Assembly (NCBI GenBank): GCA_016928355.1 | Contig: JAFGKW010000007.1 | Location: 1-64,000 of the forward strand | Direction: 5' to 3' | DNA length: 64,000 nucleotides | Source: Methanomicrobiaceae archaeon | GTDB taxonomy: Archaea > Halobacteriota > Methanomicrobia > Methanomicrobiales > Methanomicrobiaceae | In this document: positions 1-64,000 of the stretch, one piece after another | Layout: every line of letters starts with the position of its first letter | Numbering within the stretch: the stretch's first letter is position 1 | Program-made: the position numbers and the translations under genes | Notes under the pieces: generated by a model | What the model was told of the DNA's origin: nothing | What the model saw: the letters and a program-made list of their open reading frames with translations, nothing else | Database searches by the model: none

Positions 1-86
1 AGGAAGAAGTAGTCGAAGAGACAGCTGAAGCCGAAGAGGAGCCTGTTGAGGAAGAAGTAGTCGAAGAGACAGCTGAAGCCGAAGAG
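1..86 (+). repeat. 48-bp tandem repeat in coding sequence
   Basis: Bases 1-38 are repeated at 49-86 with a period of 48 bp, which keeps frame and encodes a 16-residue acidic unit ([16 protein letters not shown]). More copies may lie to the left of the window. Confidence 0.8.
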
Positions 87-113
87 AGAACAGAGGTGAA
101 GAGCGATGAGTGA
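3..113 (+). CDS. 3' end of an upstream gene, probable ribosomal protein L32e with acidic tail
   Basis: An open frame entering from the left edge ends at the TGA at 111-113 and overlaps the next start by 8 bp. The visible 36 residues are almost all Glu, Val, Ala and Thr. They contain two copies of a 16-residue acidic unit encoded by a 48-bp tandem repeat (1-38 recurs at 49-86). Gene order in archaeal spc operons places L32e directly before L19e, so L32e is the likely identity, but no diagnostic ribosomal domain is inside the window. The acidic tail may balance the basic body of the protein; that is inference. Confidence 0.6.
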
Positions 114-558
114 CCTTAAAAACCAGAAAAGACTCGCAGGTGCGGTTCTCAAATGTGGTGTAAACAGGGTCTGGCTGAGTGAAGAACGAAGCGAGGATAT
201 TGCAAATGCAATATCACGTGAAGACATCAGAGGCCTCATCGAAGAAGGTGCAATTCTTGCAAAACCCGTTCAGGGAGTAAGCCGCGGAAGAGCAAGAGAA
301 CTTGACAGAAAACGCGGATACGGACATCGCAAGGGACACGGAAGCAGAAAGGGTGCAAAAGGTGCTCGTACGCCTTCGAAGAGAACATGGATTAAAAGGA
401 TTCGTGCAATCAGAAGAGAACTCCGTGCACTGCGTGATTCAGGCGAGATTGATGCACATTTATACAGGATCATGTACAGAAAGGCAGCAGGTGGTCAGTT
501 CAGGAGTGTCGCTCATATGAAGGCACAGCTTGAGCAGATTTCAGGGAGGATGGAATAA
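106..558 (+). CDS. rpl19e: 50S ribosomal protein L19e
   Basis: Archaeal/eukaryotic L19e, 150 residues, a basic helical protein of the large subunit. Typical features are the N-terminal [23 protein letters not shown] segment, the central very basic stretch rich in Gly-His-Arg-Lys (about residues 60-90), and the conserved [15 protein letters not shown] helix. The ATG overlaps the upstream stop by 8 bp, and the stop abuts the L18 start at 559, so the genes are translationally linked in the spc-type operon. Length and order are normal for euryarchaea. Confidence 0.97.
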
Positions 559-1086
559 ATGGCAACAGGACCGAGATACTTCGTCTCATTCCGCAGAAGG
601 AGAGAAGGCCGGACAAATTACTACAGCCGTTTAAAGCTACTCCTCTCCGGAAAGCACAGAATGGTTGTCAGGAAGACAAACAGGCATATCATATGCCAGC
701 TTGTAGAAGCGAAGATGGACGGCGACAGGACACTTGTTGCTGCATACTCGAACGAACTCGTAAAATACGGTTACAAGGGATCACTTGCCAACACACCCGC
801 AGCATACCTTACGGGAATGCTGTTTGCAGTAAAGGCATTCAATGCGGGATATGAGACGGCAATTCTCGACATAGGCCTTCACCGTGCAACATACGGCGCA
901 AAGGTCTTTGCAGCACTCAGGGGAGCTGTCGATGCAGGATTTGATATTCCGCACAATCCGGACATTCTTCCTGCAGATGAGAGAGTAAAAGGATCTCATA
1001 TCGCAGAATACGCACCGGACAGAGCAGGAGACCTCGTCGAGAACGTCGAAGCGGTTGAAGATGCAATAATGAAGGAGCTGAAATAA
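559..1086 (+). CDS. rpl18: 50S ribosomal protein L18
   Basis: L18/uL18, 175 residues, binds 5S rRNA in the central protuberance. The N-terminus [28 protein letters not shown] and the [12 protein letters not shown] strand are characteristic of the archaeal/eukaryotic (L5-like) form. The ATG directly follows the L19e stop with a GGAGG-like ribosome-binding site inside the end of L19e (about 545-550). The gene overlaps S5 by one base (TAATG). Confidence 0.97.
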
Positions 1087-1703
1087 TGGCCTTTGAACAG
1101 GAAGAATGGATTCCTCTCACCGGTCTGGGAAAGCAGGTAGCATCGGGAGAAATTTCCGGACTTGATGAAGTTCTTGAGAGCGGAAGGCCTATCAAGGAAC
1201 CACAGATTGTCGATTATTTCCTGCCGGACCTCGAGGATGACGTACTTGATATAAACATGGTACAGAGGATGACAGACAGTGGAAGGCGTGTAAAGTTCCG
1301 CTGTGTCGTAGTTGTAGGAAACCGCAACGGTTACATCGGTTTCGGCCAGGGCAAGGATGCTCAGGTTGGAAATGCAATCAAGAAGGCAATCGCAAACGCC
1401 AAACTCAATATCATCAAGATAAAGAGAGGATGCGGCAGCTGGGAATGTGCATGCGGAGAAGGTCATTCACTTCCGTTCCGTGTAACAGGAAAGGCAGGCA
1501 GTGTAAAGGTTACCCTTATGCCTGCACCCCAGGGAATAGGGCTTGTTACCGGTGATATCGGTAAGAAAGTGCTTGAACTCGCAGGTGTCAGGGACGTCTG
1601 GACCTCATCAAGCGGCCAGACAAGGACCACCATCAACTTTGCGAAAGCAACTTTCGATGCACTGAAACAGGCTAACCTTGTTAGAACCGGAGGGTCGAAG
1701 TAA
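1086..1703 (+). CDS. rps5: 30S ribosomal protein S5
   Basis: S5/uS5, 205 residues, the archaeal form with an N-terminal extension of about 50 residues before the double-stranded RNA-binding region. Seen directly: the [20 protein letters not shown] core, a [14 protein letters not shown] helix and the C-terminal domain with [16 protein letters not shown]. It helps maintain decoding accuracy at the mRNA entry site. Start and stop overlap both neighbours by one base, as expected in a tightly packed ribosomal operon. Confidence 0.97.
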
Positions 1704-2164
1704 TGTACTTTGTTGTTCAGGTAAGAGGTGTAGTCAACTGCAGAAAGGAGATTAAGGACACCCTTAAGATGCTTCGCCTCCACCACGTGAACCACTGCGT
1801 GATAATTCCGGACACTCCGGCATACGTCGGCATGATCCGTAAAGTCAAGGACTATGTGGCCTACGGTGAGGCAACTCCCGAGATACTCACAACACTCCTT
1901 ACAACACGCGGCCGTCTGACAGGAAATGAAAAACTGACAGACGAATATGTCAAAGAGAACTCGAAATTCGGAGATATTGAATCCTTTGCAGGCGCTGTCT
2001 GCAACGGAGAAGCTCAGTTAAATGACATCCCCGGATTAAAGCCGGTTCTCAGACTTCACCCGCCGAGGAAGGGTTACAAGTCAATCAAGCGCACATACCA
2101 GCAGGGCGGCGCACTTGGCAATTACGGTAGCGATATCGGAAATCTTCTCTACAGGATGAGGTGA
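1703..2164 (+). CDS. rpl30: 50S ribosomal protein L30
   Basis: L30/uL30, 153 residues, the long archaeal form (the bacterial protein has only about 60 residues). The N-terminus [37 protein letters not shown] is the canonical ferredoxin-like fold opening, and the C-terminus carries the conserved [12 protein letters not shown] segment. The ATG overlaps the S5 stop, and L15 follows after 7 bp. Confidence 0.97.
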
Positions 2165-2171
2165 ATTTGAG

Positions 2172-2597
2172 ATGCCAGTAAATAAGAGATCAAAATACCG
2201 TGGTTCACGCACATGCGGCGGTGGAACACATAAAAACCGCAGAGGAGCAGGAAACAGGGGCGGTAAGGGACGTGCAGGTCACAGAGATCACAGGCACACC
2301 CACTTCTGGCTTGCCGGTGAGTTCAATAACGGGAAACACGGCTTTGTCAGAAAGAATGCAGTTCACGTTAAGGCAATTGATATCGGCAAACTCGACCAGA
2401 TGGCAGATGACCTTGTTGCAAGTGGCGTTGCTACCCTTGATGGTGACATAATCACCATCGATGCAGATCAAATCGGAATTGATAAAATACTTGGTGGAGG
2501 AAAAATTAAACATAAACTAAATGTCACCGCCAGGGAATTTTCCGAATCTGCAAGATCAAAGATCGAGGAAAGCGGCGGAAAGGCACAATCCGCCTAA
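2172..2597 (+). CDS. rpl15: 50S ribosomal protein L15
   Basis: L15/uL15, 141 residues, a late-assembly large-subunit protein. The Gly/Arg-rich N-terminus (KYRGSRTCGGGTHKNRRGAGNRGGKGRAG) penetrates rRNA in the known family structures, and a globular C-terminal domain follows. It sits in the usual position immediately upstream of secY, 15 bp away. Length is normal for the family. Confidence 0.96.
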   Translation: MPVNKRSKYRGSRTCGGGTHKNRRGAGNRGGKGRAGHRDHRHTHFWLAGEFNNGKHGFVRKNAVHVKAIDIGKLDQMADDLVASGVATLDGDIITIDADQIGIDKILGGGKIKHKLNVTAREFSESARSKIEESGGKAQSA

Positions 2598-2612
2598 ATT
2601 TTTGGTGAATCT

Positions 2613-4046
2613 ATGGGAGAATTGCTGGATCGAATGGAGCCCTTACTTGCGGCTATGCCCGCGGTAAAGGCCCCCGAAGGACATGTCCACTTTAAAAACA
2701 AAATGTTGTGGACAGCTGCAGTACTGGCACTGTACTTTATTTTGACAAATGTCCAGATATTCGGGCTGAGTCCCGAATCTCAGGATATGCTTGGAATATA
2801 TCGAACACTGCTCGCAGGAGCATACGGATCGATACTTCACCTGGGTATTGGGCCAATAGTAACGGCGTCAATCGTTCTTCAGCTTTTAAATGGTGCTGAT
2901 CTCCTCGGCATCAATACTTCTGAAGCGCGCGGGCAGGTTATGTATATGGGACTGCAGAAGCTGCTCATATTCGTAATGATCTTTCTCGAAGCGGCACCAA
3001 ACGTCATTGGCGGATTCCTTCAGCCAAATGCCGCGATTGCCACGCAATTCTTTGGCGGCAGCATGACCATGGTCACCCTGCTGATCTTCCTCCAGCTCTG
3101 TGTCGGCGGAGTCATGATATTCCTCATGGACGAAGTCGTTACAAAATGGGGAGTCGGATCCGGGGTAGGGCTCTTTATCGTTGCAGGTGTTTCACAGGGT
3201 CTAATCAACGGTTTTCTTAACTGGGACAAAGCTACTGATAATTTCGCAACAGGTTTCTTCCCAAGGCTTTACGAAGTGCTTACGCAAGGGGCGAATTTCA
3301 TCGATTATTTCGGACTGGAACTTCTTGCACTTATTACAACTCTGATAATCTTCGGTCTTGTAGTCTATGCAGAATCTACGAGGATTGAGATCCCTCTTGC
3401 ACATTCCGCAGTCAGAGGTGCACGTGGCAGATTCCCCGTAAAGCTGATATATGCCAGTGTTCTTCCTATGATTCTCGTAAGAGTTCTCCAGGCGAACTGG
3501 CAGATGGTCGGTCTTTTCTTAAACAACATAGGGATAACAATACTCGGGGAATTTGACGGACAGACTCCTGTTAACGGAATTATGTATGTAACCGCTCCAA
3601 TCAACAACCCGCAGGACTGGATGTGGTGGCTGACCGATCTCGGACACCCGATATGGGAGGTCATTCTCAGAATGGGAATCGATTTCTTTGTAATGGTTGT
3701 CGGAGGTGCGATATTCGCCCTGTTCTGGGTGAAGACAGCAGGTCTGGACTCATCACATGTTGCCAGGCAGATCCAGAGAAGCGGAATGCACATTCCCGGA
3801 TACAGGCGCAACGAACAGGTTCTTGTGAGATACCTTGACAGGTATATACCAAGAGTAACAGTTATTGGTGGTGTTGCCGTAGGTTTCCTTAGTGTACTTG
3901 CAAACTATCTGGGTGTTATCGGAGCCGTTGGAGGAACAGGACTTCTCCTTACAGTGAGTATCGTCTACCGCCTCTATGAAGAGATAGCAAGCGAGCAGAT
4001 TATGGAAATGTATCCGTTCATGCGCGGATTCTTTGGAAAAGAGTAA
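2613..4046 (+). CDS. secY: protein translocase subunit SecY
   Basis: Central channel subunit of the Sec translocon (Sec61 alpha homologue), 477 residues, with about ten hydrophobic segments distributed over its length. Recognisable motifs include GIGPIVTASIVLQLL in the plug/TM2 region and the basic cytoplasmic loop ESTRIEIPLAHSAVRGARGRFPVKLIYASVLPMIL. It acts in the cytoplasmic membrane and partners with SecE and Sec-beta, which are not in this window. It lies in the canonical L15-secY-adk order. Confidence 0.98.
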   Translation: MGELLDRMEPLLAAMPAVKAPEGHVHFKNKMLWTAAVLALYFILTNVQIFGLSPESQDMLGIYRTLLAGAYGSILHLGIGPIVTASIVLQLLNGADLLGINTSEARGQVMYMGLQKLLIFVMIFLEAAPNVIGGFLQPNAAIATQFFGGSMTMVTLLIFLQLCVGGVMIFLMDEVVTKWGVGSGVGLFIVAGVSQGLINGFLNWDKATDNFATGFFPRLYEVLTQGANFIDYFGLELLALITTLIIFGLVVYAESTRIEIPLAHSAVRGARGRFPVKLIYASVLPMILVRVLQANWQMVGLFLNNIGITILGEFDGQTPVNGIMYVTAPINNPQDWMWWLTDLGHPIWEVILRMGIDFFVMVVGGAIFALFWVKTAGLDSSHVARQIQRSGMHIPGYRRNEQVLVRYLDRYIPRVTVIGGVAVGFLSVLANYLGVIGAVGGTGLLLTVSIVYRLYEEIASEQIMEMYPFMRGFFGKE

Positions 4047-4059
4047 AGGTTGTGTTAAA

Positions 4060-4629
4060 ATGGGGAAAAGAGTAGTTATTACGGGTGTACCCGGAGTCGG
4101 AAAGACGACCGTAATCGACGGTGCAAGAGAAAAACTCAAAGAAGAGAATATTGACTATACCTCAATCAACTTCGGGACATGCATGTTCGAAGTTGCATGT
4201 GAACAGGGAAAAGTCAAAAGCCGCGACGAGATGCGTAAACTTGAGCAGGCAGAACAGAAGGAACTTCAGAAGACTGCGGCCCAGCTGATTGCGAAGATCA
4301 AGGAGAACGTAATTGTCGATACTCACTGCACTGTCAGTACGCCCGGGGGCTATCTCCCCGGACTCCCTTCATGGGTTCTTGAAGAGCTCAAACCAGACAT
4401 TATTATTCTTGTTGAGACAGATGAGGACCAGATCCTGAAGAGAAGGATGTCTGACACCTCTCGCGAGAGAGATATGGAAGGGTACCTTTCTATCAAAGAG
4501 CACCAGGAATACAACAGGGCTATGGCAGCAGCATACTCAATGCTTACAGGAAGTACAGTCAGGATTATTAAGAACCAGGACTTCCTGCTCGAGAGATCCG
4601 TTGCAGACATGCTTGATATTCTGAGGTGA
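4060..4629 (+). CDS. adkA: archaeal adenylate kinase
   Basis: AdkA-type adenylate kinase, 189 residues, interconverting ATP + AMP and 2 ADP. The N-terminus MGKRVVITGVPGVGKTT contains the P-loop (about residues 9-17), and an Arg-rich lid region (KRRMSDTSRERD) is visible near residue 135. I chose the ATG at 4060. The frame is open from 4033 inside secY, but those first nine residues are not part of the family, and the P-loop strand starts right after 4060. It is the archaeal trimeric type, not the bacterial Adk. The secY-adkA linkage is conserved. Confidence 0.94.
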   Translation: MGKRVVITGVPGVGKTTVIDGAREKLKEENIDYTSINFGTCMFEVACEQGKVKSRDEMRKLEQAEQKELQKTAAQLIAKIKENVIVDTHCTVSTPGGYLPGLPSWVLEELKPDIIILVETDEDQILKRRMSDTSRERDMEGYLSIKEHQEYNRAMAAAYSMLTGSTVRIIKNQDFLLERSVADMLDILR

Positions 4630-4639
4630 ATCAGGTTTC

Positions 4640-5239
4640 ATGACAAAATCAAAAACCGGCGGAGGAATGTTCACATTCCTGATAATAATGGTCGTTGTAA
4701 TGATAATTTACAGTGTCCAGACCTTAAGAGACGGAGTAGCCGCCGGGGCAGGGGTAATTCTCGAACCGATAAATAACCTCCTGGGATTCAACTGGCTCAT
4801 CACAATTCTGGTTCTTGCAGCAATAACCGGATGCTATTCATCGCTTCTACAGAAGTACACGATTGACTACGAAAAGATGCAGCGTGTACAGAAAAATATG
4901 CGCGAATTCCAGAAAGAATTCAGGGAAATACAATTATCCGGCGATGAGAAGAAGATCCGTAAAATGAAAGATAAGCAGCAGAAAATGATGCAGGACCAGT
5001 TGGAAATGTCTCAGGAGCAATTCAAGCCGATGGGATGGATTATGATTATTACAATCCCGATCTTCCTTTGGCTCCTCAGCAAGGCCCCGGATATGGGTGA
5101 AGTAACATTCCCTCTCGGGGGAACCATGAACCTCGGTGACCCGCTGCTAATCCTGCCTGCATGGATCATATGGTATATGCTCTGCTCACTTGCCCTCAGC
5201 CAGGTTATCAGGAAGACTCTTGATATCGGAGGGCTTTGA
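4640..5239 (+). CDS. DUF106/EMC3-like membrane protein
   Basis: A 199-residue protein of the DUF106 family, archaeal relatives of the EMC3/TMCO1/YidC insertases. Hydrophobic segments lie at about residues 8-25, 50-70, 130-150 and 165-190. They are separated by a long charged, predicted coiled-coil stretch (about 75-125, with KMQRVQKNMREFQKEFREIQ). Its location directly after secY and adkA fits a role in membrane protein insertion; the exact archaeal function is inferred from family knowledge. The stop overlaps the cmk start by one base (TGATG). Confidence 0.88.
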   Translation: MTKSKTGGGMFTFLIIMVVVMIIYSVQTLRDGVAAGAGVILEPINNLLGFNWLITILVLAAITGCYSSLLQKYTIDYEKMQRVQKNMREFQKEFREIQLSGDEKKIRKMKDKQQKMMQDQLEMSQEQFKPMGWIMIITIPIFLWLLSKAPDMGEVTFPLGGTMNLGDPLLILPAWIIWYMLCSLALSQVIRKTLDIGGL

Positions 5240-5766
5240 TGCGGGTAACTGTAAGCGGTCCCCCGGGAAGCGGAACTACATCATTATCAAAACATCTTTC
5301 TGAAAAATTTTCTTTTGAACTTATCTCCGCCGGAGAGGTATTCCGATCTCTTGCAGCCGAGAGAAATATGAGCCTTATCGAATTCGGTAATCTCTGTGAA
5401 AACGACCCTTCTGTAGATCGTCTTATTGATGAAAGGCAGAAGGAGACAGGCGAATCAAAAGAAAAAATTATCATAGAAGGCAGGCTTGCAGGTCATATGA
5501 TTGATAATGCCGACATCAGGATATGGGTTGCCGCTTCCGCCGAATGCAGAACGCAGAGAATTGCCGACAGGGAGAGCGTCGATTTCGAGGCTTCCAAAGC
5601 CGAGACTATCGCACGTGAACATTCCGAGGCTGAAAGATACCGCAAATACTACGGTATCGATATAAACGATCTTTCAATCTACGACCTTGTAATCAATTCG
5701 GAGAAATGGGGCGTAGAAGAGCTTGCCGCGGTTGTTGCAACGGCGATCGGAAAGATTAAGCTCTGA
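5239..5766 (+). CDS. cmk: cytidylate kinase
   Basis: Archaeal CMP kinase, 175 residues, phosphorylating CMP/dCMP with ATP. The P-loop is at residues 8-14 (GPPGSGTTS), the helix ISAGEVFRSLAAERNMSL binds the acceptor nucleotide, and IIEGRLAGHM forms the core strand. Start chosen at the ATG at 5239; a TTG one codon earlier is in frame but has no advantage. It is the last gene of the spc-like block. The pseudouridine synthase and L14e genes that often follow in euryarchaea are absent here. Confidence 0.93.
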   Translation: MRVTVSGPPGSGTTSLSKHLSEKFSFELISAGEVFRSLAAERNMSLIEFGNLCENDPSVDRLIDERQKETGESKEKIIIEGRLAGHMIDNADIRIWVAASAECRTQRIADRESVDFEASKAETIAREHSEAERYRKYYGIDINDLSIYDLVINSEKWGVEELAAVVATAIGKIKL

Positions 5767-6021
5767 TTTTTTTAATTATATCCACATAATCCTCGAAAAT
5801 AGTTTACAATTGATGTCTTGATTCAAGTAAACACAAGATTTTCTTCAGATCTATTAACTTTAGCTTACAAAGGGATTTCTTTAATCAGCCATAAATCCCT
5901 GGAACTAATTTTTAGTAATTTATTCAATTAAACCTGTTAACAAAATTTAATTTGTGTAAACATCAAATAATTTTATCGAGAGAATTTTCAATTCTTAAAT
6001 TATATTTGAGGTGCATTAAAA
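5767..6021. promoter_or_regulatory. AT-rich intergenic region with inverted repeats
   Basis: The 255-bp gap before the first CbiZ-like gene is strongly AT-rich and holds several inverted repeats. AGGGATTT (5871-5878) pairs with AAATCCCT (5893-5900). GTTTAC (5802-5807) pairs with GTAAAC (5827-5832). The short palindrome AGAATTTTCAATTCT lies at 5981-5995, about 27 bp before the start. The first may act as a 3' hairpin for the upstream operon; the last is a candidate operator. Function is inferred from position only. Confidence 0.4.
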
Positions 6022-7161
6022 TTGACAAATCCAATAAACAATGAAATTGATTATAGTAAAGATCTTCAGCTAATATTTGAAACCAGTGGAAAAGAGAGGG
6101 TATTTCGCTGTGATAATTCAGTCGTTGTAAAACTTCCTCCCAATAGAAATTCTATAACAGTTTCAAATTTTAATGGGGGCTACAGAGAGGATGTTGAATC
6201 AATCTTCAATCACCAGCCAAAATTAACAGGAAATAAAACTAAATCCTGTGACCTTGAAGGCGGAAGCATTTATGAGTACTTGAAGATTACGTCCTGCCGT
6301 TTAGGGCTTAATCCCGATAAAACTGCGGGCATGATGACGGCAGCAAATATGAAAAATGCCGCAATCTCAAATCAGAGTTTTAGAGATATTGATGTAACTG
6401 CAATAGTAACTGCAGGAATAGAAGTCAATGGTGGAAGAGCAGGGGACCCTGCATCATTTTACGAAGAAGACTCGGGATTTGAAAAAGTTGGTGGAACAAT
6501 AGTCACTATATTAATCATAAATGCAAATCTCTCTCAAAGTACTCTTGCAAGAGTCATTATGACCGCAACAGAGGCAAAGAGTGTTGCCATACAGCAATTG
6601 ATGGCTCCTAGCAGGTACTCAAATGGTATTGCTACCGGCTCAGGAACAGACCAGATCTCTGTTATTTCTAATATGGAAAGTAAAAATTCAATTCATAATG
6701 CTGGCAAACACTCAAAACTTGGAGAATTAATTGGTAAATGTGTAATTGAAGCAACAACAGAAGCTTTAGAAAAGCCAACAGGTCTCTGCCCTGAAACTCA
6801 GAGGGATATGATGGTCAGGCTGGACAGGTTTGGTGTCGATGAAAATGCTTTCTGGAATATTGCTTCTGCAATGCCTGGAGTAAATAAAAAACCGCAATTC
6901 ATCAAAGGTTTAAGAGAATTTTCAAAAAATCCTTCAGTTGTTGCAATGACTGCGTCTATTCTGCATATTATTGATGAGATCAACTGGGGCCTTATCCCGG
7001 AACTTTCAGGGAAAAAATCAGCTATTGCTATAATGAAGACGCTTCCTGAGATTGCAGGAATAGAAACATCTCCTGATTTTGAGTTAATACTCAATGAAAG
7101 AGATTCTATAATCAATAACTGGATAAAAATTACCCAGTGGTGTATAAAAAATAATTTCTGA
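6022..7161 (+). CDS. cbiZ: CbiZ-like adenosylcobinamide amidohydrolase, copy 1
   Basis: A 379-residue protein of the CbiZ family (PF01955). CbiZ cleaves the amide linking the aminopropanol arm to adenosylcobinamide, a step in archaeal corrinoid salvage. Family hallmarks seen: the N-terminal NGGYRED segment, the TAGIEVNGGRAGDPA strand, the VIMTATEAKSVAIQQL helix, and ATGSGTDQ followed by GKHSKLGELIGK (about residues 205-245). Beyond about residue 255 a C-terminal extension of roughly 120 residues has no function I recognise. TTG start with GAGGTG 8 nt upstream. It is more AT-rich than its paralogue at 11275, with which it is clearly homologous over the full length. It heads an operon with ChlI/ChlD-like genes. 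Confidence 0.82.
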   Translation: MTNPINNEIDYSKDLQLIFETSGKERVFRCDNSVVVKLPPNRNSITVSNFNGGYREDVESIFNHQPKLTGNKTKSCDLEGGSIYEYLKITSCRLGLNPDKTAGMMTAANMKNAAISNQSFRDIDVTAIVTAGIEVNGGRAGDPASFYEEDSGFEKVGGTIVTILIINANLSQSTLARVIMTATEAKSVAIQQLMAPSRYSNGIATGSGTDQISVISNMESKNSIHNAGKHSKLGELIGKCVIEATTEALEKPTGLCPETQRDMMVRLDRFGVDENAFWNIASAMPGVNKKPQFIKGLREFSKNPSVVAMTASILHIIDEINWGLIPELSGKKSAIAIMKTLPEIAGIETSPDFELILNERDSIINNWIKITQWCIKNNF

Positions 7162-7168
7162 GGTTTTT

Positions 7169-8212
7169 ATGAATAATAAAAATAATCCCGTTTACCCGTT
7201 TTCCGCCATAGTCGGCCAGGAGGAGATGAAAGACGCACTTCTTGTTAATGTGGTAAATCCATCCATCGGAGGCGTACTGATAAAAGGAGAGAAGGGCACG
7301 GCGAAATCGACAGCAGTAAGGGCAATCGCCGATCTGCTCCCTGAAAAACGGACTATAAAAAACTGCATCTTTCATTGTGAAGCCGGACAGACAAGATATC
7401 TCTGTCCGTCATGCAGAAAACTGATAGAATCCGGAAAAGTCCCTGAATATGAGGATACAAAGATGCGTGTTGTCGAACTCCCGATTAGTGCGACAGAAGA
7501 CCGTGTTGCAGGGACTCTCGATATCGAACATGCAATCACGGCTGGGAAAAAGAAGTTTGAACCCGGTGTTCTTGCGTCTGCTAACGGGAACATACTCTAT
7601 GTCGACGAGGTCAATCTTCTTGATGACCATATAGTCGACCTCCTCCTCGATGCCGCAGCGATGGGAACTAATTTCGTTGAAAGAGAGGGTATATCCTATT
7701 CGCACCCTGCAAAATTCATGCTGGTCGGTACCATGAATCCGGAAGAAGGAGACCTTCGCCCACAGCTTTTAGACAGGTTCGGCCTCTCGGTTAACGTCGT
7801 AGGTGAAAAGGACACCGGTACCCGAACCGAAATTATCAGGAAAAGGCTGGAATTCGAGAAAGACCCATATAAATTCTGTGAATCATATGAAACGGTACAG
7901 CAGGAGACCAGGGATCGTATAGAGAAGGCAAAGGCAATCATCAACGGGATCGAGCCTGATGATCTTCTTCTCGAAACATCAGTAAAGATTTCACTTCTGC
8001 TTGGAGTCGACGGGCACAGGTCGGACATTACTTTTGTAAAGACCTCGGCGGCCTTCGCGGCACTTGATGAAAGAGATGTAATCCGGAGGGAGGATCTCAT
8101 TAAAGCTGCAAGACTTGCTCTCCCTCACAGGATGAGAAAACTCCCGTTTGAAGATGCAAAAGTGGAATTTGATAAAGTAGATGCTGTTATTTCAGAGAGT
8201 TATGCAAGATGA
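7169..8212 (+). CDS. ChlI/BchI-like AAA+ chelatase subunit
   Basis: A 347-residue AAA+ ATPase of the magnesium/cobalt chelatase I-subunit family. Walker A is at residues 40-47 (GEKGTAKS), Walker B at 142-148 (ILYVDEVN), sensor region GTMNPEEGDLRPQLLDRFGL, C-terminal lid with GHRSD. A cysteine set (C66, C70, C79, C82; C-x3-C-x8-CxxC) in the insertion before Walker B could bind zinc. In known chelatases this subunit forms hexameric rings with a ChlD-type subunit and drives metal insertion by a CobN/ChlH-type subunit; one such large subunit is encoded at 22122. It follows CbiZ copy 1 by 7 bp. Confidence 0.86.
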   Translation: MNNKNNPVYPFSAIVGQEEMKDALLVNVVNPSIGGVLIKGEKGTAKSTAVRAIADLLPEKRTIKNCIFHCEAGQTRYLCPSCRKLIESGKVPEYEDTKMRVVELPISATEDRVAGTLDIEHAITAGKKKFEPGVLASANGNILYVDEVNLLDDHIVDLLLDAAAMGTNFVEREGISYSHPAKFMLVGTMNPEEGDLRPQLLDRFGLSVNVVGEKDTGTRTEIIRKRLEFEKDPYKFCESYETVQQETRDRIEKAKAIINGIEPDDLLLETSVKISLLLGVDGHRSDITFVKTSAAFAALDERDVIRREDLIKAARLALPHRMRKLPFEDAKVEFDKVDAVISESYAR

Positions 8213-10137
8213 GCGAATTTATGTATTTCCCTTTTCCTGCAATTGTCGGGCAAGATGCGGTGAAGAAGGCGATACTCTGCACCCTTGTAAATGAAGATCT
8301 CAGGGGACTGCTCATAACAGGAGAGAGGGGTTCTGCAAAGACCGTTCTTGCGAGATCGGCGGCAAGCATACTGGAAGATAAAAAGATCAGGATTATCCCG
8401 CAGAATACAAGCGAAGACAGGCTTTTTGGTTCCATAGATATTGAAAAGGCGATAACAGGGGGAGAGATCGGTATTGTAAAGGGAATACTTGCCGAGAGCG
8501 ACTGCCAGATGATCGTGGCAGACGACATCAACCTTCTCGATGAAAAGATAATTCATGGAATTTTAAATACTGCAGAAACAGGGAATATCCTGATAGAACG
8601 AGACGGTTTTTCAGAGGAAATAAAGACAAGATACATCCTTGCCGCAACAATGGATCCTGAAGAAGGCGAGCTGTCCCCCCAGATGCTTGACAGGTTCGAT
8701 CTCTGTGTTGAAACAGACAAAATCAATAGTGAATCTGAAAGAATTGAAATTATAAGGAAATGCCTTGAATTTGAAAATGAACCCGGGCACTTCCTGGAGA
8801 ATCATGAGAATGAGACCGCAGATGTCAGGGAAAAGATCTCAAAGGCGAAGGAAAGACTTCCCTATGTAATGATTCCTGAGGCGCTTCTTGAAATGATACC
8901 TGAACTGTGCCTTGAACTGAATGTTTCGGGTCAGAGGGGCGATATTGCCCTTGCAAAGACGGCGAAGACGCTGGCTGCAATCGAAGGCAGGGACGATGTA
9001 GTCTTTGAAGATATCAAACAGGCTGCAGCCATGACTCTTGAGCACCGGAGAAGAGGCCTCCCTCCTCAAAGCCCGCCGGACAATTCAGATAACCGGAACA
9101 AAGATGATGAGAGTGAAAATGAAGATAATGAGGATAACAAACCGCAGGAGAATCCTCAAAATAATTCCAGGCCCAATCCTCCGGACAAACAGGGAGAGCA
9201 AAATGACAGTCCGGAGCCTGAAAAGCCTGAGGAGGATGAGCAGAAAGAAGACCCACAGGATATTCCTCCTCCCCCCGAACAGGTATTCGATATCGGCTCG
9301 GCCTTCAGCGTCATAGAATTTCTCGACGAAAGAGGGAGAGCCAAATCAAAAAAGGCGAGCAACGGCCGCAGGACCAGGAACATCAGCCACGACAAAAGCG
9401 GCCATTACATCTCGTATAAACACCGGGACGAGAGAAAGAACGACATCGCCATCGATGCTTCATTAAGGGCTGCCGCACCCTTCCAGAAAACAAGGGATAA
9501 AAAAGGGCTTGCAATCAGGGTGGATAAGAGCGATCTAAGGGAGAAGATACGAGAGAAAAAGACAGGCAATGTCATTCTCTTCCTTGTCGACGCGAGCGGA
9601 TCGATGGGTGTCAGGCAGAGAATGGTGTCTGTCAAGGGAGCCATCCTCTCGCTCCTGAATGATGCCTACCAGAAGAGGGATATGGTCGGTCTCATGATAT
9701 TCCGGAAAAAGGAGGCGAGTCTTCTGCTTCCGCCTACAAGGAGCACCGATCTTGCTTATAAACTCTTAAAGGAAATCCCGACCGGGGGGAGGACTCCGCT
9801 TTCAAAAGGGCTCGTTGAGGCGGCAAAACTGCTGACACAGGGGAGATACTCAAAATCTATGGACTCCAAGACAGTCATTATTCTAACAGACGGCAGGGCA
9901 AACGCCTCTGAATCCGGAAAGAATCCCTATGAAGAACTTCAGGAAGCAGCAGGGAAAGTGAAGGGGAAGGGAATAAAATACGTCGTTGTAGATACTGAAG
10001 AGGGTTTCCCGAGGATGGGGCTCGCAATGGATCTTGCATACGAACTAGATGCAATATACCTCCGTCTGGATGAGCTTGACAGCAGTAAACTTGCGAGATC
10101 GATTGAAAGCATAGTATACAGGGAGCAGCTCGCATGA
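8209..10137 (+). CDS. ChlD/BchD-like chelatase subunit with VWA domain
   Basis: A 642-residue D-type chelatase subunit. It has an N-terminal AAA+ domain (Walker-like GERGSAKT near residue 40) and a Pro/Glu/Asp/Asn-rich linker (about residues 285-365). A C-terminal von Willebrand A domain carries the metal-binding MIDAS DASGSMG near residue 462 and ILTDGRAN further on. In the family the AAA+ part is a platform for the I subunit and the VWA domain contacts the large chelatase subunit. The start overlaps the ChlI-like stop (ATGA), so equal synthesis is likely. Target metal and macrocycle are not evident; cobalt is plausible from the corrinoid context. Confidence 0.88.
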   Translation: MSEFMYFPFPAIVGQDAVKKAILCTLVNEDLRGLLITGERGSAKTVLARSAASILEDKKIRIIPQNTSEDRLFGSIDIEKAITGGEIGIVKGILAESDCQMIVADDINLLDEKIIHGILNTAETGNILIERDGFSEEIKTRYILAATMDPEEGELSPQMLDRFDLCVETDKINSESERIEIIRKCLEFENEPGHFLENHENETADVREKISKAKERLPYVMIPEALLEMIPELCLELNVSGQRGDIALAKTAKTLAAIEGRDDVVFEDIKQAAAMTLEHRRRGLPPQSPPDNSDNRNKDDESENEDNEDNKPQENPQNNSRPNPPDKQGEQNDSPEPEKPEEDEQKEDPQDIPPPPEQVFDIGSAFSVIEFLDERGRAKSKKASNGRRTRNISHDKSGHYISYKHRDERKNDIAIDASLRAAAPFQKTRDKKGLAIRVDKSDLREKIREKKTGNVILFLVDASGSMGVRQRMVSVKGAILSLLNDAYQKRDMVGLMIFRKKEASLLLPPTRSTDLAYKLLKEIPTGGRTPLSKGLVEAAKLLTQGRYSKSMDSKTVIILTDGRANASESGKNPYEELQEAAGKVKGKGIKYVVVDTEEGFPRMGLAMDLAYELDAIYLRLDELDSSKLARSIESIVYREQLA

Positions 10138-11117
10138 AATATAAAGAACTGATGAATTTTTCAATATATGAATATGATCTTAAGAAATTTGACAATGACT
10201 GGAATAATTTAAGGAATCTGCTGAAAAATCACGAACTTGATGGCATAGAGCTCCTTGTCAACTTTGAAGAAGTTCCTGATAAAATTCCTGCTGATATTAT
10301 AAATTCTGTTCATCTGCCATCCTTCATGGGATGGTACAGGCTATGGGAGGATGAAAATTTTAGAGTCCCTGAAGAGATACCTGATGAATCCGTGAAATAT
10401 TTTTACGGCGGACACAGCAGGGAAGAAATTGTTTCGAACTTTTGTGATTGTCTGGTGTATGCATCGGTTTTAGAGCCGGCATACGGCGTATTTCATGCCG
10501 CCTATACTGAAATCGGTACTGCCTTCCAAAACATTCAGCCGTATTCCGACAATGAAATTCTTGAAGGAACTGCTGAATTCCTGAATGAAGTGGCGTCCCG
10601 GTTTCCAGGAGGGGAGCCTCCATTTGAGATCTATATCGAGAACCTGTGGTACCCCGGACTGACATTTCTCGATCCAGACGCAGCACTTGAGTTTATCGAT
10701 AAACTTGAATTCAAAAAATGGAAACTTCTCCTTGATACCGGCCACCTTATGAATGCAACATGCTCATGCAACGAAGAGGAGAATGCAATTGATAAGGTGC
10801 TGGAATTACTTGAAAAGGTTGATAAGAAGATCATTGAGAGGATCGGCAGTATTCACCTCCACCTGAGCACATCCGGTGATTACCAGAATGAGATGAAAGA
10901 GCCTGAGAATTACAGGACGATGACACTTGATGAGAAATATTCATGCATATATGAGCTGCTTAAAAACGTCGACCAGCACAGACCTTTTTCTTCAGAAAGA
11001 TGCAGGGAGATAGTTGACTTCATCTCCCCGGAATTTGTTACCCATGAACTTCCGGGCATGACGGCGGAAGAGATAGAGGATAATATCCGTTGGCAGACAA
11101 AAGCCTTGCGTTATTAG
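10134..11117 (+). CDS. sugar phosphate isomerase/epimerase-like TIM-barrel protein
   Basis: A 327-residue protein resembling the AP-endonuclease-2/xylose isomerase-like TIM barrels. Candidate metal ligands stand at strand ends: Glu in FEIYIENLW, Asp and His in LLLDTGHLMNA, and His in IGSIHLHLS. It overlaps the ChlD-like gene by 4 bp (ATGA), so it is co-translated with a chelatase subunit. No substrate can be deduced. Family members act on sugars or small ketones or cleave C-C/C-N bonds, so a role in macrocycle side-chain or lower-ligand chemistry is only a guess. Confidence 0.65.
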   Translation: MKYKELMNFSIYEYDLKKFDNDWNNLRNLLKNHELDGIELLVNFEEVPDKIPADIINSVHLPSFMGWYRLWEDENFRVPEEIPDESVKYFYGGHSREEIVSNFCDCLVYASVLEPAYGVFHAAYTEIGTAFQNIQPYSDNEILEGTAEFLNEVASRFPGGEPPFEIYIENLWYPGLTFLDPDAALEFIDKLEFKKWKLLLDTGHLMNATCSCNEEENAIDKVLELLEKVDKKIIERIGSIHLHLSTSGDYQNEMKEPENYRTMTLDEKYSCIYELLKNVDQHRPFSSERCREIVDFISPEFVTHELPGMTAEEIEDNIRWQTKALRY

Positions 11118-11188
11118 CTCTTTTAAATGGAATCAGGAACCATCCCACTTATTTCGGTTTGCCGGACATCACATTTAATTAAAAATAA

Positions 11189-11204
11189 TTTTATTTAACT
11201 TAAA
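11189..11204. promoter_or_regulatory. AT-rich motif shared with the cobN upstream region
   Basis: The 16-mer TTTTATTTAACTTAAA lies 71 bp before the second CbiZ-like gene and recurs identically at 25938-25953, upstream of the divergent cobN-like gene. Its core TTTAAcTTAAA is almost palindromic. This could be a shared operator or a TATA-rich promoter element; chance matching is possible in such AT-rich DNA. Confidence 0.35.
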
Positions 11205-11274
11205 TTAAATATAGTTGTAGTAGAAGAATGTCCGAAAAGATCATATTCGGATTAAGCTAAAGGAGATTTTTAAC

Positions 11275-12411
11275 TTGACTGAAAATGGGAGCAATCAGGA
11301 AGAATCAGATAGTGAACTGAAGCTGATATATGAAACAGGAAGCGGGGAGAAAGTCTATCGGAACAACAACACAATTGTTGTCAGGCTGCCTGAAAACAGG
11401 AATGCTATCACCACGTCGTATGTAAACGGCGGCTACCAGGAAAATCTCGAGGCTGTTTTCAACCACGAGCCGGACCCGACAAAGGGACATTGCGGTCATG
11501 ACCTTGAAGGAGGAAGCGTTGAGGCATATATAGAAATCCATGCAAAAAGGCTGGGACTCAGTCCTGACAGGATTGCAGCAATGATGACGGCTGCAAAGAT
11601 GTATAACGCCGCAATAAGCACCCGTTCGTTCCGTGATCTTGAAGTGACCGCAATAGTCACAGCCGGCATTGAAATCAACGGGGGAAGAGCAGGAGATCCT
11701 GCATCATGGCACGAGGAGGACGGGAATAACGTGTACGTAGGCGGCACCATCAACACCATTATTATCATCAGTTCAAACCTCCCTGCCCATGCACTGAGCA
11801 GGGTGATAATGACCGCAACTGAGGCAAAAACGGTTGCGATCCAGCAGCTCATGGCACCAAGCAGGTACTCGACAGGTATTGCTACAGGATCCGGAACGGA
11901 CCAGATCTCTGTAATTTCCAACATGGCCAGTCCGAACGTCATTACCTGGGCAGGGAAACACTCGAAACTCGGAGAACTCGTGGCAAAATGTGTAATCGAA
12001 GCTACAACAGAGGCGCTCGACAGGCAGACAGGACTAAACCCTGATAACCAGCGTGATATGCTCGTCAGGCTGGACAGGTTTGGAATTGACGAGAAAAAAT
12101 ACTGGGAGACTGCGTCCTCGCTTGAAGGTGAGAACAGGAAGGAACAGTTCATAAAAGACCTGAGAGAATTTTCAAAGAACCCCTCGGTCGTTGCAATGAC
12201 ATCGTCTATTCTCCATATTCTCGATGAGATCGAGTGGGGCCTTGTTCCTGAAATTGCCGGAAAGAAGGCTGCATTTTCCACCATGAAAACCCTGCCTGGG
12301 ATGACAGAAGTCCGGAATCAGCCCGATTTCGGCTCTGTGATGAATGAGCGGGATTCTATCATAAATAACTGGGTAAGGCTGACCTCCTGGTGTGTCAAGA
12401 ACGGATTCTGA
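11275..12411 (+). CDS. cbiZ: CbiZ-like adenosylcobinamide amidohydrolase, copy 2
   Basis: A 378-residue full-length paralogue of the protein at 6022, sharing NGGYQEN, TAGIEINGGRAGDPAS, VIMTATEAKTVAIQQL, ATGSGTDQISVISN and GKHSKLGELVAK. It also has the same C-terminal extension ending in NERDSIINNW...WCVKNGF. TTG start preceded by AAGGAGAT (about 11260-11267). It opens the operon that continues into a corrin/heme-type importer and the nitrogenase-like genes. Its base composition resembles the neighbouring genes, unlike the AT-rich copy 1. Having two CbiZ copies in one locus suggests either dosage or separate substrates. Confidence 0.82.
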   Translation: MTENGSNQEESDSELKLIYETGSGEKVYRNNNTIVVRLPENRNAITTSYVNGGYQENLEAVFNHEPDPTKGHCGHDLEGGSVEAYIEIHAKRLGLSPDRIAAMMTAAKMYNAAISTRSFRDLEVTAIVTAGIEINGGRAGDPASWHEEDGNNVYVGGTINTIIIISSNLPAHALSRVIMTATEAKTVAIQQLMAPSRYSTGIATGSGTDQISVISNMASPNVITWAGKHSKLGELVAKCVIEATTEALDRQTGLNPDNQRDMLVRLDRFGIDEKKYWETASSLEGENRKEQFIKDLREFSKNPSVVAMTSSILHILDEIEWGLVPEIAGKKAAFSTMKTLPGMTEVRNQPDFGSVMNERDSIINNWVRLTSWCVKNGF

Positions 12412-12420
12412 GGAACAGTC

Positions 12421-12492
12421 ATGTGCAACATTGTAATTACAATCCCCCTGGTTAAAGGAGAGTTCATAACCATTAAAAGGTGGCCGGCTTGA
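12421..12492 (+). CDS. possible 23-residue small ORF
   Basis: ATG at 12421 opens 23 codons (MCNIVITIPLVKGEFITIKRWPA) ending with TGA at 12490-12492. GAGG at 12410-12413 is suitably spaced as a ribosome-binding site. The stop overlaps a TTG that is the best start for the next gene. It could be a small coupled peptide or simply the leader of the binding-protein gene. No similarity is recognised. Confidence 0.3.
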   Translation: MCNIVITIPLVKGEFITIKRWPA

Positions 12493-13736
12493 TACAGGAA
12501 CAACAGAAAAAGATCATTTTTGCACTGTCTGCAGTAATAATTATTGCAGTATGTATAGCCGGAATATCCCTGTCAGCAAATAACACAGACAGCAGTCAGT
12601 CCCCTGAAATCGTGCAGGAACAATCAGAATACGCAGGAGACCTTTTTACCGATAAATCATATCCCGAGTATGCAACCGGTTATACAATTGAGTATCACGG
12701 GAACTTTAAAGTCGTTCAGGTAAATGACCCCTGGGGAAGAATCTCAAAGGATCTGACATATCTCCTTGTCCCGAAAGGAGAGGATGTACCGGCAGGGTAT
12801 CCCAATGCAAGAGTTATTTCAATACCAGTTGACTCTGTAATCTCACTCTCGGTAGCAGCACTGCCGCATTTGAAGGAACTTGGCGAAGCATCCTCTATCA
12901 AGGGCCATAACGGAATTTACCTTGTCTATGATGAGTATTATCATAAACTTGCCGGGGGAGGCAAAATCCTTGAGATCGGAAGCGGGGCTATGTCAATGGA
13001 GACACAACTCAATGTTGAGCAGATGATAGAGCTTGAGCCTGACCTTGTCTTTTGTTCTGCAACAAATATGGATGACTATGATAACCGTGGCAAACTTGAA
13101 GAAGCCGGACTTACACCGGCGATAGTTGCAGACTGGATGGAAAATGATCCACTTGGAAGAGCTGAATGGATTAAATTTTTCGCTGCATTTTACAATAAAG
13201 AAAAAACTGCCAATGAGTATTTTGACAGGATAAAGGAGAATTACACTGCAATTAAAGAGAAGGCCGGCACTGTTGAGACAAGACCCACCATATTTTCAGG
13301 ATTTGATTATCAGGGCATCTGGTATGCTCCCGGAGGGGAGAGCTATGTTGCAAAACTCTTCTCAGATGCAGGCGGGGATTACATATATGGAGATAATGAG
13401 GAAGCCGGCTCTCTGACACTCGATTTTGAGTCAGTATATGATCAGGCAGAAGATGTAGATTTCTGGCTGAATACCGGATATGGGGATGATTCAGGAGAAA
13501 TTCTTGCATATGATGACAGATATTCTAAATTTAAGGCATACAAGACAGGAAACATCTACACTTACAATCTAAGGGTAAATGATTACGGCGGGAACGACTA
13601 CTGGCAGTCGGGATTGATTAATCCTGATGTTGTACTTGCTGATCTGGTCAGGATACTGCACCCGGAACTTCTTCCGGATCACAAACTGTATTACTATCAG
13701 AACATTTGTGAAAGCCAGGGCGGTGAGAGCGCATGA
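12489..13736 (+). CDS. ABC transporter substrate-binding protein, BtuF/FepB type
   Basis: A 415-residue extracellular binding protein (PF01497-like) for corrinoid, heme or iron-chelate import. An N-terminal hydrophobic anchor (about residues 8-28, with no clear lipobox Cys) is followed by two lobes; VEQMIELEPDLVFCSATN and DFWLNTGYG fit the family. I prefer TTG 12489, which has AAAAGGTGG just upstream, over the in-frame GTG at 12480 that lies inside that ribosome-binding site. It is the first gene of a complete importer (permease and ATPase follow) that runs directly into the NifH/NifE-like fusion, so its ligand may be the reductase substrate. Confidence 0.82.
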   Translation: MIQEQQKKIIFALSAVIIIAVCIAGISLSANNTDSSQSPEIVQEQSEYAGDLFTDKSYPEYATGYTIEYHGNFKVVQVNDPWGRISKDLTYLLVPKGEDVPAGYPNARVISIPVDSVISLSVAALPHLKELGEASSIKGHNGIYLVYDEYYHKLAGGGKILEIGSGAMSMETQLNVEQMIELEPDLVFCSATNMDDYDNRGKLEEAGLTPAIVADWMENDPLGRAEWIKFFAAFYNKEKTANEYFDRIKENYTAIKEKAGTVETRPTIFSGFDYQGIWYAPGGESYVAKLFSDAGGDYIYGDNEEAGSLTLDFESVYDQAEDVDFWLNTGYGDDSGEILAYDDRYSKFKAYKTGNIYTYNLRVNDYGGNDYWQSGLINPDVVLADLVRILHPELLPDHKLYYYQNICESQGGESA

Positions 13737-14806
13737 ATATCTCCGCCAGTAATCATGGTGACAGCTTCAGGAGACTTGCCATAGTCATACCAGTGATCCT
13801 CATAATCCTGATTTTCCTTTTTATTCTGGACCTGCTGACAGGATCTGTCAATATACCTCCGGATGCATTTATAAAAATGCTTACAGGCGGGGATGTGAAG
13901 ACCACCTGGGTGAACATCTTCTGGGACTGGAGGCTGCCTAAAGCAATAACCGCAGCATTTGCTGGTGGAGCGCTTGCTCTTTCCGGTCTTCTTATGCAGA
14001 CATTCTTTAGAAACCCACTTGCCGATCCCTATATCCTTGGTATCAGTTCGGGAGCAAGTCTCGGTGTTGCACTGGTGATGCTCTCGGCAGGAGCCTGTGG
14101 TGTAGGGGCGATCTTTGCAACAATCGGATTTATCGGCGACCTGAGCATATCGGTGGCCGCAATCATAGGATCTTTTGCAGTTCTGGCACTGATACTGGCA
14201 ATATCCTCAAAGATCAAGAGCAATATCACCATCCTTATTCTTGGAATAATGGTATCCTACATAAGCGGCGCAATTGTTACAATTCTCTTGCAGTTTTCAG
14301 ATGAATCCAGCATGCACTCATATACCGCATGGACCTTCGGCAGTTTCTCAGGAGTTACATGGGGACAGATCCCGATTATGATGATCCTTCTTCTTGCGGG
14401 TTTTATTCTTTCGATATGCTCAGTCAAATCCCTAAATGCACTCCTGCTCGGGGAACAGTATGCAGAGAGCATGGGGATGAATTATAAGACAATCAGGACG
14501 GTCATCATTACAAACACGGCACTTATGGCAGGAGTTGTCACGGCATTCTGCGGCCCTATAGGTTTTCTTGGTATTGCTGTCCCACACCTGTGCAGGGCCA
14601 TGTTCGTAACTGGCGATCACCGCATACTTGTACCCGGCTGTATCATTGTCGGGGGAATTATCGCTCTCTGTACGGACATCATCTCGCACCTTCCCGGAAC
14701 AGACATCATACTGCCGCTCAATGCAATCACGGCCCTCTTCGGTGCCCCGGTTGTCATATGGGTGATCGTTCGTGGAACCAAATTCGGGCGTGGGGTGACA
14801 ACATGA
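13733..14806 (+). CDS. ABC transporter permease, BtuC/FecCD type
   Basis: A 357-residue FecCD-family permease with about ten membrane segments. Hallmarks: RLPKAITAAFAGGALALSGLLMQTFFRNPLADPYILGISSGASLG near the N-terminus and CGPIGFLGIAVPHLCRAMFVTGDHR toward the C-terminus, the segment contacting the ATPase. Members import cobalamin, heme or ferric siderophores. The start overlaps the binding protein stop (ATGA), and its stop overlaps the ATPase start (ATGA). Confidence 0.92.
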   Translation: MNISASNHGDSFRRLAIVIPVILIILIFLFILDLLTGSVNIPPDAFIKMLTGGDVKTTWVNIFWDWRLPKAITAAFAGGALALSGLLMQTFFRNPLADPYILGISSGASLGVALVMLSAGACGVGAIFATIGFIGDLSISVAAIIGSFAVLALILAISSKIKSNITILILGIMVSYISGAIVTILLQFSDESSMHSYTAWTFGSFSGVTWGQIPIMMILLLAGFILSICSVKSLNALLLGEQYAESMGMNYKTIRTVIITNTALMAGVVTAFCGPIGFLGIAVPHLCRAMFVTGDHRILVPGCIIVGGIIALCTDIISHLPGTDIILPLNAITALFGAPVVIWVIVRGTKFGRGVTT

Positions 14807-15840
14807 ACGGAGACTCGATTCTGACATGCAATAACCTGACAATCGGTTACCGGAACCAGAAATCAATAACAAAGGAGGTCTCAAAGGATCTCAACCTGAC
14901 CCTGAAACGCGGAGAGCTGGTATGCCTGATCGGCCCCAACGGTGCAGGCAAGTCCACGCTCATACGGACCATTACCGGAATCCAGCCCCCGCTCTGTGGT
15001 GACGTCTGGCTTTGTGATAAAAAGATAGAGGATCACACACCGGATGAGAAGGCAAAGACCCTGAGTGTGGTTCTGACAAGTCCCATCGAGGCCGGATACC
15101 TGACCGCCTTTGATATAGTAGCCCTCGGGAGGTTCCCGTATACCAACTGGGCAGGTAATTTGACAGACTCCGACAGGGATATTGTAATCTCGGCACTCGC
15201 TTCTGTAGGTGCCAAAGAACTCACACGCCGCTTTATTCACGAGATGAGTGACGGCGAGCGGCAGAAGGTTATGATTGCACGTGCTCTTGCACAGGAGCCC
15301 GAGATGATGGTGCTCGATGAGCCGACAGCATTCCTGGATCTTCCGCATAAAATTGAGACCATGCGCATTTTACGAACTGTTGCCCGAAAGACCAGTAAAT
15401 CAATACTGCTCTCTACTCATGATCTAAACCTTGCAATCCGCTGTGCCGACCAGCTCTGGATCATCAACAGGGCCGGAAATATGATCTCGGGAGTGCCAGA
15501 GGATCTCGTCCTCTCAGGCATCTTCGGATCGGCCTTTGAAATTGACGGAGTTTATTTCGATACCATCCGCGGCGAATTCACGATACCGGTGGAGAAGAGA
15601 GGGACATTCTCGCTCTCGGCACCCGAATCGATTGAGAAGATCTGGACACTTTATGCCCTTGAGAGGATCGGATACACCCCGGCAACAGGTCCAGAGGGAG
15701 ATATTAGAATTACTATAGGAAACAATGGCGGGGCACCGGAGTGGGATATTCTCATTGAAGGTTCAGCAAAGAAATGCAGCAGCATCTCAGAAATAATTGA
15801 ATGCCTCTCGACCTCCGGCAGGGGAGGCGGTCCAAATTAG
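14803..15840 (+). CDS. ABC transporter ATPase, BtuD/HmuV type
   Basis: A 345-residue ATPase of the corrinoid/heme/iron-chelate importer family. Walker A is GPNGAGKST (about residue 43), the signature is the variant MSDGE in place of LSGGQ, Walker B is MMVLDEPTAFLD, and the switch His is in LLSTHD. About 90 C-terminal residues extend past the nucleotide-binding domain. The ATG at 14803 is chosen because it overlaps the permease stop (ATGA). The open frame reaches back to 14590, but that part is permease sequence out of frame. The TAG stop at 15838-15840 overlaps the proposed start of the nitrogenase-like fusion. Confidence 0.9.
   Translation: MNGDSILTCNNLTIGYRNQKSITKEVSKDLNLTLKRGELVCLIGPNGAGKSTLIRTITGIQPPLCGDVWLCDKKIEDHTPDEKAKTLSVVLTSPIEAGYLTAFDIVALGRFPYTNWAGNLTDSDRDIVISALASVGAKELTRRFIHEMSDGERQKVMIARALAQEPEMMVLDEPTAFLDLPHKIETMRILRTVARKTSKSILLSTHDLNLAIRCADQLWIINRAGNMISGVPEDLVLSGIFGSAFEIDGVYFDTIRGEFTIPVEKRGTFSLSAPESIEKIWTLYALERIGYTPATGPEGDIRITIGNNGGAPEWDILIEGSAKKCSSISEIIECLSTSGRGGGPN
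15821..15840 (+). promoter_or_regulatory. ribosome-binding site deciding an unusual ATT start
   Basis: GGGGAGGCGGTCC at 15821-15833 precedes ATT at 15836, exactly where the NifH-type N-terminus should begin. The identical 13-mer lies at 18002-18014, before the GTG start of the NifN-like gene. The only conventional start in frame is TTG 15797, which has no good ribosome-binding site and would add 13 residues with no NifH counterpart. Confidence 0.5.
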
Positions 15841-18019
15841 GATTGCTGTATACGGTAAAGGCGGAATTGGAAAATCGACGATCTCCGCCAACGTTTCGGC
15901 TGCACTGGCTCAGAAAGGCCTGAAAATCATGCAGATCGGTTGCGACCCGAAACACGATTCCACCCGCCTGCTTATCGGGGGAAAAATCCCGGCAACAGTT
16001 CTGGATTACATAAAGGAGGTCCTTCCTGAAGACAGACACCTGGAAGACATCGTTTTCAGTGGCTACGGGGGAATTGCATGTGTTGAAGCAGGCGGCCCTG
16101 AGCCGGGAGTGGGGTGTGCAGGGAGAGGAGTGATCACCACCTTTGAACTTCTCAGGGAACTGGGATTAAGGCAGGATTATTTCGACGTAAGCATCTACGA
16201 TGTACTCGGTGATGTTGTCTGCGGAGGATTTGCGGTTCCCGTGCGTAATGAATATGCAGATGCAGTCTTCATCGTAACATCGGGCGAATATCTCTCCCTT
16301 TATGCTGCGAATAATATCCTGAGAGGCATTAAGAATTTCACTGAAAAGACCGGCAAAGTCGCAGGAATAATATTCAATTCAAGGGGGCTTGAAGAGGAAG
16401 ACAACCGGGTCATGCGGTTTGCAAAGGCTGTCCGGCTGCCGGTTGTCGCCAGGATTCCCCGGAGCGAGAGCTTTGCTGAGGCTGAAAAAGAGGGATGCAC
16501 GATAATCGAGAAATATCCGGATTCTGCTGATGCATGGATAATCCGGAATATTGCTAACCACATTGAGAAGATACTGAATGAAAGAGACGGGAGTCTTTAT
16601 CCTGCCCTGCCTTTGAATGAGAAAGAGCTGGAAAGCATCATCCTTCAGCGGGAGGATTTAGCGGACGTAAAGAAATTCGACGTCTCAGTTTTAGAGGCCT
16701 GCACAGATCATGTCAGGATAACATCGCCATCAGTAAAGAACAGGCGCCCTCTTATAGGCTGCGCATTCGCAGGAGCGGTATCGGTCGCAGCCCAGATCAC
16801 GGACGCTGCAATAGTGATGCACTCCCCAAGAAGCTGTATTCTGATGATCTGTGAGAAACTGTTTGACCGGGAACTGCATTCTACACAGGTCTACAACCAT
16901 CCATATAATACTGGATTTATGAAGCGATTCTTCTCCACTGACATGACAGATGAGGACTTCATCTTCGGCGGGGAAGAAAAACTGAAAAAAACGATAGAAT
17001 CCACGATCAGCAAAGGTTACAGCAATATATTCATTATCACTGCCTGCCCTCCAGGAATAATCGGGGATAACGTCGGAGGCGTTGTATCAGGAATACTTGA
17101 AGATTACACGGATGTAAACCTGATTCCTGTAGAGGTTGACGGAAACCTGAAAGGTGACTTTGCCCAAGGTATCATAGAGGCATACAGGACAATTGCAGGA
17201 ATTATTCAGGACTCAGGACATAAAGAACAGGCAAAGGTAAAATCCGTCAATGTGATTGCGGAAAAATGGCTTGCAACAAATGATGAGACCTCGATGGATG
17301 TAATCGAGGAACTCCTGAACAGACTTGGCATATCCATAAACTCCCGCTTCTTAAGTAAAGTTCCATTCAGTTCACTGGAAAATTTCAACAGGGCGGCTCT
17401 CAACCTCCCTGTCGACGCTGAAGATACGTCCCGTTCTATAAAAACTCTCCTTTCTTCGGCCTCTGATGTACCGTTCTTCGATAAATCCCTGCCTATAGGA
17501 TTCAGGGAATCAGAAGAGTGGTTGTTAGGCATTGCAGGACTCTTTAATGAAGAAGAGACTGCCAAGGGAATTATTGCAGAAGAGAGAGAGGAATATTGGC
17601 GTAAAATTGAGCAATTGAGACCTCATTTTGAGGGAAAAACAGTGCTGATAGCATCCTATCCCAAATCCGTCGACTGGATCTGTGATCTTGCTCATGACCT
17701 GAATATGGAGATATTAATGATCGGCCTAACATATTCTCCTGTTTCCGAATCATTCACCTCCCGCTATGAGGTAGAGATCGAGATTGAAAGGAATTACCCG
17801 CTTGAAAAACGCACAGAGGATATCAAAACATTAAAACCGGATCTTGTTCTTCACACATATCCGCGACTCCGGCCCGCCGACAGGGCAAGAGGAGTGCAGA
17901 TCCCCTACTGTCCGGGCTTTGGCTTCAGAGCAGCAGTTGATCAGGCTGAAAAATGGAGCAGGCTGATGAAGGTGCCAGTTATAGAAGGCTGGAGATCAGA
18001 CGGGGAGGCGGTCCTGTGA
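15836..18019 (+). CDS. fused NifH-like reductase and NifE/NifD-like protein
   Basis: About 727 residues combining two nitrogenase-superfamily proteins. Numbering is from TTG 15797. Residues about 14-260 form a NifH/BchL/CfbC-like Fe protein: P-loop GKGGIGKS (21-28), GCDPKHDST, and the two [4Fe-4S] cysteines C107 (GVGCAGRGVIT) and C142 (DVVCGGFA). After a short linker, residues about 300-730 resemble NifE/NifD. Three cysteines sit at P-cluster-type positions: C322 (IGCAFAGA), C347 (HSPRSC) and C417 (TACPPGIIGDN). The pattern predicts ATP-driven electron transfer to a second cluster and reduction of a bound substrate with the NifN-like partner encoded next. A fused NifH-E is unusual, and the substrate is unknown; a corrinoid or other tetrapyrrole is inferred from context. 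ATT 15836 and TTG 15797 are alternative starts. Confidence 0.85.
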   Translation: MRIAVYGKGGIGKSTISANVSAALAQKGLKIMQIGCDPKHDSTRLLIGGKIPATVLDYIKEVLPEDRHLEDIVFSGYGGIACVEAGGPEPGVGCAGRGVITTFELLRELGLRQDYFDVSIYDVLGDVVCGGFAVPVRNEYADAVFIVTSGEYLSLYAANNILRGIKNFTEKTGKVAGIIFNSRGLEEEDNRVMRFAKAVRLPVVARIPRSESFAEAEKEGCTIIEKYPDSADAWIIRNIANHIEKILNERDGSLYPALPLNEKELESIILQREDLADVKKFDVSVLEACTDHVRITSPSVKNRRPLIGCAFAGAVSVAAQITDAAIVMHSPRSCILMICEKLFDRELHSTQVYNHPYNTGFMKRFFSTDMTDEDFIFGGEEKLKKTIESTISKGYSNIFIITACPPGIIGDNVGGVVSGILEDYTDVNLIPVEVDGNLKGDFAQGIIEAYRTIAGIIQDSGHKEQAKVKSVNVIAEKWLATNDETSMDVIEELLNRLGISINSRFLSKVPFSSLENFNRAALNLPVDAEDTSRSIKTLLSSASDVPFFDKSLPIGFRESEEWLLGIAGLFNEEETAKGIIAEEREEYWRKIEQLRPHFEGKTVLIASYPKSVDWICDLAHDLNMEILMIGLTYSPVSESFTSRYEVEIEIERNYPLEKRTEDIKTLKPDLVLHTYPRLRPADRARGVQIPYCPGFGFRAAVDQAEKWSRLMKVPVIEGWRSDGEAVL

Positions 18020-19296
18020 AATTTGAAGAAGATGCCTTCTTCGGAACACTACTCGCAATAGAAGGCATCTCGGATGCAAGTGCAGTGATGAACGGCCCCA
18101 ACGGATGCCGTGGCAATCCTGCCTACTTTTCGGATCGTCACTTCCCAAGAGATAATTCACTGAATCGCCGCTCATTTGAAGAGCTCTTCTATTTCGGCCA
18201 GTCACGCATCCCATGCACATATCTCGATAGTGATGACTATATACACGGCTCAACTGACAAACTGCGTGAAATCCTGCCCCTGATTGCAGAAAAAGGAGAC
18301 GCCTTCATGGCGATCGTCAACTCACCGGGTGCATCACTTATAGGTGACGATCTAAACCGTTTCCTGAAAGAGGCCGGACTTGAAGACAAATGCATGGCAT
18401 TTGAGGAGGCAGACTATTCAGGACCCCTGCCGGCCGGTTTCGACGAGACAATTGTTACCATACTGAAATGGCTCAGGCTCAACCAGCTTCCCAAATCCAG
18501 AGACAGGGTAAATCTCCTCGGCTTTTCAATCTACCAGAAGTACTGGAAAGGAAACATCGCCGAACTTACCAGACTTTGTGAACTTATGGGACTCTCTGTT
18601 GTATCTGCACCGGGTGCAGGATCGGACACGGCGACGATCAGGGAATCCGCCACTGCATCATACAACATCATAATATATCCCGAATATGCAGGAAAAACTG
18701 CCGAATGGTACGAGTCTGAATTAGGGATAGCGACAGTAGATCCTTCCGGAGGGGCGCCGGTAGGATTTGATGCAACTGAAAGCTGGATCAGGGAAGTCGC
18801 AGAAGCCACGAGCCGTGATCCAACTCCCGCACTTGATGATATCAGGAGAAAGCGTACAGATGCCTATCACCAGATATCCAGGTACTTCAACGAATCAGGT
18901 TATCCCAGGGGAGCAACATTCGGGATCAAAGCCGATTCGTCCTTTGCTCTTCCTCTTGTAAAATGGCTCTACGAATATCTCGGGATGCTACCTGTTTCTG
19001 TCGGGTTTATGCCCGGAGAGGATGACGAAAACGTCCGGAAATTAACCGGGTTCCTTGAATCAGCAGAACTTATTGAGGCTCTATCAACCGATCCTGAAGA
19101 AGTAATGCAGGACTTCTGTTTCTCGGACGGAATTTCAGGAGAACACCTGGAACTTACCGGAAGATGCAGGCATCCTGTAGATATATTCAACAGGATATCA
19201 GGAGAAATTGAGTTCACACAGAAGGCATTCCTGGGTGGAGAAGGGGCACTCCATATACTCGAAAGAATATTCAATGCATTCAGGAAATTTTCATAA
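18016..19296 (+). CDS. NifN/NifK-like nitrogenase-family subunit
   Basis: A 426-residue partner of the upstream fusion. The N-terminus FEEDAFFGTLLAIEGISDASAVMNGPNGC matches the NifK/NifN opening, with C31 at the HGSQGC position. The other two NifK P-cluster cysteines are absent: DAFFGT replaces the CQPLG motif, and NSPGASLIGDD (102-112) replaces the TTCMAEVIGDD motif. With the three cysteines of the fusion this gives 3+1 ligands, as in NifEN. GTG 18016 is chosen: it overlaps the upstream stop (GTGA) and follows GGGGAGGCGGTCC. It is the last gene of the operon. It is not nitrogen-fixation NifK, which keeps all three cysteines. Confidence 0.82.
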   Translation: MKFEEDAFFGTLLAIEGISDASAVMNGPNGCRGNPAYFSDRHFPRDNSLNRRSFEELFYFGQSRIPCTYLDSDDYIHGSTDKLREILPLIAEKGDAFMAIVNSPGASLIGDDLNRFLKEAGLEDKCMAFEEADYSGPLPAGFDETIVTILKWLRLNQLPKSRDRVNLLGFSIYQKYWKGNIAELTRLCELMGLSVVSAPGAGSDTATIRESATASYNIIIYPEYAGKTAEWYESELGIATVDPSGGAPVGFDATESWIREVAEATSRDPTPALDDIRRKRTDAYHQISRYFNESGYPRGATFGIKADSSFALPLVKWLYEYLGMLPVSVGFMPGEDDENVRKLTGFLESAELIEALSTDPEEVMQDFCFSDGISGEHLELTGRCRHPVDIFNRISGEIEFTQKAFLGGEGALHILERIFNAFRKFS

Positions 19297-19439
19297 TTTT
19301 CAGTAAACTTTATAAATATATGTTTTAGTCAAAAAGTTATTATTTAAACCTTACTATTTTCTACCTAAATGTTAAAACTGTGCTAATATGCTCTAACTTA
19401 CAAAAAATTAATTTTATGCCACCATTTAACCAAAAAAAT

Positions 19440-19507
19440 AAGATCAGTATCTTTAAATAGACATATATTCAACCTGATCTTCGAACAATTACTGGAGAAA
19501 TGAAATA
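19440..19507 (+). promoter_or_regulatory. promoter with inverted repeat flanking the TATA box
   Basis: A TATA-like TTTAAATA (19452-19459) is bracketed by AAGATCAG (19440-19447) and its perfect inverse CTGATCTT (19474-19481). Transcription would begin near 19480, followed by GGAG and the ATG at 19508. A dimeric regulator spanning the TATA box is a reasonable inference. The rest of the 19297-19439 gap is AT-rich with no gene. Confidence 0.5.
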
Positions 19508-20356
19508 ATGCATGGACATGGCAATAAACCTGAGAGCCACGGTGCCGTTTTAGTCGTGGCAGTTGGAACAACCCAGTCGGAAGGCAGACAGGTTGTCAAA
19601 AACTGTGTAGAAAAGATACAGAAATCCTATCCCCGGGCAGAAGTCGCATATGCCTTCAGCTCTGAGCCGGTCAGGCTCGTATTAAAAGAGCAGGGCGAAG
19701 AGATTTCCGGCCCTCTGGCTGCACTCGCATCCCTTATCGACAAGGGCCACTCCCGCATTGCCGTACAGCCGCTATTCCTCACATCCGGAACAAGATACCA
19801 CGAGCTCTACCCTGTGATCACCTCACTGAACGAGATGGCCGGTGCACACGGCGTTCTCGGCTTTGACGGCATCCTCATCAGCAGTCCGCTTGTCATGTAC
19901 GACGGGGACTTCTTCGAAGTCGCAGAGGCCATTCAGTCCATCTACGCCGATATCTCAGATGACGAAGCAGTCGTGCTCGTATCACCCAAATCTGAAGGAG
20001 GCACCGATCCGGCCCTCTGTCAGCTCCAGATGATTCTTGACGATGTCTGCAGGACAGGCAGGCTGACGATAGGAGCTGTGGATGGTTATCCGGGAATTGA
20101 GAAAGTCAAATCAAGGCTCGCCCACATAGGCGTAAAGAAGGTAAGGCTCGTTCCGCTCACTATCGTACCCGGAATTCATGCATGGATAGAGATCGCCGGT
20201 GATGCAAACACTGATTCCTGGCAGAAAGCCCTTGAAGCATCCGGATATTCTGTAGAAGTCGACTCAAAGGGCCTCGGAGAATACGACCAGATAACAGACA
20301 TCATTGTAAAGAGACTGGTATCACGGGTTGACTCACACGCATTCCTGAAAAAATAA
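19508..20356 (+). CDS. CbiK-like sirohydrochlorin chelatase family protein with altered active site
   Basis: A 282-residue protein of the CbiK family (anaerobic cobaltochelatase, two-domain chelatase fold). It aligns from VLVVAVGTTQSEGRQ through GAVDGYPGIEKVKSRL to VPLTIVPGIHAW. Against my recollection of Salmonella CbiK, the second catalytic His (H207) is kept as H224 and Glu184 is Asp192. The first catalytic His (H145, in a GHG motif) falls at Pro160 in LVSPKSEGG. It may therefore bind or carry a macrocycle rather than metallate it, or use another ligand. It also has an extra N-terminal HGHGNKPESHG that could bind metal. Own promoter, monocistronic, convergent with the exporter genes. Confidence 0.78.
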   Translation: MHGHGNKPESHGAVLVVAVGTTQSEGRQVVKNCVEKIQKSYPRAEVAYAFSSEPVRLVLKEQGEEISGPLAALASLIDKGHSRIAVQPLFLTSGTRYHELYPVITSLNEMAGAHGVLGFDGILISSPLVMYDGDFFEVAEAIQSIYADISDDEAVVLVSPKSEGGTDPALCQLQMILDDVCRTGRLTIGAVDGYPGIEKVKSRLAHIGVKKVRLVPLTIVPGIHAWIEIAGDANTDSWQKALEASGYSVEVDSKGLGEYDQITDIIVKRLVSRVDSHAFLKK

Positions 20357-20381
20357 TTTTAAAATAACAAATCCTTTACCC

Positions 20382-20410
20382 AAAAATCCTGAAGAGGATT
20401 TCAGGATTTT
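20382..20410. terminator. bidirectional hairpin between convergent genes
   Basis: AAAATCCTGAA (20383-20393) and its inverse TTCAGGATTTT (20400-20410) form an 11-bp stem with a short loop and A/T-rich ends. It lies between the CbiK-like gene and the oppositely oriented exporter permease, so it could stop transcription from both sides. Confidence 0.55.
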
Positions 20411-20431
20411 AACACAATACTCATGCTGATA

Positions 20432-21163
20432 TCATACCGTAAGCTTCCTGAATACGTGCCTGCAGATTCCAAATACAAACAGGGAGAGTACAACAATCAC
20501 AACAATAGGCAAAAGCGGCAGGTTTCCTGCTGCTACGTCACGGATGGCATCGATTGCAAAACTGAGCGGATTTACATGGGCGATCGTGGAGAGCCAGCCG
20601 GGCATCACATCATAAGGCATCAGTGCACTTGATGTGAAGAACAGCGGCATCGTTACCATGGCACTGAAGGCGGCAAATGAATCGTGATCATTAAGATAGA
20701 TGGCAACGGTTGTTGAAAACGCTGCAATAAATACGCCGAAAAGGAACAGGATCAGGTATATTATCCCGTACTGGAGTGGATTCAGGATGGTTGCCCCAAT
20801 AAGTACTGCAAGCACCAAGATGATCGTTATCTGGATAATCCCCCTGACAGAAATAAAAAGAATCTTGCTTACCAGAATGCTCTCACGTGGAACTGGCATT
20901 GCAAGGAATTTGTTCAGGAATCCAAGAAGCTTATCGAACATCAGAAGCGAGCCGCTGGATATTCCGGCTGTCAGGATAGTCATTACAAGAATTCCGGGCG
21001 TAATGAAATCGAGATAGTTCCCTGTAAACTGGACGGGGAGGGCAAGCCCTACGAAGAGAAGCCATGCCGCCGGAAGGACAAGAACAGACACCACTCCAAC
21101 CCTGTACCTGAACCAGCGGATGAAATCCCTGTGCATGTATGTAAGAACGCCTTTCATCATCAT
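20432..21163 (-). CDS. ABC-2 type exporter permease
   Basis: A 243-residue ABC-2 membrane protein (DrrB/NodJ-like) with six hydrophobic segments. The conserved region near residues 185-215 (MPYDVMPGWLSTIAHVNPLSFAIDAIRD) is typical of drug, polysaccharide or heme exporters. The start overlaps the end of the ATPase gene by 4 bp, so they are translated together. It is the last gene of a cobN-ATPase-permease operon. Cargo is unknown; coupling to a chelatase gene hints at a tetrapyrrole or metal complex. Confidence 0.85.
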   Translation of the reverse strand: MMMKGVLTYMHRDFIRWFRYRVGVVSVLVLPAAWLLFVGLALPVQFTGNYLDFITPGILVMTILTAGISSGSLLMFDKLLGFLNKFLAMPVPRESILVSKILFISVRGIIQITIILVLAVLIGATILNPLQYGIIYLILFLFGVFIAAFSTTVAIYLNDHDSFAAFSAMVTMPLFFTSSALMPYDVMPGWLSTIAHVNPLSFAIDAIRDVAAGNLPLLPIVVIVVLSLFVFGICRHVFRKLTV

Positions 21164-22122
21164 CTCCTCCTCAGCATCAGGCGGTATTTCAATTCCTCAA
21201 ATCCCTGCTCCTCCTCCTGCTTCCCGACAGACTGGAGGAATACATCGTCGAGGGACGGCTCCCGCATCGCCATCGAACGGACCCTGTTACCCGAACTTTT
21301 CAGGGCATCTGCGATGAGAGGCAGTGCTTCGCGGCCGTTTTCAGCAGTAAAGGAGTATTCATCGCCCGAGTTTCCGACATACAGAATGCCGTTAAGACCG
21401 TCGGGACTGACCGGGAAAAACTCTCCGTCAATAGAGACTGTAATAACATCGCTCATAAGCTGTGATTTCAGTTCGGACGGAGTCCCGAGCGCAGCAATCT
21501 TCCCGTGATCGATGATCCCCACCCGATCGCAGAACTGCTCAGCCTCGTCCATGTAATGGGTGGTTACAAAGATGGTCATCCCCTTCCTGTTCAGGGAGTA
21601 GATATGCCTCCAGATCTTCTTCCTTGCACCGACATCCAGTCCGAGTGTCGGCTCATCGAGGAAGATTACATCAGGCTCATGAACAAGAGCCTCTGCAAGC
21701 TCAAGCCTTCGCCGCATCCCGCCGGAATAGGTCTTCGCCAGATCATCAGCACGATCCGAGAGCTCCATTATCCCAAGGAGTTCATCAACCTTGTCCTTCG
21801 GATTCTCGATCCCGTAAAGACGGGCAAATACCATCATATTCTCCCGCCCTGTAAGGTTCGTGTCGATGGCCATATCCTGGGGAACATAACTCAGGCAGCT
21901 TCTCACCTTATCCGGCTGTTTAATCGTATCGTACCCGCATACGCTGGCGCTGCCCCTGGTCTGGGAGATTAGCGTCGTCAGCATCAGGACAGTCGTCGTC
22001 TTTCCTGAACCGTTCGGCCCTAGAAGCCCGAATATCTCGTCCTTTATCTCTATATTCAGACCGTCAACTGCACAGAGACCCCCGTAGTTCTTTGTAAGAC
22101 CCACCGTTTCGATGGAGGCCAT
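21160..22122 (-). CDS. ABC-2 type exporter ATPase
   Basis: A 320-residue DrrA/CcmA-type ATPase. Walker A GLLGPNGSGKTTT (about residue 35), signature YSGGMRRRLELAEAL, Walker B VIFLDEPTLGLD, switch His in VTTHYMDEAEQFCDR, and a C-terminal regulatory extension of about 90 residues typical of daunorubicin-resistance-type ATPases. It shares one base with the cobN-like stop and overlaps the permease gene. Confidence 0.88.
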   Translation of the reverse strand: MASIETVGLTKNYGGLCAVDGLNIEIKDEIFGLLGPNGSGKTTTVLMLTTLISQTRGSASVCGYDTIKQPDKVRSCLSYVPQDMAIDTNLTGRENMMVFARLYGIENPKDKVDELLGIMELSDRADDLAKTYSGGMRRRLELAEALVHEPDVIFLDEPTLGLDVGARKKIWRHIYSLNRKGMTIFVTTHYMDEAEQFCDRVGIIDHGKIAALGTPSELKSQLMSDVITVSIDGEFFPVSPDGLNGILYVGNSGDEYSFTAENGREALPLIADALKSSGNRVRSMAMREPSLDDVFLQSVGKQEEEQGFEELKYRLMLRRR

Positions 22123-25100
22123 TAATCATCCCCCGTTCTCTCCAGATATTCCTCGGACTCAAGATAGATCTGCTGCAGTTTTTGAACAGTCTCTTCATCG
22201 GCATCCCAGAATCCGCGGTCTCTTGCCTCAAGAAGCCTTCCCGATATAGCGTGGAGTGCATACGGGTTGTTCTCCTCAATCCACTGCCTGTTATCCTCAT
22301 TGAAGAGGAAATGCTCCGTGGCAGCCTGGTACTCCCAGTCATCGACTGCATCGGATGTTGCATCCCAGCCGAAGGTGTACTCGATCGTCGTCACGATATC
22401 CTGAACGCCACGAAAGCCGTGCGGTTTCAGGCCCTCTATCCATTTTGGATTTAATACCCTGCTCCTGAAAATGAACCTGATCTCTTCGTCAAGAAGCTTT
22501 GTCCTGATGTTCTTCGGATCGGATGCATCTCCGATTACAGAGACAGGATCCTTATCGCCATATACCTTGACGCATGCATTCATTCCGCCGAGGCATGCAT
22601 AATCGTCATCAGTCTCGAGAATATCCCACTCTCTTGAGACGCGGTTCTTCACTGTTGCATCAAGGGTGCCCATCTTCTTTTTGAATAGTTCAGGGAATTT
22701 TTCGCCCCTGAACTTTCGCCCGTAGGCATGGGCCCCCCAGTTGGTGTAGACATCGGCAAGGTCCTTTCTGTCCTCCCAGGCAGATGCATGCAGGACTTCG
22801 CAGACACCCACGCCGTGCTCTCCGGGCGGATCGCCGAATATACGGATCAATGCCATTTCACGGGCCTCTTCCCCGGATAAACCCTCCTTTATCTTCTCAA
22901 GGAGATCCTCTTTGAGGTGTGCCGCAAGGTAGTTGACATCATTGGACTCATCGAGCGATGCGATAATCTCCACACCCTCATCGATCATGTGAACAAGATT
23001 CAGGAACGAGTCCCTGAACATTCCGCTGATACGCAGGGACATATCGATACGCGGCCTTCCAAGTTCACTTGCAGGAATGACTTCAAGGCCGGTAACCGCA
23101 CCGCCGCGACTTGACCAGATCGGCCTTAAGCCCATAAGCCACAGGATATAGGCGATATCGTCCCCTCCTGTCCTCATGGTATCGGTTGCCCAGACAACGA
23201 TTCCCACATTCTGCGGGTACTCGCCCTTCTCTTCGATATATCGTTCGACCATCTGGTCGGCGAGCTCCTTTCCGGTCTTCCATGCCGCCCGCGTGGGAAC
23301 GGATGCAGGATCTATAGAATAACAGTTCCTGCCTGTCGGAAGAAGATGGGCGTTTCCGCGGGTGGGATCACCTGAGGGGCCCGGTTCAACATACCCTGCA
23401 TCAAGGCCTTTCAGCATGTTGGTTATCTCATCGGTCGTCCGGTTGAGATTTTTGACGATCTCATCACAGATGAAAACCACGCAGGCCTCAAGGTTTTGAT
23501 TACCATCCCCGTATTCAGCCCTTATAATCTTCAGCGCTTCTTCACGGTCGTACCCGCATTCGGCCATCATCTCTATAAGAAGACTGCTTGCGGCATCGAT
23601 CTCGTCGATAAGAGCTCCGTTTGTCTGATCCTTCTGCTGATTAAAGCCGGAAGGATCGTCCAGAAGTTCCCTGAGAGACAGCGACATTGCCTCTGCCACG
23701 CTCTCCCTCAGTGACGGAGTCTTCCCGTTCTCAAGCCGGGTGAGTGCATATACCATCTCCTGGAAGCGGCTTCCTGCAGGCGGCTGCCCGTAGATATGAA
23801 GGCCGTCTTTGATTATGGTGTCCCGCAGTTCACAGATGTAGTCATAGAGACGCTCGGCATTTTCCGCTACCTCATCACATCCGGGCTCTTCTGAAAGGCC
23901 GAGATCGTTTGTCAGGTTTTTATCTATGACAATCTCACGGGCTTCCCCGATAAGGTCGGCTGCTTTTTTAGCCTCACCGCCCCGTCTTGCCCGAAGATAA
24001 TCCTGAAGAATGACATCCAGATCGGAGAGTTCACCGTACCCCTGGGCACGCATCATTGGAGGGGTGTTATAATCGAGTGCAACAGCCCACCCTCTTCTCT
24101 TCGCTTCCATGCCCTCGCCGGGATCATTTATGATGTACGGGTACAGGTGCGGCATATCATCCATCATAATATCAGGATAACACTCCTCAGACATTGCATT
24201 CCCCTTGCCGGGCAGCCACTCCACAGTACCGTGCGTTCCAAGATGGATGACTGCATGTGCCCCGAACACATATTTGATCCAGCGGTAGTAGGCGAGGTAA
24301 TGGTGCGGCATTACGAGATCAGTCGAATGGATCATCGTCTCGATCTGGTCGAAGTAGCCTCTCGGAGGCTGAATCCCGATGAAGATATTGCCCTTGACAA
24401 CTCCGGGAATGCAGAGCTCTCCTTCAACCTCAAATACCTCGCCTGGCGCCTTCCCCCAGTCTTTGATCATCTTCTTCTGGTTCTTTTGAGGGAGCTTTTT
24501 AAACCATTCTCTGTAAAGATCGGTGCTGACAAAACCTGCAGCCCGTTCCTTCATCTGCTCCTTTGAGATCCAGCGTGTATCGTTCGTGAGACCCTCGATC
24601 ATCTCGTATATCAGGTCATTCCCTGTCTCAGGGATTTTCTCGACAAAGTAGCCACGGTCTTTCAGGCTGTGCAGGATTTCAATAACGCTCTGTGGCGTGT
24701 CGAGTCCGCCGGCATCACCAAGCGCATCCATTTCTTCTGTGTACTGGTAGAGGAATATGACAACCTTACGGTCCTCTACAGGCGCTCTCTTCAGTTCGGA
24801 CCATCGTTTTACCATCCCTGCAATTCTCTCCGGACGCCCGGGAATTGGGATTGCAACATTCCTTCTGCCCTCGTACTCCCCAGTGGTGCCAAGAGGTATG
24901 CTGATTATCTGCCCGTCGAACTCAGGCCAGATTACACCGGATGCGATCTCCATTGCAGAGAGCCCCTGGGCATCGTCAGTCCAGTCCTCATATGACCTGT
25001 ACAGCGTTATCGTCTGCAATAGCGGCACATTCAGGTCATTGAAGAAATTGTATACAGGTTCAGTTTTTGTGCCGTCAGTTGGATCAGAGAGAGAGAGCTG

Positions 25101-25868
25101 GGAGAAGGACATGTTGACGATCATGACGTCGATTATGGATTTCCCGTCCTTTATCAGGTGATTCTCGATAAATTTCCTGATGCCTGTTGCACCAGTGACC
25201 TCGTTGGGGCTTGTCACAAGGAAGAACGGCAGTGCATTCATCCCCTTCTCTTCAACCGCCTTTATCAACGCCTCGACAGGAAGAAGGTTCTTCCTGATGA
25301 AACCAAACTGGTGCACCTGAATACCTATTGTCGGCTTTTCAGGGTCAAGTCTCTTCATGTGGGAATCATAGTCGTATACCCCCCGCATTGACGGGTGGAA
25401 GAATCCCTCAGTCGGGGGATAGACAAGCGGGGGCACCTCCACATCCGCACCGGCTATCTCTTTGCAGGCCCAGAGAACCAGACTCTTTGTATTCACCTTT
25501 CCTCCAAGTTCAATGCACGCATGGAGAAAGTCGTAATCCCCGTCAGAATGCCTGAAAAGATCCCTGGTTTCCTTCATCTCCTCGCCGACAGAACTGCAGA
25601 CAAAAGTATCTGTATTGTTCTCCCGGGCCTTTTCAATCAGGCGGTCGAATTTTTTAAAGTATGTTGTACTACCATGATTGCTGACTAGTAAAAGATCGCA
25701 ATTCCTGACCTCCTCCAGAATTTCTACGAATTTCTTCTCCTCGGGATCAATCGTCTCGGTGGTTGACTGCACTACCTCTACGCGATACTCAGGATCATTA
25801 CACGATGCAGCTGCTTCCTTAACCCAGGGATTCTCTCCTGTTCCGGCACTTATATAGACTATCTTCAT
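22122..25868 (-). CDS. cobN: CobN/BchH-like chelatase large subunit
   Basis: A protein of about 1248 residues, the size of CobN/ChlH/BchH large subunits that bind the macrocycle and insert Co or Mg with help from ChlI/ChlD-type AAA+ subunits. Family signatures include VIHLGTHGTVEWLPGK in the middle and the C-terminal IVVWATDTMRTGGDDIAYILWLMGLRP...GLEVIPASELGRPRID region. Start set at the ATG at 25868 (MKIVYISAGTGENP). The frame is open to 25925, but those 19 residues are not family-like. Its likely AAA+ partners are encoded at 7169 and 8209. It is followed without a gap by exporter genes. Cobalt is the usual CobN metal, but the natural macrocycle here is uncertain. Confidence 0.9.
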   Translation of the reverse strand: MKIVYISAGTGENPWVKEAAASCNDPEYRVEVVQSTTETIDPEEKKFVEILEEVRNCDLLLVSNHGSTTYFKKFDRLIEKARENNTDTFVCSSVGEEMKETRDLFRHSDGDYDFLHACIELGGKVNTKSLVLWACKEIAGADVEVPPLVYPPTEGFFHPSMRGVYDYDSHMKRLDPEKPTIGIQVHQFGFIRKNLLPVEALIKAVEEKGMNALPFFLVTSPNEVTGATGIRKFIENHLIKDGKSIIDVMIVNMSFSQLSLSDPTDGTKTEPVYNFFNDLNVPLLQTITLYRSYEDWTDDAQGLSAMEIASGVIWPEFDGQIISIPLGTTGEYEGRRNVAIPIPGRPERIAGMVKRWSELKRAPVEDRKVVIFLYQYTEEMDALGDAGGLDTPQSVIEILHSLKDRGYFVEKIPETGNDLIYEMIEGLTNDTRWISKEQMKERAAGFVSTDLYREWFKKLPQKNQKKMIKDWGKAPGEVFEVEGELCIPGVVKGNIFIGIQPPRGYFDQIETMIHSTDLVMPHHYLAYYRWIKYVFGAHAVIHLGTHGTVEWLPGKGNAMSEECYPDIMMDDMPHLYPYIINDPGEGMEAKRRGWAVALDYNTPPMMRAQGYGELSDLDVILQDYLRARRGGEAKKAADLIGEAREIVIDKNLTNDLGLSEEPGCDEVAENAERLYDYICELRDTIIKDGLHIYGQPPAGSRFQEMVYALTRLENGKTPSLRESVAEAMSLSLRELLDDPSGFNQQKDQTNGALIDEIDAASSLLIEMMAECGYDREEALKIIRAEYGDGNQNLEACVVFICDEIVKNLNRTTDEITNMLKGLDAGYVEPGPSGDPTRGNAHLLPTGRNCYSIDPASVPTRAAWKTGKELADQMVERYIEEKGEYPQNVGIVVWATDTMRTGGDDIAYILWLMGLRPIWSSRGGAVTGLEVIPASELGRPRIDMSLRISGMFRDSFLNLVHMIDEGVEIIASLDESNDVNYLAAHLKEDLLEKIKEGLSGEEAREMALIRIFGDPPGEHGVGVCEVLHASAWEDRKDLADVYTNWGAHAYGRKFRGEKFPELFKKKMGTLDATVKNRVSREWDILETDDDYACLGGMNACVKVYGDKDPVSVIGDASDPKNIRTKLLDEEIRFIFRSRVLNPKWIEGLKPHGFRGVQDIVTTIEYTFGWDATSDAVDDWEYQAATEHFLFNEDNRQWIEENNPYALHAISGRLLEARDRGFWDADEETVQKLQQIYLESEEYLERTGDD

Positions 25869-25998
25869 CTTAAAATCCTCATTTTTACCCGGATAATAGC
25901 TCCTGAATAAAGAGTCAATCCCCACAAATAAATTAATTTTTATTTAACTTAAAAAAAATGAATATGTTGAAACGTGATTAATTCCAAATTTTTACATA
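25869..25998. promoter_or_regulatory. divergent promoter region, cobN-like and nucleotidase genes
   Basis: A 130-bp AT-rich interval between divergently transcribed genes. It contains TTTTATTTAACTTAAA (25938-25953), identical to the motif at 11189-11204 upstream of the CbiZ/nitrogenase-like operon. Confidence 0.4.
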
Positions 25999-27762
25999 AT
26001 GAAGAAGCATTCTGCCATCCACTGGACCATTGCAATAATTCTCATCATTCTGATAACAATCATATCATCAGCAATAGCCTACGCAGATACAGGGGAGCCG
26101 ATTAACGTAGAAATATTAGCTGTCAACGATTTCCACGGGCACATCTTCCCCGGACAGGAACTTAATGACAGGCCGGCAGGAAGTGCCCCCGTTCTTGCCT
26201 CATACCTTAAATCGGCCATGAAATCATCGGATGCCGACTATACGATAATCGCTCTTACCGGTGATACTATCGGTGCCTCCCCGGCAGAATCGGCACTCCT
26301 GCAGGATGAAGCCACCATCGAATTCTTCAATTTACTTGCAAATGACAGATGTGACCCGCTAAAAAGCGGTGAATGCACGGAATGCAACCTGATCTCGATC
26401 CCGGGCAATCATGAATTCAATGACGGAGTGGATGAGCTGATGCGTATTATATACGGGGGAAACATGGACACAACAATACCGCATACCATTGATCCATATC
26501 CCGGTTTCATGGGAGATCACATCTGTGCAAACGTGGTCTGGAAGGAGAACGATACACCCGTACTCCCGGCATACACGATCCGTGAGATAAACGGCGCAAA
26601 GGTTTCATTCATCGGCGTAGTTACCGTCGATACAACCATACTTGAACTCCCGCAGAACATAGAGGACGTCACATTCATCAACGAGAGCGAGGCGGTTAAC
26701 AGGTATGTTCCCGAACTGCAGGAGCAGGGCATTCACGCGATCGTGATTCTTCTTCACAAAGGCGGCAGTCAGGAGTCCTACGAAGGGCCTACACAACAGG
26801 GCTGCAATGTTTCAGGTCAGGTTACATCATTCGTTACAGAGCTTGACCCGGATGTGGATGTCGTTCTCGCCGCCCACAGCCACGGTTTCATAAATGCATA
26901 TCTCCCAAATTCAGGAGGCAATGACGTTCTTGTTGTGGAGGCATATTCCTACGGGAAGGCATATGCAGATGTGGATTTATTAATCGACCCGAAAAATAAC
27001 GAGATTATTGAAAAATCAGCCGTAATCGTCCCGGTCTATGTCGATCAATTCCCGGGAACAAGCCCTGACCCGTACGCAGAAGAGCTGCTTGCCGACGTGG
27101 AGGCAACAGTTTTAGAATTCCGCTCCGAGGTTATTGCGACCTCCGCAACTGATATTACAAGAACACCCGATGCAGCAGGCGAGTCAGCGCTCGGCAATCT
27201 CGTAGCCGATTCCCAGCGGGCTGTGATGGGCACCGACATTGCCCTTGTGACGTCCGGGCCTTTTGCAGGGTCAATCCAGGCGGATGTCCCTGCCGGAGAG
27301 ATCACATGGGGCGATCTTGAAGCAGTATTGCCACCGGACTCCTCTATTGCAGAACAATACGGCGGCTGGTACAGCCGGCCGCATGTTGCATCCCGCGAAG
27401 TCACCGGAGAGCAGATAAAAGATATTCTTGAACGCCAGTGGGAGGAGCCGTTGCCGGAGGAGACGCTTTCAGTCTCGGGAATCACGTATGCATGGGATTC
27501 CTCACGCCCAACAGGGAACAGGGTCACGGAGATCCTTGTAAACGGTGTTCCGCTTGATGAAAATGCAACATATACGGCAGCCATGAACTACTACATGGCC
27601 TACGGAAATGCTATGGGGGGAGGAGTAATGGCACCACCATGGGACTGGGGAGTCACAGTCAACGTCGGGCCGGGAGATCTCGATGCCCTTGCGGAGTATA
27701 TCCAGGGGCTGCCGGAGCCACTGGAGGTAATAGCTGATGAACGAATCACTCATATATACTGA
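25999..27762 (+). CDS. secreted 5'-nucleotidase/2',3'-cyclic phosphodiesterase-like protein
   Basis: A 587-residue UshA/CpdB-like protein. An N-terminal hydrophobic signal/anchor (about residues 8-29) is followed by a calcineurin-like metallophosphatase domain: NDFHGH, LTGDTIGAS, SIPGNHEFND, ILLHKGG and AAHSHGF. The C-terminal 5'-nucleotidase domain (about 370-587) has ESALGNLVADSQR. GNHEFN replaces the common GNHEFD. It probably hydrolyses nucleotides outside the membrane for phosphate or nucleoside salvage. No operon partner. Confidence 0.88.
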   Translation: MKKHSAIHWTIAIILIILITIISSAIAYADTGEPINVEILAVNDFHGHIFPGQELNDRPAGSAPVLASYLKSAMKSSDADYTIIALTGDTIGASPAESALLQDEATIEFFNLLANDRCDPLKSGECTECNLISIPGNHEFNDGVDELMRIIYGGNMDTTIPHTIDPYPGFMGDHICANVVWKENDTPVLPAYTIREINGAKVSFIGVVTVDTTILELPQNIEDVTFINESEAVNRYVPELQEQGIHAIVILLHKGGSQESYEGPTQQGCNVSGQVTSFVTELDPDVDVVLAAHSHGFINAYLPNSGGNDVLVVEAYSYGKAYADVDLLIDPKNNEIIEKSAVIVPVYVDQFPGTSPDPYAEELLADVEATVLEFRSEVIATSATDITRTPDAAGESALGNLVADSQRAVMGTDIALVTSGPFAGSIQADVPAGEITWGDLEAVLPPDSSIAEQYGGWYSRPHVASREVTGEQIKDILERQWEEPLPEETLSVSGITYAWDSSRPTGNRVTEILVNGVPLDENATYTAAMNYYMAYGNAMGGGVMAPPWDWGVTVNVGPGDLDALAEYIQGLPEPLEVIADERITHIY

Positions 27763-28055
27763 GGCTTAGGAGAGCCCGGAATCAATATAAATAACAGGAC
27801 TTTATTTTTTTGGGAGTATATAATCAAAATATCCCCGTTAATGGCCTTTTGGCGTTTCCTTTTTTTATTAGATTTTATTATATGCCAATACATATGCACA
27901 AATGTAAAATTGTTAATCACGGGTTCAGGCAGTATAGATAGTAAACCTGCATCATTATAAAAACCAATAGAAAATCAGCATGTATATCCATAATTAATGG
28001 AGTTTACATGTCAAAACAATAAAAAAAAGTATTGGAATTTCCTTATATCATAAAA
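27763..28055. terminator. T-rich intergenic stretch after the nucleotidase gene
   Basis: T-tracts at 27801-27811 and near 27860-27870 are plausible archaeal U-rich terminators for the nucleotidase gene. The rest of this 293-bp convergent gap is AT-rich and I see no gene in it. Confidence 0.45.
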
Positions 28056-28664
28056 TTATTTCAATAGCACCTTGCCACTGGATATCTTCTGACCGGAATT
28101 CGCATCGATGATTGAGTAATCATAAAGATCTCCTACCACTCCATAACCATAACCTGTATCAAAAGTCCATAATATATAATCAGTAACTCCGCTTATGTAG
28201 CAGTTATCAGCATAAAACATGAACTTATCACCACTGGAGACGGTTTTGTCACTTAATGTAGTATTTCCGATTTTCCAGAAATAGCCACCATCCGTGGTAC
28301 TGGCAGGCAGACAGGTAGAATCAGGGAGTTCGTCTACTGAGGAAACAATCATACTGACACCTGAATGCTCAAGCTGGATTTTAATTTCATCTAATGAAAA
28401 AGCTTCTCCTCCCTTGTGCTCGAATTCAATACCATGTACTGCACTAAAATCTGCGGGATAATTTGGACCCCATGTTGAAGTGTCTGTATCTTCTATTTGT
28501 CCGATTACAGCTTTAGCACTTATACTTGCCTGTGGAGCCTTTTGCTGTTCACCGGCCATCCCGCCGGCAAATGCAGACACGACCGCTGCAATAATAATAG
28601 TCACTACAAGCATCAGCATGACTCCCACTACTGGTGAAACTGCTTCACTTTTTATTCCTTTCAT
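28056..28664 (-). CDS. archaeal type IV pilin-like protein, second of pair
   Basis: A 202-residue protein with an archaeal pilin N-terminus (PF07790-like). A short charged leader (MKGIKSE) precedes AVSPVVGVMLMLVVTIIIAAVVSAFAGG, the hydrophobic helix that assembles the filament core, followed by an extracellular beta-rich domain. The leader would be cut by a prepilin peptidase before the helix. It overlaps the upstream pilin gene by 4 bp. Its first 30 residues nearly match the neighbour while the rest differs, indicating a duplicated assembly helix with diverged heads. Confidence 0.82.
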   Translation of the reverse strand: MKGIKSEAVSPVVGVMLMLVVTIIIAAVVSAFAGGMAGEQQKAPQASISAKAVIGQIEDTDTSTWGPNYPADFSAVHGIEFEHKGGEAFSLDEIKIQLEHSGVSMIVSSVDELPDSTCLPASTTDGGYFWKIGNTTLSDKTVSSGDKFMFYADNCYISGVTDYILWTFDTGYGYGVVGDLYDYSIIDANSGQKISSGKVLLK

Positions 28665-29281
28665 GTTACAATAACCTCCTCGTCATAGATATACCTGCCA
28701 CTGGGAACATGCAGTAATTTGATATCTACTATGCTGCCTTCCTTAAAGTCAGAGTCAAGACTATATCCCCAGTTATCGCTCATACCAAGTAACTGTGAAG
28801 TGCCGGGATCACCGCCGGTTGACATTTTGTCGCCAGGAACCCACGTATAATTTCCAAAGTGCTGTTGGGTCTGATATCCCCATCCTTTTGCCAGATTGCT
28901 GAGATACGGTACCCTTGAATTGTAGCCGAATCCTTCATAGGCAGTTCCGCCATAAAGATCAACATCGTCACTCGAAGCTAACTGTTCGTTCTTATAAGTA
29001 TGACCACTGCTGTTTGTGTAATAAGTAACTATTGAAAGATCTTTTGTAGGGATAGGATTACCGCTGAGAAGTTCAAATTCAATTTCAGTGGCACGATCGC
29101 CCATCCCGGTATCCTGATTATATTTAATGCATACATCAATCGCAGCATTAGGAGTCTTTTCCTGGTTGCCTGCCACCCCGCCGGCAAATGCAGACACGAC
29201 CGCTGCAATAATAATAGTCACGACCAGCATCAACATTACCCCCACAACCGGCGAGACCGCTTCTTCATTGTTTCTCATCAT
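28661..29281 (-). CDS. archaeal type IV pilin-like protein, first of pair
   Basis: A 206-residue pilin-like protein beginning MMRNNEEAVSPVVGVMLMLVVTIIIAAVVSAFAGGVAGNQ, then a Tyr/Gly/Ser-rich extracellular domain. Its ribosome-binding site is GGAG upstream of paired ATG codons; 29281 or 29278 could be used. The pair may form minor pilins or an adhesive filament. No pilus ATPase or membrane platform gene lies in the window, so assembly must rely on genes elsewhere. Confidence 0.82.
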   Translation of the reverse strand: MMRNNEEAVSPVVGVMLMLVVTIIIAAVVSAFAGGVAGNQEKTPNAAIDVCIKYNQDTGMGDRATEIEFELLSGNPIPTKDLSIVTYYTNSSGHTYKNEQLASSDDVDLYGGTAYEGFGYNSRVPYLSNLAKGWGYQTQQHFGNYTWVPGDKMSTGGDPGTSQLLGMSDNWGYSLDSDFKEGSIVDIKLLHVPSGRYIYDEEVIVT

Positions 29282-29317
29282 TTGTTCATCTCTCCTTCTC
29301 GTTCAACGTAAAACAAA

Positions 29318-29341
29318 TTATTTTGAGTTAAATCAAAATAA
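29318..29341. promoter_or_regulatory. perfect inverted repeat between pilin and btuF genes
   Basis: TTATTTTGA (29318-29326) and TCAAAATAA (29333-29341) form a perfect 9-bp inverted repeat around GTTAAA. It lies 37 bp upstream of the pilin operon start and about 95 bp from the divergent btuF-like gene, so it could be an operator for either. Confidence 0.45.
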
Positions 29342-29435
29342 CTGTACTAATTATTAAGAATAACATCCATATATATTTTTTCAAAATAAGTTTAGTTAAT
29401 AAAATTTAATTTTAACAGAGACCAATATTCATATA

Positions 29436-30341
29436 ATGATTTCAAGGGTTCCGCATTTTAGTTTTCCAATAATTTTTCTTCTTATAGTTGTATTGTTTTT
29501 TTCAGGATGTATAGAAGTTCCTGACAGCAATGCAGGAACAGGCAGCGCAGGAACGGGGGACAATCTTATAAGAGTGATCTCCCTCGCACCAAGCGAGACC
29601 GAAATATTCTACGCGATAAACACACCGGATTCAGGCGTAACACTTGTCGGAAGAACGGATTATGACGATTACCCCCCCGAAGCACTGACCGTCCCCTCTG
29701 TCGGCGGACCGAAGACATTAAGCGTCGAGTCAATCGTATCCAAAAATCCGGACCTTATTATAGCGACGACTCTTGCGCAGAAGACCGTTGTCGACAGTCT
29801 TTTAGAACTTGGGTGTCCTGTTCACACCTATACACTGGAATCTTTTGATGACGTATATTCGAATATCGAATCACTGGGAGTCCTCCTGGGGCTGGAGGAG
29901 AGCGCAGGGAAACTTGTTGACGAACTGAAGGCGAGGGAAATAAAGATAATAAACAGCCCGAAGGAAACACCTGCTCCCAGGACATGGTATGTTGTGAATG
30001 TGCAGCCGCTTTATGCTGCAGGCAACAATACCCTGCAGGGTGAGACGATTGAGAAAGCCGGGGGAGTGAATGTCTTTGCAGACATGGATGGATATTTCGC
30101 CGTTTCACACGAAGCTGTAATCGAGAGGGCACCTGAAGTCATCATCGTCCCCACCGGGCACGGCAGCAAGACTGTAAACTTTACCGAGCAGATCCTTTCA
30201 ATCCCTGAGTTCAGGGACCTTCCGGCAATAAAGAACGGCCGGGTCTACACAGTCGACAATGACATCGCATCAAGGCCGGGGCCGAGGATAATCGACGGTC
30301 TGGAGCTGTTTTATCAATGTATAAACGCAGGGATACTGTAA
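29436..30341 (+). CDS. btuF: ABC transporter substrate-binding lipoprotein, BtuF type
   Basis: A 301-residue binding protein of the cobalamin/heme/siderophore class. The signal peptide ends in the lipobox FFSGC (Cys26), so it is probably membrane-anchored. Core motifs RVISLAPSETEIFYAI, LVGRTDYDDYPPEA and VPSVGGPKTLSVESIVSKNPDLIIA closely resemble BtuF, making a corrinoid ligand likely. It is the first gene of the second importer in the window, overlapping the permease gene by 25 bp. Confidence 0.87.
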   Translation: MISRVPHFSFPIIFLLIVVLFFSGCIEVPDSNAGTGSAGTGDNLIRVISLAPSETEIFYAINTPDSGVTLVGRTDYDDYPPEALTVPSVGGPKTLSVESIVSKNPDLIIATTLAQKTVVDSLLELGCPVHTYTLESFDDVYSNIESLGVLLGLEESAGKLVDELKAREIKIINSPKETPAPRTWYVVNVQPLYAAGNNTLQGETIEKAGGVNVFADMDGYFAVSHEAVIERAPEVIIVPTGHGSKTVNFTEQILSIPEFRDLPAIKNGRVYTVDNDIASRPGPRIIDGLELFYQCINAGIL

Positions 30342-31339
30342 TAATCTCGGCAGGACTCTTCCTGCTCACGCTTATTGTAATGCTCTTCTCTGTCGGCATG
30401 GGAGAATCGAACATCGGGGCGGAAAAGGTAATCGCAATACTCACCGAACCCTTCACGCATCAGGCTCAATTCTGGACCGACGGCGAGGCAACGATCATAA
30501 GGGGGATCAGGCTGCCGAGGATAATTCTCGGGGCTCTGGTAGGAATCTGTCTTGCCATAAGCGGTGCCGCTCTCCAGAGCCTCTTCAGGAACCCGATGGC
30601 CGATCCTTTCATACTGGGAATATCCAACGGGGCGGCGCTCGGTGCAACGATAGTCTTCGTATATGGAGCCGCATGGGCTTTAAGCCTCTACACCCTTCCA
30701 ATCCTTTCATTCATATTCGGAATAATTACAATATTTCTGGTCTATAATGTTGGAAAGATAGGAAACAGGGTGCCGGTTAATACCCTCCTTCTCTCCGGAA
30801 TTGCGATCTCGGCATTCCTATCAGCCATAAATTCATTTATGATGTTCACCGGGGGCCAGAACTTCGAGCAGATCATGTTCTGGATGATGGGCGGACTTTC
30901 GGGAAGGGGATGGAACTATATCTGGATCATTCTTCCTTTTGCACTCATCGGAGTCATATCGATGATAACAATGGGACGCAGCATGAATGCGCTAATGTTC
31001 GGGGAAGAATCCGCTCAATACCTTGGAATTGAAGTTGAAAAACAAAAAAAAATCCTGCTTGTCCTGACTGCACTTCTGACGAGTGCGGCAGTGGCAGTAA
31101 GCGGAATAATCGGTTTCGTAGGTCTTATAATTCCCCATATTGTGAGACTCCTGGTCGGACCAGATCACAGGATACTGATACCGGTCTCAGTCTTTGCAGG
31201 TGCAATATTCCTTGTCCTTGCAGACACCTTTGCAAGAGTCGTCATGTCTCCTGCAGAACTTCCTCTTGGAATACTGACCGCCATGTGCGGTGCACCTTTC
31301 TTCCTGTATCTTCTCAGATCAAAGCGGGGTGAACTGTAA
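30317..31339 (+). CDS. btuC: ABC transporter permease, BtuC type
   Basis: A 340-residue FecCD/BtuC-family permease with about ten hydrophobic segments. Seen: RLPRIILGALVGICLAISGAALQSLFRNPMADPFILGISNGAALG and SGIIGFVGLIIPHIVRLLVGPDHR. It is paralogous to the permease at 13733. It starts inside the btuF-like gene and ends overlapping the ATPase start by one base, so all three are coupled. Confidence 0.93.
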   Translation: MYKRRDTVIISAGLFLLTLIVMLFSVGMGESNIGAEKVIAILTEPFTHQAQFWTDGEATIIRGIRLPRIILGALVGICLAISGAALQSLFRNPMADPFILGISNGAALGATIVFVYGAAWALSLYTLPILSFIFGIITIFLVYNVGKIGNRVPVNTLLLSGIAISAFLSAINSFMMFTGGQNFEQIMFWMMGGLSGRGWNYIWIILPFALIGVISMITMGRSMNALMFGEESAQYLGIEVEKQKKILLVLTALLTSAAVAVSGIIGFVGLIIPHIVRLLVGPDHRILIPVSVFAGAIFLVLADTFARVVMSPAELPLGILTAMCGAPFFLYLLRSKRGEL

Positions 31340-32574
31340 TGCCAATAGAGGTCAAAGGCATAAAATTCGGCTATCACGAATCACGGGAGGTTTTAAAGGA
31401 CATGAACTTCACCTGCCGTGACAACAGGATCACAGGTATTATCGGCCCGAACGGGTGCGGCAAGACAACTGCCATGAAGGTTATTGCCGGTTATCTCCAT
31501 CCCTCGGGAGGAACTGTGAAGTACAATGATACAGATATTGGAGAAGTTCCTCCTGTCGAGCTTGCAAAGATGCGTGCAGTTGTCGAGCAGCGGATATATA
31601 CTCCTTTTTCATTCCCGGTCTATGACTATGTAATGCTTGGCAGAAGCCCTTACCAGAAGAACTTCCAGCCGGATTCGAATGAAGATCATATGATTGTCAC
31701 TGAATCACTGAAAGATGCTGATGCACTTCAGTTCCAGGACAGAAAGATCAACGAGCTTTCCGGCGGTGAACTCCAGCGGGTAATGATTGCAAGGGCTCTT
31801 GCACAGGAACCCGGCTACCTCATGCTTGATGAGCCGACGTCGCACCTTGACATCAAACACCAGCTTGAGCTTATGGATCTGCTTTCAAATCTGACAAGGG
31901 AGAAATCCATAATCTGTATAATTCACGAGATCAACCAGGCCTCATCCTATTGTGATGATATAGTAATTACAAAAGACGGTTATGTGCTAAATCAAGGAAA
32001 ATCGAAGGAAGTTCTCTCTGCAGAGGCACTGGAGGACGTGTTCGGAGTCCTTGCGATGCAGTACCCGGGGCCGGACGGAAAGAGAATGCAGTTTGCCTTC
32101 TCCCTTCCGCCGGAGAGAAAGACGGAAGCCAGAAAAAGGGTTCATGTCATCAGCGGTGAAGGGATGGGGAGGCAGATCATTATGTCCCTTCACTCGGCAG
32201 GAGTAGAGGTCACCGCAGGAATCCTTAACCAGGGGGACCAGGACTATGAATCCGCGAAATCGATTGGAATAGATATCATCCATGCACCGCCTTTTTCAAA
32301 ATATTCCGATAGAGAAAATGTTGAATTAAGAAAGATGTGTGATCTTGCAGACACAATAGTGGTTGTTGCCACAAATGTCGGATATGGAAACCTTTCAAAC
32401 TTCGAAGTTGCTGCAGAATATCTCGATAGAAAAGAAGTCATATTTGTAAACCCTAATAAAAACCTCAAAAAACTTGACCTGACAAATGGCAGGGCAACGG
32501 AACTCTATAATCTCTTTCAGTCAAAGGCCAGAGTCGCTGAGAATACAGGAGAAGTCCTTGAAGAATTATTATAA
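31339..32574 (+). CDS. btuD: ABC transporter ATPase, BtuD type with C-terminal domain
   Basis: A 411-residue ATPase. Its nucleotide-binding domain occupies about residues 1-255: Walker A GPNGCGKTT, signature LSGGELQRVMIARAL, Walker B LMLDEPTSHLD, His in CIIHEINQ. A further 150-residue C-terminal domain (about 265-411) begins KRVHVISGEGMGRQIIMSLHSAGVEVTAGIL; such extensions occur in archaeal corrinoid importer ATPases and may be regulatory. With the preceding genes it forms a complete probable corrinoid importer. Confidence 0.9.
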   Translation: MPIEVKGIKFGYHESREVLKDMNFTCRDNRITGIIGPNGCGKTTAMKVIAGYLHPSGGTVKYNDTDIGEVPPVELAKMRAVVEQRIYTPFSFPVYDYVMLGRSPYQKNFQPDSNEDHMIVTESLKDADALQFQDRKINELSGGELQRVMIARALAQEPGYLMLDEPTSHLDIKHQLELMDLLSNLTREKSIICIIHEINQASSYCDDIVITKDGYVLNQGKSKEVLSAEALEDVFGVLAMQYPGPDGKRMQFAFSLPPERKTEARKRVHVISGEGMGRQIIMSLHSAGVEVTAGILNQGDQDYESAKSIGIDIIHAPPFSKYSDRENVELRKMCDLADTIVVVATNVGYGNLSNFEVAAEYLDRKEVIFVNPNKNLKKLDLTNGRATELYNLFQSKARVAENTGEVLEELL

Positions 32575-32576
32575 TC

Positions 32577-32614
32577 AGGATCTTTTCCTTTTCTGAAAGA
32601 TTTTTTTGATCCTA
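32577..32614 (+). terminator. terminator after btuD
   Basis: AGGATC (about 32577-32582) and GATCCT (about 32608-32613) form the base of a hairpin enclosing T-tracts, including TTTTTTT at 32601-32607, right after the btuD stop. Confidence 0.45.
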
Positions 32615-32616
32615 TT

Positions 32617-32867
32617 AGGGGGCATAAGCCCCTCCGGGGCAGCCCTGTGCGTAAGTTACTATGCAACTCACGCGAATGATGATAACCCGGCCTCCGGCCG
32701 AAAAAACATTACTTTTAGACCTGATAGGGTTTAGGAAAGTCAATTAAGGATTATTCTCCTTTTGATTCCAGAAGAAAAAATCCGGAAGCAAAAGAGGATG
32801 CTCGTCCATCCTCTTTGCGACCTATCGCAACGAGGGGGAGGGTTATAGGGAGAGGGATTCCCCCCTG
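32617..32867 (+). repeat. structured intergenic repeat element, copy 1
   Basis: This 308-bp gap between two convergent genes has no ORF of note but holds a series of hairpins. GGGGC-ATAA-GCCCC lies at 32619-32632. An imperfect stem spans 32649-32673. CGGCC-TCC-GGCCG lies at 32688-32700. AAAGAGGATG pairs with CATCCTCTTT (32791-32816), TTGCGA-CCTA-TCGCAA follows at 32815-32830, and then a G-run/C-run pair at about 32848-32866. The same layout recurs at 57946-58150 with compensatory changes in the stems. It could be a structured RNA, a 3'-end element or a small non-autonomous mobile repeat. Confidence 0.6.
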
Positions 32868-32882
32868 TCAAAATTATAAAAC

Positions 32883-33683
32883 TCAAATCAAACCGCTGCG
32901 GTTTGCAAAATATAAAGCAAATGCTAAAGCCCCTGCAATAATCCCTGTAATCATAAGATAGTCCCCGGCTCCCGGCGGCCTCTTCATTGCATGCGTCCTC
33001 TTCATTGTCCGAAGACCTCTGAGATCGATGGTGAGTCCCAGTACATTCGCCTTTCCAAGCGCATTTGAGACCAGCGGGATCATAACGGGTGCCATCGATT
33101 TTATCTTCCCTCTCACGCCTTTTCCGGGATTATAGGCCCTTGCAAGCTGTGCCTCCTGTATCCTCTTCCCTTCAAGCTGCAGACTGGGTATGAATCTTAT
33201 TGCAATAAGGAGCATAAGAGTGTAGTCAACAGGCAGCCGGAGTGCCTGTAGCGCGTGAATAAGATCTCTCGGCTGTGTGGAAATTATCACAATCTGGAAC
33301 GCGAACAGCATAACGAAGAAGCGGAGCGATAATATCGTTGCAAATGTCAGTGCACCGGAGGTTATGGGAATCGACCCCCCAACGAGAGGGATGACTGAAG
33401 GTACCAGATAACCAACAACATCTCCTGCCTGCATCGTGATGATAGTCAGGAGGAAAAGCCCTGCCGAGAGGAAGATAAGCATAGGAACCTGTCCCAGGAG
33501 TTCCATATGCATTCTGCCGGCCAGTGCCAGCAGGAAGAGGATTATGACTATTCCAAGAAGGAGAAGCGGTTCTGTAGATAATATTGCCACAAATACGACG
33601 AATATGAGGAATAATATCTTTGTCAATGCACCCATCCGGTGAAAGACACCGTCCATCCTCTTATACTGAAGAATCTCTGACAT
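32883..33683 (-). CDS. ecfT: ECF transporter transmembrane subunit EcfT
   Basis: A 266-residue T-component (CbiQ family) with five to six hydrophobic segments. The cytoplasmic coupling region carries the family Ala-Arg-Xaa motif (IQEAQLARAYNPGKGVRGKIKSMAPVMIPLV). It links the ATPases to the substrate-binding S-component. The start shares a base with the stop of the S-A-A fusion gene (33683), so the pair is co-translated. The substrate depends on the S-component and is unknown. Confidence 0.88.
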   Translation of the reverse strand: MSEILQYKRMDGVFHRMGALTKILFLIFVVFVAILSTEPLLLLGIVIILFLLALAGRMHMELLGQVPMLIFLSAGLFLLTIITMQAGDVVGYLVPSVIPLVGGSIPITSGALTFATILSLRFFVMLFAFQIVIISTQPRDLIHALQALRLPVDYTLMLLIAIRFIPSLQLEGKRIQEAQLARAYNPGKGVRGKIKSMAPVMIPLVSNALGKANVLGLTIDLRGLRTMKRTHAMKRPPGAGDYLMITGIIAGALAFALYFANRSGLI

Positions 33684-35713
33684 TATTCCGAACCTCCTGC
33701 AATGCCGTCTGATAGTATCTTGCCATCGGCCATCTTTATCACTCTCGCGGCATGGTTCTCGACTATCTCCATATCATGGCTCACCATAATCACAGTATGC
33801 CCGACATCGGACAGGGCCTTGAGAATATTCATAATCCTTGCTGATTCCACTGGATCAAGTCCGGTAGTCGGCTCATCAAGGATTATCACTTCAGGTTTCA
33901 TGGCAACCACACAGGCGATTGCAAGCCGCTGCCTCTCTCCCCTGCTCATGGATCTGGGGAAGATATCCTTTCGATCCGAAAGACCCACCTCTTCAAGGAT
34001 CTGATCGATATAATCCCCGCTATAATCCATACCGATGTTCCGGAGACCGAATTCAATCTCCCTTTCAACAGTATCTTCAAAGAGCATAGTGTCGGGATTC
34101 TGGAAGACGAGCCCCACATGACGGGAAAGCTCGATAACTCCGGATTTTAATGAGTCTGTCCCTGCAACAGTTACCGAACCGGATGTAGGCTTTAACAAAC
34201 CGTTCAGATGTTTTGAGAGTGTGGTCTTACCCGAACCGTTCTCTCCGATAATTGCAATGAATTCTCCCGGATAGAAGTCAACAGTTATTCCGTCAAGGGC
34301 CCTGAAATCCCCATAATCATGGATAAGATTCCGTATTGAAACAACAGGCTGTTCCTGGTTCTCATTTAATTTATAGCTGAATGACACGGGAGTCCCTGCG
34401 ATCTCTTTCTCCTTTTTCTCAAAGAACTGCGACGGTGAAACCTCACTGACGAGTTTGCCGTTGTCTATGAAGACAACCCTGTCAGCTATGGCAGAGAGAG
34501 CTTTGGGCTTCTGTTCTACGAGAAGAATGGTTTTTCCTTCATTTTTAAGAGTCATGAGCACTGAGATTATCTGTCCGGTTGCAACAGTATCAAGTTCAGC
34601 TGTTGCCTCATCAAGGATCAGACAGTCTGTTCCGGATGCAAGCGTCGAGGCAAGTGCAACCCTCTGCTTCTGGCCACCTGAAAGGGTATGGGGAGACCTG
34701 TAGCGCAGGTGCTCGATATTTGTTAATTTCATTATTTCTTCAAGCCTTCTTACGACCTCTTCTGCCTCAATGCCCCTGTTTTCAAGCCCTGACAGAACCT
34801 CCTCTTCCACTGTTGTGAATATCAGCTGAGCATCGGCATCATCAAAAACAACACCAACCCTCCTGCCGATATCCCCCATATCAGTATATGATGAGACATC
34901 CTTTCCAAAGATCTCAACACTCCCGCTCCCTTCACCTTCATATTCATGATTCAGGATACCTGCAGCAGCAAGGCATAGTGTGGTCTTGCCTGCACCGGTA
35001 GTCCCGTTGATAAGTACACACTCCCCCCTGTTTATACAAAGATTTATTCCGGACAGTGCAGGTTTTTTCCCTGTAACGTAATTGTATGTAAAATCCTTAA
35101 ACACAATTGCAGCAGTGCCGGTTTCGATCTCAGTGACTTCCGGCATCTTCGCATTCTGCCTGGGATTTTCTCCGTTTTCCCCCTTCATGCCCCTCATAAG
35201 TATCCTTGATGAGGGGAAGTAGAGAGCCTGGGTAATGACCGAGTTAAAGATCGCAGTCAGTATGATTATAGGTGAGAGTGCCAGGACAAATGCATCAATT
35301 GTACTGAAATTGCCTGCCATCGGGATTACACCGGCCACTATCACAATAATGCTTATTAGAAGGAAGGAAAACCCACTCGCAAGTGTAGCAACGAGTGTTG
35401 AGATGCCTGGAGATAGCGGGAGTCTTTTTCTCGTAAGAGAATAGACTCCGAGGCAGACAATGGCCCCTATCGGTTCACTGATAAGATTTGCAGGCGGGAA
35501 GATTGAATGGCTGATTAGGGCAGATACTATGCCCGCGACTATTCCGATACCAAGAGCATCCCTGAATTTTGGAGCTATCAGGATGATCGCAAGACAATAT
35601 AGTGCAATAATCGGGTTTGCTACAATCGCTCCGGGGATGATATTGGATAAATATCTCAGGATAGCGCCAATCGCCAGCAATATCCCGACTATTGCAATGT
35701 CTTTCGATCTCAT
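33683..35713 (-). CDS. ECF transporter S-component fused to two EcfA ATPase domains
   Basis: A 676-residue triple fusion. Residues about 1-190 form a hydrophobic S-component-like domain (MRSKDIAIVGILLAIGAILRY...IIPGAIVANPIIALYC). Residues about 205-430 are a first ABC domain (Walker A NGTTGAGKTT, signature LSGGQKQRVALA, LILDEATAELD). Residues about 455-676 are a second one (GENGSGKTT, degenerate signature MSRGERQRLAIA, VIILDEPTTGLD). Double EcfA fusions are known, but an additional N-terminal S-component in one chain is unusual. With EcfT encoded next, two genes would make a whole transporter. The S-domain loosely resembles TrpP-type S-components; the ligand is unproven. Confidence 0.86.
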   Translation of the reverse strand: MRSKDIAIVGILLAIGAILRYLSNIIPGAIVANPIIALYCLAIILIAPKFRDALGIGIVAGIVSALISHSIFPPANLISEPIGAIVCLGVYSLTRKRLPLSPGISTLVATLASGFSFLLISIIVIVAGVIPMAGNFSTIDAFVLALSPIIILTAIFNSVITQALYFPSSRILMRGMKGENGENPRQNAKMPEVTEIETGTAAIVFKDFTYNYVTGKKPALSGINLCINRGECVLINGTTGAGKTTLCLAAAGILNHEYEGEGSGSVEIFGKDVSSYTDMGDIGRRVGVVFDDADAQLIFTTVEEEVLSGLENRGIEAEEVVRRLEEIMKLTNIEHLRYRSPHTLSGGQKQRVALASTLASGTDCLILDEATAELDTVATGQIISVLMTLKNEGKTILLVEQKPKALSAIADRVVFIDNGKLVSEVSPSQFFEKKEKEIAGTPVSFSYKLNENQEQPVVSIRNLIHDYGDFRALDGITVDFYPGEFIAIIGENGSGKTTLSKHLNGLLKPTSGSVTVAGTDSLKSGVIELSRHVGLVFQNPDTMLFEDTVEREIEFGLRNIGMDYSGDYIDQILEEVGLSDRKDIFPRSMSRGERQRLAIACVVAMKPEVIILDEPTTGLDPVESARIMNILKALSDVGHTVIMVSHDMEIVENHAARVIKMADGKILSDGIAGGSE

Positions 35714-35788
35714 ATATTTTTGCTCCGGATTATCGGTTCATACATTATTTGCTGTTATTAGTTTTGCCCCCACAATGTATAAACATGT

Positions 35789-36331
35789 TCACCATAGACT
35801 GTTTTTGTCATTAAAGGCATCATGACAAAATAGTAATTTTGCAGGAAAATAGAGAACCTGAGCTACCAAACTATTTATAAAAGCAGTAATAAGGAGCATT
35901 GGTATAAACAGCTGATATAATGATGTTAATGATTCACCGGAGTATAACAGAAAAATAAATCCAGATACTATCAAAAATGCAAAACCGCTCACACACGTTG
36001 CAAAGAAGGTGGAAACTGACTCCATAAATGGAATTTTCTTATGGACAGCTGAATAAACAGCCATACAGACAACCGCCCCCATAATTTCACCTATAATATT
36101 AGCTATAGGGAATATAGAATAACCGACAGTTATAATGGATATCAATCCTGCAATAAACCCGATAACAAGGGTCTCCTTAATATTCGGAAGTACCAGAAAA
36201 ATTGCAAGGCAATACATTACAATGAGTGGTTTTCCGAAAATAATCGCAAACGGAAATGATCTTAAAATAAACCCCAGGACAAAACCAACCGCAAGCAATA
36301 TCCCGACTATCGCAATATCTTTCGATTTCAT
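35789..36331 (-). CDS. ECF S-component-like membrane protein, paralogue 2
   Basis: A 180-residue membrane protein homologous to the N-terminal domain of the fusion at 33683. It opens MKSKDIAIVGILLAVGFVLGF, and the GFIAGLISIITVGYSIFPIANIIGEIMGAVVC and FINSLVAQVLYFPAKLLF stretches correspond. It has about five or six hydrophobic segments. It lies 75 bp upstream of the fusion gene and could use the same ATPase/T module with another ligand. It is more AT-rich than its paralogues. Confidence 0.75.
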   Translation of the reverse strand: MKSKDIAIVGILLAVGFVLGFILRSFPFAIIFGKPLIVMYCLAIFLVLPNIKETLVIGFIAGLISIITVGYSIFPIANIIGEIMGAVVCMAVYSAVHKKIPFMESVSTFFATCVSGFAFLIVSGFIFLLYSGESLTSLYQLFIPMLLITAFINSLVAQVLYFPAKLLFCHDAFNDKNSLW

Positions 36332-36430
36332 AAAATGCTGACCCCAAATACTAAAATTTCTATTATTAGTCTTACCCTTTGATGTATAAATTAAATCAAT
36401 AAAGATTTTTTAAAAAAAGAATCCGGTAAT

Positions 36431-36949
36431 TTACCGGGACAAAATCCGTTTTGCCGGGAAATAGAGGACCTGGGTAACCACGCAGTTGAAACCTGCCGTA
36501 ATAACAACGATGGGCGCAACAGCCAGGAAGAATCCCATTACCGTTCCGGTCGGCACTGCAATAATCGAGGCTAGCATCACCACCATACAAACGAGGATAA
36601 AGGAGAAACCGCTTGCACATGTGGCGATAAAGGTAGTAATCGCAGGTGCGACAGCGATCTTCTCCGAGATCATGGTATAAAGAACCACACAGACGATTGC
36701 CCCTATAGCTTCACTGATCAGGTTCGCCGGCGGGAAGATCGAATGGCTGATCATCATGGATACAATTCCCGCAACAATACCAATGCCAAGTGCCTCCCTT
36801 ACTGTAGGGTGAATCAGGATGATCGCAAGACAATATAGTGCAATGATAGGGTTTCCGACAATAGCACCAGGGAACATATTTGCCACAAATCTGAGGATGG
36901 CGCCGATCGCCAGGAGAATCCCAACTACTGCAATATCACGGGACTTCAT
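36431..36949 (-). CDS. ECF S-component-like membrane protein, paralogue 3
   Basis: A 172-residue membrane protein very close to the S-domain of the fusion gene: MKSRDIAVVGILLAIGAILRFVANMFPGAIVGNPIIALYC and ISHSIFPPANLISEAIGAIVC recur almost unchanged. ATG 36949 is chosen because all three paralogues begin M(R/K)S(K/R)DIA; the open frame extends to 36988 without similarity. The three copies in tandem suggest recent duplication or alternative S-components sharing one energising module. Confidence 0.77.
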   Translation of the reverse strand: MKSRDIAVVGILLAIGAILRFVANMFPGAIVGNPIIALYCLAIILIHPTVREALGIGIVAGIVSMMISHSIFPPANLISEAIGAIVCVVLYTMISEKIAVAPAITTFIATCASGFSFILVCMVVMLASIIAVPTGTVMGFFLAVAPIVVITAGFNCVVTQVLYFPAKRILSR

Positions 36950-37102
36950 CTCAGAAAACCCCCTTTGATTTAGGATTGTTCTGAACAATAGTACCAGTTA
37001 TAGTAAAACCAAACATATTCATTAATGTATATTTCTATACATTGAAGTATAAATAAATTACCATGAGAAGTTTCAAAAGCGCCTAACTCCGATATTAATG
37101 AA

Positions 37103-37549
37103 ATGAACTCCGTACCCGACAAATACATGACAGCCGCGATAGATGAGGCAAAAAAAGGACATAGTGAAGGAGGAATCCCAATAGGCGCAGTCCTTGTCAG
37201 GGATGGAGAGATTATCGGGAGAGGCCATAACAGGCGTGTCCAGAATAATGATCCGGTAATACATGCAGAGATCGACTGCCTCAGGAACGCCGGCAGAATA
37301 GGCAGTTACAGGGATACAACACTCTATTCCACCCTGATGCCATGCTATCTCTGTGCAGGGGCTGTTGTGCAGTTCGGAATCCCCCGGGTTGTGGCTGGAG
37401 AGTCAAGAAGTTTTGAAGGGGCAAAAAATTTCCTTCTCTCGATGGGTGTTGAGGTAATAGATCTTGACCTTGATTTATGTGCTGATATGATGGCGGATTT
37501 CATAAAGAAAAATCCGGAATTGTGGAACGAGGATATTGGAGAATTGTAA
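37103..37549 (+). CDS. cytosine deaminase, yeast Fcy1-like
   Basis: A 148-residue zinc deaminase. Zinc site and catalytic Glu: HAE at about residue 56 and PCYLC at about 78-82. Beyond the general nucleoside deaminase fold it shares long stretches with yeast cytosine deaminase: DTTLYSTLMPCYLCAGAVVQFGIPRVVAGE and the C-terminal NPELWNEDIGEL, which covers the active site in that enzyme. It probably converts cytosine to uracil for pyrimidine salvage. It stands alone, divergent from the ECF block. Confidence 0.85.
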   Translation: MNSVPDKYMTAAIDEAKKGHSEGGIPIGAVLVRDGEIIGRGHNRRVQNNDPVIHAEIDCLRNAGRIGSYRDTTLYSTLMPCYLCAGAVVQFGIPRVVAGESRSFEGAKNFLLSMGVEVIDLDLDLCADMMADFIKKNPELWNEDIGEL

Positions 37550-37563
37550 TGTTAAAAAAGAAT

Positions 37564-38013
37564 TTATCTTATAATCAGTATCGGTACATTTATCGCAGTG
37601 GATATGCCGTTAAAAAGAGTCCCGACCCTTATATTCGATCTCTTCCCAAAGGCTCCCATAACAACCAGTGAGTAATCTCCTGATTCAAACTCCTTTAAGA
37701 TCTCCTCATCGCGCCTGCCCTCGACGATCTTCGATCTTCCTTCGAGGTTCATCCTGTTCATATTCAGGGTCAGTTCGTTAAGGTCTTCGCCAATGCTCTT
37801 CTTCAAATCCCTGTATATCTTATCCTCATGCTCATTGACCAGATCACACATGTTGCTCTGCCTGCACAAATAAAAAGCAGCGGCACGTGTCTCATCCTTG
37901 TCAATAACGGAGAATATCGTTATCTCCGCATCCTTCTTCTTTGCAATCTCAATTGCATTTATTGCAGCCTTGTAGCTCCATTTGGAGCCGTCAAGCAGTA
38001 CAAGTATTTTCAT
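37564..38013 (-). CDS. universal stress protein, UspA family
   Basis: A 149-residue Usp-fold protein, MKILVLLDGSKWSYKAAINAIEIAKKK at the N-terminus and VVMGAFGKRSNIRVGTLFNGIS at the C-terminus. The latter approximates the Gly-rich ATP-binding motif of nucleotide-binding Usp proteins. It is 19 bp downstream of the ion transporter gene in the same direction, and a second Usp-like gene lies on the other side, so it probably regulates or senses for that transporter. Confidence 0.85.
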   Translation of the reverse strand: MKILVLLDGSKWSYKAAINAIEIAKKKDAEITIFSVIDKDETRAAAFYLCRQSNMCDLVNEHEDKIYRDLKKSIGEDLNELTLNMNRMNLEGRSKIVEGRRDEEILKEFESGDYSLVVMGAFGKRSNIRVGTLFNGISTAINVPILIIR

Positions 38014-38032
38014 CTTATTACCTCCCTATAAC

Positions 38033-39361
38033 TCAGAACATTAAATATAATATGCCCAGTCCTATTGCAACAGTGACAAAGAGCACAAACATTCCAATCT
38101 TTAAGAAATCAAAGAAAGAGATCTTTATCCCCTCTCTCTCCGCTATTCCCAAAACCACTACATTTGCAGAAGCTGCAATCGCAGTTCCGTTTCCTCCAAG
38201 ACAGGCACCAAGTGAAAGCGCCCACCACAGCGGATAGGTATCAATCGTCGAGGAATTCATTCCTATATCCTCTATCAGCGGAATCAGCGCTGCAGTCAGA
38301 GGAATATTATCGACAATTGCAGAGGCAATCGCGGAGAACCAGGCAATTACAAACATCGCCTCATGGGTATCGGTCAGGCTTGAGGTCATCATCATGGCCA
38401 GATCCGAGATAACTCCCGTTTCTACAAGTCCTCCAACCAGTACAAAAAGACCGCCGAAGAAGAAAAGAGCCGTCCATTCGACCTTTTCAAAGATTACCTC
38501 AGGCGCCTTTCTCGACCAGAACAGTATAAGCGCCGCACCGATTAATGCAACCTCTGCAGGTTCAAGGGTCATCGTTGGATCCACAAACGGCAGAAAAGTA
38601 TGAAGAATCTCTCCGATATTGCTGTGAACGAAGAACAACATTATAACAAAGGCCAGTGCGACAATTGACTTTTTAAACAGGACAATATCCTGTATTGCAG
38701 CACGTTCGTCAAGAGCGTCTATTGTTTTTCTTATTGCCGCCTTTCCGGCACTGTCAACCTTCATCTTTCTTCCGTAGAAGAAGTAGAATATCATAATCAC
38801 GACAGCAAGGTCGACAAGAGCAATCGGTCCCATAACGAACAGGAATTCATTGAAAGACAGACCTGTTGCAGATGCAATCATAATATTGGGAGGATCTCCT
38901 ATAAGAGTCGCCATTCCGCCGACATTGGAGGCCAGTATCTCTGTAAGAAGTAAAGGAATCGGGTTTACATCCATAACCTTCGCAATATACAGGAGCATAG
39001 GAGTCATAAGAAGAACAGTCGTTACATTATCAAGGAACGCACTCGTTACTGCAGTTACCAGTGCGAAGAGAATTAAAACCCTGATTGGACTCCCCTTAGC
39101 CGCCTTTGCAGTGATTATCGCCAGATATTCAAACAGACCGCTGTTGCTTGCAACATTAACGATTATCATCATTCCCATCAAAAGGAATATCGTGCCAAAA
39201 TCGATGTGATCAAGCAGACTCTCCCATGGAATAATCCCGAGAAAAACAAGAACAGCAGCACCTGCCATTGCGGCGACAGCCCTGTTGATCCTCTCATCGA
39301 CGATCAGAATATACGTTATCAGAAAAACAACTACGGCAATTAAAGGCTCTATTAATACCAT
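38033..39361 (-). CDS. ArsB/NhaD-superfamily ion transporter
   Basis: A 442-residue membrane protein with about eleven hydrophobic segments, in the ion transporter superfamily that includes ArsB and the P protein. Internal repeats are visible: FLDNVTTVLLMTPMLLYIAK with NVGGMATLIGDPPNIMIA in the first half, and IVDNIPLTAALIPLI with GGNGTAIAASANVVVLGIAE in the second. The substrate could be arsenite, a monovalent cation via antiport, or an organic anion; sequence alone does not decide. Confidence 0.85.
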   Translation of the reverse strand: MVLIEPLIAVVVFLITYILIVDERINRAVAAMAGAAVLVFLGIIPWESLLDHIDFGTIFLLMGMMIIVNVASNSGLFEYLAIITAKAAKGSPIRVLILFALVTAVTSAFLDNVTTVLLMTPMLLYIAKVMDVNPIPLLLTEILASNVGGMATLIGDPPNIMIASATGLSFNEFLFVMGPIALVDLAVVIMIFYFFYGRKMKVDSAGKAAIRKTIDALDERAAIQDIVLFKKSIVALAFVIMLFFVHSNIGEILHTFLPFVDPTMTLEPAEVALIGAALILFWSRKAPEVIFEKVEWTALFFFGGLFVLVGGLVETGVISDLAMMMTSSLTDTHEAMFVIAWFSAIASAIVDNIPLTAALIPLIEDIGMNSSTIDTYPLWWALSLGACLGGNGTAIAASANVVVLGIAEREGIKISFFDFLKIGMFVLFVTVAIGLGILYLMF

Positions 39362-39389
39362 AAAAATCCTGTCTTATCTCCAAAAAACA

Positions 39390-39935
39390 TCAGTATAAAA
39401 CTGAAGATACGTTCATCTGCTGAACAAGCCGCTGTGCAACAGGACTGATCTCGTTCTCATCGCCTCTTCCTCCTCCAAAGGACTTAGAGACTGCAACAAG
39501 GTCATAATTTTCTGACATTGCCTCGACATCATCCCATTTACGACCTGCATAAAGACGGCGGTTTACGGTAATTCCTCTACTCTCAAGCTCTCCTGAAATC
39601 TTTTCAAGGAGTCCGCGACCATAATTCTCCTTTTTGGCCTGATATTCCCTTCCTGCATCTTCTCCCAAAACATCATTGATAATTGAGATTACATCAGAAT
39701 CGGTAATATAAACCAGATTGATCTCGGTTTCATCAAAAGCCGTCAGGAGATCATAAAAATCCTCCGGTACCTCAGAAACGAAGATATCCAGGGGTATCAG
39801 TATTCTCTTAAAGTCGCAGAGAACAATCTCCTCTTCCGTGAGAAGAAACTCCCGGTAGTCCTTTAGGACATCCTTATACCGGCTTCCCACAACATCCTTG
39901 AATTTTCTGTTTATTAGTGATTTGAAATATTCCAT
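39390..39935 (-). CDS. Usp-like protein
   Basis: A 181-residue protein with a 40-residue N-terminal extension before a Usp-like alpha/beta fold (FKRILIPLDIFVSEVPEDFYDLL, INLVYITDSD, YDLVAVSKSFGGGRGDENEISPVAQRLVQQMNVSSVLY). The nucleotide-binding Gly motif is poorly conserved. It lies 28 bp upstream of the ArsB-like transporter gene. Two Usp-type proteins bracketing a transporter suggest a regulatory trio. Confidence 0.65.
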   Translation of the reverse strand: MEYFKSLINRKFKDVVGSRYKDVLKDYREFLLTEEEIVLCDFKRILIPLDIFVSEVPEDFYDLLTAFDETEINLVYITDSDVISIINDVLGEDAGREYQAKKENYGRGLLEKISGELESRGITVNRRLYAGRKWDDVEAMSENYDLVAVSKSFGGGRGDENEISPVAQRLVQQMNVSSVLY

Positions 39936-40034
39936 TTTAATCTCCGGAATATGAGTGATTACATCTTTATATTCTAATCATCCCTTAAACTTTCGCAATT
40001 ACAGCAGTTGCATACATAATGATTCTCCAGTTAG

Positions 40035-40634
40035 CTACCTGTATTCCATAAGGAACGATATCTTTGAATCAACCGATTCGAGCATGAGTTCCAGTTCACC
40101 GCGGACAATCCCAATCATACCTGCAAATTCCGGATTAAGAAGATTCCTGTCGATATCCCCTGCCATCACCCTGAGGAACAGGATCCTCTGGCGGATGTTC
40201 TCATACTCATCCATGACCTCAATAAGACCCTCCCTGAATTTTGGAGTGCTGGTCTGGAATATCTCTTCAGCCCTCCTGTCGTTATCCAGCATTGCCGAAT
40301 ATAAATCCAGAAAATCAATCTTCAGCTGAAGGGATTTCACTCTTGTTTCATATGCAAATCCTGAAAGACCGGGGGTAGGTCCGATAGCATATAACTGGTC
40401 AATAGCATCATGGTACTGACTCTCGGAAGCGGACAGCTGTGAATAAAAGATCTCATCTGAGGCTGTGAAATCCATTATTTTCACCCTGTCATCGGCCGCC
40501 TTTTCAATTGAATCAATCTCGTCCAGTGTTGCATTATAGGAACTCTCTTCAGAAGAACATCCTGAAGACAATGAAGCGGTCACCAGAATGCAGAGAACAA
40601 GAACATATAAAATTATATTAAACCTGGATAACAT
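40035..40634 (-). CDS. hypothetical lipoprotein
   Basis: A 199-residue protein with a signal peptide ending LSSGCSS (lipobox Cys at about residue 26), followed by a largely helical, acidic domain. I do not recognise the family. It overlaps the upstream transglutaminase-like gene by 17 bp, so it is likely co-translated and may be an extracellular partner of that protein. Confidence 0.6.
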   Translation of the reverse strand: MLSRFNIILYVLVLCILVTASLSSGCSSEESSYNATLDEIDSIEKAADDRVKIMDFTASDEIFYSQLSASESQYHDAIDQLYAIGPTPGLSGFAYETRVKSLQLKIDFLDLYSAMLDNDRRAEEIFQTSTPKFREGLIEVMDEYENIRQRILFLRVMAGDIDRNLLNPEFAGMIGIVRGELELMLESVDSKISFLMEYR

Positions 40635-41460
40635 TCAGCACCTCCTTTCCGAACGTGTCCCTCTCATAATAACCGTGACCGGGAGTGTCGGCCGAATAAG
40701 AGCCGTCGGGATAATAAAAAACCGCATTTCGGCCGACTCCGGCATAACTCTGGCCGGGATGAACCAGATCATGGTAATTTCCTGAATCCCCGTATATGTA
40801 ATATTCAGCATCAGGGTACCTGCCTGCCGCCCAGTCAAGGTTCAGCCAGTATACCGTCCTGCCCGATTCACCGTTAAAGCTGTAATAGACCTTGTCACAA
40901 TCATAACGCGCAGATATGTACCTGCACTGCCCTATCACAACACTTTCGGTGTCCCCAAGATAACATTCAGGGTAAGCATGCCCGGAATTTCCATTTGTTC
41001 CGGCAATATTGACAATCCGCATCTCCGCCCCGACGACTCCTGATAACCCCGCAAGCAGAACAGAATAATCATCACAATCTCCCCGCAAATCGGCCTTTAT
41101 TGTTTCAGATGAAGGGGAGATATATTCCGGGCCCATGGGATCACTTACTATCTTCCAGTTCCTGTTCAGGTCATCCCAGAGGTTGCACACATATAACAGA
41201 GCCTCACCGTCAGGATCTGTAACAGTGGTTCTCAGATACGCGTACTCCCTGACAGCAGGATTGTCCTCCTGCATTGCCTCAGAATATATGACAGCTTTTT
41301 TCTGGTCATATGGCACTGAGGTGGATTCCACGAGATTCTGGGTTTCTGGAGAAGAAAAAATAAGAATGCCTGCCTGTGTTGCCACGATAATACTACATAT
41401 ACCGGCTATTACAAGAACCAGGAAGTTCAAATTCTTTCTTTCCCCTTCAATCCCTTTCAT
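40618..41460 (-). CDS. membrane-anchored transglutaminase-like protein
   Basis: A 280-residue protein with an N-terminal membrane anchor (about residues 12-33) and a transglutaminase-like cysteine protease fold. The catalytic Cys is in GDCDDYSVLLAGL (about residue 129) and the His in GHAYPECYLG, the usual spacing; an Asp would come from the following strand. Such archaeal proteins may act as proteases or peptide ligases outside the membrane; activity is not established. Confidence 0.75.
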   Translation of the reverse strand: MKGIEGERKNLNFLVLVIAGICSIIVATQAGILIFSSPETQNLVESTSVPYDQKKAVIYSEAMQEDNPAVREYAYLRTTVTDPDGEALLYVCNLWDDLNRNWKIVSDPMGPEYISPSSETIKADLRGDCDDYSVLLAGLSGVVGAEMRIVNIAGTNGNSGHAYPECYLGDTESVVIGQCRYISARYDCDKVYYSFNGESGRTVYWLNLDWAAGRYPDAEYYIYGDSGNYHDLVHPGQSYAGVGRNAVFYYPDGSYSADTPGHGYYERDTFGKEVLNVIQV

Positions 41461-41499
41461 ATCTCATCAAATCCCTTTTCATGTTGCTGTCCGGGCTAT

Positions 41500-42597
41500 T
41501 TATTCAATTACAGGAGCCACCTTGGTATTGACCCTGATTGATTTATATGACCCGTCGGAATAGTAGGCTGTGGCAGAACCTACATCCCTAATTACCGGAT
41601 CCCCAGGGTATGAACCAAAGAGATCCATGGAAAGCCAATATGTAACCTCTCCGTTATCCTCAAGATCATAACTGTACTCCAGATCCCTTATATTGCGGAG
41701 TTCATGATATCGTTCATCATATCCACCGTATCGTACCTGTATGTATAATGCCTGGAATTCAACGGCGTTAGTATCAGGGAATATGAGCAGGTATTCGATA
41801 AGTTTTGGATAATTATAGCAGATTTCTCCATACTTCTCCGGTTCATTAAGAACTTCGAAGAAGGGATTTACAAAATCATAACACTGGTCCCCACTGCAGA
41901 TCCTTCCATAACGGTATTTAAATATTGTAAGACCGCTTGGATCCCTCGCAAATATGGGAGAATAATCAGATTTAAACTGGCTTAATTTTTCCTCATTGAC
42001 AATTTTTTCCTGAATGTCATCACTGTTGCCAAGATAGAGTTCCGTATATGGATACTCGCCCCTCTCAGGATCGACGGCACTTTTTATTCTCGCTTCCCCA
42101 CCCACTCCTTTAATCATAGAGGCAAGAAAAACAGCATAATCCGCCTCATCTCCGGTAAGACCTGTATTTATGCTTTTACTCGCCGGAGATATATCCAAAA
42201 GGCCTCCGCTCCCGGAAACATAAGTCCATTCTGAAACAGAGCCGTCCCAGATATCACATGCCTGTTCGATTGAGTAAGTTCCCGAATGTTCTTCAGCAAC
42301 ATAACGGACAGCATAATCCCTTGTAACAGGAAGGTAATAATCCATCCCTTCCGAGATCTGCCTTGAGATTAGCCACTTACGCTCATCTTTTGTGACATAT
42401 GAAGGAAGCTGATATTGAATAAGGGTTTCTCCGGAAGCGACACCCGGGGAAACAGAATCCCCGGATACTCCCTGACTCGTAACAGGAACTTTTGGTACCT
42501 CTTCCCCACCGGGAGAGGGATTTACCAGAAATGCAATTGTAATGACAATGCACAGGGCAGCCAGAAAAGCAGCAATATCAAGTGTCCGTGAATCCAT
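41500..42597 (-). CDS. transglutaminase-like paralogue lacking catalytic residues
   Basis: A 365-residue membrane-anchored relative of the neighbour at 40618, with the same N-terminal anchor and alignable core: ACDIWDGSVSEWTYVSG, then GDEADYAVFLASM where the neighbour has GDCDDYSVLLAGL. The Cys is replaced, and the His region reads PYTELYLG instead of HAYPECYLG. It should be catalytically dead and may serve as a binding or regulatory subunit. The C-terminal half, including YWLSMDLFGSYPG and AYYSDGSYKSIR, also matches the neighbour. Confidence 0.7.
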   Translation of the reverse strand: MDSRTLDIAAFLAALCIVITIAFLVNPSPGGEEVPKVPVTSQGVSGDSVSPGVASGETLIQYQLPSYVTKDERKWLISRQISEGMDYYLPVTRDYAVRYVAEEHSGTYSIEQACDIWDGSVSEWTYVSGSGGLLDISPASKSINTGLTGDEADYAVFLASMIKGVGGEARIKSAVDPERGEYPYTELYLGNSDDIQEKIVNEEKLSQFKSDYSPIFARDPSGLTIFKYRYGRICSGDQCYDFVNPFFEVLNEPEKYGEICYNYPKLIEYLLIFPDTNAVEFQALYIQVRYGGYDERYHELRNIRDLEYSYDLEDNGEVTYWLSMDLFGSYPGDPVIRDVGSATAYYSDGSYKSIRVNTKVAPVIE

Positions 42598-42647
42598 TAT
42601 CTATCAATATTTTACCCTGTGACAATAATATCGTTTCTTTATATACA

Positions 42648-43190
42648 TCAGTCTGAAAACCGGTATAGGTTGAGATCCTGTCTGCACTTTACGCAAAGGG
42701 TCTTTTTCTTCCTGTCAAGCTCGTCAAGAGTCTGCGGATAAAACATTATACATTCAGGATTGCTGCAATGATCCAGACCCATACAATGGCACAATTCATG
42801 GCAGCCTTCCTTCACAACCCTGTCCATAAGATCATTTTCACTCTTTGATCTGCCATACCAGCCATTGTCAAGTCTTGCGGTAGAGACTACTGAAACTCTT
42901 ACACCTGGCCTTGCAAGACCAAAGACAAAATCCCTCCCGCGAATGAAGAGATCCTTCCCGGTAACGATCAGCACTGCATCTTCACAGCCGGCCTTACGGG
43001 TATAGATATCCTGCATATCCCCGAGAATTCTGCTCGCATCATTCTGGTTTCTTGAACGGTCATAACCTCTCAGCATCAGTACGTTGGGACAGGCGGAGAC
43101 AGGCATTTCAAGAATTTGAGAAACCATCCTTACAAAGGGTTGCTGCAGACCTTCAGGGACATCATTATCCCAAAAAATAAGAATCCCCAT
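42648..43190 (-). CDS. amzA: archaemetzincin metalloprotease
   Basis: A 180-residue zinc protease. The zinc-binding helix reads HELCHCMGLDHC (HExxHxxGxxH type), followed by SNPECIMFYPQ and a CVKC pair, the second cysteine-rich zinc site diagnostic of archaemetzincins. Its start codon lies only 9 bp from that of the divergent UPF0146 gene. A TATA-like CTTATAATT on the minus strand (about 43217-43226) lies inside that neighbouring gene, suggesting a leaderless amzA transcript. Confidence 0.92.
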   Translation of the reverse strand: MGILIFWDNDVPEGLQQPFVRMVSQILEMPVSACPNVLMLRGYDRSRNQNDASRILGDMQDIYTRKAGCEDAVLIVTGKDLFIRGRDFVFGLARPGVRVSVVSTARLDNGWYGRSKSENDLMDRVVKEGCHELCHCMGLDHCSNPECIMFYPQTLDELDRKKKTLCVKCRQDLNLYRFSD

Positions 43191-43199
43191 TCAGATTAT

Positions 43200-43607
43200 A
43201 TGTTGACAATGGTCAATTATAAGAGTATTGAAGAACGTATTGCCGAATATATTGCAGACCACTATAAATCAGTCGTCGAAGTTGGTATTGGCAGAAACAC
43301 AGTTACCTCCACCATTCTGAAGGATAAAGGAATTGATGTAACTGCGACAGATATCAGGGACTGTCCGGATTGCAGGGTAAAATTCTTCAGGGACGACATT
43401 ACGGCCCCAGATAAGTCAATATATGCCAATGCTGGTTTGATCTATTCAGTCCGCCCGGGGGTTGAGATGATCCCTGACCTGATAAAGACCGCCAGAGCAG
43501 CAGGCGCGGATCTTATTGTATACCATCTCGGAAACGAAATTTATGAAAATGGCGGTGAGATAATCGACTGCGGCATAATACTCCACCGATATTATAAAAA
43601 TGATTAG
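43200..43607 (+). CDS. UPF0146 family protein
   Basis: A 135-residue conserved archaeal protein with a Rossmann-like methyltransferase-type opening: VVEVGIGRNTVTSTILKDKGIDVTATDI (Gly-rich loop and acidic strand end). It lacks enough sequence for a full methyltransferase, and the family function is unknown to me. The ATG at 43200 (or 43209) is chosen; the frame is open from 43116, but that stretch overlaps amzA. It ends overlapping the convergent rfcL stop by 4 bp. Confidence 0.78.
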   Translation: MLTMVNYKSIEERIAEYIADHYKSVVEVGIGRNTVTSTILKDKGIDVTATDIRDCPDCRVKFFRDDITAPDKSIYANAGLIYSVRPGVEMIPDLIKTARAAGADLIVYHLGNEIYENGGEIIDCGIILHRYYKND

Positions 43608-45013
43608 AATCCGTCGAAAAGTGTCGATTGGGACAGATCCTTCTTTTTCTCTTCTACATCAGCAGGGTCCTCTTCCCGGTTGTCCTTATCAACAGGGTCC
43701 ACTGGAGGTGCAGATGGGGGCTGAACTGGAGCTGAAGCTTTTTTTGAGGATTGTTTCTTCTTCTCTGCTTTTTCCTTCTCCTTTTCAGACTTCTGGATGT
43801 CCTTAATCACTGCACCTGACCGGACTTTGTCGTGAAGGAAAAAATCCAGTTCATCCTTGTCGAAGTTATTTTCCCTTGCAAATTCATGTGGCGATTCATC
43901 AGCTATTATTGAAAGCGGTATGAGCATATCGTCCCTCAAAGTATCCTCAGGCATGTGATATTTCCCGGACAGGTTCCTGAAGATGCTGTTTCTCAGGCCT
44001 TTCTGCTTTTTTGCACGATACATCTTGCCCCATCTTGAAGGAGGAGAGATCCTGCCTGAAATTCCTGCACCCCTGGCAGAGACTGCAGTCCCGATTAACA
44101 TTATCGCACCGGCATATCTCCAGAGAGTGTAATACTGCCTCCTGTACGTATCTCCCAGGAACTCATCGGCTTTTGAGATATAACTGTACGCAAGCGCCAT
44201 TTCAGCAGGATTTTTCAGTGAGGAAAGGTTGTCCTCGATCCACTGCCCTGTTGTCTCAGGAGTATCCGGGATTTCAAAAGAGAGCGCCATTAATTTCCTG
44301 TCATCCTTCTCCTTAAATGCCGCACTGACAAGATCAAATATACTTGACCGTTCATCTTTCGACGAGGTTGCAACCATACCTTCCTGCACATCGCTGCCTG
44401 CCGAGGCTGCATGCAGCATATTGACAGCCGACCTCATGTCACCTGAGGACTCTTCTGCAATATTTAAAAGAGAATTCTCATTGCATTTTATACCCTCAGA
44501 AGAGCAGATATATTTCAGCCTGGGAACGATGGATCTCGCCTGGAGTGACCTGAACTGGATTAGTGTGCAGGCTGATTTCAGCTCCTTTGCAACACCATAG
44601 ATATCATTTGCAATAAGAATTATAGGCTGCCTGGAATTTTTTATCGTATCGAGGATCGCCCGGGCACCTCCCCTGTCGGCATTTCCATGCAGGTTGTCGG
44701 CTTCATCAAAAACCAGAAGTTTTCTTGATGCACCTGTCAGGCTCATCGTTGTCGAGGTTGTACCTGCAATTTTATCAATTACAGATTTCGTTCTCTCATC
44801 ACTTGCATTGAGCTCGACAACCTCCCAGCCCATATCCGCCGCAAGTGCATATACTGCAGAAGTCTTCCCAATGCCCGGCTTTCCATAAAGCAGAACAGGG
44901 TCATCTCCGATCTTCCAGCCGGATGCCCAACCGGCCAGCTCTCTGATTGCGGTATTGTTCCCTACAATATCCCTCAGACTTTTTGGCCTGTATTTCTCAA
45001 CCCAGTCCTGCAT
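43604..45013 (-). CDS. rfcL: replication factor C large subunit
   Basis: A 469-residue AAA+ clamp loader subunit that loads PCNA on DNA with the small RFC subunit (not in the window). N-terminus MQDWVEKYRPKSLRDIVGN, Walker A GKPGIGKTS (about residue 44), Walker B LLVFDEADN. A long Lys/Glu-rich low-complexity tail starts at about residue 405. The last eight residues, QSTLFDGF, form a PCNA-interacting (PIP) motif, as in other archaeal RfcL proteins. The stop codon overlaps the convergent UPF0146 gene. Confidence 0.95.
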   Translation of the reverse strand: MQDWVEKYRPKSLRDIVGNNTAIRELAGWASGWKIGDDPVLLYGKPGIGKTSAVYALAADMGWEVVELNASDERTKSVIDKIAGTTSTTMSLTGASRKLLVFDEADNLHGNADRGGARAILDTIKNSRQPIILIANDIYGVAKELKSACTLIQFRSLQARSIVPRLKYICSSEGIKCNENSLLNIAEESSGDMRSAVNMLHAASAGSDVQEGMVATSSKDERSSIFDLVSAAFKEKDDRKLMALSFEIPDTPETTGQWIEDNLSSLKNPAEMALAYSYISKADEFLGDTYRRQYYTLWRYAGAIMLIGTAVSARGAGISGRISPPSRWGKMYRAKKQKGLRNSIFRNLSGKYHMPEDTLRDDMLIPLSIIADESPHEFARENNFDKDELDFFLHDKVRSGAVIKDIQKSEKEKEKAEKKKQSSKKASAPVQPPSAPPVDPVDKDNREEDPADVEEKKKDLSQSTLFDGF

Positions 45014-45134
45014 ATGGCGTCATATTATATTGGCTGGAATCCATGAAAAACTGAATGGTGAGAATAAAATGACAACCGGAATGCAATTCCATATCAACAT
45101 GTATTAGTGTATTAAGGCTGAATAATTAGATCAG

Positions 45135-46136
45135 TTGGTGTTTAGAGTGGAGAAGAGCTGTTCCACCGAGCAGATAGCACAGGCAGTGCGGGAATATGCA
45201 GGAGTCACAAGAAAACGTGCGATTGGTGAGATTATCCAGTCGCTAAGGATTGATTCCGACGATATTGTAGTATCTTTTGGAGAGGATGCTGCACTAATAA
45301 AGAATAACGGCGACGGCCTTCTCCTTGCTGCAGACGGAATCTGGAGCATGCTTATGGAAGCCGATCCCTACTGGGCAGGATTCTGCTCGGTGCTGGTAAA
45401 TGTACATGATATCGCAGCAATGGGAGGAAAACCCCTTGCAATGGTAGATATACTTTCTGTTCAAAATGAAGAGGTTTGCCATGAAGTGCTACATGGAATG
45501 GCCGATGCATCAAAGAAATTCGGAGTTCCGATTGTCGGTGGCCATCTTCACCCTGATTCTGAGTTTTCAGCTGTCGATGTTGCAATACTGGGCACGGTAA
45601 ATCCCGACGATGCAATATTTTCCCATACTGCAGGGATAGGAGACAGGATTATTGCAGCGATTGACCTTGAAGGGAGAGTTCACCCTTCATGCGCACTGAA
45701 CTGGGACTCGGCAACATTGCGTGATACAGAGACAGTCCGGAGGCAGATAAGACTGATGCAGACGCTGGGTGAAAAACACCTTGTAACTTCAGGCAAGGAC
45801 ATAAGCAACCCAGGAGTCATAGGAACGCTTGGAATGCTGCTTGAGACGAGCAAAAAAGGAGCATCTGTAAATCTTTCAAATATTCCAAGGCCGGATCTTA
45901 ATAAATACGGGATCACCTTCAATCACTGGGTAAGAATGTATCCGGGGATGGGTTTTATCCTTACTGCAGATGAAAGGCATGTCAGAGAAATTATAGCAAT
46001 GTTCTCGGAAGCAGGTATAACTGCAGCAGACATTGGAGTAATCGACGATACGAACATCCTCAAAGTGGTGCATGATAAGGAAGAGAGCAAGGTATTTGAC
46101 CTTAGTGAAGAAGGAATCATGCACCTCTTCGTCTGA
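45135..46136 (+). CDS. methanogenesis marker protein 2
   Basis: A 333-residue protein of the AIR synthase/thiamine-monophosphate kinase (PurM-like) superfamily. It matches methanogenesis marker 2 with [48 protein letters not shown] and [15 protein letters not shown]. The fold binds ATP and an acidic substrate; the actual reaction is unknown. The start is uncertain: TTG 45135, GTG 45138 or GTG 45147 are all possible. Marker 4 follows 18 bp downstream. Presence supports a methanogen host. Confidence 0.88.
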
Positions 46137-46154
46137 TTCCGGAAGGGATTTCTG

Positions 46155-46904
46155 ATGCATATCGGAATTGGAATTGGCAACGGTGAAGAAAAAGTTCTAA
46201 AAACAATCCTTCCTGCCTCAAAAAAACATAAAATTACCATTTTTACCAGTAAAAATCTTCGGGACTGTGAATATCATACAGTCACGGTAGAAAATCCGGA
46301 AGAAGAGCTTGTCAAAGCCCTTTACAGCGGCAGAATCGACGCCGCTGTAAGGGGGACACTGCCATCAAATACTGTCATGGCTCTCTTGAAGAAATATGAA
46401 AAAACAGAATCACTGAAACGGATTGCACTTCTGGAGACCGCTTCCGGAATAAGGTTTCTTCTCGCACCCGTGGGTGTCGATGAAGGATGGACAATTGAAG
46501 ATAAGACTGAACTAATCAGATATGCAAAGAAAATTGCGCCTGCCCTGAATATTACCGATAAAACAGCCATATTGTCAGGGGGTCGCAGAGGAGATATTGG
46601 AAGACACCCTGTTGTTGACAGGACCATCAATGATGCAGAGACTGTTGCGGAAAAAACAGGTTCGGATCATATGGAGATCCTCATAGAAGATGCAGTAGTT
46701 GAACACGGCATAATAATAGCCCCTGACGGGATTTCCGGCAATCTTATCTTCAGGACACTTGCCCTTCTCGGGGGTGGGCGGGCACACGGTGCTCCTGTAG
46801 CAAATCTCAGCAGGATATTTGTGGATACTTCGCGCGCCTCCTCTGATTATTCAAATGCAATTTTCCTCGCTGCAGCATTGGCCGTTTATAATCAAACGGA
46901 TTGA
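46155..46904 (+). CDS. methanogenesis marker protein 4 (MtxX-like)
   Basis: A 249-residue protein distantly related to phosphotransacetylases, matching methanogenesis marker 4. Typical segments are [58 protein letters not shown] and [24 protein letters not shown]. It was once described as a methyltransferase-related protein, but its role is unclear. Co-transcribed with marker 2; a T-tract follows the stop. Confidence 0.87.
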
Positions 46905-47040
46905 TGCGTTTTTTTTGCCAATTATAAAGCGTTTTGGAGGTATCGCCTAGAATTTTCCCAAAATTTTCCGCCAACGAATAAAATCATGAATTGTAGTAAT
47001 TTTTCCCATTTAACCCCCAAAATACGTTAAAATCCCAAAA

Positions 47041-47086
47041 AGTATTTATATTCGCCGAGATTACTTTCAACTGAGGTGGAATTGAA
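47041..47086 (+). promoter_or_regulatory. histone gene promoter and ribosome-binding site
   Basis: TTTATATT at about 47044-47051 is a good archaeal TATA box, about 27 bp before a likely transcription start near 47072. GAGGTGGA at 47073-47080 is a strong ribosome-binding site 7 nt before the ATG. The rest of the 46905-47040 gap is AT-rich and apparently non-coding. Confidence 0.6.
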
Positions 47087-47293
47087 ATGGCAAATGATCT
47101 ACCAATAGCAGCAGTAGTAAGAATTGCAAAGAAGAACGGAGCAGAGAGAGTAGGCAGCGACGCAGCACAGGCAATCGTCGATGCATCCGAGGCATACATT
47201 GCAAACCTCACAAAAGAGGCTTCAAAGTACGCCCAGCACGCTGGACGCAAGACTATCAAGAAAGAAGATGTTGACATGGCTGTCAACGCCTGA
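47087..47293 (+). CDS. archaeal histone, HMf type
   Basis: A 68-residue single histone fold with no tails: MANDLPIAAVVRIAKKNGAERVGSDAAQAIVDASEAYIANLTKEASKYAQHAGRKTIKKEDVDMAVNA in outline gives helix 1 (PIAAVVRIAK), the long central helix and the RKTIKKEDV loop that contacts DNA. It dimerises and wraps about 60 bp or more of DNA. Strong promoter and ribosome-binding site fit high expression. Confidence 0.96.
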   Translation: MANDLPIAAVVRIAKKNGAERVGSDAAQAIVDASEAYIANLTKEASKYAQHAGRKTIKKEDVDMAVNA

Positions 47294-47310
47294 ATCTTTT
47301 TTCTTTTAAA
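47294..47310 (+). terminator. T-rich terminator after histone gene
   Basis: The stop is followed at once by ATCTTTTTTCTTTTAAA, a typical archaeal U-rich termination signal, in the short gap before the convergent hisB. Confidence 0.55.
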
Positions 47311-47329
47311 TTAGCTATTCTTCAAAAAA

Positions 47330-47908
47330 TTAGATTTGGCCTTTTGTACTTGGTATGCCTCTTTCAGGATCAACTCTTGTAGCCATCCTTAAAGCAATGC
47401 CAAAAGCCTTGAATATCGCTTCGCATTTATGATGTGCATTTTTTCCTTCAAATGATATATGAGCGGTAATCTTTGCATTGGAGCAGAAGCTATAGAAGAA
47501 ATGTTCAGGAAGATCCCCGGGCATTCCCGGCAGGGATGAATCGTCAAATGTCCCGTCCATTACAAGATACGCCCTCCCGCCGCAGTCAAGGGTCACATAT
47601 GCGATCGACTCATCCATGGGAACAGCCATGTGAGAGAAACGGGTTATCCCTTTTCCGTCATCAATCGCCCCGGCAACAGCCTGGCCGAGAACAATCCCGA
47701 TATCCTCAATCGTATGGTGGCTGTCCACGTCAAGATCGCCCTTCGCCCTGACGGTCAGGTCAAACATCCCGTGCCTCCCAAAGGCATCAAACATATGGTC
47801 CATAAAAGGGATTCCCGTGTCTGCCGCCACATTTCCCTTTCCATCAAGATCGATACTTACAAAAATATCGGTTTCCTTTGTCTTCCTTGATTTTTCAAAA
47901 CATCTCAT
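47330..47908 (-). CDS. hisB: imidazoleglycerol-phosphate dehydratase
   Basis: A 192-residue monofunctional HisB, converting imidazole glycerol phosphate to imidazole acetol phosphate in histidine synthesis. Metal-binding motifs: FMDHMFDAFGRHGMF, DSHHTIEDIGI, and HHKCEAIFKAFG near the C-terminus. Start overlaps the hisA stop (ATGA), so it is the last gene of the hisG-hisA-hisB operon. Confidence 0.96.
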   Translation of the reverse strand: MRCFEKSRKTKETDIFVSIDLDGKGNVAADTGIPFMDHMFDAFGRHGMFDLTVRAKGDLDVDSHHTIEDIGIVLGQAVAGAIDDGKGITRFSHMAVPMDESIAYVTLDCGGRAYLVMDGTFDDSSLPGMPGDLPEHFFYSFCSNAKITAHISFEGKNAHHKCEAIFKAFGIALRMATRVDPERGIPSTKGQI

Positions 47909-48624
47909 CCGGATACCTCCAGGGCTTCCCTGAGACTGATCCTTCCACTGTACAAAGCAGAACCCAGTACTATTCCATCTGCCCCAATCTTCTTTATATT
48001 TACTACATCTTCAGAAGAAGAGATCCCCCCTGCCACGATTACAGGGAGGGATGTTGCATTAACCAGTTTTTCCACAGGTTTTGGATCTATTCCGTTCTGG
48101 AGACCCTCAACGTCCACATTGGTAAAAAGAAGAGCTCCGGCACCGGCTTCTTCAAACCGTTTTGCCCACCCTATGTAATCTCCGGCAGACTCCTCCCACC
48201 CTTTTACAACAACATTTCCGCCACGGGCATCCACACCTGCAACAACCCGCTCCTTTCCAAAAAGATCTGAAAGCTCTTTAACGGCCTCAGGATGCTCTAT
48301 CGCAAGAGTTCCAAGGATTACCCTGCTTACACCAGTTTCAAGCCAGCTGGACGCATCCTCAACACTCCTGATGCCGCCGCCGAGCTGAATGTACACGCCG
48401 GTCTCGCGGACCAGTTCACGGATCAGCCCGGCATTCCCGCCTGCGTTCCCGAATGCCCCGTCAAGATTAATTATATGAAGTGCTTCTGCACCCTCATCAG
48501 TCCAGCGAAGTGCACACTCAAGGGGAGCGCCATACTCGGTCCTGCAATCCCTCTTTCCCTGAACAAGCTGCACGCACCTGCCTCCAAGTATATCAACAGC
48601 AGGAAAAACCCTCATCCTGTTCAC
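47905..48624 (-). CDS. hisA: phosphoribosylformimino-5-aminoimidazole carboxamide ribotide isomerase
   Basis: A 239-residue TIM-barrel isomerase of histidine synthesis. Catalytic Asp residues stand at the N-terminal VDILGGRCVQLVQG and in AGVDARGGNVVVKGW; the phosphate-binding GGI and VAGGISSSEDV segments are present. The HisH and HisF partners are not encoded here. Two bases separate it from hisG. Confidence 0.95.
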   Translation of the reverse strand: MNRMRVFPAVDILGGRCVQLVQGKRDCRTEYGAPLECALRWTDEGAEALHIINLDGAFGNAGGNAGLIRELVRETGVYIQLGGGIRSVEDASSWLETGVSRVILGTLAIEHPEAVKELSDLFGKERVVAGVDARGGNVVVKGWEESAGDYIGWAKRFEEAGAGALLFTNVDVEGLQNGIDPKPVEKLVNATSLPVIVAGGISSSEDVVNIKKIGADGIVLGSALYSGRISLREALEVSG

Positions 48625-48626
48625 CC

Positions 48627-49511
48627 CTAACGGATCATCCTTTCGATTGGGACTACAAGTATGTCTTTTGCCCCGGCATTCTTCAGTTTCCCGACAAGTG
48701 AATAGAGATGGTCTTCCTGCACGACTGCATGAACGGCCACCATATTCTCATCAGATGATACGTCCATTACTGTCGGACCTGAAAGACCGGGCAGCTCCCG
48801 TTTCACTTCTTCAAGAGAGGGCCGGGCCACGTTCATCATGAGGTAACACTGACCGCGGGCCCTGATGACACTTTCAAGAGCAAGACACAGTTCGGCAATC
48901 TTTTCTGGGTGTCTTGCTTCAGCATCCCTGTTTGCAATAAGAACAGTGGTTGAATGCAGGATTTCATCAATAACCCTGAGGTTGTTTGTAGCGAGAGTAA
49001 CTCCTGAACTTGAGAGATCGATTATTGCATCGGCGATTCCAAGGTAGGGTGCAGCCTCACAGGCACCTCCCACGGGGACAAGGGTGACGTTTATACCAAA
49101 TTCACTGAAATATTTCCCGGAAATGCCAGGAAACTCGGTTGCCACACGCAGACCTTCAAGCTGTCCTTTTTCATTTATCTCTGATTCCGACGGAACGGCA
49201 AGGACCAGGGTTGCATTTCCGCTTTTAAGGTCGAAGAGCTCTTTCACATCGGAGCCCCTCTCCATAACCATATCCCTTCCTGTAATACCCAGATCTGCAG
49301 CTCCGTCGGCCACGAACTCCGGGATATCTACAGGTCGTGCAAACAAGACCTCTATTTCAGGATCCGAGGTCTTTGAGATGAGCTTTCTGCCGACACTGTT
49401 ATTTATCTTAAGTCCGCTCTTCTCAATGGTTTCAATTACCGGATCGGCAATTCTGCCTTTATTCGGGATCGCGAGGCGAATCAGATCCCGGGGTTTTTCA
49501 TCAGGATTCAT
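48627..49511 (-). CDS. hisG: ATP phosphoribosyltransferase, long form
   Basis: A 294-residue HisG of the long type, first and rate-limiting enzyme of histidine synthesis. Catalytic domain: IRLAIPNKGRIADPVIE, GAADLGITGRDMV and IGIADAIIDLSSSGVTLATNNLRVI. A C-terminal ACT-like domain of about 80 residues (from about 215) mediates histidine feedback in the family. It is the first gene of the operon, 19 bp downstream of metK. Confidence 0.95.
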   Translation of the reverse strand: MNPDEKPRDLIRLAIPNKGRIADPVIETIEKSGLKINNSVGRKLISKTSDPEIEVLFARPVDIPEFVADGAADLGITGRDMVMERGSDVKELFDLKSGNATLVLAVPSESEINEKGQLEGLRVATEFPGISGKYFSEFGINVTLVPVGGACEAAPYLGIADAIIDLSSSGVTLATNNLRVIDEILHSTTVLIANRDAEARHPEKIAELCLALESVIRARGQCYLMMNVARPSLEEVKRELPGLSGPTVMDVSSDENMVAVHAVVQEDHLYSLVGKLKNAGAKDILVVPIERMIR

Positions 49512-49530
49512 TCTAATAAAAATAGTTGTG

Positions 49531-50733
49531 TTAGAAAGTCTTTAATTCACCGCGGATTACTCTCTCGGTGATGCCTGTAATATCAGCAAGCCTCTCATCT
49601 ATGATTGAGTGAATCTCCTGGTCAACCGAGGCTGCGCAGTCATCATATGAAATATACTGGGCACTTGCAACCAGCGGCTGATCAATCGGCTTTCCAATCT
49701 GTGAGAGCAGGCGGACGTATAGATCTTCTATTCCGTCGATCTCCTTTACGCACTGCATGGCAATCTCGGTTGATAAAAGGTTGTAGATCTTTCCGATATG
49801 ATTTATAGGGTTCTTTCCGCTTGTTGCCTCCATACTCATCGGCCTCTGTGGGGTTATCAGCCCGTTGCAGCGGTTTCCACGCCCTACTGAACCGTCATCA
49901 CCCATCTCAGCCGATGTTCCGGTTACAGTCAGGAAGATACTGCCCTTATCGACCCTGTCGCCTGTGTTTACCCATACATTGACCTTGCGATCGGTGCACC
50001 CGGATGCCACCTTCTGGACATCATCGCGTATGAAAGCGACCGCTTCGGAATAATCATCCATTGAGCTGCAGAACCTGTCGATCATGGGCACACAGAGCGT
50101 AAGATTGATCTCGTTCGCCTGCCTGAGACCCATGATCTTGATATCGGTTCCGATAACCGGTTTTTTCGGCCTGACATTGTTGTCAATATGATCGCTGACC
50201 TTCAGGATAATGTTCTCAAGATCGCTGAACGGAGCATGCCCTATTCCAAAAGATGTATCGTTTGCGTGCGGAACAGGATTGTCACCACATGCCTTGAAGA
50301 CATCACGGAGATCGGACGACCCGGTACCCATCCTGCAGTCAACGATTACATCCCTCTCCATATTGAGATAATGAAGGGTATTCTTAAGGTAATCACGGGC
50401 AGCTTCAAGTGCAATAGCATCCGTAGGGATAGTCTTTCCCTCGAAATCCTTTGTCGCACGGCCGGTGAGAAGTACATATACCGGCCTTGTAACCTTTCCC
50501 CCGCCGAAGGTCGGAATCGACTCTCCTGCCACAACCTCACCCTGGTCTGTGTTGTGGTGCAGGACGGCGTTGCACTCTTCAAGATAGGTCTTTGAAAGAG
50601 CCCTTGAAACAGCCTCTGCAATTCCGTCTGCAAGACTGTCGGGATGACCAATACACTTTCTCTCGGCGATCTCTATCTGCTGTTTTTCAATAGGTGTCTG
50701 AAGTAATTTCTCTACTGCTATATTTCTCTGCAT
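49531..50733 (-). CDS. metK: S-adenosylmethionine synthetase, archaeal type
   Basis: A 400-residue archaeal MAT making S-adenosylmethionine from methionine and ATP. It is the divergent archaeal family rather than bacterial MetK, recognised by [62 protein letters not shown]. It may be co-transcribed with the his operon downstream. The gap 50734-50862 is AT-rich and holds a probable promoter for metK. Confidence 0.95.
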
Positions 50734-50862
50734 AGCTTGCTCCCAAAAGACAATTCATTATTATTATGAATCATTTAGACAATATAATTTGCTCATTGGA
50801 TTTTAGAGAGATAAAAGCCACTGACAGGACTTATATTAAAAAAAAAAGTATTTATTGCCCGG

Positions 50863-51663
50863 TTATCGTATCCTGAAATCCGAACGGATAGTCATAACAC
50901 ATATGCCATCCCTGAATACCCTGACGATTCCGCCGGACTCTGAAACAGTAACTCCGACGACAGGAAGATCCATTGTTATTGCCGCTGCTGCAAGATGTCT
51001 GCCCCCCATACCACCGGGAAGCTTAACAGTGCCCGTATTGATGTTTAAGTATCTCCCGGCAGAAACAATCAGTCCTTCTGTATTTACAATAAAGACGCCG
51101 TCAAGCTGGGCGAACTCCTTGATACTCTCCCAGTTGTGTTCGTTCTTGATATCACAGTCTTCGGCCCTCTGTCCCTTGAACGGATTGATAATCGCCTGGT
51201 AGGAATTCTTATAGATCGTGTTCTCATCACCGATAATAAATGCGGTCCCGATATGACGCCCCTCCCTTCCCTGGCCGGAGATCTCCAGAGCAACCTTTAA
51301 AACGGCAGACATTACGTCCCTTGGAATTATGTCCTCAAAATCCCTTACGTTGATAAACGAACTTCCTTCCTTGATGTCAAATGTAATGACTGCATGAGGG
51401 AACACTCCGACAACGACCCCTTCTTCAAACTGTTTGGAGAGATAGATCTGAACGGCAGCATCATGAAGATGTTTCTCAGAGACTTCAAGAATATCGTGCA
51501 TGGTCAGGTCTTTCAGCACATCAAGCTGAAGATCCTCAACCCATATTATCGGTATATCCGATGCGAATTCCATTGGATCCAGAAAAGATACTATGGCCTT
51601 TGCCCCGATCTCCCCGGCTATATATGATGCACTCCGCATCATCAGAAGTTCTTTATTCACCAA
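50863..51663 (-). CDS. dacZ: diadenylate cyclase, DacZ type
   Basis: A 266-residue archaeal DisA_N-domain protein, predicted to make cyclic di-AMP from two ATP. The DAC motifs appear as DGVFIVNTEG (DGA-type) and GGMGGRHLAAAAIT (RHR-type, with archaeal RHxA pattern) near residues 187 and 218. The N-terminal half (about 1-130) is the archaeal accessory domain. Cyclic di-AMP controls osmotic and potassium balance in known cases. Monocistronic or leading the sucD direction; a 39-bp gap separates it from sucD. Confidence 0.85.
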   Translation of the reverse strand: MVNKELLMMRSASYIAGEIGAKAIVSFLDPMEFASDIPIIWVEDLQLDVLKDLTMHDILEVSEKHLHDAAVQIYLSKQFEEGVVVGVFPHAVITFDIKEGSSFINVRDFEDIIPRDVMSAVLKVALEISGQGREGRHIGTAFIIGDENTIYKNSYQAIINPFKGQRAEDCDIKNEHNWESIKEFAQLDGVFIVNTEGLIVSAGRYLNINTGTVKLPGGMGGRHLAAAAITMDLPVVGVTVSESGGIVRVFRDGICVMTIRSDFRIR

Positions 51664-51702
51664 TCTAATATCCTGGCTGAAACATAATAAGATTTATTAT
51701 AA

Positions 51703-52569
51703 TTATAGTATTTCCCTAACAAGAACCGGGATATCCGAGGGCTTCTCTGCAACAGTTATACCAATGGATTCAAGACGCCTGATCTTTGACCCGGCATCAC
51801 CCTCACCACCTGCAACAATGGCGCCTGCATGGCCCATTCTCTTCTCGGGCGGTGCGGAGACTCCCGCAATATAGGTTACAAGAGGAAGATTTGAAAATGA
51901 GGCGCCCTCCTCCTCCAGGTTTCCTCCGACCTCGCCGATAAGGACTACGGCTTTAGTCTCCGGGTCCTTCTCGAATCTCTCCAGAACATTGACAAATGTT
52001 TCTCCGATTACAGGGTCACCACCTATTCCGACGATGGTGCTCTGCCCTATTTCTGCACGGCTGAGTTCATTTACTACCTCATAAGTGAGAGTCCCGCTCC
52101 TCGATATGACACCGACATTCCCTCTCATCGCAAGCTGTGCGGGCATTATGCCAAGCTTGAGTTCACCAGGGGACATCGTTCCCGGGCAGTTTGGACCGAT
52201 AACACTACAGCCTTCAAGTCCGGCATAAGATATTGCCCTCATGGTATCGTGTACAGGGATGTGCTCGGTTATAGCTACGACAAGTTCAAGGCCGTTGTAT
52301 GCTGCCTCCATAATCGAGTCGCCTGCCGCGAAACCGGGAACAAACAGGACACTTACAGATGCATCGTGTTCCAAAAGAGCTTCTCTGACCGAGTTGTAGA
52401 CAGGAACGCCGTGGATCTCCTGCCCGCCCTTGCCGGGGGTTACACCTGCAACAACGCCTTTTCCTCCAACAGATTCAGAGTACCTGTTCATGAGATCGAT
52501 GTGAAAGGCACCCTGTCTTCCTGTAGCCCCCTGCACAATAACACCGGTGTTTTTATCTCCATATATCAT
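51703..52569 (-). CDS. sucD: succinyl-CoA synthetase alpha subunit
   Basis: A 288-residue alpha subunit. CoA-binding Rossmann domain: GVIVQGATGRQGAFH; catalytic phosphohistidine loop KRMGHAGAIVAGG near residue 245. With SucC it interconverts succinate and succinyl-CoA. ATG 52569 is chosen (MIYGDKNTGV), one base after the sucC stop; the frame is open to 52593 without family similarity. In this organism it probably runs toward succinyl-CoA for 2-oxoglutarate synthesis. Confidence 0.95.
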   Translation of the reverse strand: MIYGDKNTGVIVQGATGRQGAFHIDLMNRYSESVGGKGVVAGVTPGKGGQEIHGVPVYNSVREALLEHDASVSVLFVPGFAAGDSIMEAAYNGLELVVAITEHIPVHDTMRAISYAGLEGCSVIGPNCPGTMSPGELKLGIMPAQLAMRGNVGVISRSGTLTYEVVNELSRAEIGQSTIVGIGGDPVIGETFVNVLERFEKDPETKAVVLIGEVGGNLEEEGASFSNLPLVTYIAGVSAPPEKRMGHAGAIVAGGEGDAGSKIRRLESIGITVAEKPSDIPVLVREIL

Positions 52570-52570
52570 C

Positions 52571-53656
52571 TCAGGCCACCTCCCCGACTGCAAACTTCAC
52601 AACCTCTTCCATAGAGTCCAGCATCTGGTACCCCTTCTCAGAAAGAATTCTCTTTCCTTCGGCCTCATTAGTCCCTGCAAGACGAACCACGACTTTCTGG
52701 GGCACTCCGGCTTCTACGATTCCCGCAGCCACCTCGTCACAGCGGGTTATACCGCCGAGAAGATTTACGACAATGACCTCTACACCTTCCATTCCTGCAA
52801 CGAGTTTTACTGCACTGCAGACTCTTGCCCTGTCTGCACCTCCGCCCACATCGAGGAAGTTGGCCGCCTTACCGCCATAATACTCGATCATATCAAGAGT
52901 GGACATCGTCAGGCCGGCGCCGTTTCCGATGACCCCTATACTTCCCTCAAGCTCCACATACGAGAAACCAAGCTCCTCGGCGAGTCTCTCACGCTCGGTC
53001 AGGTCCCTGTTCACCGATATGCCCTGGCGGTTTAACGCATTGTCATCGACGATTATCTTCGCATCGGCAGCATAGACTCCTTTCTCAGTGGTCACCAGCG
53101 GGTTTATTTCCGCAAGGGTCGCATCGCTTTTGCAGAATACCCTGTAGAGAGATTTGACTACAGCCGACAATTCCTTCGGGGAGTCCCTGAGCATCTCCCT
53201 CATCATGAAATCCGGGATGTCATCAAGCATAGGGGAGACACGGACTCTTCTAAGAGCATCGGGGTTCTTCTTTGCAGTCTCCTCGATATCGACTCCGCCT
53301 TCTGCGGAGAAGAGGATTACAGGTGCCTTCTTCGACCGGTCAAGCGTGATGCTTACATAATACTCATCTGTTATCGGCAGTTTCTCCTCGACCAGGATGG
53401 TTTCTACAGGGATGCCTTTGATATCCCTTACAAACATCTCCCTGATTCTGTCCTGTGCCTCTCCGGCACTGCATATGACAACTCCGCCTGCCTTGCCCCT
53501 TCCACCTACATCAACCTGGGCCTTGATGACCACCTCGTCCCCCAGGTTACATACGTTTATTCCGGGATCATCTGTTTTTTTAACAACTAATCCCTCTGCT
53601 ACGGGAATTCCATATTTTTTAAAAATATCCTTTGCCTCATATTCCAAAAGCTTCAT
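52571..53656 (-). CDS. sucC: succinyl-CoA synthetase beta subunit
   Basis: A 361-residue beta subunit with an ATP-grasp N-terminal domain (MKLLEYEAKDIFKKYGIPVAEG, VIKAQVDVGGRGKAGGV) and a C-terminal ligase domain (NFLDVGGGADRARVCSAVKL, VNLLGGITRCDEVA, VRLAGTNEAEG). The Gly-rich loops bind nucleotide and the phosphohistidine. It starts 2 bp after the korC stop, within one long operon. Confidence 0.95.
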   Translation of the reverse strand: MKLLEYEAKDIFKKYGIPVAEGLVVKKTDDPGINVCNLGDEVVIKAQVDVGGRGKAGGVVICSAGEAQDRIREMFVRDIKGIPVETILVEEKLPITDEYYVSITLDRSKKAPVILFSAEGGVDIEETAKKNPDALRRVRVSPMLDDIPDFMMREMLRDSPKELSAVVKSLYRVFCKSDATLAEINPLVTTEKGVYAADAKIIVDDNALNRQGISVNRDLTERERLAEELGFSYVELEGSIGVIGNGAGLTMSTLDMIEYYGGKAANFLDVGGGADRARVCSAVKLVAGMEGVEVIVVNLLGGITRCDEVAAGIVEAGVPQKVVVRLAGTNEAEGKRILSEKGYQMLDSMEEVVKFAVGEVA

Positions 53657-53658
53657 GA

Positions 53659-54195
53659 TTAAACCTCGCAGTTCTCGCCCAGACCAAACCCGGCGTTAAG
53701 AGCATCCATATTCAGCTGCTCGGTCCCTTTTGGAACGCTGTCCATGACCGCCATCTCTATTGCCGCCTTACTGACGACTTCGGTGGCAGTTACAAGAGCA
53801 CCGAGCATTATGATATTTGCAACGATGACTCGGCCCAGGTCTTTCTTCGCGGTCTCTGTTGCAGGAACCTCTGCATACCTGCATTCGGGCCTCGAGAAGA
53901 CAAGCCCGGAATCGAGAAGCATCCGGGCCTTTGCTCCTGCATTAACTCCATATTTTTCAAAACCCTGCTGTGACATAATTACATATATGTCCGGGTTCCG
54001 GACCTTGGGATACAGGACCTCCTCGTCCTCGATAATTACAGCACTCATTGAGGCGCCTCCGCGGGCTTCGGGACCATAGACCTGTGTCTGGACCGCAAAC
54101 TTGTTGTCATATATGGCGGCCGCACGCCCTAGGATTACAGCCGACAGGATAATTCCCTGTCCGCCGAAACCTGAAAACAAGACTTCATTCCTCAT
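53659..54195 (-). CDS. korC: 2-oxoglutarate:ferredoxin oxidoreductase gamma subunit
   Basis: A 178-residue gamma subunit: MRNEVLFSGFGGQGIILSAVILGRAA opens the CoA/TPP-interacting domain, with QVYGPEARGGASMSAVII following. Part of the four-subunit enzyme that reductively carboxylates succinyl-CoA using reduced ferredoxin. It overlaps korB by 11 bp. Confidence 0.93.
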   Translation of the reverse strand: MRNEVLFSGFGGQGIILSAVILGRAAAIYDNKFAVQTQVYGPEARGGASMSAVIIEDEEVLYPKVRNPDIYVIMSQQGFEKYGVNAGAKARMLLDSGLVFSRPECRYAEVPATETAKKDLGRVIVANIIMLGALVTATEVVSKAAIEMAVMDSVPKGTEQLNMDALNAGFGLGENCEV

Positions 54196-54985
54196 CCTTA
54201 ACCACCCCTAAAGCAGGCCTGAACCTTTTTACGAACTCTCCTACAGTGAACCGGCCAGGCGAAAGCTCCCGGCCTTCGGCCTCCATCCGCTTTGCCTTGT
54301 TCAGCAGGACAGCGTTGTCCCTCATATATTCAAGCATGGATGTTGTTGTCCGGAGTTTGTTCCTCCGCCCGTAAGATGTCGGGCACTGCGTCATGGCTTC
54401 GATGAACGAGAAGCCTGGAATCTCCATTCCTACCTTAATCGCTTTTGTGAGTTCCTTTACATGATAGGCGGTCCATCTTGCAGAATAGTTCGCACCGGAT
54501 GCCTCAGCAAGCCTTGCGAGATCGAATACAGGTTCAGTCGCGCCGTAAGGGGTTGTCGTCGAGATCGCCCCGGCCGGCGTGCACGGGCTCCCCTGACCCC
54601 CGGTCATTCCGTAGATCATGTTGTTCATGCAGATTACCGTCATATTGATGTTCCGCCTGCATGCGTGTATGAAGTGATTGCCCCCGATTGCTGAGAGGTC
54701 GCCGTCACCGGTGAAGACGACCACATCAAACTCAGGTTTTGCAAGCTTGACACCTGTTGCAAATGCAAGAGCACGCCCGTGGGTCGTATGAAGAGAGTCA
54801 GTTGTGATGTATCCCGGAGATCGGGATGAACACCCAATCCCCGATATGAATATTGTATTGTCGATATCCCATCCCATCTGCATAACTGCCTCAAGCGTGC
54901 AGTTAATGACCGTTCCGTTTCCGCAGCCCGTGCAGAATATATGCGGCATCCGGTCGTGCCTGTACCAGTCTTCGACGGATTTCAT
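54185..54985 (-). CDS. korB: 2-oxoglutarate:ferredoxin oxidoreductase beta subunit
   Basis: A 266-residue TPP-binding subunit. HIFCTGCGNGTV provides cluster cysteines, GDGDLSAIGGNHFIHACRRNINMTVICMNNMIYGMTGGQ is the TPP/Mg site. It shares one base with korA upstream. Subunit sizes and order (D-A-B-C) match methanogen 2-oxoglutarate synthase. Confidence 0.94.
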   Translation of the reverse strand: MKSVEDWYRHDRMPHIFCTGCGNGTVINCTLEAVMQMGWDIDNTIFISGIGCSSRSPGYITTDSLHTTHGRALAFATGVKLAKPEFDVVVFTGDGDLSAIGGNHFIHACRRNINMTVICMNNMIYGMTGGQGSPCTPAGAISTTTPYGATEPVFDLARLAEASGANYSARWTAYHVKELTKAIKVGMEIPGFSFIEAMTQCPTSYGRRNKLRTTTSMLEYMRDNAVLLNKAKRMEAEGRELSPGRFTVGEFVKRFRPALGVVKDEE

Positions 54986-56085
54986 CAGGAGTCCCCTCCC
55001 ATAGCCCTGAACAGTTCGTCAGGAGTATGCATCTCACCGCCGATTTTTGGAAGAGATTCAACTTCAATACTGGTATGGCGCTGAATCTCCCTTGCCATCT
55101 GCCCCATATTCAGTTCGGGAACGATGAATTTAGATGCATTTGGAAATTCCTTCAGCACTTTCTCGGGGAAGGGCCAGACGATCCTGAGATTCAGGTGCCC
55201 TATCTCCAAATCAGAGTAATCATGCATTAGCTGGCGCACCGCCCTTCCAGGCGGACCGTAAGTGATGAACACAATCTCCGCCTGTGGATTGATAATATCA
55301 TAGTCCGCGATCTCGTGCCTCTTCGATTCGATCTTGTTTACAAGCCGAGTAACAAGTTCGCTGTGAAGCTCGCAGTTCGTAGCCTCGGGATAGCCTCTCT
55401 CGTCATGGGTCAGGCCGGTGACATGTACCCTGTAACCTTTTCCGAACTCCGGGAAACCCGGGATCATATCGTCTTCGGGTTCGAACGGGAGCTTTCCCTC
55501 TTTTAGAGGTCTCCGCCGGATGATGTCGACCTCTTCGGGGATCGTGACCTTCTCCCTCATATGGCCTATAATCTCGTCCGACATAAGGAATACGGGGCAC
55601 CTGAACCTGTCGGCAAGGTTGAACGCCTTTGCGGTAAGGTCGAACATCTCCTGAACGGTGGACGGCACGAGTGCGATTGTGCTATAGTCACCGTGCGAGC
55701 CGAACCTGCACTGCATCATATCACCCTGTGCTCCCATTGTGGGCTGTCCGGTGGAAGGGCCGCCTCTCTGGATATTTACTATCACAATGGGTGTCTCGGT
55801 CATGACCGCATAACCGATGTTCTCCATCATGAGTGAAAAACCGGGGCCGCTGGTGGCGGTCATTGAGCGTGCACCTGCCCAGGAAGCACCTATGATCGAG
55901 GATATGCTTGCAAGCTCATCCTCCATCTGAATGAATGTCCCGCCTTTCTTCGGAAGTATCCTTGCCATATGCTCGGCAACTTCTGTTGAGGGCGTAATCG
56001 GATATCCTCCAAAGAAGGAACATCCCGCCGCAAGCGCTCCCTCTGCACAGGCGATATTCCCCTGCATGAATTCAATCCTGCTCAA
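54985..56085 (-). CDS. korA: 2-oxoglutarate:ferredoxin oxidoreductase alpha subunit
   Basis: A 366-residue alpha subunit: MQGNIACAEGALAAGCSFFGGYPITPSTEVAEHMA is the pyrimidine-binding opening, with ATSGPGFSLMMENIGYA and GGPSTGQPT further on. It pairs with KorB to form the TPP active site. Its start overlaps the korD stop by 4 bp. Confidence 0.95.
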   Translation of the reverse strand: MSRIEFMQGNIACAEGALAAGCSFFGGYPITPSTEVAEHMARILPKKGGTFIQMEDELASISSIIGASWAGARSMTATSGPGFSLMMENIGYAVMTETPIVIVNIQRGGPSTGQPTMGAQGDMMQCRFGSHGDYSTIALVPSTVQEMFDLTAKAFNLADRFRCPVFLMSDEIIGHMREKVTIPEEVDIIRRRPLKEGKLPFEPEDDMIPGFPEFGKGYRVHVTGLTHDERGYPEATNCELHSELVTRLVNKIESKRHEIADYDIINPQAEIVFITYGPPGRAVRQLMHDYSDLEIGHLNLRIVWPFPEKVLKEFPNASKFIVPELNMGQMAREIQRHTSIEVESLPKIGGEMHTPDELFRAMGGDS

Positions 56086-56354
56086 TACTCAATCACCACC
56101 TTCATGGATTCATACGGCTCCTCTTCGATCCATTTGATCGCCTGGTCGGGACAGATTAGCTGGCATACCCCGCATAACCTCCTCTGGTAGAGGCTTGCCA
56201 GCCTGCAGTTTGTGCATCTCTCCGGCCGGTCAAGTTCAGGAACAACCACGCCCTTTTTGTTAAGTTCACTTCCTTCCTGAAAAATATTGTAGGGGCAAAC
56301 CATTGTGCATAAATTGCACCCCTTGCAGAGGTTCTGATCAATAACAAGTTTCAT
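56082..56354 (-). CDS. korD: 2-oxoglutarate:ferredoxin oxidoreductase delta subunit (ferredoxin)
   Basis: A 90-residue two-cluster ferredoxin-like subunit. The first cluster motif is CKGCNLCTMVCP. The second is irregular, with cysteines in RCTNCRL, LCGVC and LICPDQ. It delivers electrons to KorB. It heads the kor-suc part of the operon; the 76-bp gap from fumB contains TATA-like A/T stretches, so a second promoter is possible. Confidence 0.9.
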   Translation of the reverse strand: MKLVIDQNLCKGCNLCTMVCPYNIFQEGSELNKKGVVVPELDRPERCTNCRLASLYQRRLCGVCQLICPDQAIKWIEEEPYESMKVVIEY

Positions 56355-56430
56355 AGGGCACGACCTGGGGAATTAATTATGGTATATTATTGCTCCTTAT
56401 AATTACTAAATATCTCCTCATTTCACATGA

Positions 56431-56979
56431 TTAACCGGGACAGAAGGTTGACCTGAACGATTTTTGCGCAGAATCCATTATTTCGGAGTATAAGTCCCCG
56501 CCATGCGCATCCATGGCAACCGTAAGCGGAAGATTATCAACCTCTATCTCCCATATGGCCTCAGCCATCCCGAGGTCCTCAAAATATACACCATTAAGCT
56601 TCATCCTGGAAGCGGCAAGTGCTGCACAACCCCCGGTATAGGCAAGATATACCGCCCTTCCTCTCATGAGGGAGGATACGTCTCCACTCATTCCTCCTTT
56701 GCCGATAAACGCCTTAACTCCGGCATCGAGAAGAAATCCGCAGAGCGAGTTCATCCTTGCCGATGTTGTAGGGCCTGCCGCAACCACCCTGCCGTCCGAT
56801 ACGACAGGTCCGCAGTGAAAAATAATCGCACCTTTCGGATCGAAGGGGATCTTTTCCTCCATCATTCTCATATGAGCCTCGTCCCTTGCAGTGTATATCG
56901 TTCCGGAGAGTTCCACCCTGTCCCCGGCATGGAGATCGAGGATATCGTCGCCGAGCGGGGTTTTGAGCCGGATGACACT
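56431..56979 (-). CDS. fumB: class I fumarate hydratase beta subunit
   Basis: A 182-residue beta subunit of the two-subunit iron-sulfur fumarase: MSVIRLKTPLGDDILDLHAGDRVELSGTIYTARDEAH, GPTTSARMN and GKGGM are typical. ATG 56979 is chosen, sharing a base with the alpha stop; the frame is open to 57021. A tartrate dehydratase is the main alternative, but the kor and suc neighbours favour fumarase. Confidence 0.9.
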   Translation of the reverse strand, partial: SVIRLKTPLGDDILDLHAGDRVELSGTIYTARDEAHMRMMEEKIPFDPKGAIIFHCGPVVSDGRVVAAGPTTSARMNSLCGFLLDAGVKAFIGKGGMSGDVSSLMRGRAVYLAYTGGCAALAASRMKLNGVYFEDLGMAEAIWEIEVDNLPLTVAMDAHGGDLYSEIMDSAQKSFRSTFCPG

Positions 56980-57794
56980 CATAATTCCACCTCTACAGTG
57001 GCACGCCTGCATGCCCAGCACTGGACGTTTACAGCAACCGGAAGCGACGCGGTATGACAGTGGCCCTTCTTCACCTTTACTGCGATGCAGGTTGTATCCC
57101 CGCCAAGACCCATCGGCCCGATGCCGAGGTTGTTGACCGCATCGCAGATCTCCTGCTCATATCCTGTCATCTCATCAACAGGTTCAAGCAGGGCCTCTTT
57201 TGCAAAGGCTGTAACACTGTCGAATGTCCCGCCGATACCTACCCCCAGAACAACCGGAGGACATGGCCTTCCCCCGGAAATCAGCATGGTTTCAGCAACG
57301 AACTCTTTTATCTTCCCGGCCTCAGACGGAAGAAACATCGCCATCCTCGACATGTTTTCGCTGCCGCCGCCTTTCGGCATTGCAGTGATTGTGAATTTTT
57401 TACCAGGACTGACATGAATCGAAGGGGTTTCAATCCCGAGATTGTTTCCGGTATTATGACGTGTGAGCGGATCTACGGCATTCGGCCTGAGCGGTATGCT
57501 CTCTGTCGCCCTTTCGACTCCGTCCCGGATTCCCAGGAATATATCCTCCGTAAACGGAACTTCAGGAGGAATTGTTACATAGAATATATGGAGCCCGGTA
57601 TCCTGGCATAAAGGCAGCCCTAGCTTTTCAGCCTGGCGGATATTTTCAACAATATTGGAGTACTCAGACTTTGCGATCTCACGTGTCTCACGAGCCATCG
57701 TCTTTTCAAAAGCCCTTATAAAATCGACAGGAAGCTTAATTTCAGCCTCCCTTATCGCCTTTTCCGCCGCATCGGCCACTTTTTTCCTAAGCAT
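56979..57794 (-). CDS. fumA: class I fumarate hydratase alpha subunit
   Basis: A 271-residue alpha subunit carrying the [4Fe-4S] cluster; the three ligand cysteines lie in GLPLCQDTG, GGRPCPPVVLG and GGDTTCIAVK. Hydrates fumarate to malate or, here more likely, dehydrates malate in the reductive branch. The ATG at 57794 (MLRKKVADAAEKAIREA) is chosen. The frame is open to 58004, but that extension is encoded by the intergenic repeat element and has no similarity. Confidence 0.9.
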   Translation of the reverse strand: MLRKKVADAAEKAIREAEIKLPVDFIRAFEKTMARETREIAKSEYSNIVENIRQAEKLGLPLCQDTGLHIFYVTIPPEVPFTEDIFLGIRDGVERATESIPLRPNAVDPLTRHNTGNNLGIETPSIHVSPGKKFTITAMPKGGGSENMSRMAMFLPSEAGKIKEFVAETMLISGGRPCPPVVLGVGIGGTFDSVTAFAKEALLEPVDEMTGYEQEICDAVNNLGIGPMGLGGDTTCIAVKVKKGHCHTASLPVAVNVQCWACRRATVEVEL

Positions 57795-57945
57795 CGGTAT
57801 CACTGCAGATATATTGACGGATTTAATCCAGTTAATACAATGATATTCTCCCTGAAGAATATTTTTCCATTGAACGGGGTTTTGAGGATAAAGGATCTGG
57901 CATAGAACAGAATACATTTTCCCTGTAGGAAAACTCCTTTTCAAA

Positions 57946-58150
57946 TGGGCATAAGCTCCATATGGGGCAACCCAAGCGCAAATTCGCTTTGCGAATTTAC
58001 GCAAATATTATAAAACGGACTGGATGCTACCCGTACGGTTAGCCCCGGCAGGGAGAAAACTCAGGAGCAGGAGGGGGTGCTCGCCCATCCCCGAGTGCGA
58101 CTTATCGCAACGGGGGGGAGGATAATAGGGAGGGGGATTTCCCCCTCCCT
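57946..58150 (+). repeat. structured intergenic repeat element, copy 2
   Basis: This lies in a 523-bp gap without genes (57795-58317). Hairpins in order: GGGC-ATAA-GCTC (57947-57958); GCG-c-AAATTCGC pairing with GCGAATTT-a-CGC (57976-58002); GCTA...TAGC around CCGTACGG (58025-58043); GGGGGTG with CATCCCC (58073-58092); TGCGA-CTTA-TCGCA (58096-58109); and a 9-bp stem GGGAGGGGG/CCCCCTCCC (58128-58149). Order and loop sequences match the copy at 32617-32867, while several stem bases change in paired fashion. Confidence 0.6.
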
Positions 58151-58271
58151 TTTAACTATAAAGCAAAACCTGCGCCAGACTACCCCGATTTAAAACTTCA
58201 TAAAGAGACGTTCTAAAAAAATCCAACCGGCATCTCCCCCACGGGATAAAGGATTCGCAGGCTGACGAATC

Positions 58272-58307
58272 AAAAAAATATTTTAGGAGGGATTCAACCC
58301 AAAAAAA
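58272..58307 (-). terminator. T-rich terminator region after rpl10e
   Basis: Read on the minus strand, two T7 tracts (at 58301-58307 and 58272-58278) follow the rpl10e stop, each preceded by AAATA. A hairpin GATTCG/CGAATC (58252-58271) adjoins the second. The direct repeat AAAAAAATATTT occurs at both tracts. Confidence 0.5.
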
Positions 58308-58317
58308 TATTTAAAAA

Positions 58318-58830
58318 TTATGCTGTCTTTCTCTTCTCGATGATGAGGCGGGTAGGTGTCGGGAGTTTGTAGCCTGCACTCTTTAAAGCACCCTTTGCCT
58401 TCTCCGCATTTGCCTCGGTTGTATAGACCGTAAAGATCTTCTGCTGAGACTGGACGCGGGCGGCTGTTCCGACAGCTTTTCCGAATGCCATCCTCATTCC
58501 CTCGGAAACACGGTCCGCACCTGCACCTGTTGCCTGCTTGTTCTCGCGAAGCACCTGGTGGGGGTATGTGCGGAGCTTGAAGTGATAGTTCATCCTTCCG
58601 AGTTCCTTCATGAGTTTACGGTTTACGTTCATACGTGCGGCTTCAAGAGCCTTGTGCTGGATCTGGCATGCCTCCTCTGCAAGTATTGATACTTCCATCG
58701 GGAACTGTTCCTTCGGGTTGCCCATGTTGAACTGGACAATCTTTGAACCGGGCACACCACCCATATATTCTCGCCTTGTATACGCCCTTTTTGATATGGC
58801 TCTGTACATTTTTGCGGGTTTTCTGACCAT
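58318..58830 (-). CDS. rpl10e: 50S ribosomal protein L10e
   Basis: A 170-residue L10e (uL16 in current nomenclature), located at the subunit interface near the A-site t[34 protein letters not shown] and the loop [27 protein letters not shown] (with P for the first V position here: HQVLRENK) are diagnostic. It lies alone, 78 bp downstream of the ABC importer ATPase gene and away from the main ribosomal operon, as is common in archaea. Confidence 0.95.
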
Positions 58831-58908
58831 TATTAAAAACTCCTCGCTATCTGAATGTGCTATAAAAAATGGAGATGTAGACTAATAAACCTAACTATCC
58901 CTTCATGA

Positions 58909-59670
58909 TCATATCTGCGTTTCTTCCATATGCGAGAGGACATGGCGCCTGAGATTTGCAAAATCAGGATCCGTCCTTTCACGGATTCGGGGCAGATTGA
59001 CATCAATAATATCCTTTATCCTTCCGGGTCTCGGGGAGAGGACAACAATCCGGTCGGCCAGGAAGACAGCCTCATCCACGCTGTGTGTTACAAAGATGAT
59101 CGTCTTCCTGGTCTTTTCCCATATCTCAAGAAGCTCTCTCTGCATCATATTCCTTGTCTGCGCATCAAGAGCTCCGAAGGGTTCATCCATCAGAAGTACT
59201 TTTGGATCGTTTGCAAGAGCGCGGGCTATTGCAACTCTCTGGCGCATCCCGCCCGACAGTTCATGCGGATAGGACATCCCGAATCCTTCAAGGTTGACAA
59301 GATCAAGATACTCATCGACGATCTTCTTCTTATCCTCCCTGGAATATCCCTTCATCTCCAGTCCAAAGCCGATATTGTCCGATATTCTCAGCCATGGAAA
59401 GAGAGAATACTCCTGGAATACCATTCCTCTCTCCGGATCCGGCCCCTCAACCGGCTTTCCGTCGAGACTTACACTGCCCGATGTCGGAAAGTCAAGACCC
59501 GCGATTATTCTCAACAGGGTTGTCTTCCCGCAGCCCGAAGGACCGACAAGACAAACAAACTCCTTGTCTTCGATATGCAGGTTTATATTATCAAGTGCGG
59601 TCACCGCTACGGACCCATCTCCTTCTTTTGTAAAGATCCTGCCCAGCTTTTCAATATCAACCGCAGCCAT
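58909..59670 (-). CDS. ABC transporter ATPase, SsuB/TauB type
   Basis: A 253-residue ATPase of the sulfonate/nitrate/taurine importer family: Walker A GPSGCGKTT, signature LSGGMRQRVAIARAL, Walker B LLMDEPFGALD, His in FVTHSVDEAVFLADR. ATG 59670 is chosen because it coincides with the end of the permease gene; the frame is open 18 bp further. Last gene of the importer operon. Confidence 0.9.
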   Translation of the reverse strand: MAAVDIEKLGRIFTKEGDGSVAVTALDNINLHIEDKEFVCLVGPSGCGKTTLLRIIAGLDFPTSGSVSLDGKPVEGPDPERGMVFQEYSLFPWLRISDNIGFGLEMKGYSREDKKKIVDEYLDLVNLEGFGMSYPHELSGGMRQRVAIARALANDPKVLLMDEPFGALDAQTRNMMQRELLEIWEKTRKTIIFVTHSVDEAVFLADRIVVLSPRPGRIKDIIDVNLPRIRERTDPDFANLRRHVLSHMEETQI

Positions 59671-60467
59671 TACACATTCTCCTCCCACCAGCCAAGACCA
59701 TGCTTTTTGACGAAATACCTGAAGATCATATCGATAGTAAGGCCGATCATCCCCAGCACAAGCATATAGACTACTACGCTCGGCATCTGGTGCAGATTAT
59801 AATAGGTCCAGAGATTTTTTCCAAGGCCGTATTTGCCGCCGCCTGCGCCGAAGATCTCCGCACCGACAAGACACATCCACCCGATGCCCATCGAGATTCT
59901 TACCCCGGATATTATCGAGGGAAGGGATGAAGGGAACGCAACGCGCCTGATGAGACTCAGGTCACCTGTGCACCCGAGAACCTTCCCTGCCTCGATGAAT
60001 ACCTTTGGGACATTCCGAAAACCCGTATATGTATTGATAAGAATCGGAAAAACCGCCCCCACAAAGATGATAAACCCGGCGGAGGCATCAGTCAGGCCGA
60101 ACCATATGATTGCAAATGGGATCCATGCAAGCGGGGGAATCGGGCGGATGATCTCGATTATCGGATTTATCGCCAGATCAAAATCCCTGAACCAGCCCAT
60201 GGCAATCCCCAGGGGAATTCCCACCAGGAGGGAAGCGCCAATCCCCATTGCAAAGTGTATAAGACTTTTATAAATATCCCTGAAAAGGGTCCCCTTCGGC
60301 CCGAATGCAACCTTGAAGAAGGCGTCCACAACATCGGTGAAACTCGGAAGGATGAAGGGATCCCCCACCATAAACTCCGCTATAAGCTGCCAGACTACAA
60401 TTGCGGCAACAACTGCGGCTGCAGGGAGAAGGAATTTTTTATGTTTTTTATATAAAATACCGGTCAT
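59670..60467 (-). CDS. ABC transporter permease, SsuC/TauC type
   Basis: A 265-residue BPD-type permease with six hydrophobic segments and the EAA loop EAGKVLGCTGDLSLIRRVAFPSSLPSIISGVRISMGIGW. It matches SsuC/TauC/NrtB proteins. It lies 99 bp downstream of the binding-protein gene and overlaps the ATPase gene. Confidence 0.9.
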   Translation of the reverse strand: MTGILYKKHKKFLLPAAAVVAAIVVWQLIAEFMVGDPFILPSFTDVVDAFFKVAFGPKGTLFRDIYKSLIHFAMGIGASLLVGIPLGIAMGWFRDFDLAINPIIEIIRPIPPLAWIPFAIIWFGLTDASAGFIIFVGAVFPILINTYTGFRNVPKVFIEAGKVLGCTGDLSLIRRVAFPSSLPSIISGVRISMGIGWMCLVGAEIFGAGGGKYGLGKNLWTYYNLHQMPSVVVYMLVLGMIGLTIDMIFRYFVKKHGLGWWEENV

Positions 60468-60566
60468 TATCAGTGCCCACAGTGAATATATTTAGATGAC
60501 ATAATCCTGGACAGACAGGAACAAACTATTCTTTAAGAATAATAACTGAAAATAAAAAAGTGTTTT

Positions 60567-61607
60567 TCAGGCAGATGCAGTTGCCTTTTCATAGAATGTA
60601 AGATCGAATATCTCGCCCTGTGTAAGAGGAGTCTCGATATAGCCAAGATCCTTCTGGACATTTACATAATCCATGACACCACCCACGATAAGGTTCGGGT
60701 CCGATACCCATGTCCCGTCCCAGTTTTCTATGGACTTCAGTGCAATCTCCTTTGTGTTCTTTGTATATCCTGCATAGATCTCTGCTGCCTCTTCAGGGTT
60801 TGCACGATTGTATTCCGTTGCCTTAATGTGGGTTTTTATCAGTTCGGTCACAAGATCCGGATTCTCCGCGATCAGTTTGTCGCTGACCACAAGAACACAG
60901 CAGGGGTGGTTCGGTTTCATAACACCCGACCAGACGACGATCTTACCGTTGCCTTCTTCAACGAGCGTCGTTGGCGATGGTGACGGGAGGAAGGTTGCAT
61001 CTATCTGTCCTGCGGTCATTGCCGTGATTGCATCGCCCGGGCCCATCGGCAGAACGTCAACCTCTCCTTCCTTAATTTTATCACCTATTGTAAGGTTGTT
61101 TGATGCAAGCCACTCCCTGAGAATTGTGTCCTGGATAGTTCCCGGGGGGAAGGTCGCGATCTTTTTACCTTTTAGATCCTCTGGGCTGTTGTAGTCCAGG
61201 TCGGGCCTTACAACGAGTGCGGACCCCTGTGTCTGGACAGCCGCCACGATCTTTGCATCGAGTCCTGTTGAGAGGGCGGAGATTACTGGTGCGGCGCCGA
61301 CATATGCGACATCTATCTCACCTGCAAGCATCGCCTGCATCTCGGGAGCCCCGGTGGGGAAAAGCATCTCGTTCTTCTCAGGATCTGTCGTATAGCCGTA
61401 AGGTGCAATATCCTCGGCCCACCATCCCTTCTTCATTGCAGTCATATATGCAATCTGGTGGGTACTCGGCTGGTACCCGAAATTCAGCTCCTTCAAACCG
61501 GCATCACCGGTCTTGCCGGAATCACCGTCAGTGCCGGTACAGCCGGCACCAATAACAGCCGCTGCAACAACGACTGCAAGAACAAACATAACAATTTTTT
61601 TTCTCAT
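60567..61607 (-). CDS. ABC transporter substrate-binding lipoprotein, SsuA/TauA/NrtA type
   Basis: A 346-residue binding protein. The signal peptide has lipobox IGAGC (Cys at about 22) followed by a Thr/Asp/Gly linker, then the type II binding fold: LNFGYQPSTHQIAYMTAMKKGWW, EIDVAYVGAAPVISALSTG, DLKGKKIATFPPGTIQDTILREWL. Substrates in the family include sulfonates, taurine, nitrate and bicarbonate. In a methanogen a sulfonate such as coenzyme M or taurine would make sense, but that is inference. ATG 61607 gives a normal signal peptide; the frame is open to 61658. Confidence 0.85.
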   Translation of the reverse strand: MRKKIVMFVLAVVVAAAVIGAGCTGTDGDSGKTGDAGLKELNFGYQPSTHQIAYMTAMKKGWWAEDIAPYGYTTDPEKNEMLFPTGAPEMQAMLAGEIDVAYVGAAPVISALSTGLDAKIVAAVQTQGSALVVRPDLDYNSPEDLKGKKIATFPPGTIQDTILREWLASNNLTIGDKIKEGEVDVLPMGPGDAITAMTAGQIDATFLPSPSPTTLVEEGNGKIVVWSGVMKPNHPCCVLVVSDKLIAENPDLVTELIKTHIKATEYNRANPEEAAEIYAGYTKNTKEIALKSIENWDGTWVSDPNLIVGGVMDYVNVQKDLGYIETPLTQGEIFDLTFYEKATASA

Positions 61608-61794
61608 AATGATCACCAGAATTATTATCAGATCTTTACAAAATGGTACTCGCGACATATAATATATTATTTAATAATTCCCCCGATTAACCTTTAAAGC
61701 CACATCATCTACTTAAAATTAGGCTGATAGGGCACACCCGGTACTTTTTTCACCTTGGAGAACAGGTTTAATCAAAAAAAGCGAATAATAAACA

Positions 61795-62226
61795 ATGACT
61801 GAACGCGGATATAAAACGGGCAACAACCAGGCACCCCCTTTTTCTATCAGTTATTCCCCGGAAAGTGGTTATCGCGCTTTAAAAGGGGAAAGTCTCGATA
61901 TGAAGTTCGAGATCATCCCTAATGAAGGGTTTTTCGATCCGGTCAATGTGAAGCTGCGGATCAAAGTCCCCGATCCCGCAATCGGATTTTTTACAATATA
62001 CGACCAGGTCCATGATCTGGGCACACACGCGTACCCATACTGCCCGGTCTGCTATACACAGGATCTTGATCCTGAAAACCCGCCGGAGGGATATGATTTT
62101 ATAAAAAAGGCATATAGTGCTGCAAAAAAGATGAAGATCGAATCGATAGATGTCCACGTCCATGTCAGGGCTTCGGGAGGCGGATTCGTCTTTGAGGAAA
62201 AACCATTCTACAGGGTTTTTTTCTGA
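61795..62226 (+). CDS. uncharacterised protein with CPVC motif
   Basis: A 143-residue soluble protein I do not recognise. Seen: a beta-rich N-terminal half (FSISYSPESGYRALKGESLDMKFEI), a central HAYPYCPVC with one CxxC pair that could bind metal or a disulfide, a short helix (FIKKAYSAAKKMK), and a C-terminal strand IESIDVHVHVRASGGGFVFEEKPFYRVFF. No signal peptide. It stands alone between the divergent importer operon and argH. Codon use looks like the neighbours. Confidence 0.6.
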   Translation: MTERGYKTGNNQAPPFSISYSPESGYRALKGESLDMKFEIIPNEGFFDPVNVKLRIKVPDPAIGFFTIYDQVHDLGTHAYPYCPVCYTQDLDPENPPEGYDFIKKAYSAAKKMKIESIDVHVHVRASGGGFVFEEKPFYRVFF

Positions 62227-62379
62227 TCACCCGCTTTTTATCATAATCGTAATAAAAATCCTTTACACATAAACAGGGTTCGGCACTGCAGATTCCCGGC
62301 CCGATCCCGATTCTTCATCCTTTTATCGTCGCCTTAAATATGCACCGGGTCATACAATTAGGACAGGAGTGTAGATATC

Positions 62380-63858
62380 ATGAGTAAAGATCCTTTGAGG
62401 GAGGGAAGACTCGGAGAAGGCCGTCCGCCTGAAGTCTGGAGTTACCTCTCGTCCATGGAGGCCGACCGCTTTATTGGAGATGCGGATATCGCTGTCGATA
62501 TCGCCCACCTGCTGATGCTGGAGAGGCAGGATATCATCAGCAAAGAGGCAGCAGGCAGGATTATGGATGTACTTCTTGAACTTCACAAAAAAGGACTGCC
62601 TGACTCTGTTTTCGATGAAAAGTTTGAGGATGTCCATGCAGGAATTGAAGCATTTATCATAGAAAAGACAGGAATCGATACGGGCGGGCGGCTGCATATG
62701 GGGAGGTCTAGGAATGACGAGGTTGCCACCTGTGCCCGTGTCAGGCTCAGGGATGATATGATTACGATCATGTCCGCAATATCAGAAATGAGGGCAGTTC
62801 TGATCCGGAAGGCAGAGCAGAATACAGAATCGTATATGCCCGGTTTCACCCACCTCCAGCATGCACAGCCTACAACACTTGCGCACTACCTTATGAACTA
62901 CGAACAGGCACTTGAGAGGGATTTTGAAAGGTTCGGGGATGTCTTCCTCCGGGTTGATCTCTGCCCTCTCGGGGCGGCAGCATTCGCCTCGACAGGATAC
63001 CCAATTGACAGGGAATATACTGCAGAACTGCTGGGATTCTCCGGTGTTCTTGAAAATTCAATGGACTGCGTCTCGGGGAGGGACGTTTTCATCGAGGTAA
63101 TCTCGGCATGCTCCATCCTGATGACAACGCTCTCAAGGATGTGCGAGGAGCTTATACTCTGGAGCTCCGCCTTCGTGAACTTCGTTGAGCTTGCAGATGA
63201 ATACTGCTCTACAAGCTCGATAATGCCCCAGAAAAAGAATCCTGACTGCGCCGAGATCATGAGAGGAAAGGCAGGATCAGCACTCGGTGCGCTTACCGCA
63301 TCAATAACCATAATAAAAGGCCTCCCGATGAGCTACAACCGTGACATGCAGGATCTCTGGCCGCACCTGTGGCAGACGGTTGAGGACGCAAAGGCGTCGC
63401 TTAAAATAATATCAGGCATGATCGATACGGCCTCATTCAACACTGAACGGATGAACGAAGAGGCCGGAAAGGGCTTTTCAACCGCCACCGAGCTGGCTGA
63501 CGTCATGGTCAGGGAATTCGGGCTTTCGTTCAGGACCGCACACGGCATCACCGGCAGGGCTGTACGAATGAAGAAGATCGATATCGACACCCTTGAAGAG
63601 GCGGCGAAAGAGATGGCCGGCATCTCGTTGAAGGGACTCGGGATGACGGATGAAGATGTTAAGAGGGCGCTTGATGTTGCATATTCCGTAAACACGAGGA
63701 TAGCAACAGGAGGACCCGCACCTGCCGCAGTAAAAGCCGCAATTTCAGGAAAAACAGCTGCACTGAAGGAAGATACCGAATGGATAACCGATATGAAAAT
63801 ACGAAATGAAGAGGCTTTTAAAAAGATGATCAGGGAAGCAGAGGAGCTGATGGGTTGA
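62380..63858 (+). CDS. argH: argininosuccinate lyase
   Basis: A 492-residue lyase of the fumarase/aspartase superfamily, releasing fumarate and arginine from argininosuccinate. Signature loop SSIMPQKKNPD at about residue 285; HMGRSRNDEVATCARVRLRD and FTHLQHAQPTTLAHYL are also conserved. GAGTG-type ribosome-binding site region upstream. The stop overlaps the TTG start of the next gene. Confidence 0.96.
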   Translation: MSKDPLREGRLGEGRPPEVWSYLSSMEADRFIGDADIAVDIAHLLMLERQDIISKEAAGRIMDVLLELHKKGLPDSVFDEKFEDVHAGIEAFIIEKTGIDTGGRLHMGRSRNDEVATCARVRLRDDMITIMSAISEMRAVLIRKAEQNTESYMPGFTHLQHAQPTTLAHYLMNYEQALERDFERFGDVFLRVDLCPLGAAAFASTGYPIDREYTAELLGFSGVLENSMDCVSGRDVFIEVISACSILMTTLSRMCEELILWSSAFVNFVELADEYCSTSSIMPQKKNPDCAEIMRGKAGSALGALTASITIIKGLPMSYNRDMQDLWPHLWQTVEDAKASLKIISGMIDTASFNTERMNEEAGKGFSTATELADVMVREFGLSFRTAHGITGRAVRMKKIDIDTLEEAAKEMAGISLKGLGMTDEDVKRALDVAYSVNTRIATGGPAPAAVKAAISGKTAALKEDTEWITDMKIRNEEAFKKMIREAEELMG

Positions 63859-64000
63859 GTATAAAATCAGGGGACAGGGTAAGCTGCAGTTATGCGGGAT
63901 CCGAACTTGAAGGATTTTTCATAACAGAAAGAGACGGAAAGGCAGTGATCAAGCTCGATTCAGGATATAATGTAGGCATTGATGCAGGACTGATGAAGAA
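63855..64000 (+). CDS. gatD: glutamyl-tRNA(Gln) amidotransferase subunit D, 5' part
   Basis: TTG at 63855 (overlapping the argH TGA) opens a frame that runs off the right edge. The 48 visible residues start LSIKSGDRVSCSYAGSELEG and continue with KAVIKLDSGYNVGI, the N-terminal barrel typical of archaeal GatD, which supplies ammonia to GatE for Gln-tRNA formation. Truncated by the window. Confidence 0.75.
   Translation, partial: MSIKSGDRVSCSYAGSELEGFFITERDGKAVIKLDSGYNVGIDAGLMK

Follow-up and report, generated by a model that had tools for sequence, protein, structure and literature searches.

What does a nitrogenase-like enzyme do in a gene cluster for the uptake and trimming of B12-type molecules? 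The question is raised by a Methanomicrobiaceae archaeon, whose draft genome is 1.93 Mb and 84% complete, and by the 64,000-nucleotide stretch of its DNA that was analysed here (the window). N2, (proto)chlorophyllide, Ni-sirohydrochlorin diamide and thioether-type sulfur compounds are the substrates of those nitrogenase-superfamily members that have been characterised, and to our knowledge the reduction of a B12-type molecule is not a known job for any of them. On balance, we lean towards reading the NifH-NifE fusion and its NifN-like partner as an ATP-driven reductase of a corrinoid, similar to DPOR and COR and belonging to the B12 regulon, although its substrate and chemistry are unproven. 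If this is true, the superfamily extends to the B12 family, an ATP-driven step is added to the cobamide metabolism of anaerobes, and a function is given to a widespread protein that has been unexplained since 2012.

The fusion is a single open frame that runs through to 18019 from either TTG 15797 or ATT 15836. Of these two codons, the ATT is the more likely start, and its position is conserved in Methanomicrobiales orthologs. An apparent ATT start is also seen in the ortholog of Methanospirillum stamsii (L099:9119), where no in-frame ATG, GTG or TTG lies ahead of the P-loop, and at the same position in L100, L101, L102, L108, L028, L029, L031 and L033; lineages outside the Methanomicrobiales have ATG, GTG or TTG there. 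Pfam assigns residues 2-272 of the fusion to Fer4_NifH (E 2.8e-91) and residues 309-710 to Oxidored_nitro (E 6e-63), and the partner to Oxidored_nitro (E 1.6e-41). The P-loop GKGGIGKST of the Fe protein and both of its [4Fe-4S] cysteines (in GVGCAGRG and DVVCGGF) are retained and conserved in the fusion family. The structure model of the fusion reached a pTM of 0.58 with a poorly predicted linker. The predicted structure of the partner had a mean pLDDT of 87 and gave its top TM-scores, about 0.79, against BchB of DPOR, which is also its best profile match.

Table 1. Coordinates of the fusion gene, its partner and the surrounding cluster in the window
Feature	Position	Strand	Basis or remark
CbiZ family, copy 1	6022-7161	+	
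ChlI/CobS-like chelatase AAA+ subunit	7169-8212	+	
ChlD/CobT-like chelatase AAA+/VWA subunit	8209-10137	+	
AP-endonuclease-2 superfamily protein, weakly CbiR-like	10134-11117	+	22.7 bits against a cut-off of 105
CbiZ, adenosylcobinamide amidohydrolase family, copy 2	11275-12411	+	
BtuF-type substrate-binding protein (Peripla_BP_2)	12480-13736	+	Pfam
BtuC-type permease, conserved in the cluster	13733-14806	+	Synteny and sequence reading, without family search
BtuD/FecE-type ABC importer ATPase	14803-15840	+	Family search
Probable ATT (AUU) start codon of the fusion	15836-15838	+	Overlaps the TAG stop (15838-15840) of the upstream ATPase gene
NifH-NifE fusion, 727 aa	15836-18019	+	Fe-protein domain, residues 2-272; linker, about 273-305 (low confidence); NifE/NifD-like domain, about 305-727
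NifN/BchB-like partner subunit, 426 aa	18016-19296	+	GTG start overlaps the TGA of the fusion
CbiK-type cobalt chelatase	19508-20356	+	
ABC-2 type transporter pair	20432-22122	-	Permease 20432-21163 by reading; DrrA-like ATPase 21160-22122; convergent to the operon
CobN-type class I chelatase large subunit	22122-25925	-	

The genes around the pair are listed in Table 1. CbiZ was recognised by PF01955 (E 6e-58). The initial annotation of this DNA had described a complete Fe protein fused to a NifE/NifD-like domain, a NifN/NifK-like subunit in the adjacent gene, and a CbiZ-like gene and a corrin/heme-type importer in the same operon. Each of these was found where it had been placed, and the importer is of the BtuFCD type, but heme and corrinoid import cannot be told apart by sequence in this case. 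Identification of the 10134 gene as CbiR was considered and is not claimed, its score being weak. No Rfam family was found in the window. A second BtuFCD set lies just past the cluster (29436-32574) and adjoins a region (32883-36988) that encodes a permease of the CbiQ type together with a double ABC ATPase, which may form an ECF cobalt importer.

A fused nifH-nifE gene followed by nifN was mentioned in 2012 by Dos Santos et al. for Archaea, Firmicutes and Deltaproteobacteria, in a single sentence with data not shown; the architecture is the same, and neither a function nor a link to corrinoids or riboswitches was given (PMC3464626). A profile search with the NifE part revealed clear orthologs in 22 of 393 sampled Halobacteriota genomes, the window's genome included. 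Their open frames span 735-807 residues and are separated by a sharp score gap from other nitrogenase-like proteins, and the weaker matches under the gap are unfused. Among named genomes, 58 loci (L098-L155) stood above a similar gap, with true nitrogenase clusters next in score. Since the fused frame is present in 56 of these 58 loci, it is not an assembly artefact; the NifN gene is adjacent in 52. The hosts comprise methanogens (including Methanospirillum, Methanoregula, Methanolobus, Methanococcoides, Methanosarcina and Methanomassiliicoccales), Clostridia, Spirochaetes, Desulfobacterota and Chloroflexota, the bacteria including Clostridium, Syntrophomonas, Anaerovirgula, Urinicoccus, Treponema-like MAGs, Desulfocicer and Chloroflexales. 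A search of viral contigs gave no match. The fusion and its NifN partner are a real, conserved and still uncharacterised family of nitrogenase-like reductases.

Separate trees were built for the three parts. In the NifH tree, the parts from the fusions fall into a single clade (99/96), distinct from NifH, CfbC, MarH-like proteins, BchL and BchX. The NifE parts of the fusions likewise cluster together (100/98), with an unfused NifE-like protein as their sister (99/97), whose gene adjoins cfbC in Methanomicrobiales. The NifN partners of the fusions also make up a clade of their own (100/99), grouped with CfbD, itself a long branch, and with the unfused NifN-like protein (91/88). The fused parts branch neither with the MarHDK-like references, which were plasmid loci and not the characterised R. 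rubrum protein, nor with BchLNB or BchXYZ, whose branches are long. A reductase outside the groups of known function had been proposed for this locus, to be refuted by branching inside CfbCD or MarHDK; the trees place each part in its own clade outside the reference groups compared, and no such branching was found. The companion claim, that a fusion with a distinct second subunit is unlike any known member, stands for the known-function groups compared, but the arrangement itself had already been mentioned (PMC3464626).

The residues at the metal sites point to a particular layout. Equivalents of alpha C62, C88 and C154 occur in every fused NifE part aligned, and the equivalent of beta C95 in every NifN aligned; beta C70 is replaced by Asp or Glu and beta C153 by Pro. 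The pair thus retains four of the six P-cluster cysteines, three of them in the NifE part and the fourth in NifN, and all four were invariant in the sequences compared. In the window's proteins these are Cys309, Cys334 and Cys404 of the fusion (numbered from codon 15836) and Cys29 of the partner (numbered from codon 18022). The FeMoco ligands C275 and H442 are missing in all fused sequences aligned, which also means that the Cys275 conserved in MarHDK is absent. In DPOR and COR, one [4Fe-4S] cluster lies between the subunits and feeds the bound tetrapyrrole; by inference from the ligands, the same is predicted for the fusion pair, although the cluster has not been observed. COR (BchX-BchY-BchZ) has the same 3+1 pattern of cysteines in BchYZ for one inter-subunit cluster and likewise no FeMoco ligands, but differs by its separate iron protein, its different clade, its chlorophyllide substrate and its photosynthesis gene context. 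DPOR (BchL-BchN-BchB) shares the layout and the fold of the NifN partner, and differs by the Asp of BchB at the C95 position, by a separate BchL and by its Pchlide substrate. Whereas DPOR and COR reduce (proto)chlorophyllide in phototrophs, carriers of the fusion include non-phototrophs such as methanogens and Clostridia.

Gene neighbourhoods link the pair to corrinoids. In Methanomicrobiales, the cluster order is CbiZ, ChlI, ChlD, (CbiR-like), (CbiK), BtuFCD, fusion, NifN and CobN. In Methanosarcinaceae, the set shrinks from a nearly full one in Methanococcoides vulcani through CbiZ-BtuFCD-fusion-NifN to the bare pair in Methanosarcina, so that the fusion and NifN can be taken as the core of the cluster. 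The pair stands beside CbiZ, CbiB, CobS and a nucleotidyltransferase in Methanomassiliicoccales, near the adenosyltransferase BtuR and methylmalonyl-CoA mutase in locus L131, and with BtuR in the cluster of genome G019. Other neighbours are CbiA and CbiG in a spirochaete, CbiX in Sporobacter, DUF4430 and an ECF S component in Urinicoccus, and a TonB receptor with BtuF in Desulfocicer. A synteny comparison, as the initial annotation had suggested, thus found the fusion with CbiZ and BtuFCD in archaeal clusters, and corrinoid genes recur in independent lineages. Mere co-occurrence with CbiZ in the phylum is uninformative, because 318 of the 393 Halobacteriota genomes have it. DUF1638 lies beside the gene in Methanosarcinaceae; this domain has been tied to B12 reactivation by fitness data and tracks a RamA-like, ATP-dependent reactivase in Alphaproteobacteria (PMC5764234).

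Regulatory evidence for the corrinoid link, in the form of cobalamin riboswitches, is what is new here. Rfam scans of 32 bacterial loci (490 kb) revealed 14 RF00174 riboswitches, spread over 9 of the loci, and in addition one AdoCbl-II. The expected number of RF00174 hits is 1.08, based on 219 RF00174 matches in about 99.4 Mb of the same 32 genomes (Poisson P about 1e-11, with genome sizes rounded and loci that are not fully independent). A riboswitch stands at the head of the reductase operon in three loci, either 139 bp upstream of the fusion (L123) or ahead of co-directional genes that lead into it (L130, L136). In L118, a terminator-like hairpin separates the riboswitch from the fusion, and in Desulfocicer such a hairpin separates the TonB gene from it. 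The riboswitch drives a divergent gene in L126 and L135, and is located downstream in L115, L125, L113 and L122. A salvage operon of Dehalobacter, with transporters, CbiZ, CobN and chelatase subunits, is under cobalamin riboswitch control and rises 346-fold on corrinoid starvation (PMC4285132). In the open-access literature, subscription papers being outside the search, no paper was found that links a nitrogenase-like protein to corrinoid genes or cobalamin riboswitches. The reductase family is now tied to the B12 regulon, which shows its pathway and not its reaction. The earlier suggestion that the substrate may be an imported corrinoid or another tetrapyrrole has thereby gained a corrinoid link, supported by riboswitches and by neighbours in independent lineages, but the substrate remains unproven.

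A mechanism can be proposed from these features. The two genes would encode an ATP-dependent, two-component reductase built like DPOR and COR, in which the NifH domain is expected to bind ATP and carry a [4Fe-4S] cluster. On docking, this domain would deliver electrons one at a time to a second [4Fe-4S] cluster, whose ligands are the three NifE-domain cysteines and the one NifN cysteine; from this cluster the electrons may reach a tetrapyrrole in the cavity where nitrogenase keeps FeMoco. Since there is one Fe-protein domain per NifE domain, a (HE)2N2 complex would have, by reasoning from stoichiometry, a single Fe-protein dimer for two catalytic halves, whereas nitrogenase can bind one per half. 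The putative substrate is either a corrinoid that BtuFCD imports and that CbiZ, perhaps together with the CbiR-like protein, trims, or else an intermediate late in corrin synthesis. The likeliest reaction would be a low-potential reduction, such as Co(II) to Co(I), that enables adenosylation and remodelling of the corrinoid. The domains, the conserved cluster ligands, the lack of FeMoco ligands, the separate clade, the corrinoid neighbours and the riboswitch enrichment are observed directly; the electron path and the corrinoid as direct substrate are inferred.

Among the functions encoded near the pair are removal of the lower ligand, by CbiZ and perhaps by the CbiR-like protein, and adenosylation, by BtuR. 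The latter needs Co(I), which in the aerobic pathway comes from the flavoenzyme CobR (PMC7242693). Reduction of Co(II) is favoured, weakly, because of the nearby CbiZ and BtuR, this need for Co(I) and the link of DUF1638 to a reactivase; taken on its own, Co(I) as the product is inferred and must be called doubtful. ATP-driven reduction would be costly, given that CobR does the same with a flavin elsewhere. Further points against a corrinoid reductase are that neighbourhood and regulation indicate a pathway and not a reaction, that there are no substrate data, that some riboswitches are divergent or downstream, and that the Methanosarcina pair has no corrinoid neighbours except DUF1638. On the Co(II) to Co(I) reading, the fusion pair would share its job, ATP-driven corrinoid reduction, with the RamA/RACE corrinoid activases, which are unrelated proteins. 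RamA-like proteins have been described (PMC5764234). We advance only tentatively the wider claim that the family adds a branch to the nitrogenase-like tetrapyrrole reductases, the first such branch to act on corrins, which occurs in strict anaerobes of at least five phyla, is controlled by B12 supply and, with its Fe protein fused to the alpha subunit, forms an (HE)2N2 complex with exactly one Fe-protein dimer. The pair also occurs, at C1:2521860-2525407, in genome G405, which we take to be that of Methanosarcina acetivorans, a genetically manipulable archaeon, and the corrinoid idea is therefore directly testable.

The main rival to Co(II) reduction is reduction of the ring. Here, the enzyme would act on the macrocycle of a tetrapyrrole or corrin, reducing one of its double bonds and not the metal, in the synthesis or repair of a corrin or of a tetrapyrrole cofactor that has escaped recognition; CobN/ChlID and CbiK would load the metal. 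The match of the cluster ligands to COR and the chelatase genes that adjoin the pair in archaea fit this, and the characterised enzymes with such a layout are CfbCD, DPOR and COR (PMC7242693). We nevertheless consider it unlikely, as 17 of the 43 carrier genomes have no CobN and as CbiJ, the known ring reduction of the anaerobic B12 pathway, occurs in the majority of CbiC-containing bacterial carriers, so no missing ring step is evident in them. Three related roles were rejected. Replacement of a missing CbiJ fails because CbiJ (PF02571) had no match in any of the 393 Halobacteriota genomes, with or without the fusion, and is present in most bacterial CbiC carriers. Pure salvage in auxotrophs does not agree with CbiC in 32 of the 43 carriers, most of which therefore probably build the corrin ring, and the carriers without CobN exclude a CobN-dependent function as the general role. 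CbiC is present in all eight of the Halobacteriota genomes tested for it, and an unrecognised cobalt-precorrin-6A reductase in this phylum is likely.

Two further readings are improbable. In the first, the enzyme would help a de-chelatase similar to CobN and HmuS to strip the metal from imported heme or corrinoids by reducing it. HmuS, a relative of CobN, removes heme iron reductively with NADH (PMC12583661), and a CobN lies in the window's cluster, but many carriers have none, and heme explains neither the cobalamin riboswitches nor CbiZ. The G405 genome (5,751,492 bases), taken to be that of Methanosarcina acetivorans, contains twelve CobN-type matches. Slightly harder still to credit is an indirect link, in which B12 represses the enzyme because its role is to replace a B12-dependent reaction under B12 shortage. 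Cobalamin riboswitches also control B12-independent isozymes, and the next gene in Chloroflexota reads like a MetE-core protein; the import, remodelling and biosynthesis neighbours in archaea, Methanomassiliicoccales and spirochaetes speak against such a role. The Chloroflexota protein, of about 345 aa beside the pair (L113:5021-6055, L123:12612-13664), resembles a MetE-core methionine synthase on reading, with no match in Pfam (L113) or NCBIfam (L113, L123).

Very little credence can be given to an F430 enzyme, that is, a CfbCD isoform. CfbCD is the methanogen enzyme for a sirohydrochlorin-type ring, the best-scoring model for the NifH domain is CfbC, and NifN groups loosely with CfbD (93/65). 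However, the CfbC score of the fusion (329.7 bits) is below the cut-off of 402, the CfbD model gave only 37.1 bits for the fusion and 19.3 bits for the partner against a cut-off of 268.4, CfbD is of a single-subunit type, and the bacterial carriers are not expected to make F430. The source genome encodes separate CfbC (420.9 bits) and CfbD (512 bits) proteins, so the fusion is not its F430 enzyme; by reading, its cfbD adjoins CfbE- and CfbB-like genes. A nitrogenase, cofactor scaffold or methylthio-alkane reductase is just as hard to sustain, for although the superfamily is the same, the FeMoco ligands are absent, two of the three beta-side P-cluster cysteines are replaced, the parts fall outside those clades and a true nif cluster lies elsewhere in the source genome.

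The sister of the fused NifE belongs to an unfused NifE/NifN-like pair that follows cfbC in Methanomicrobiales (G000:C11:6997-10000, loci L041 and L188, with matching loci L035, L036, L037, L038 and L040). Unlike the fusion pair, it keeps all six P-cluster-type cysteines, and no corrinoid neighbours were seen beside it; it has no FeMoco ligands, and cfbD of the source genome is located elsewhere. This pair probably corresponds to the Mlab_1040/1039 type in Dos Santos et al. (2012), and CfbC may serve two partners in Methanomicrobiales.
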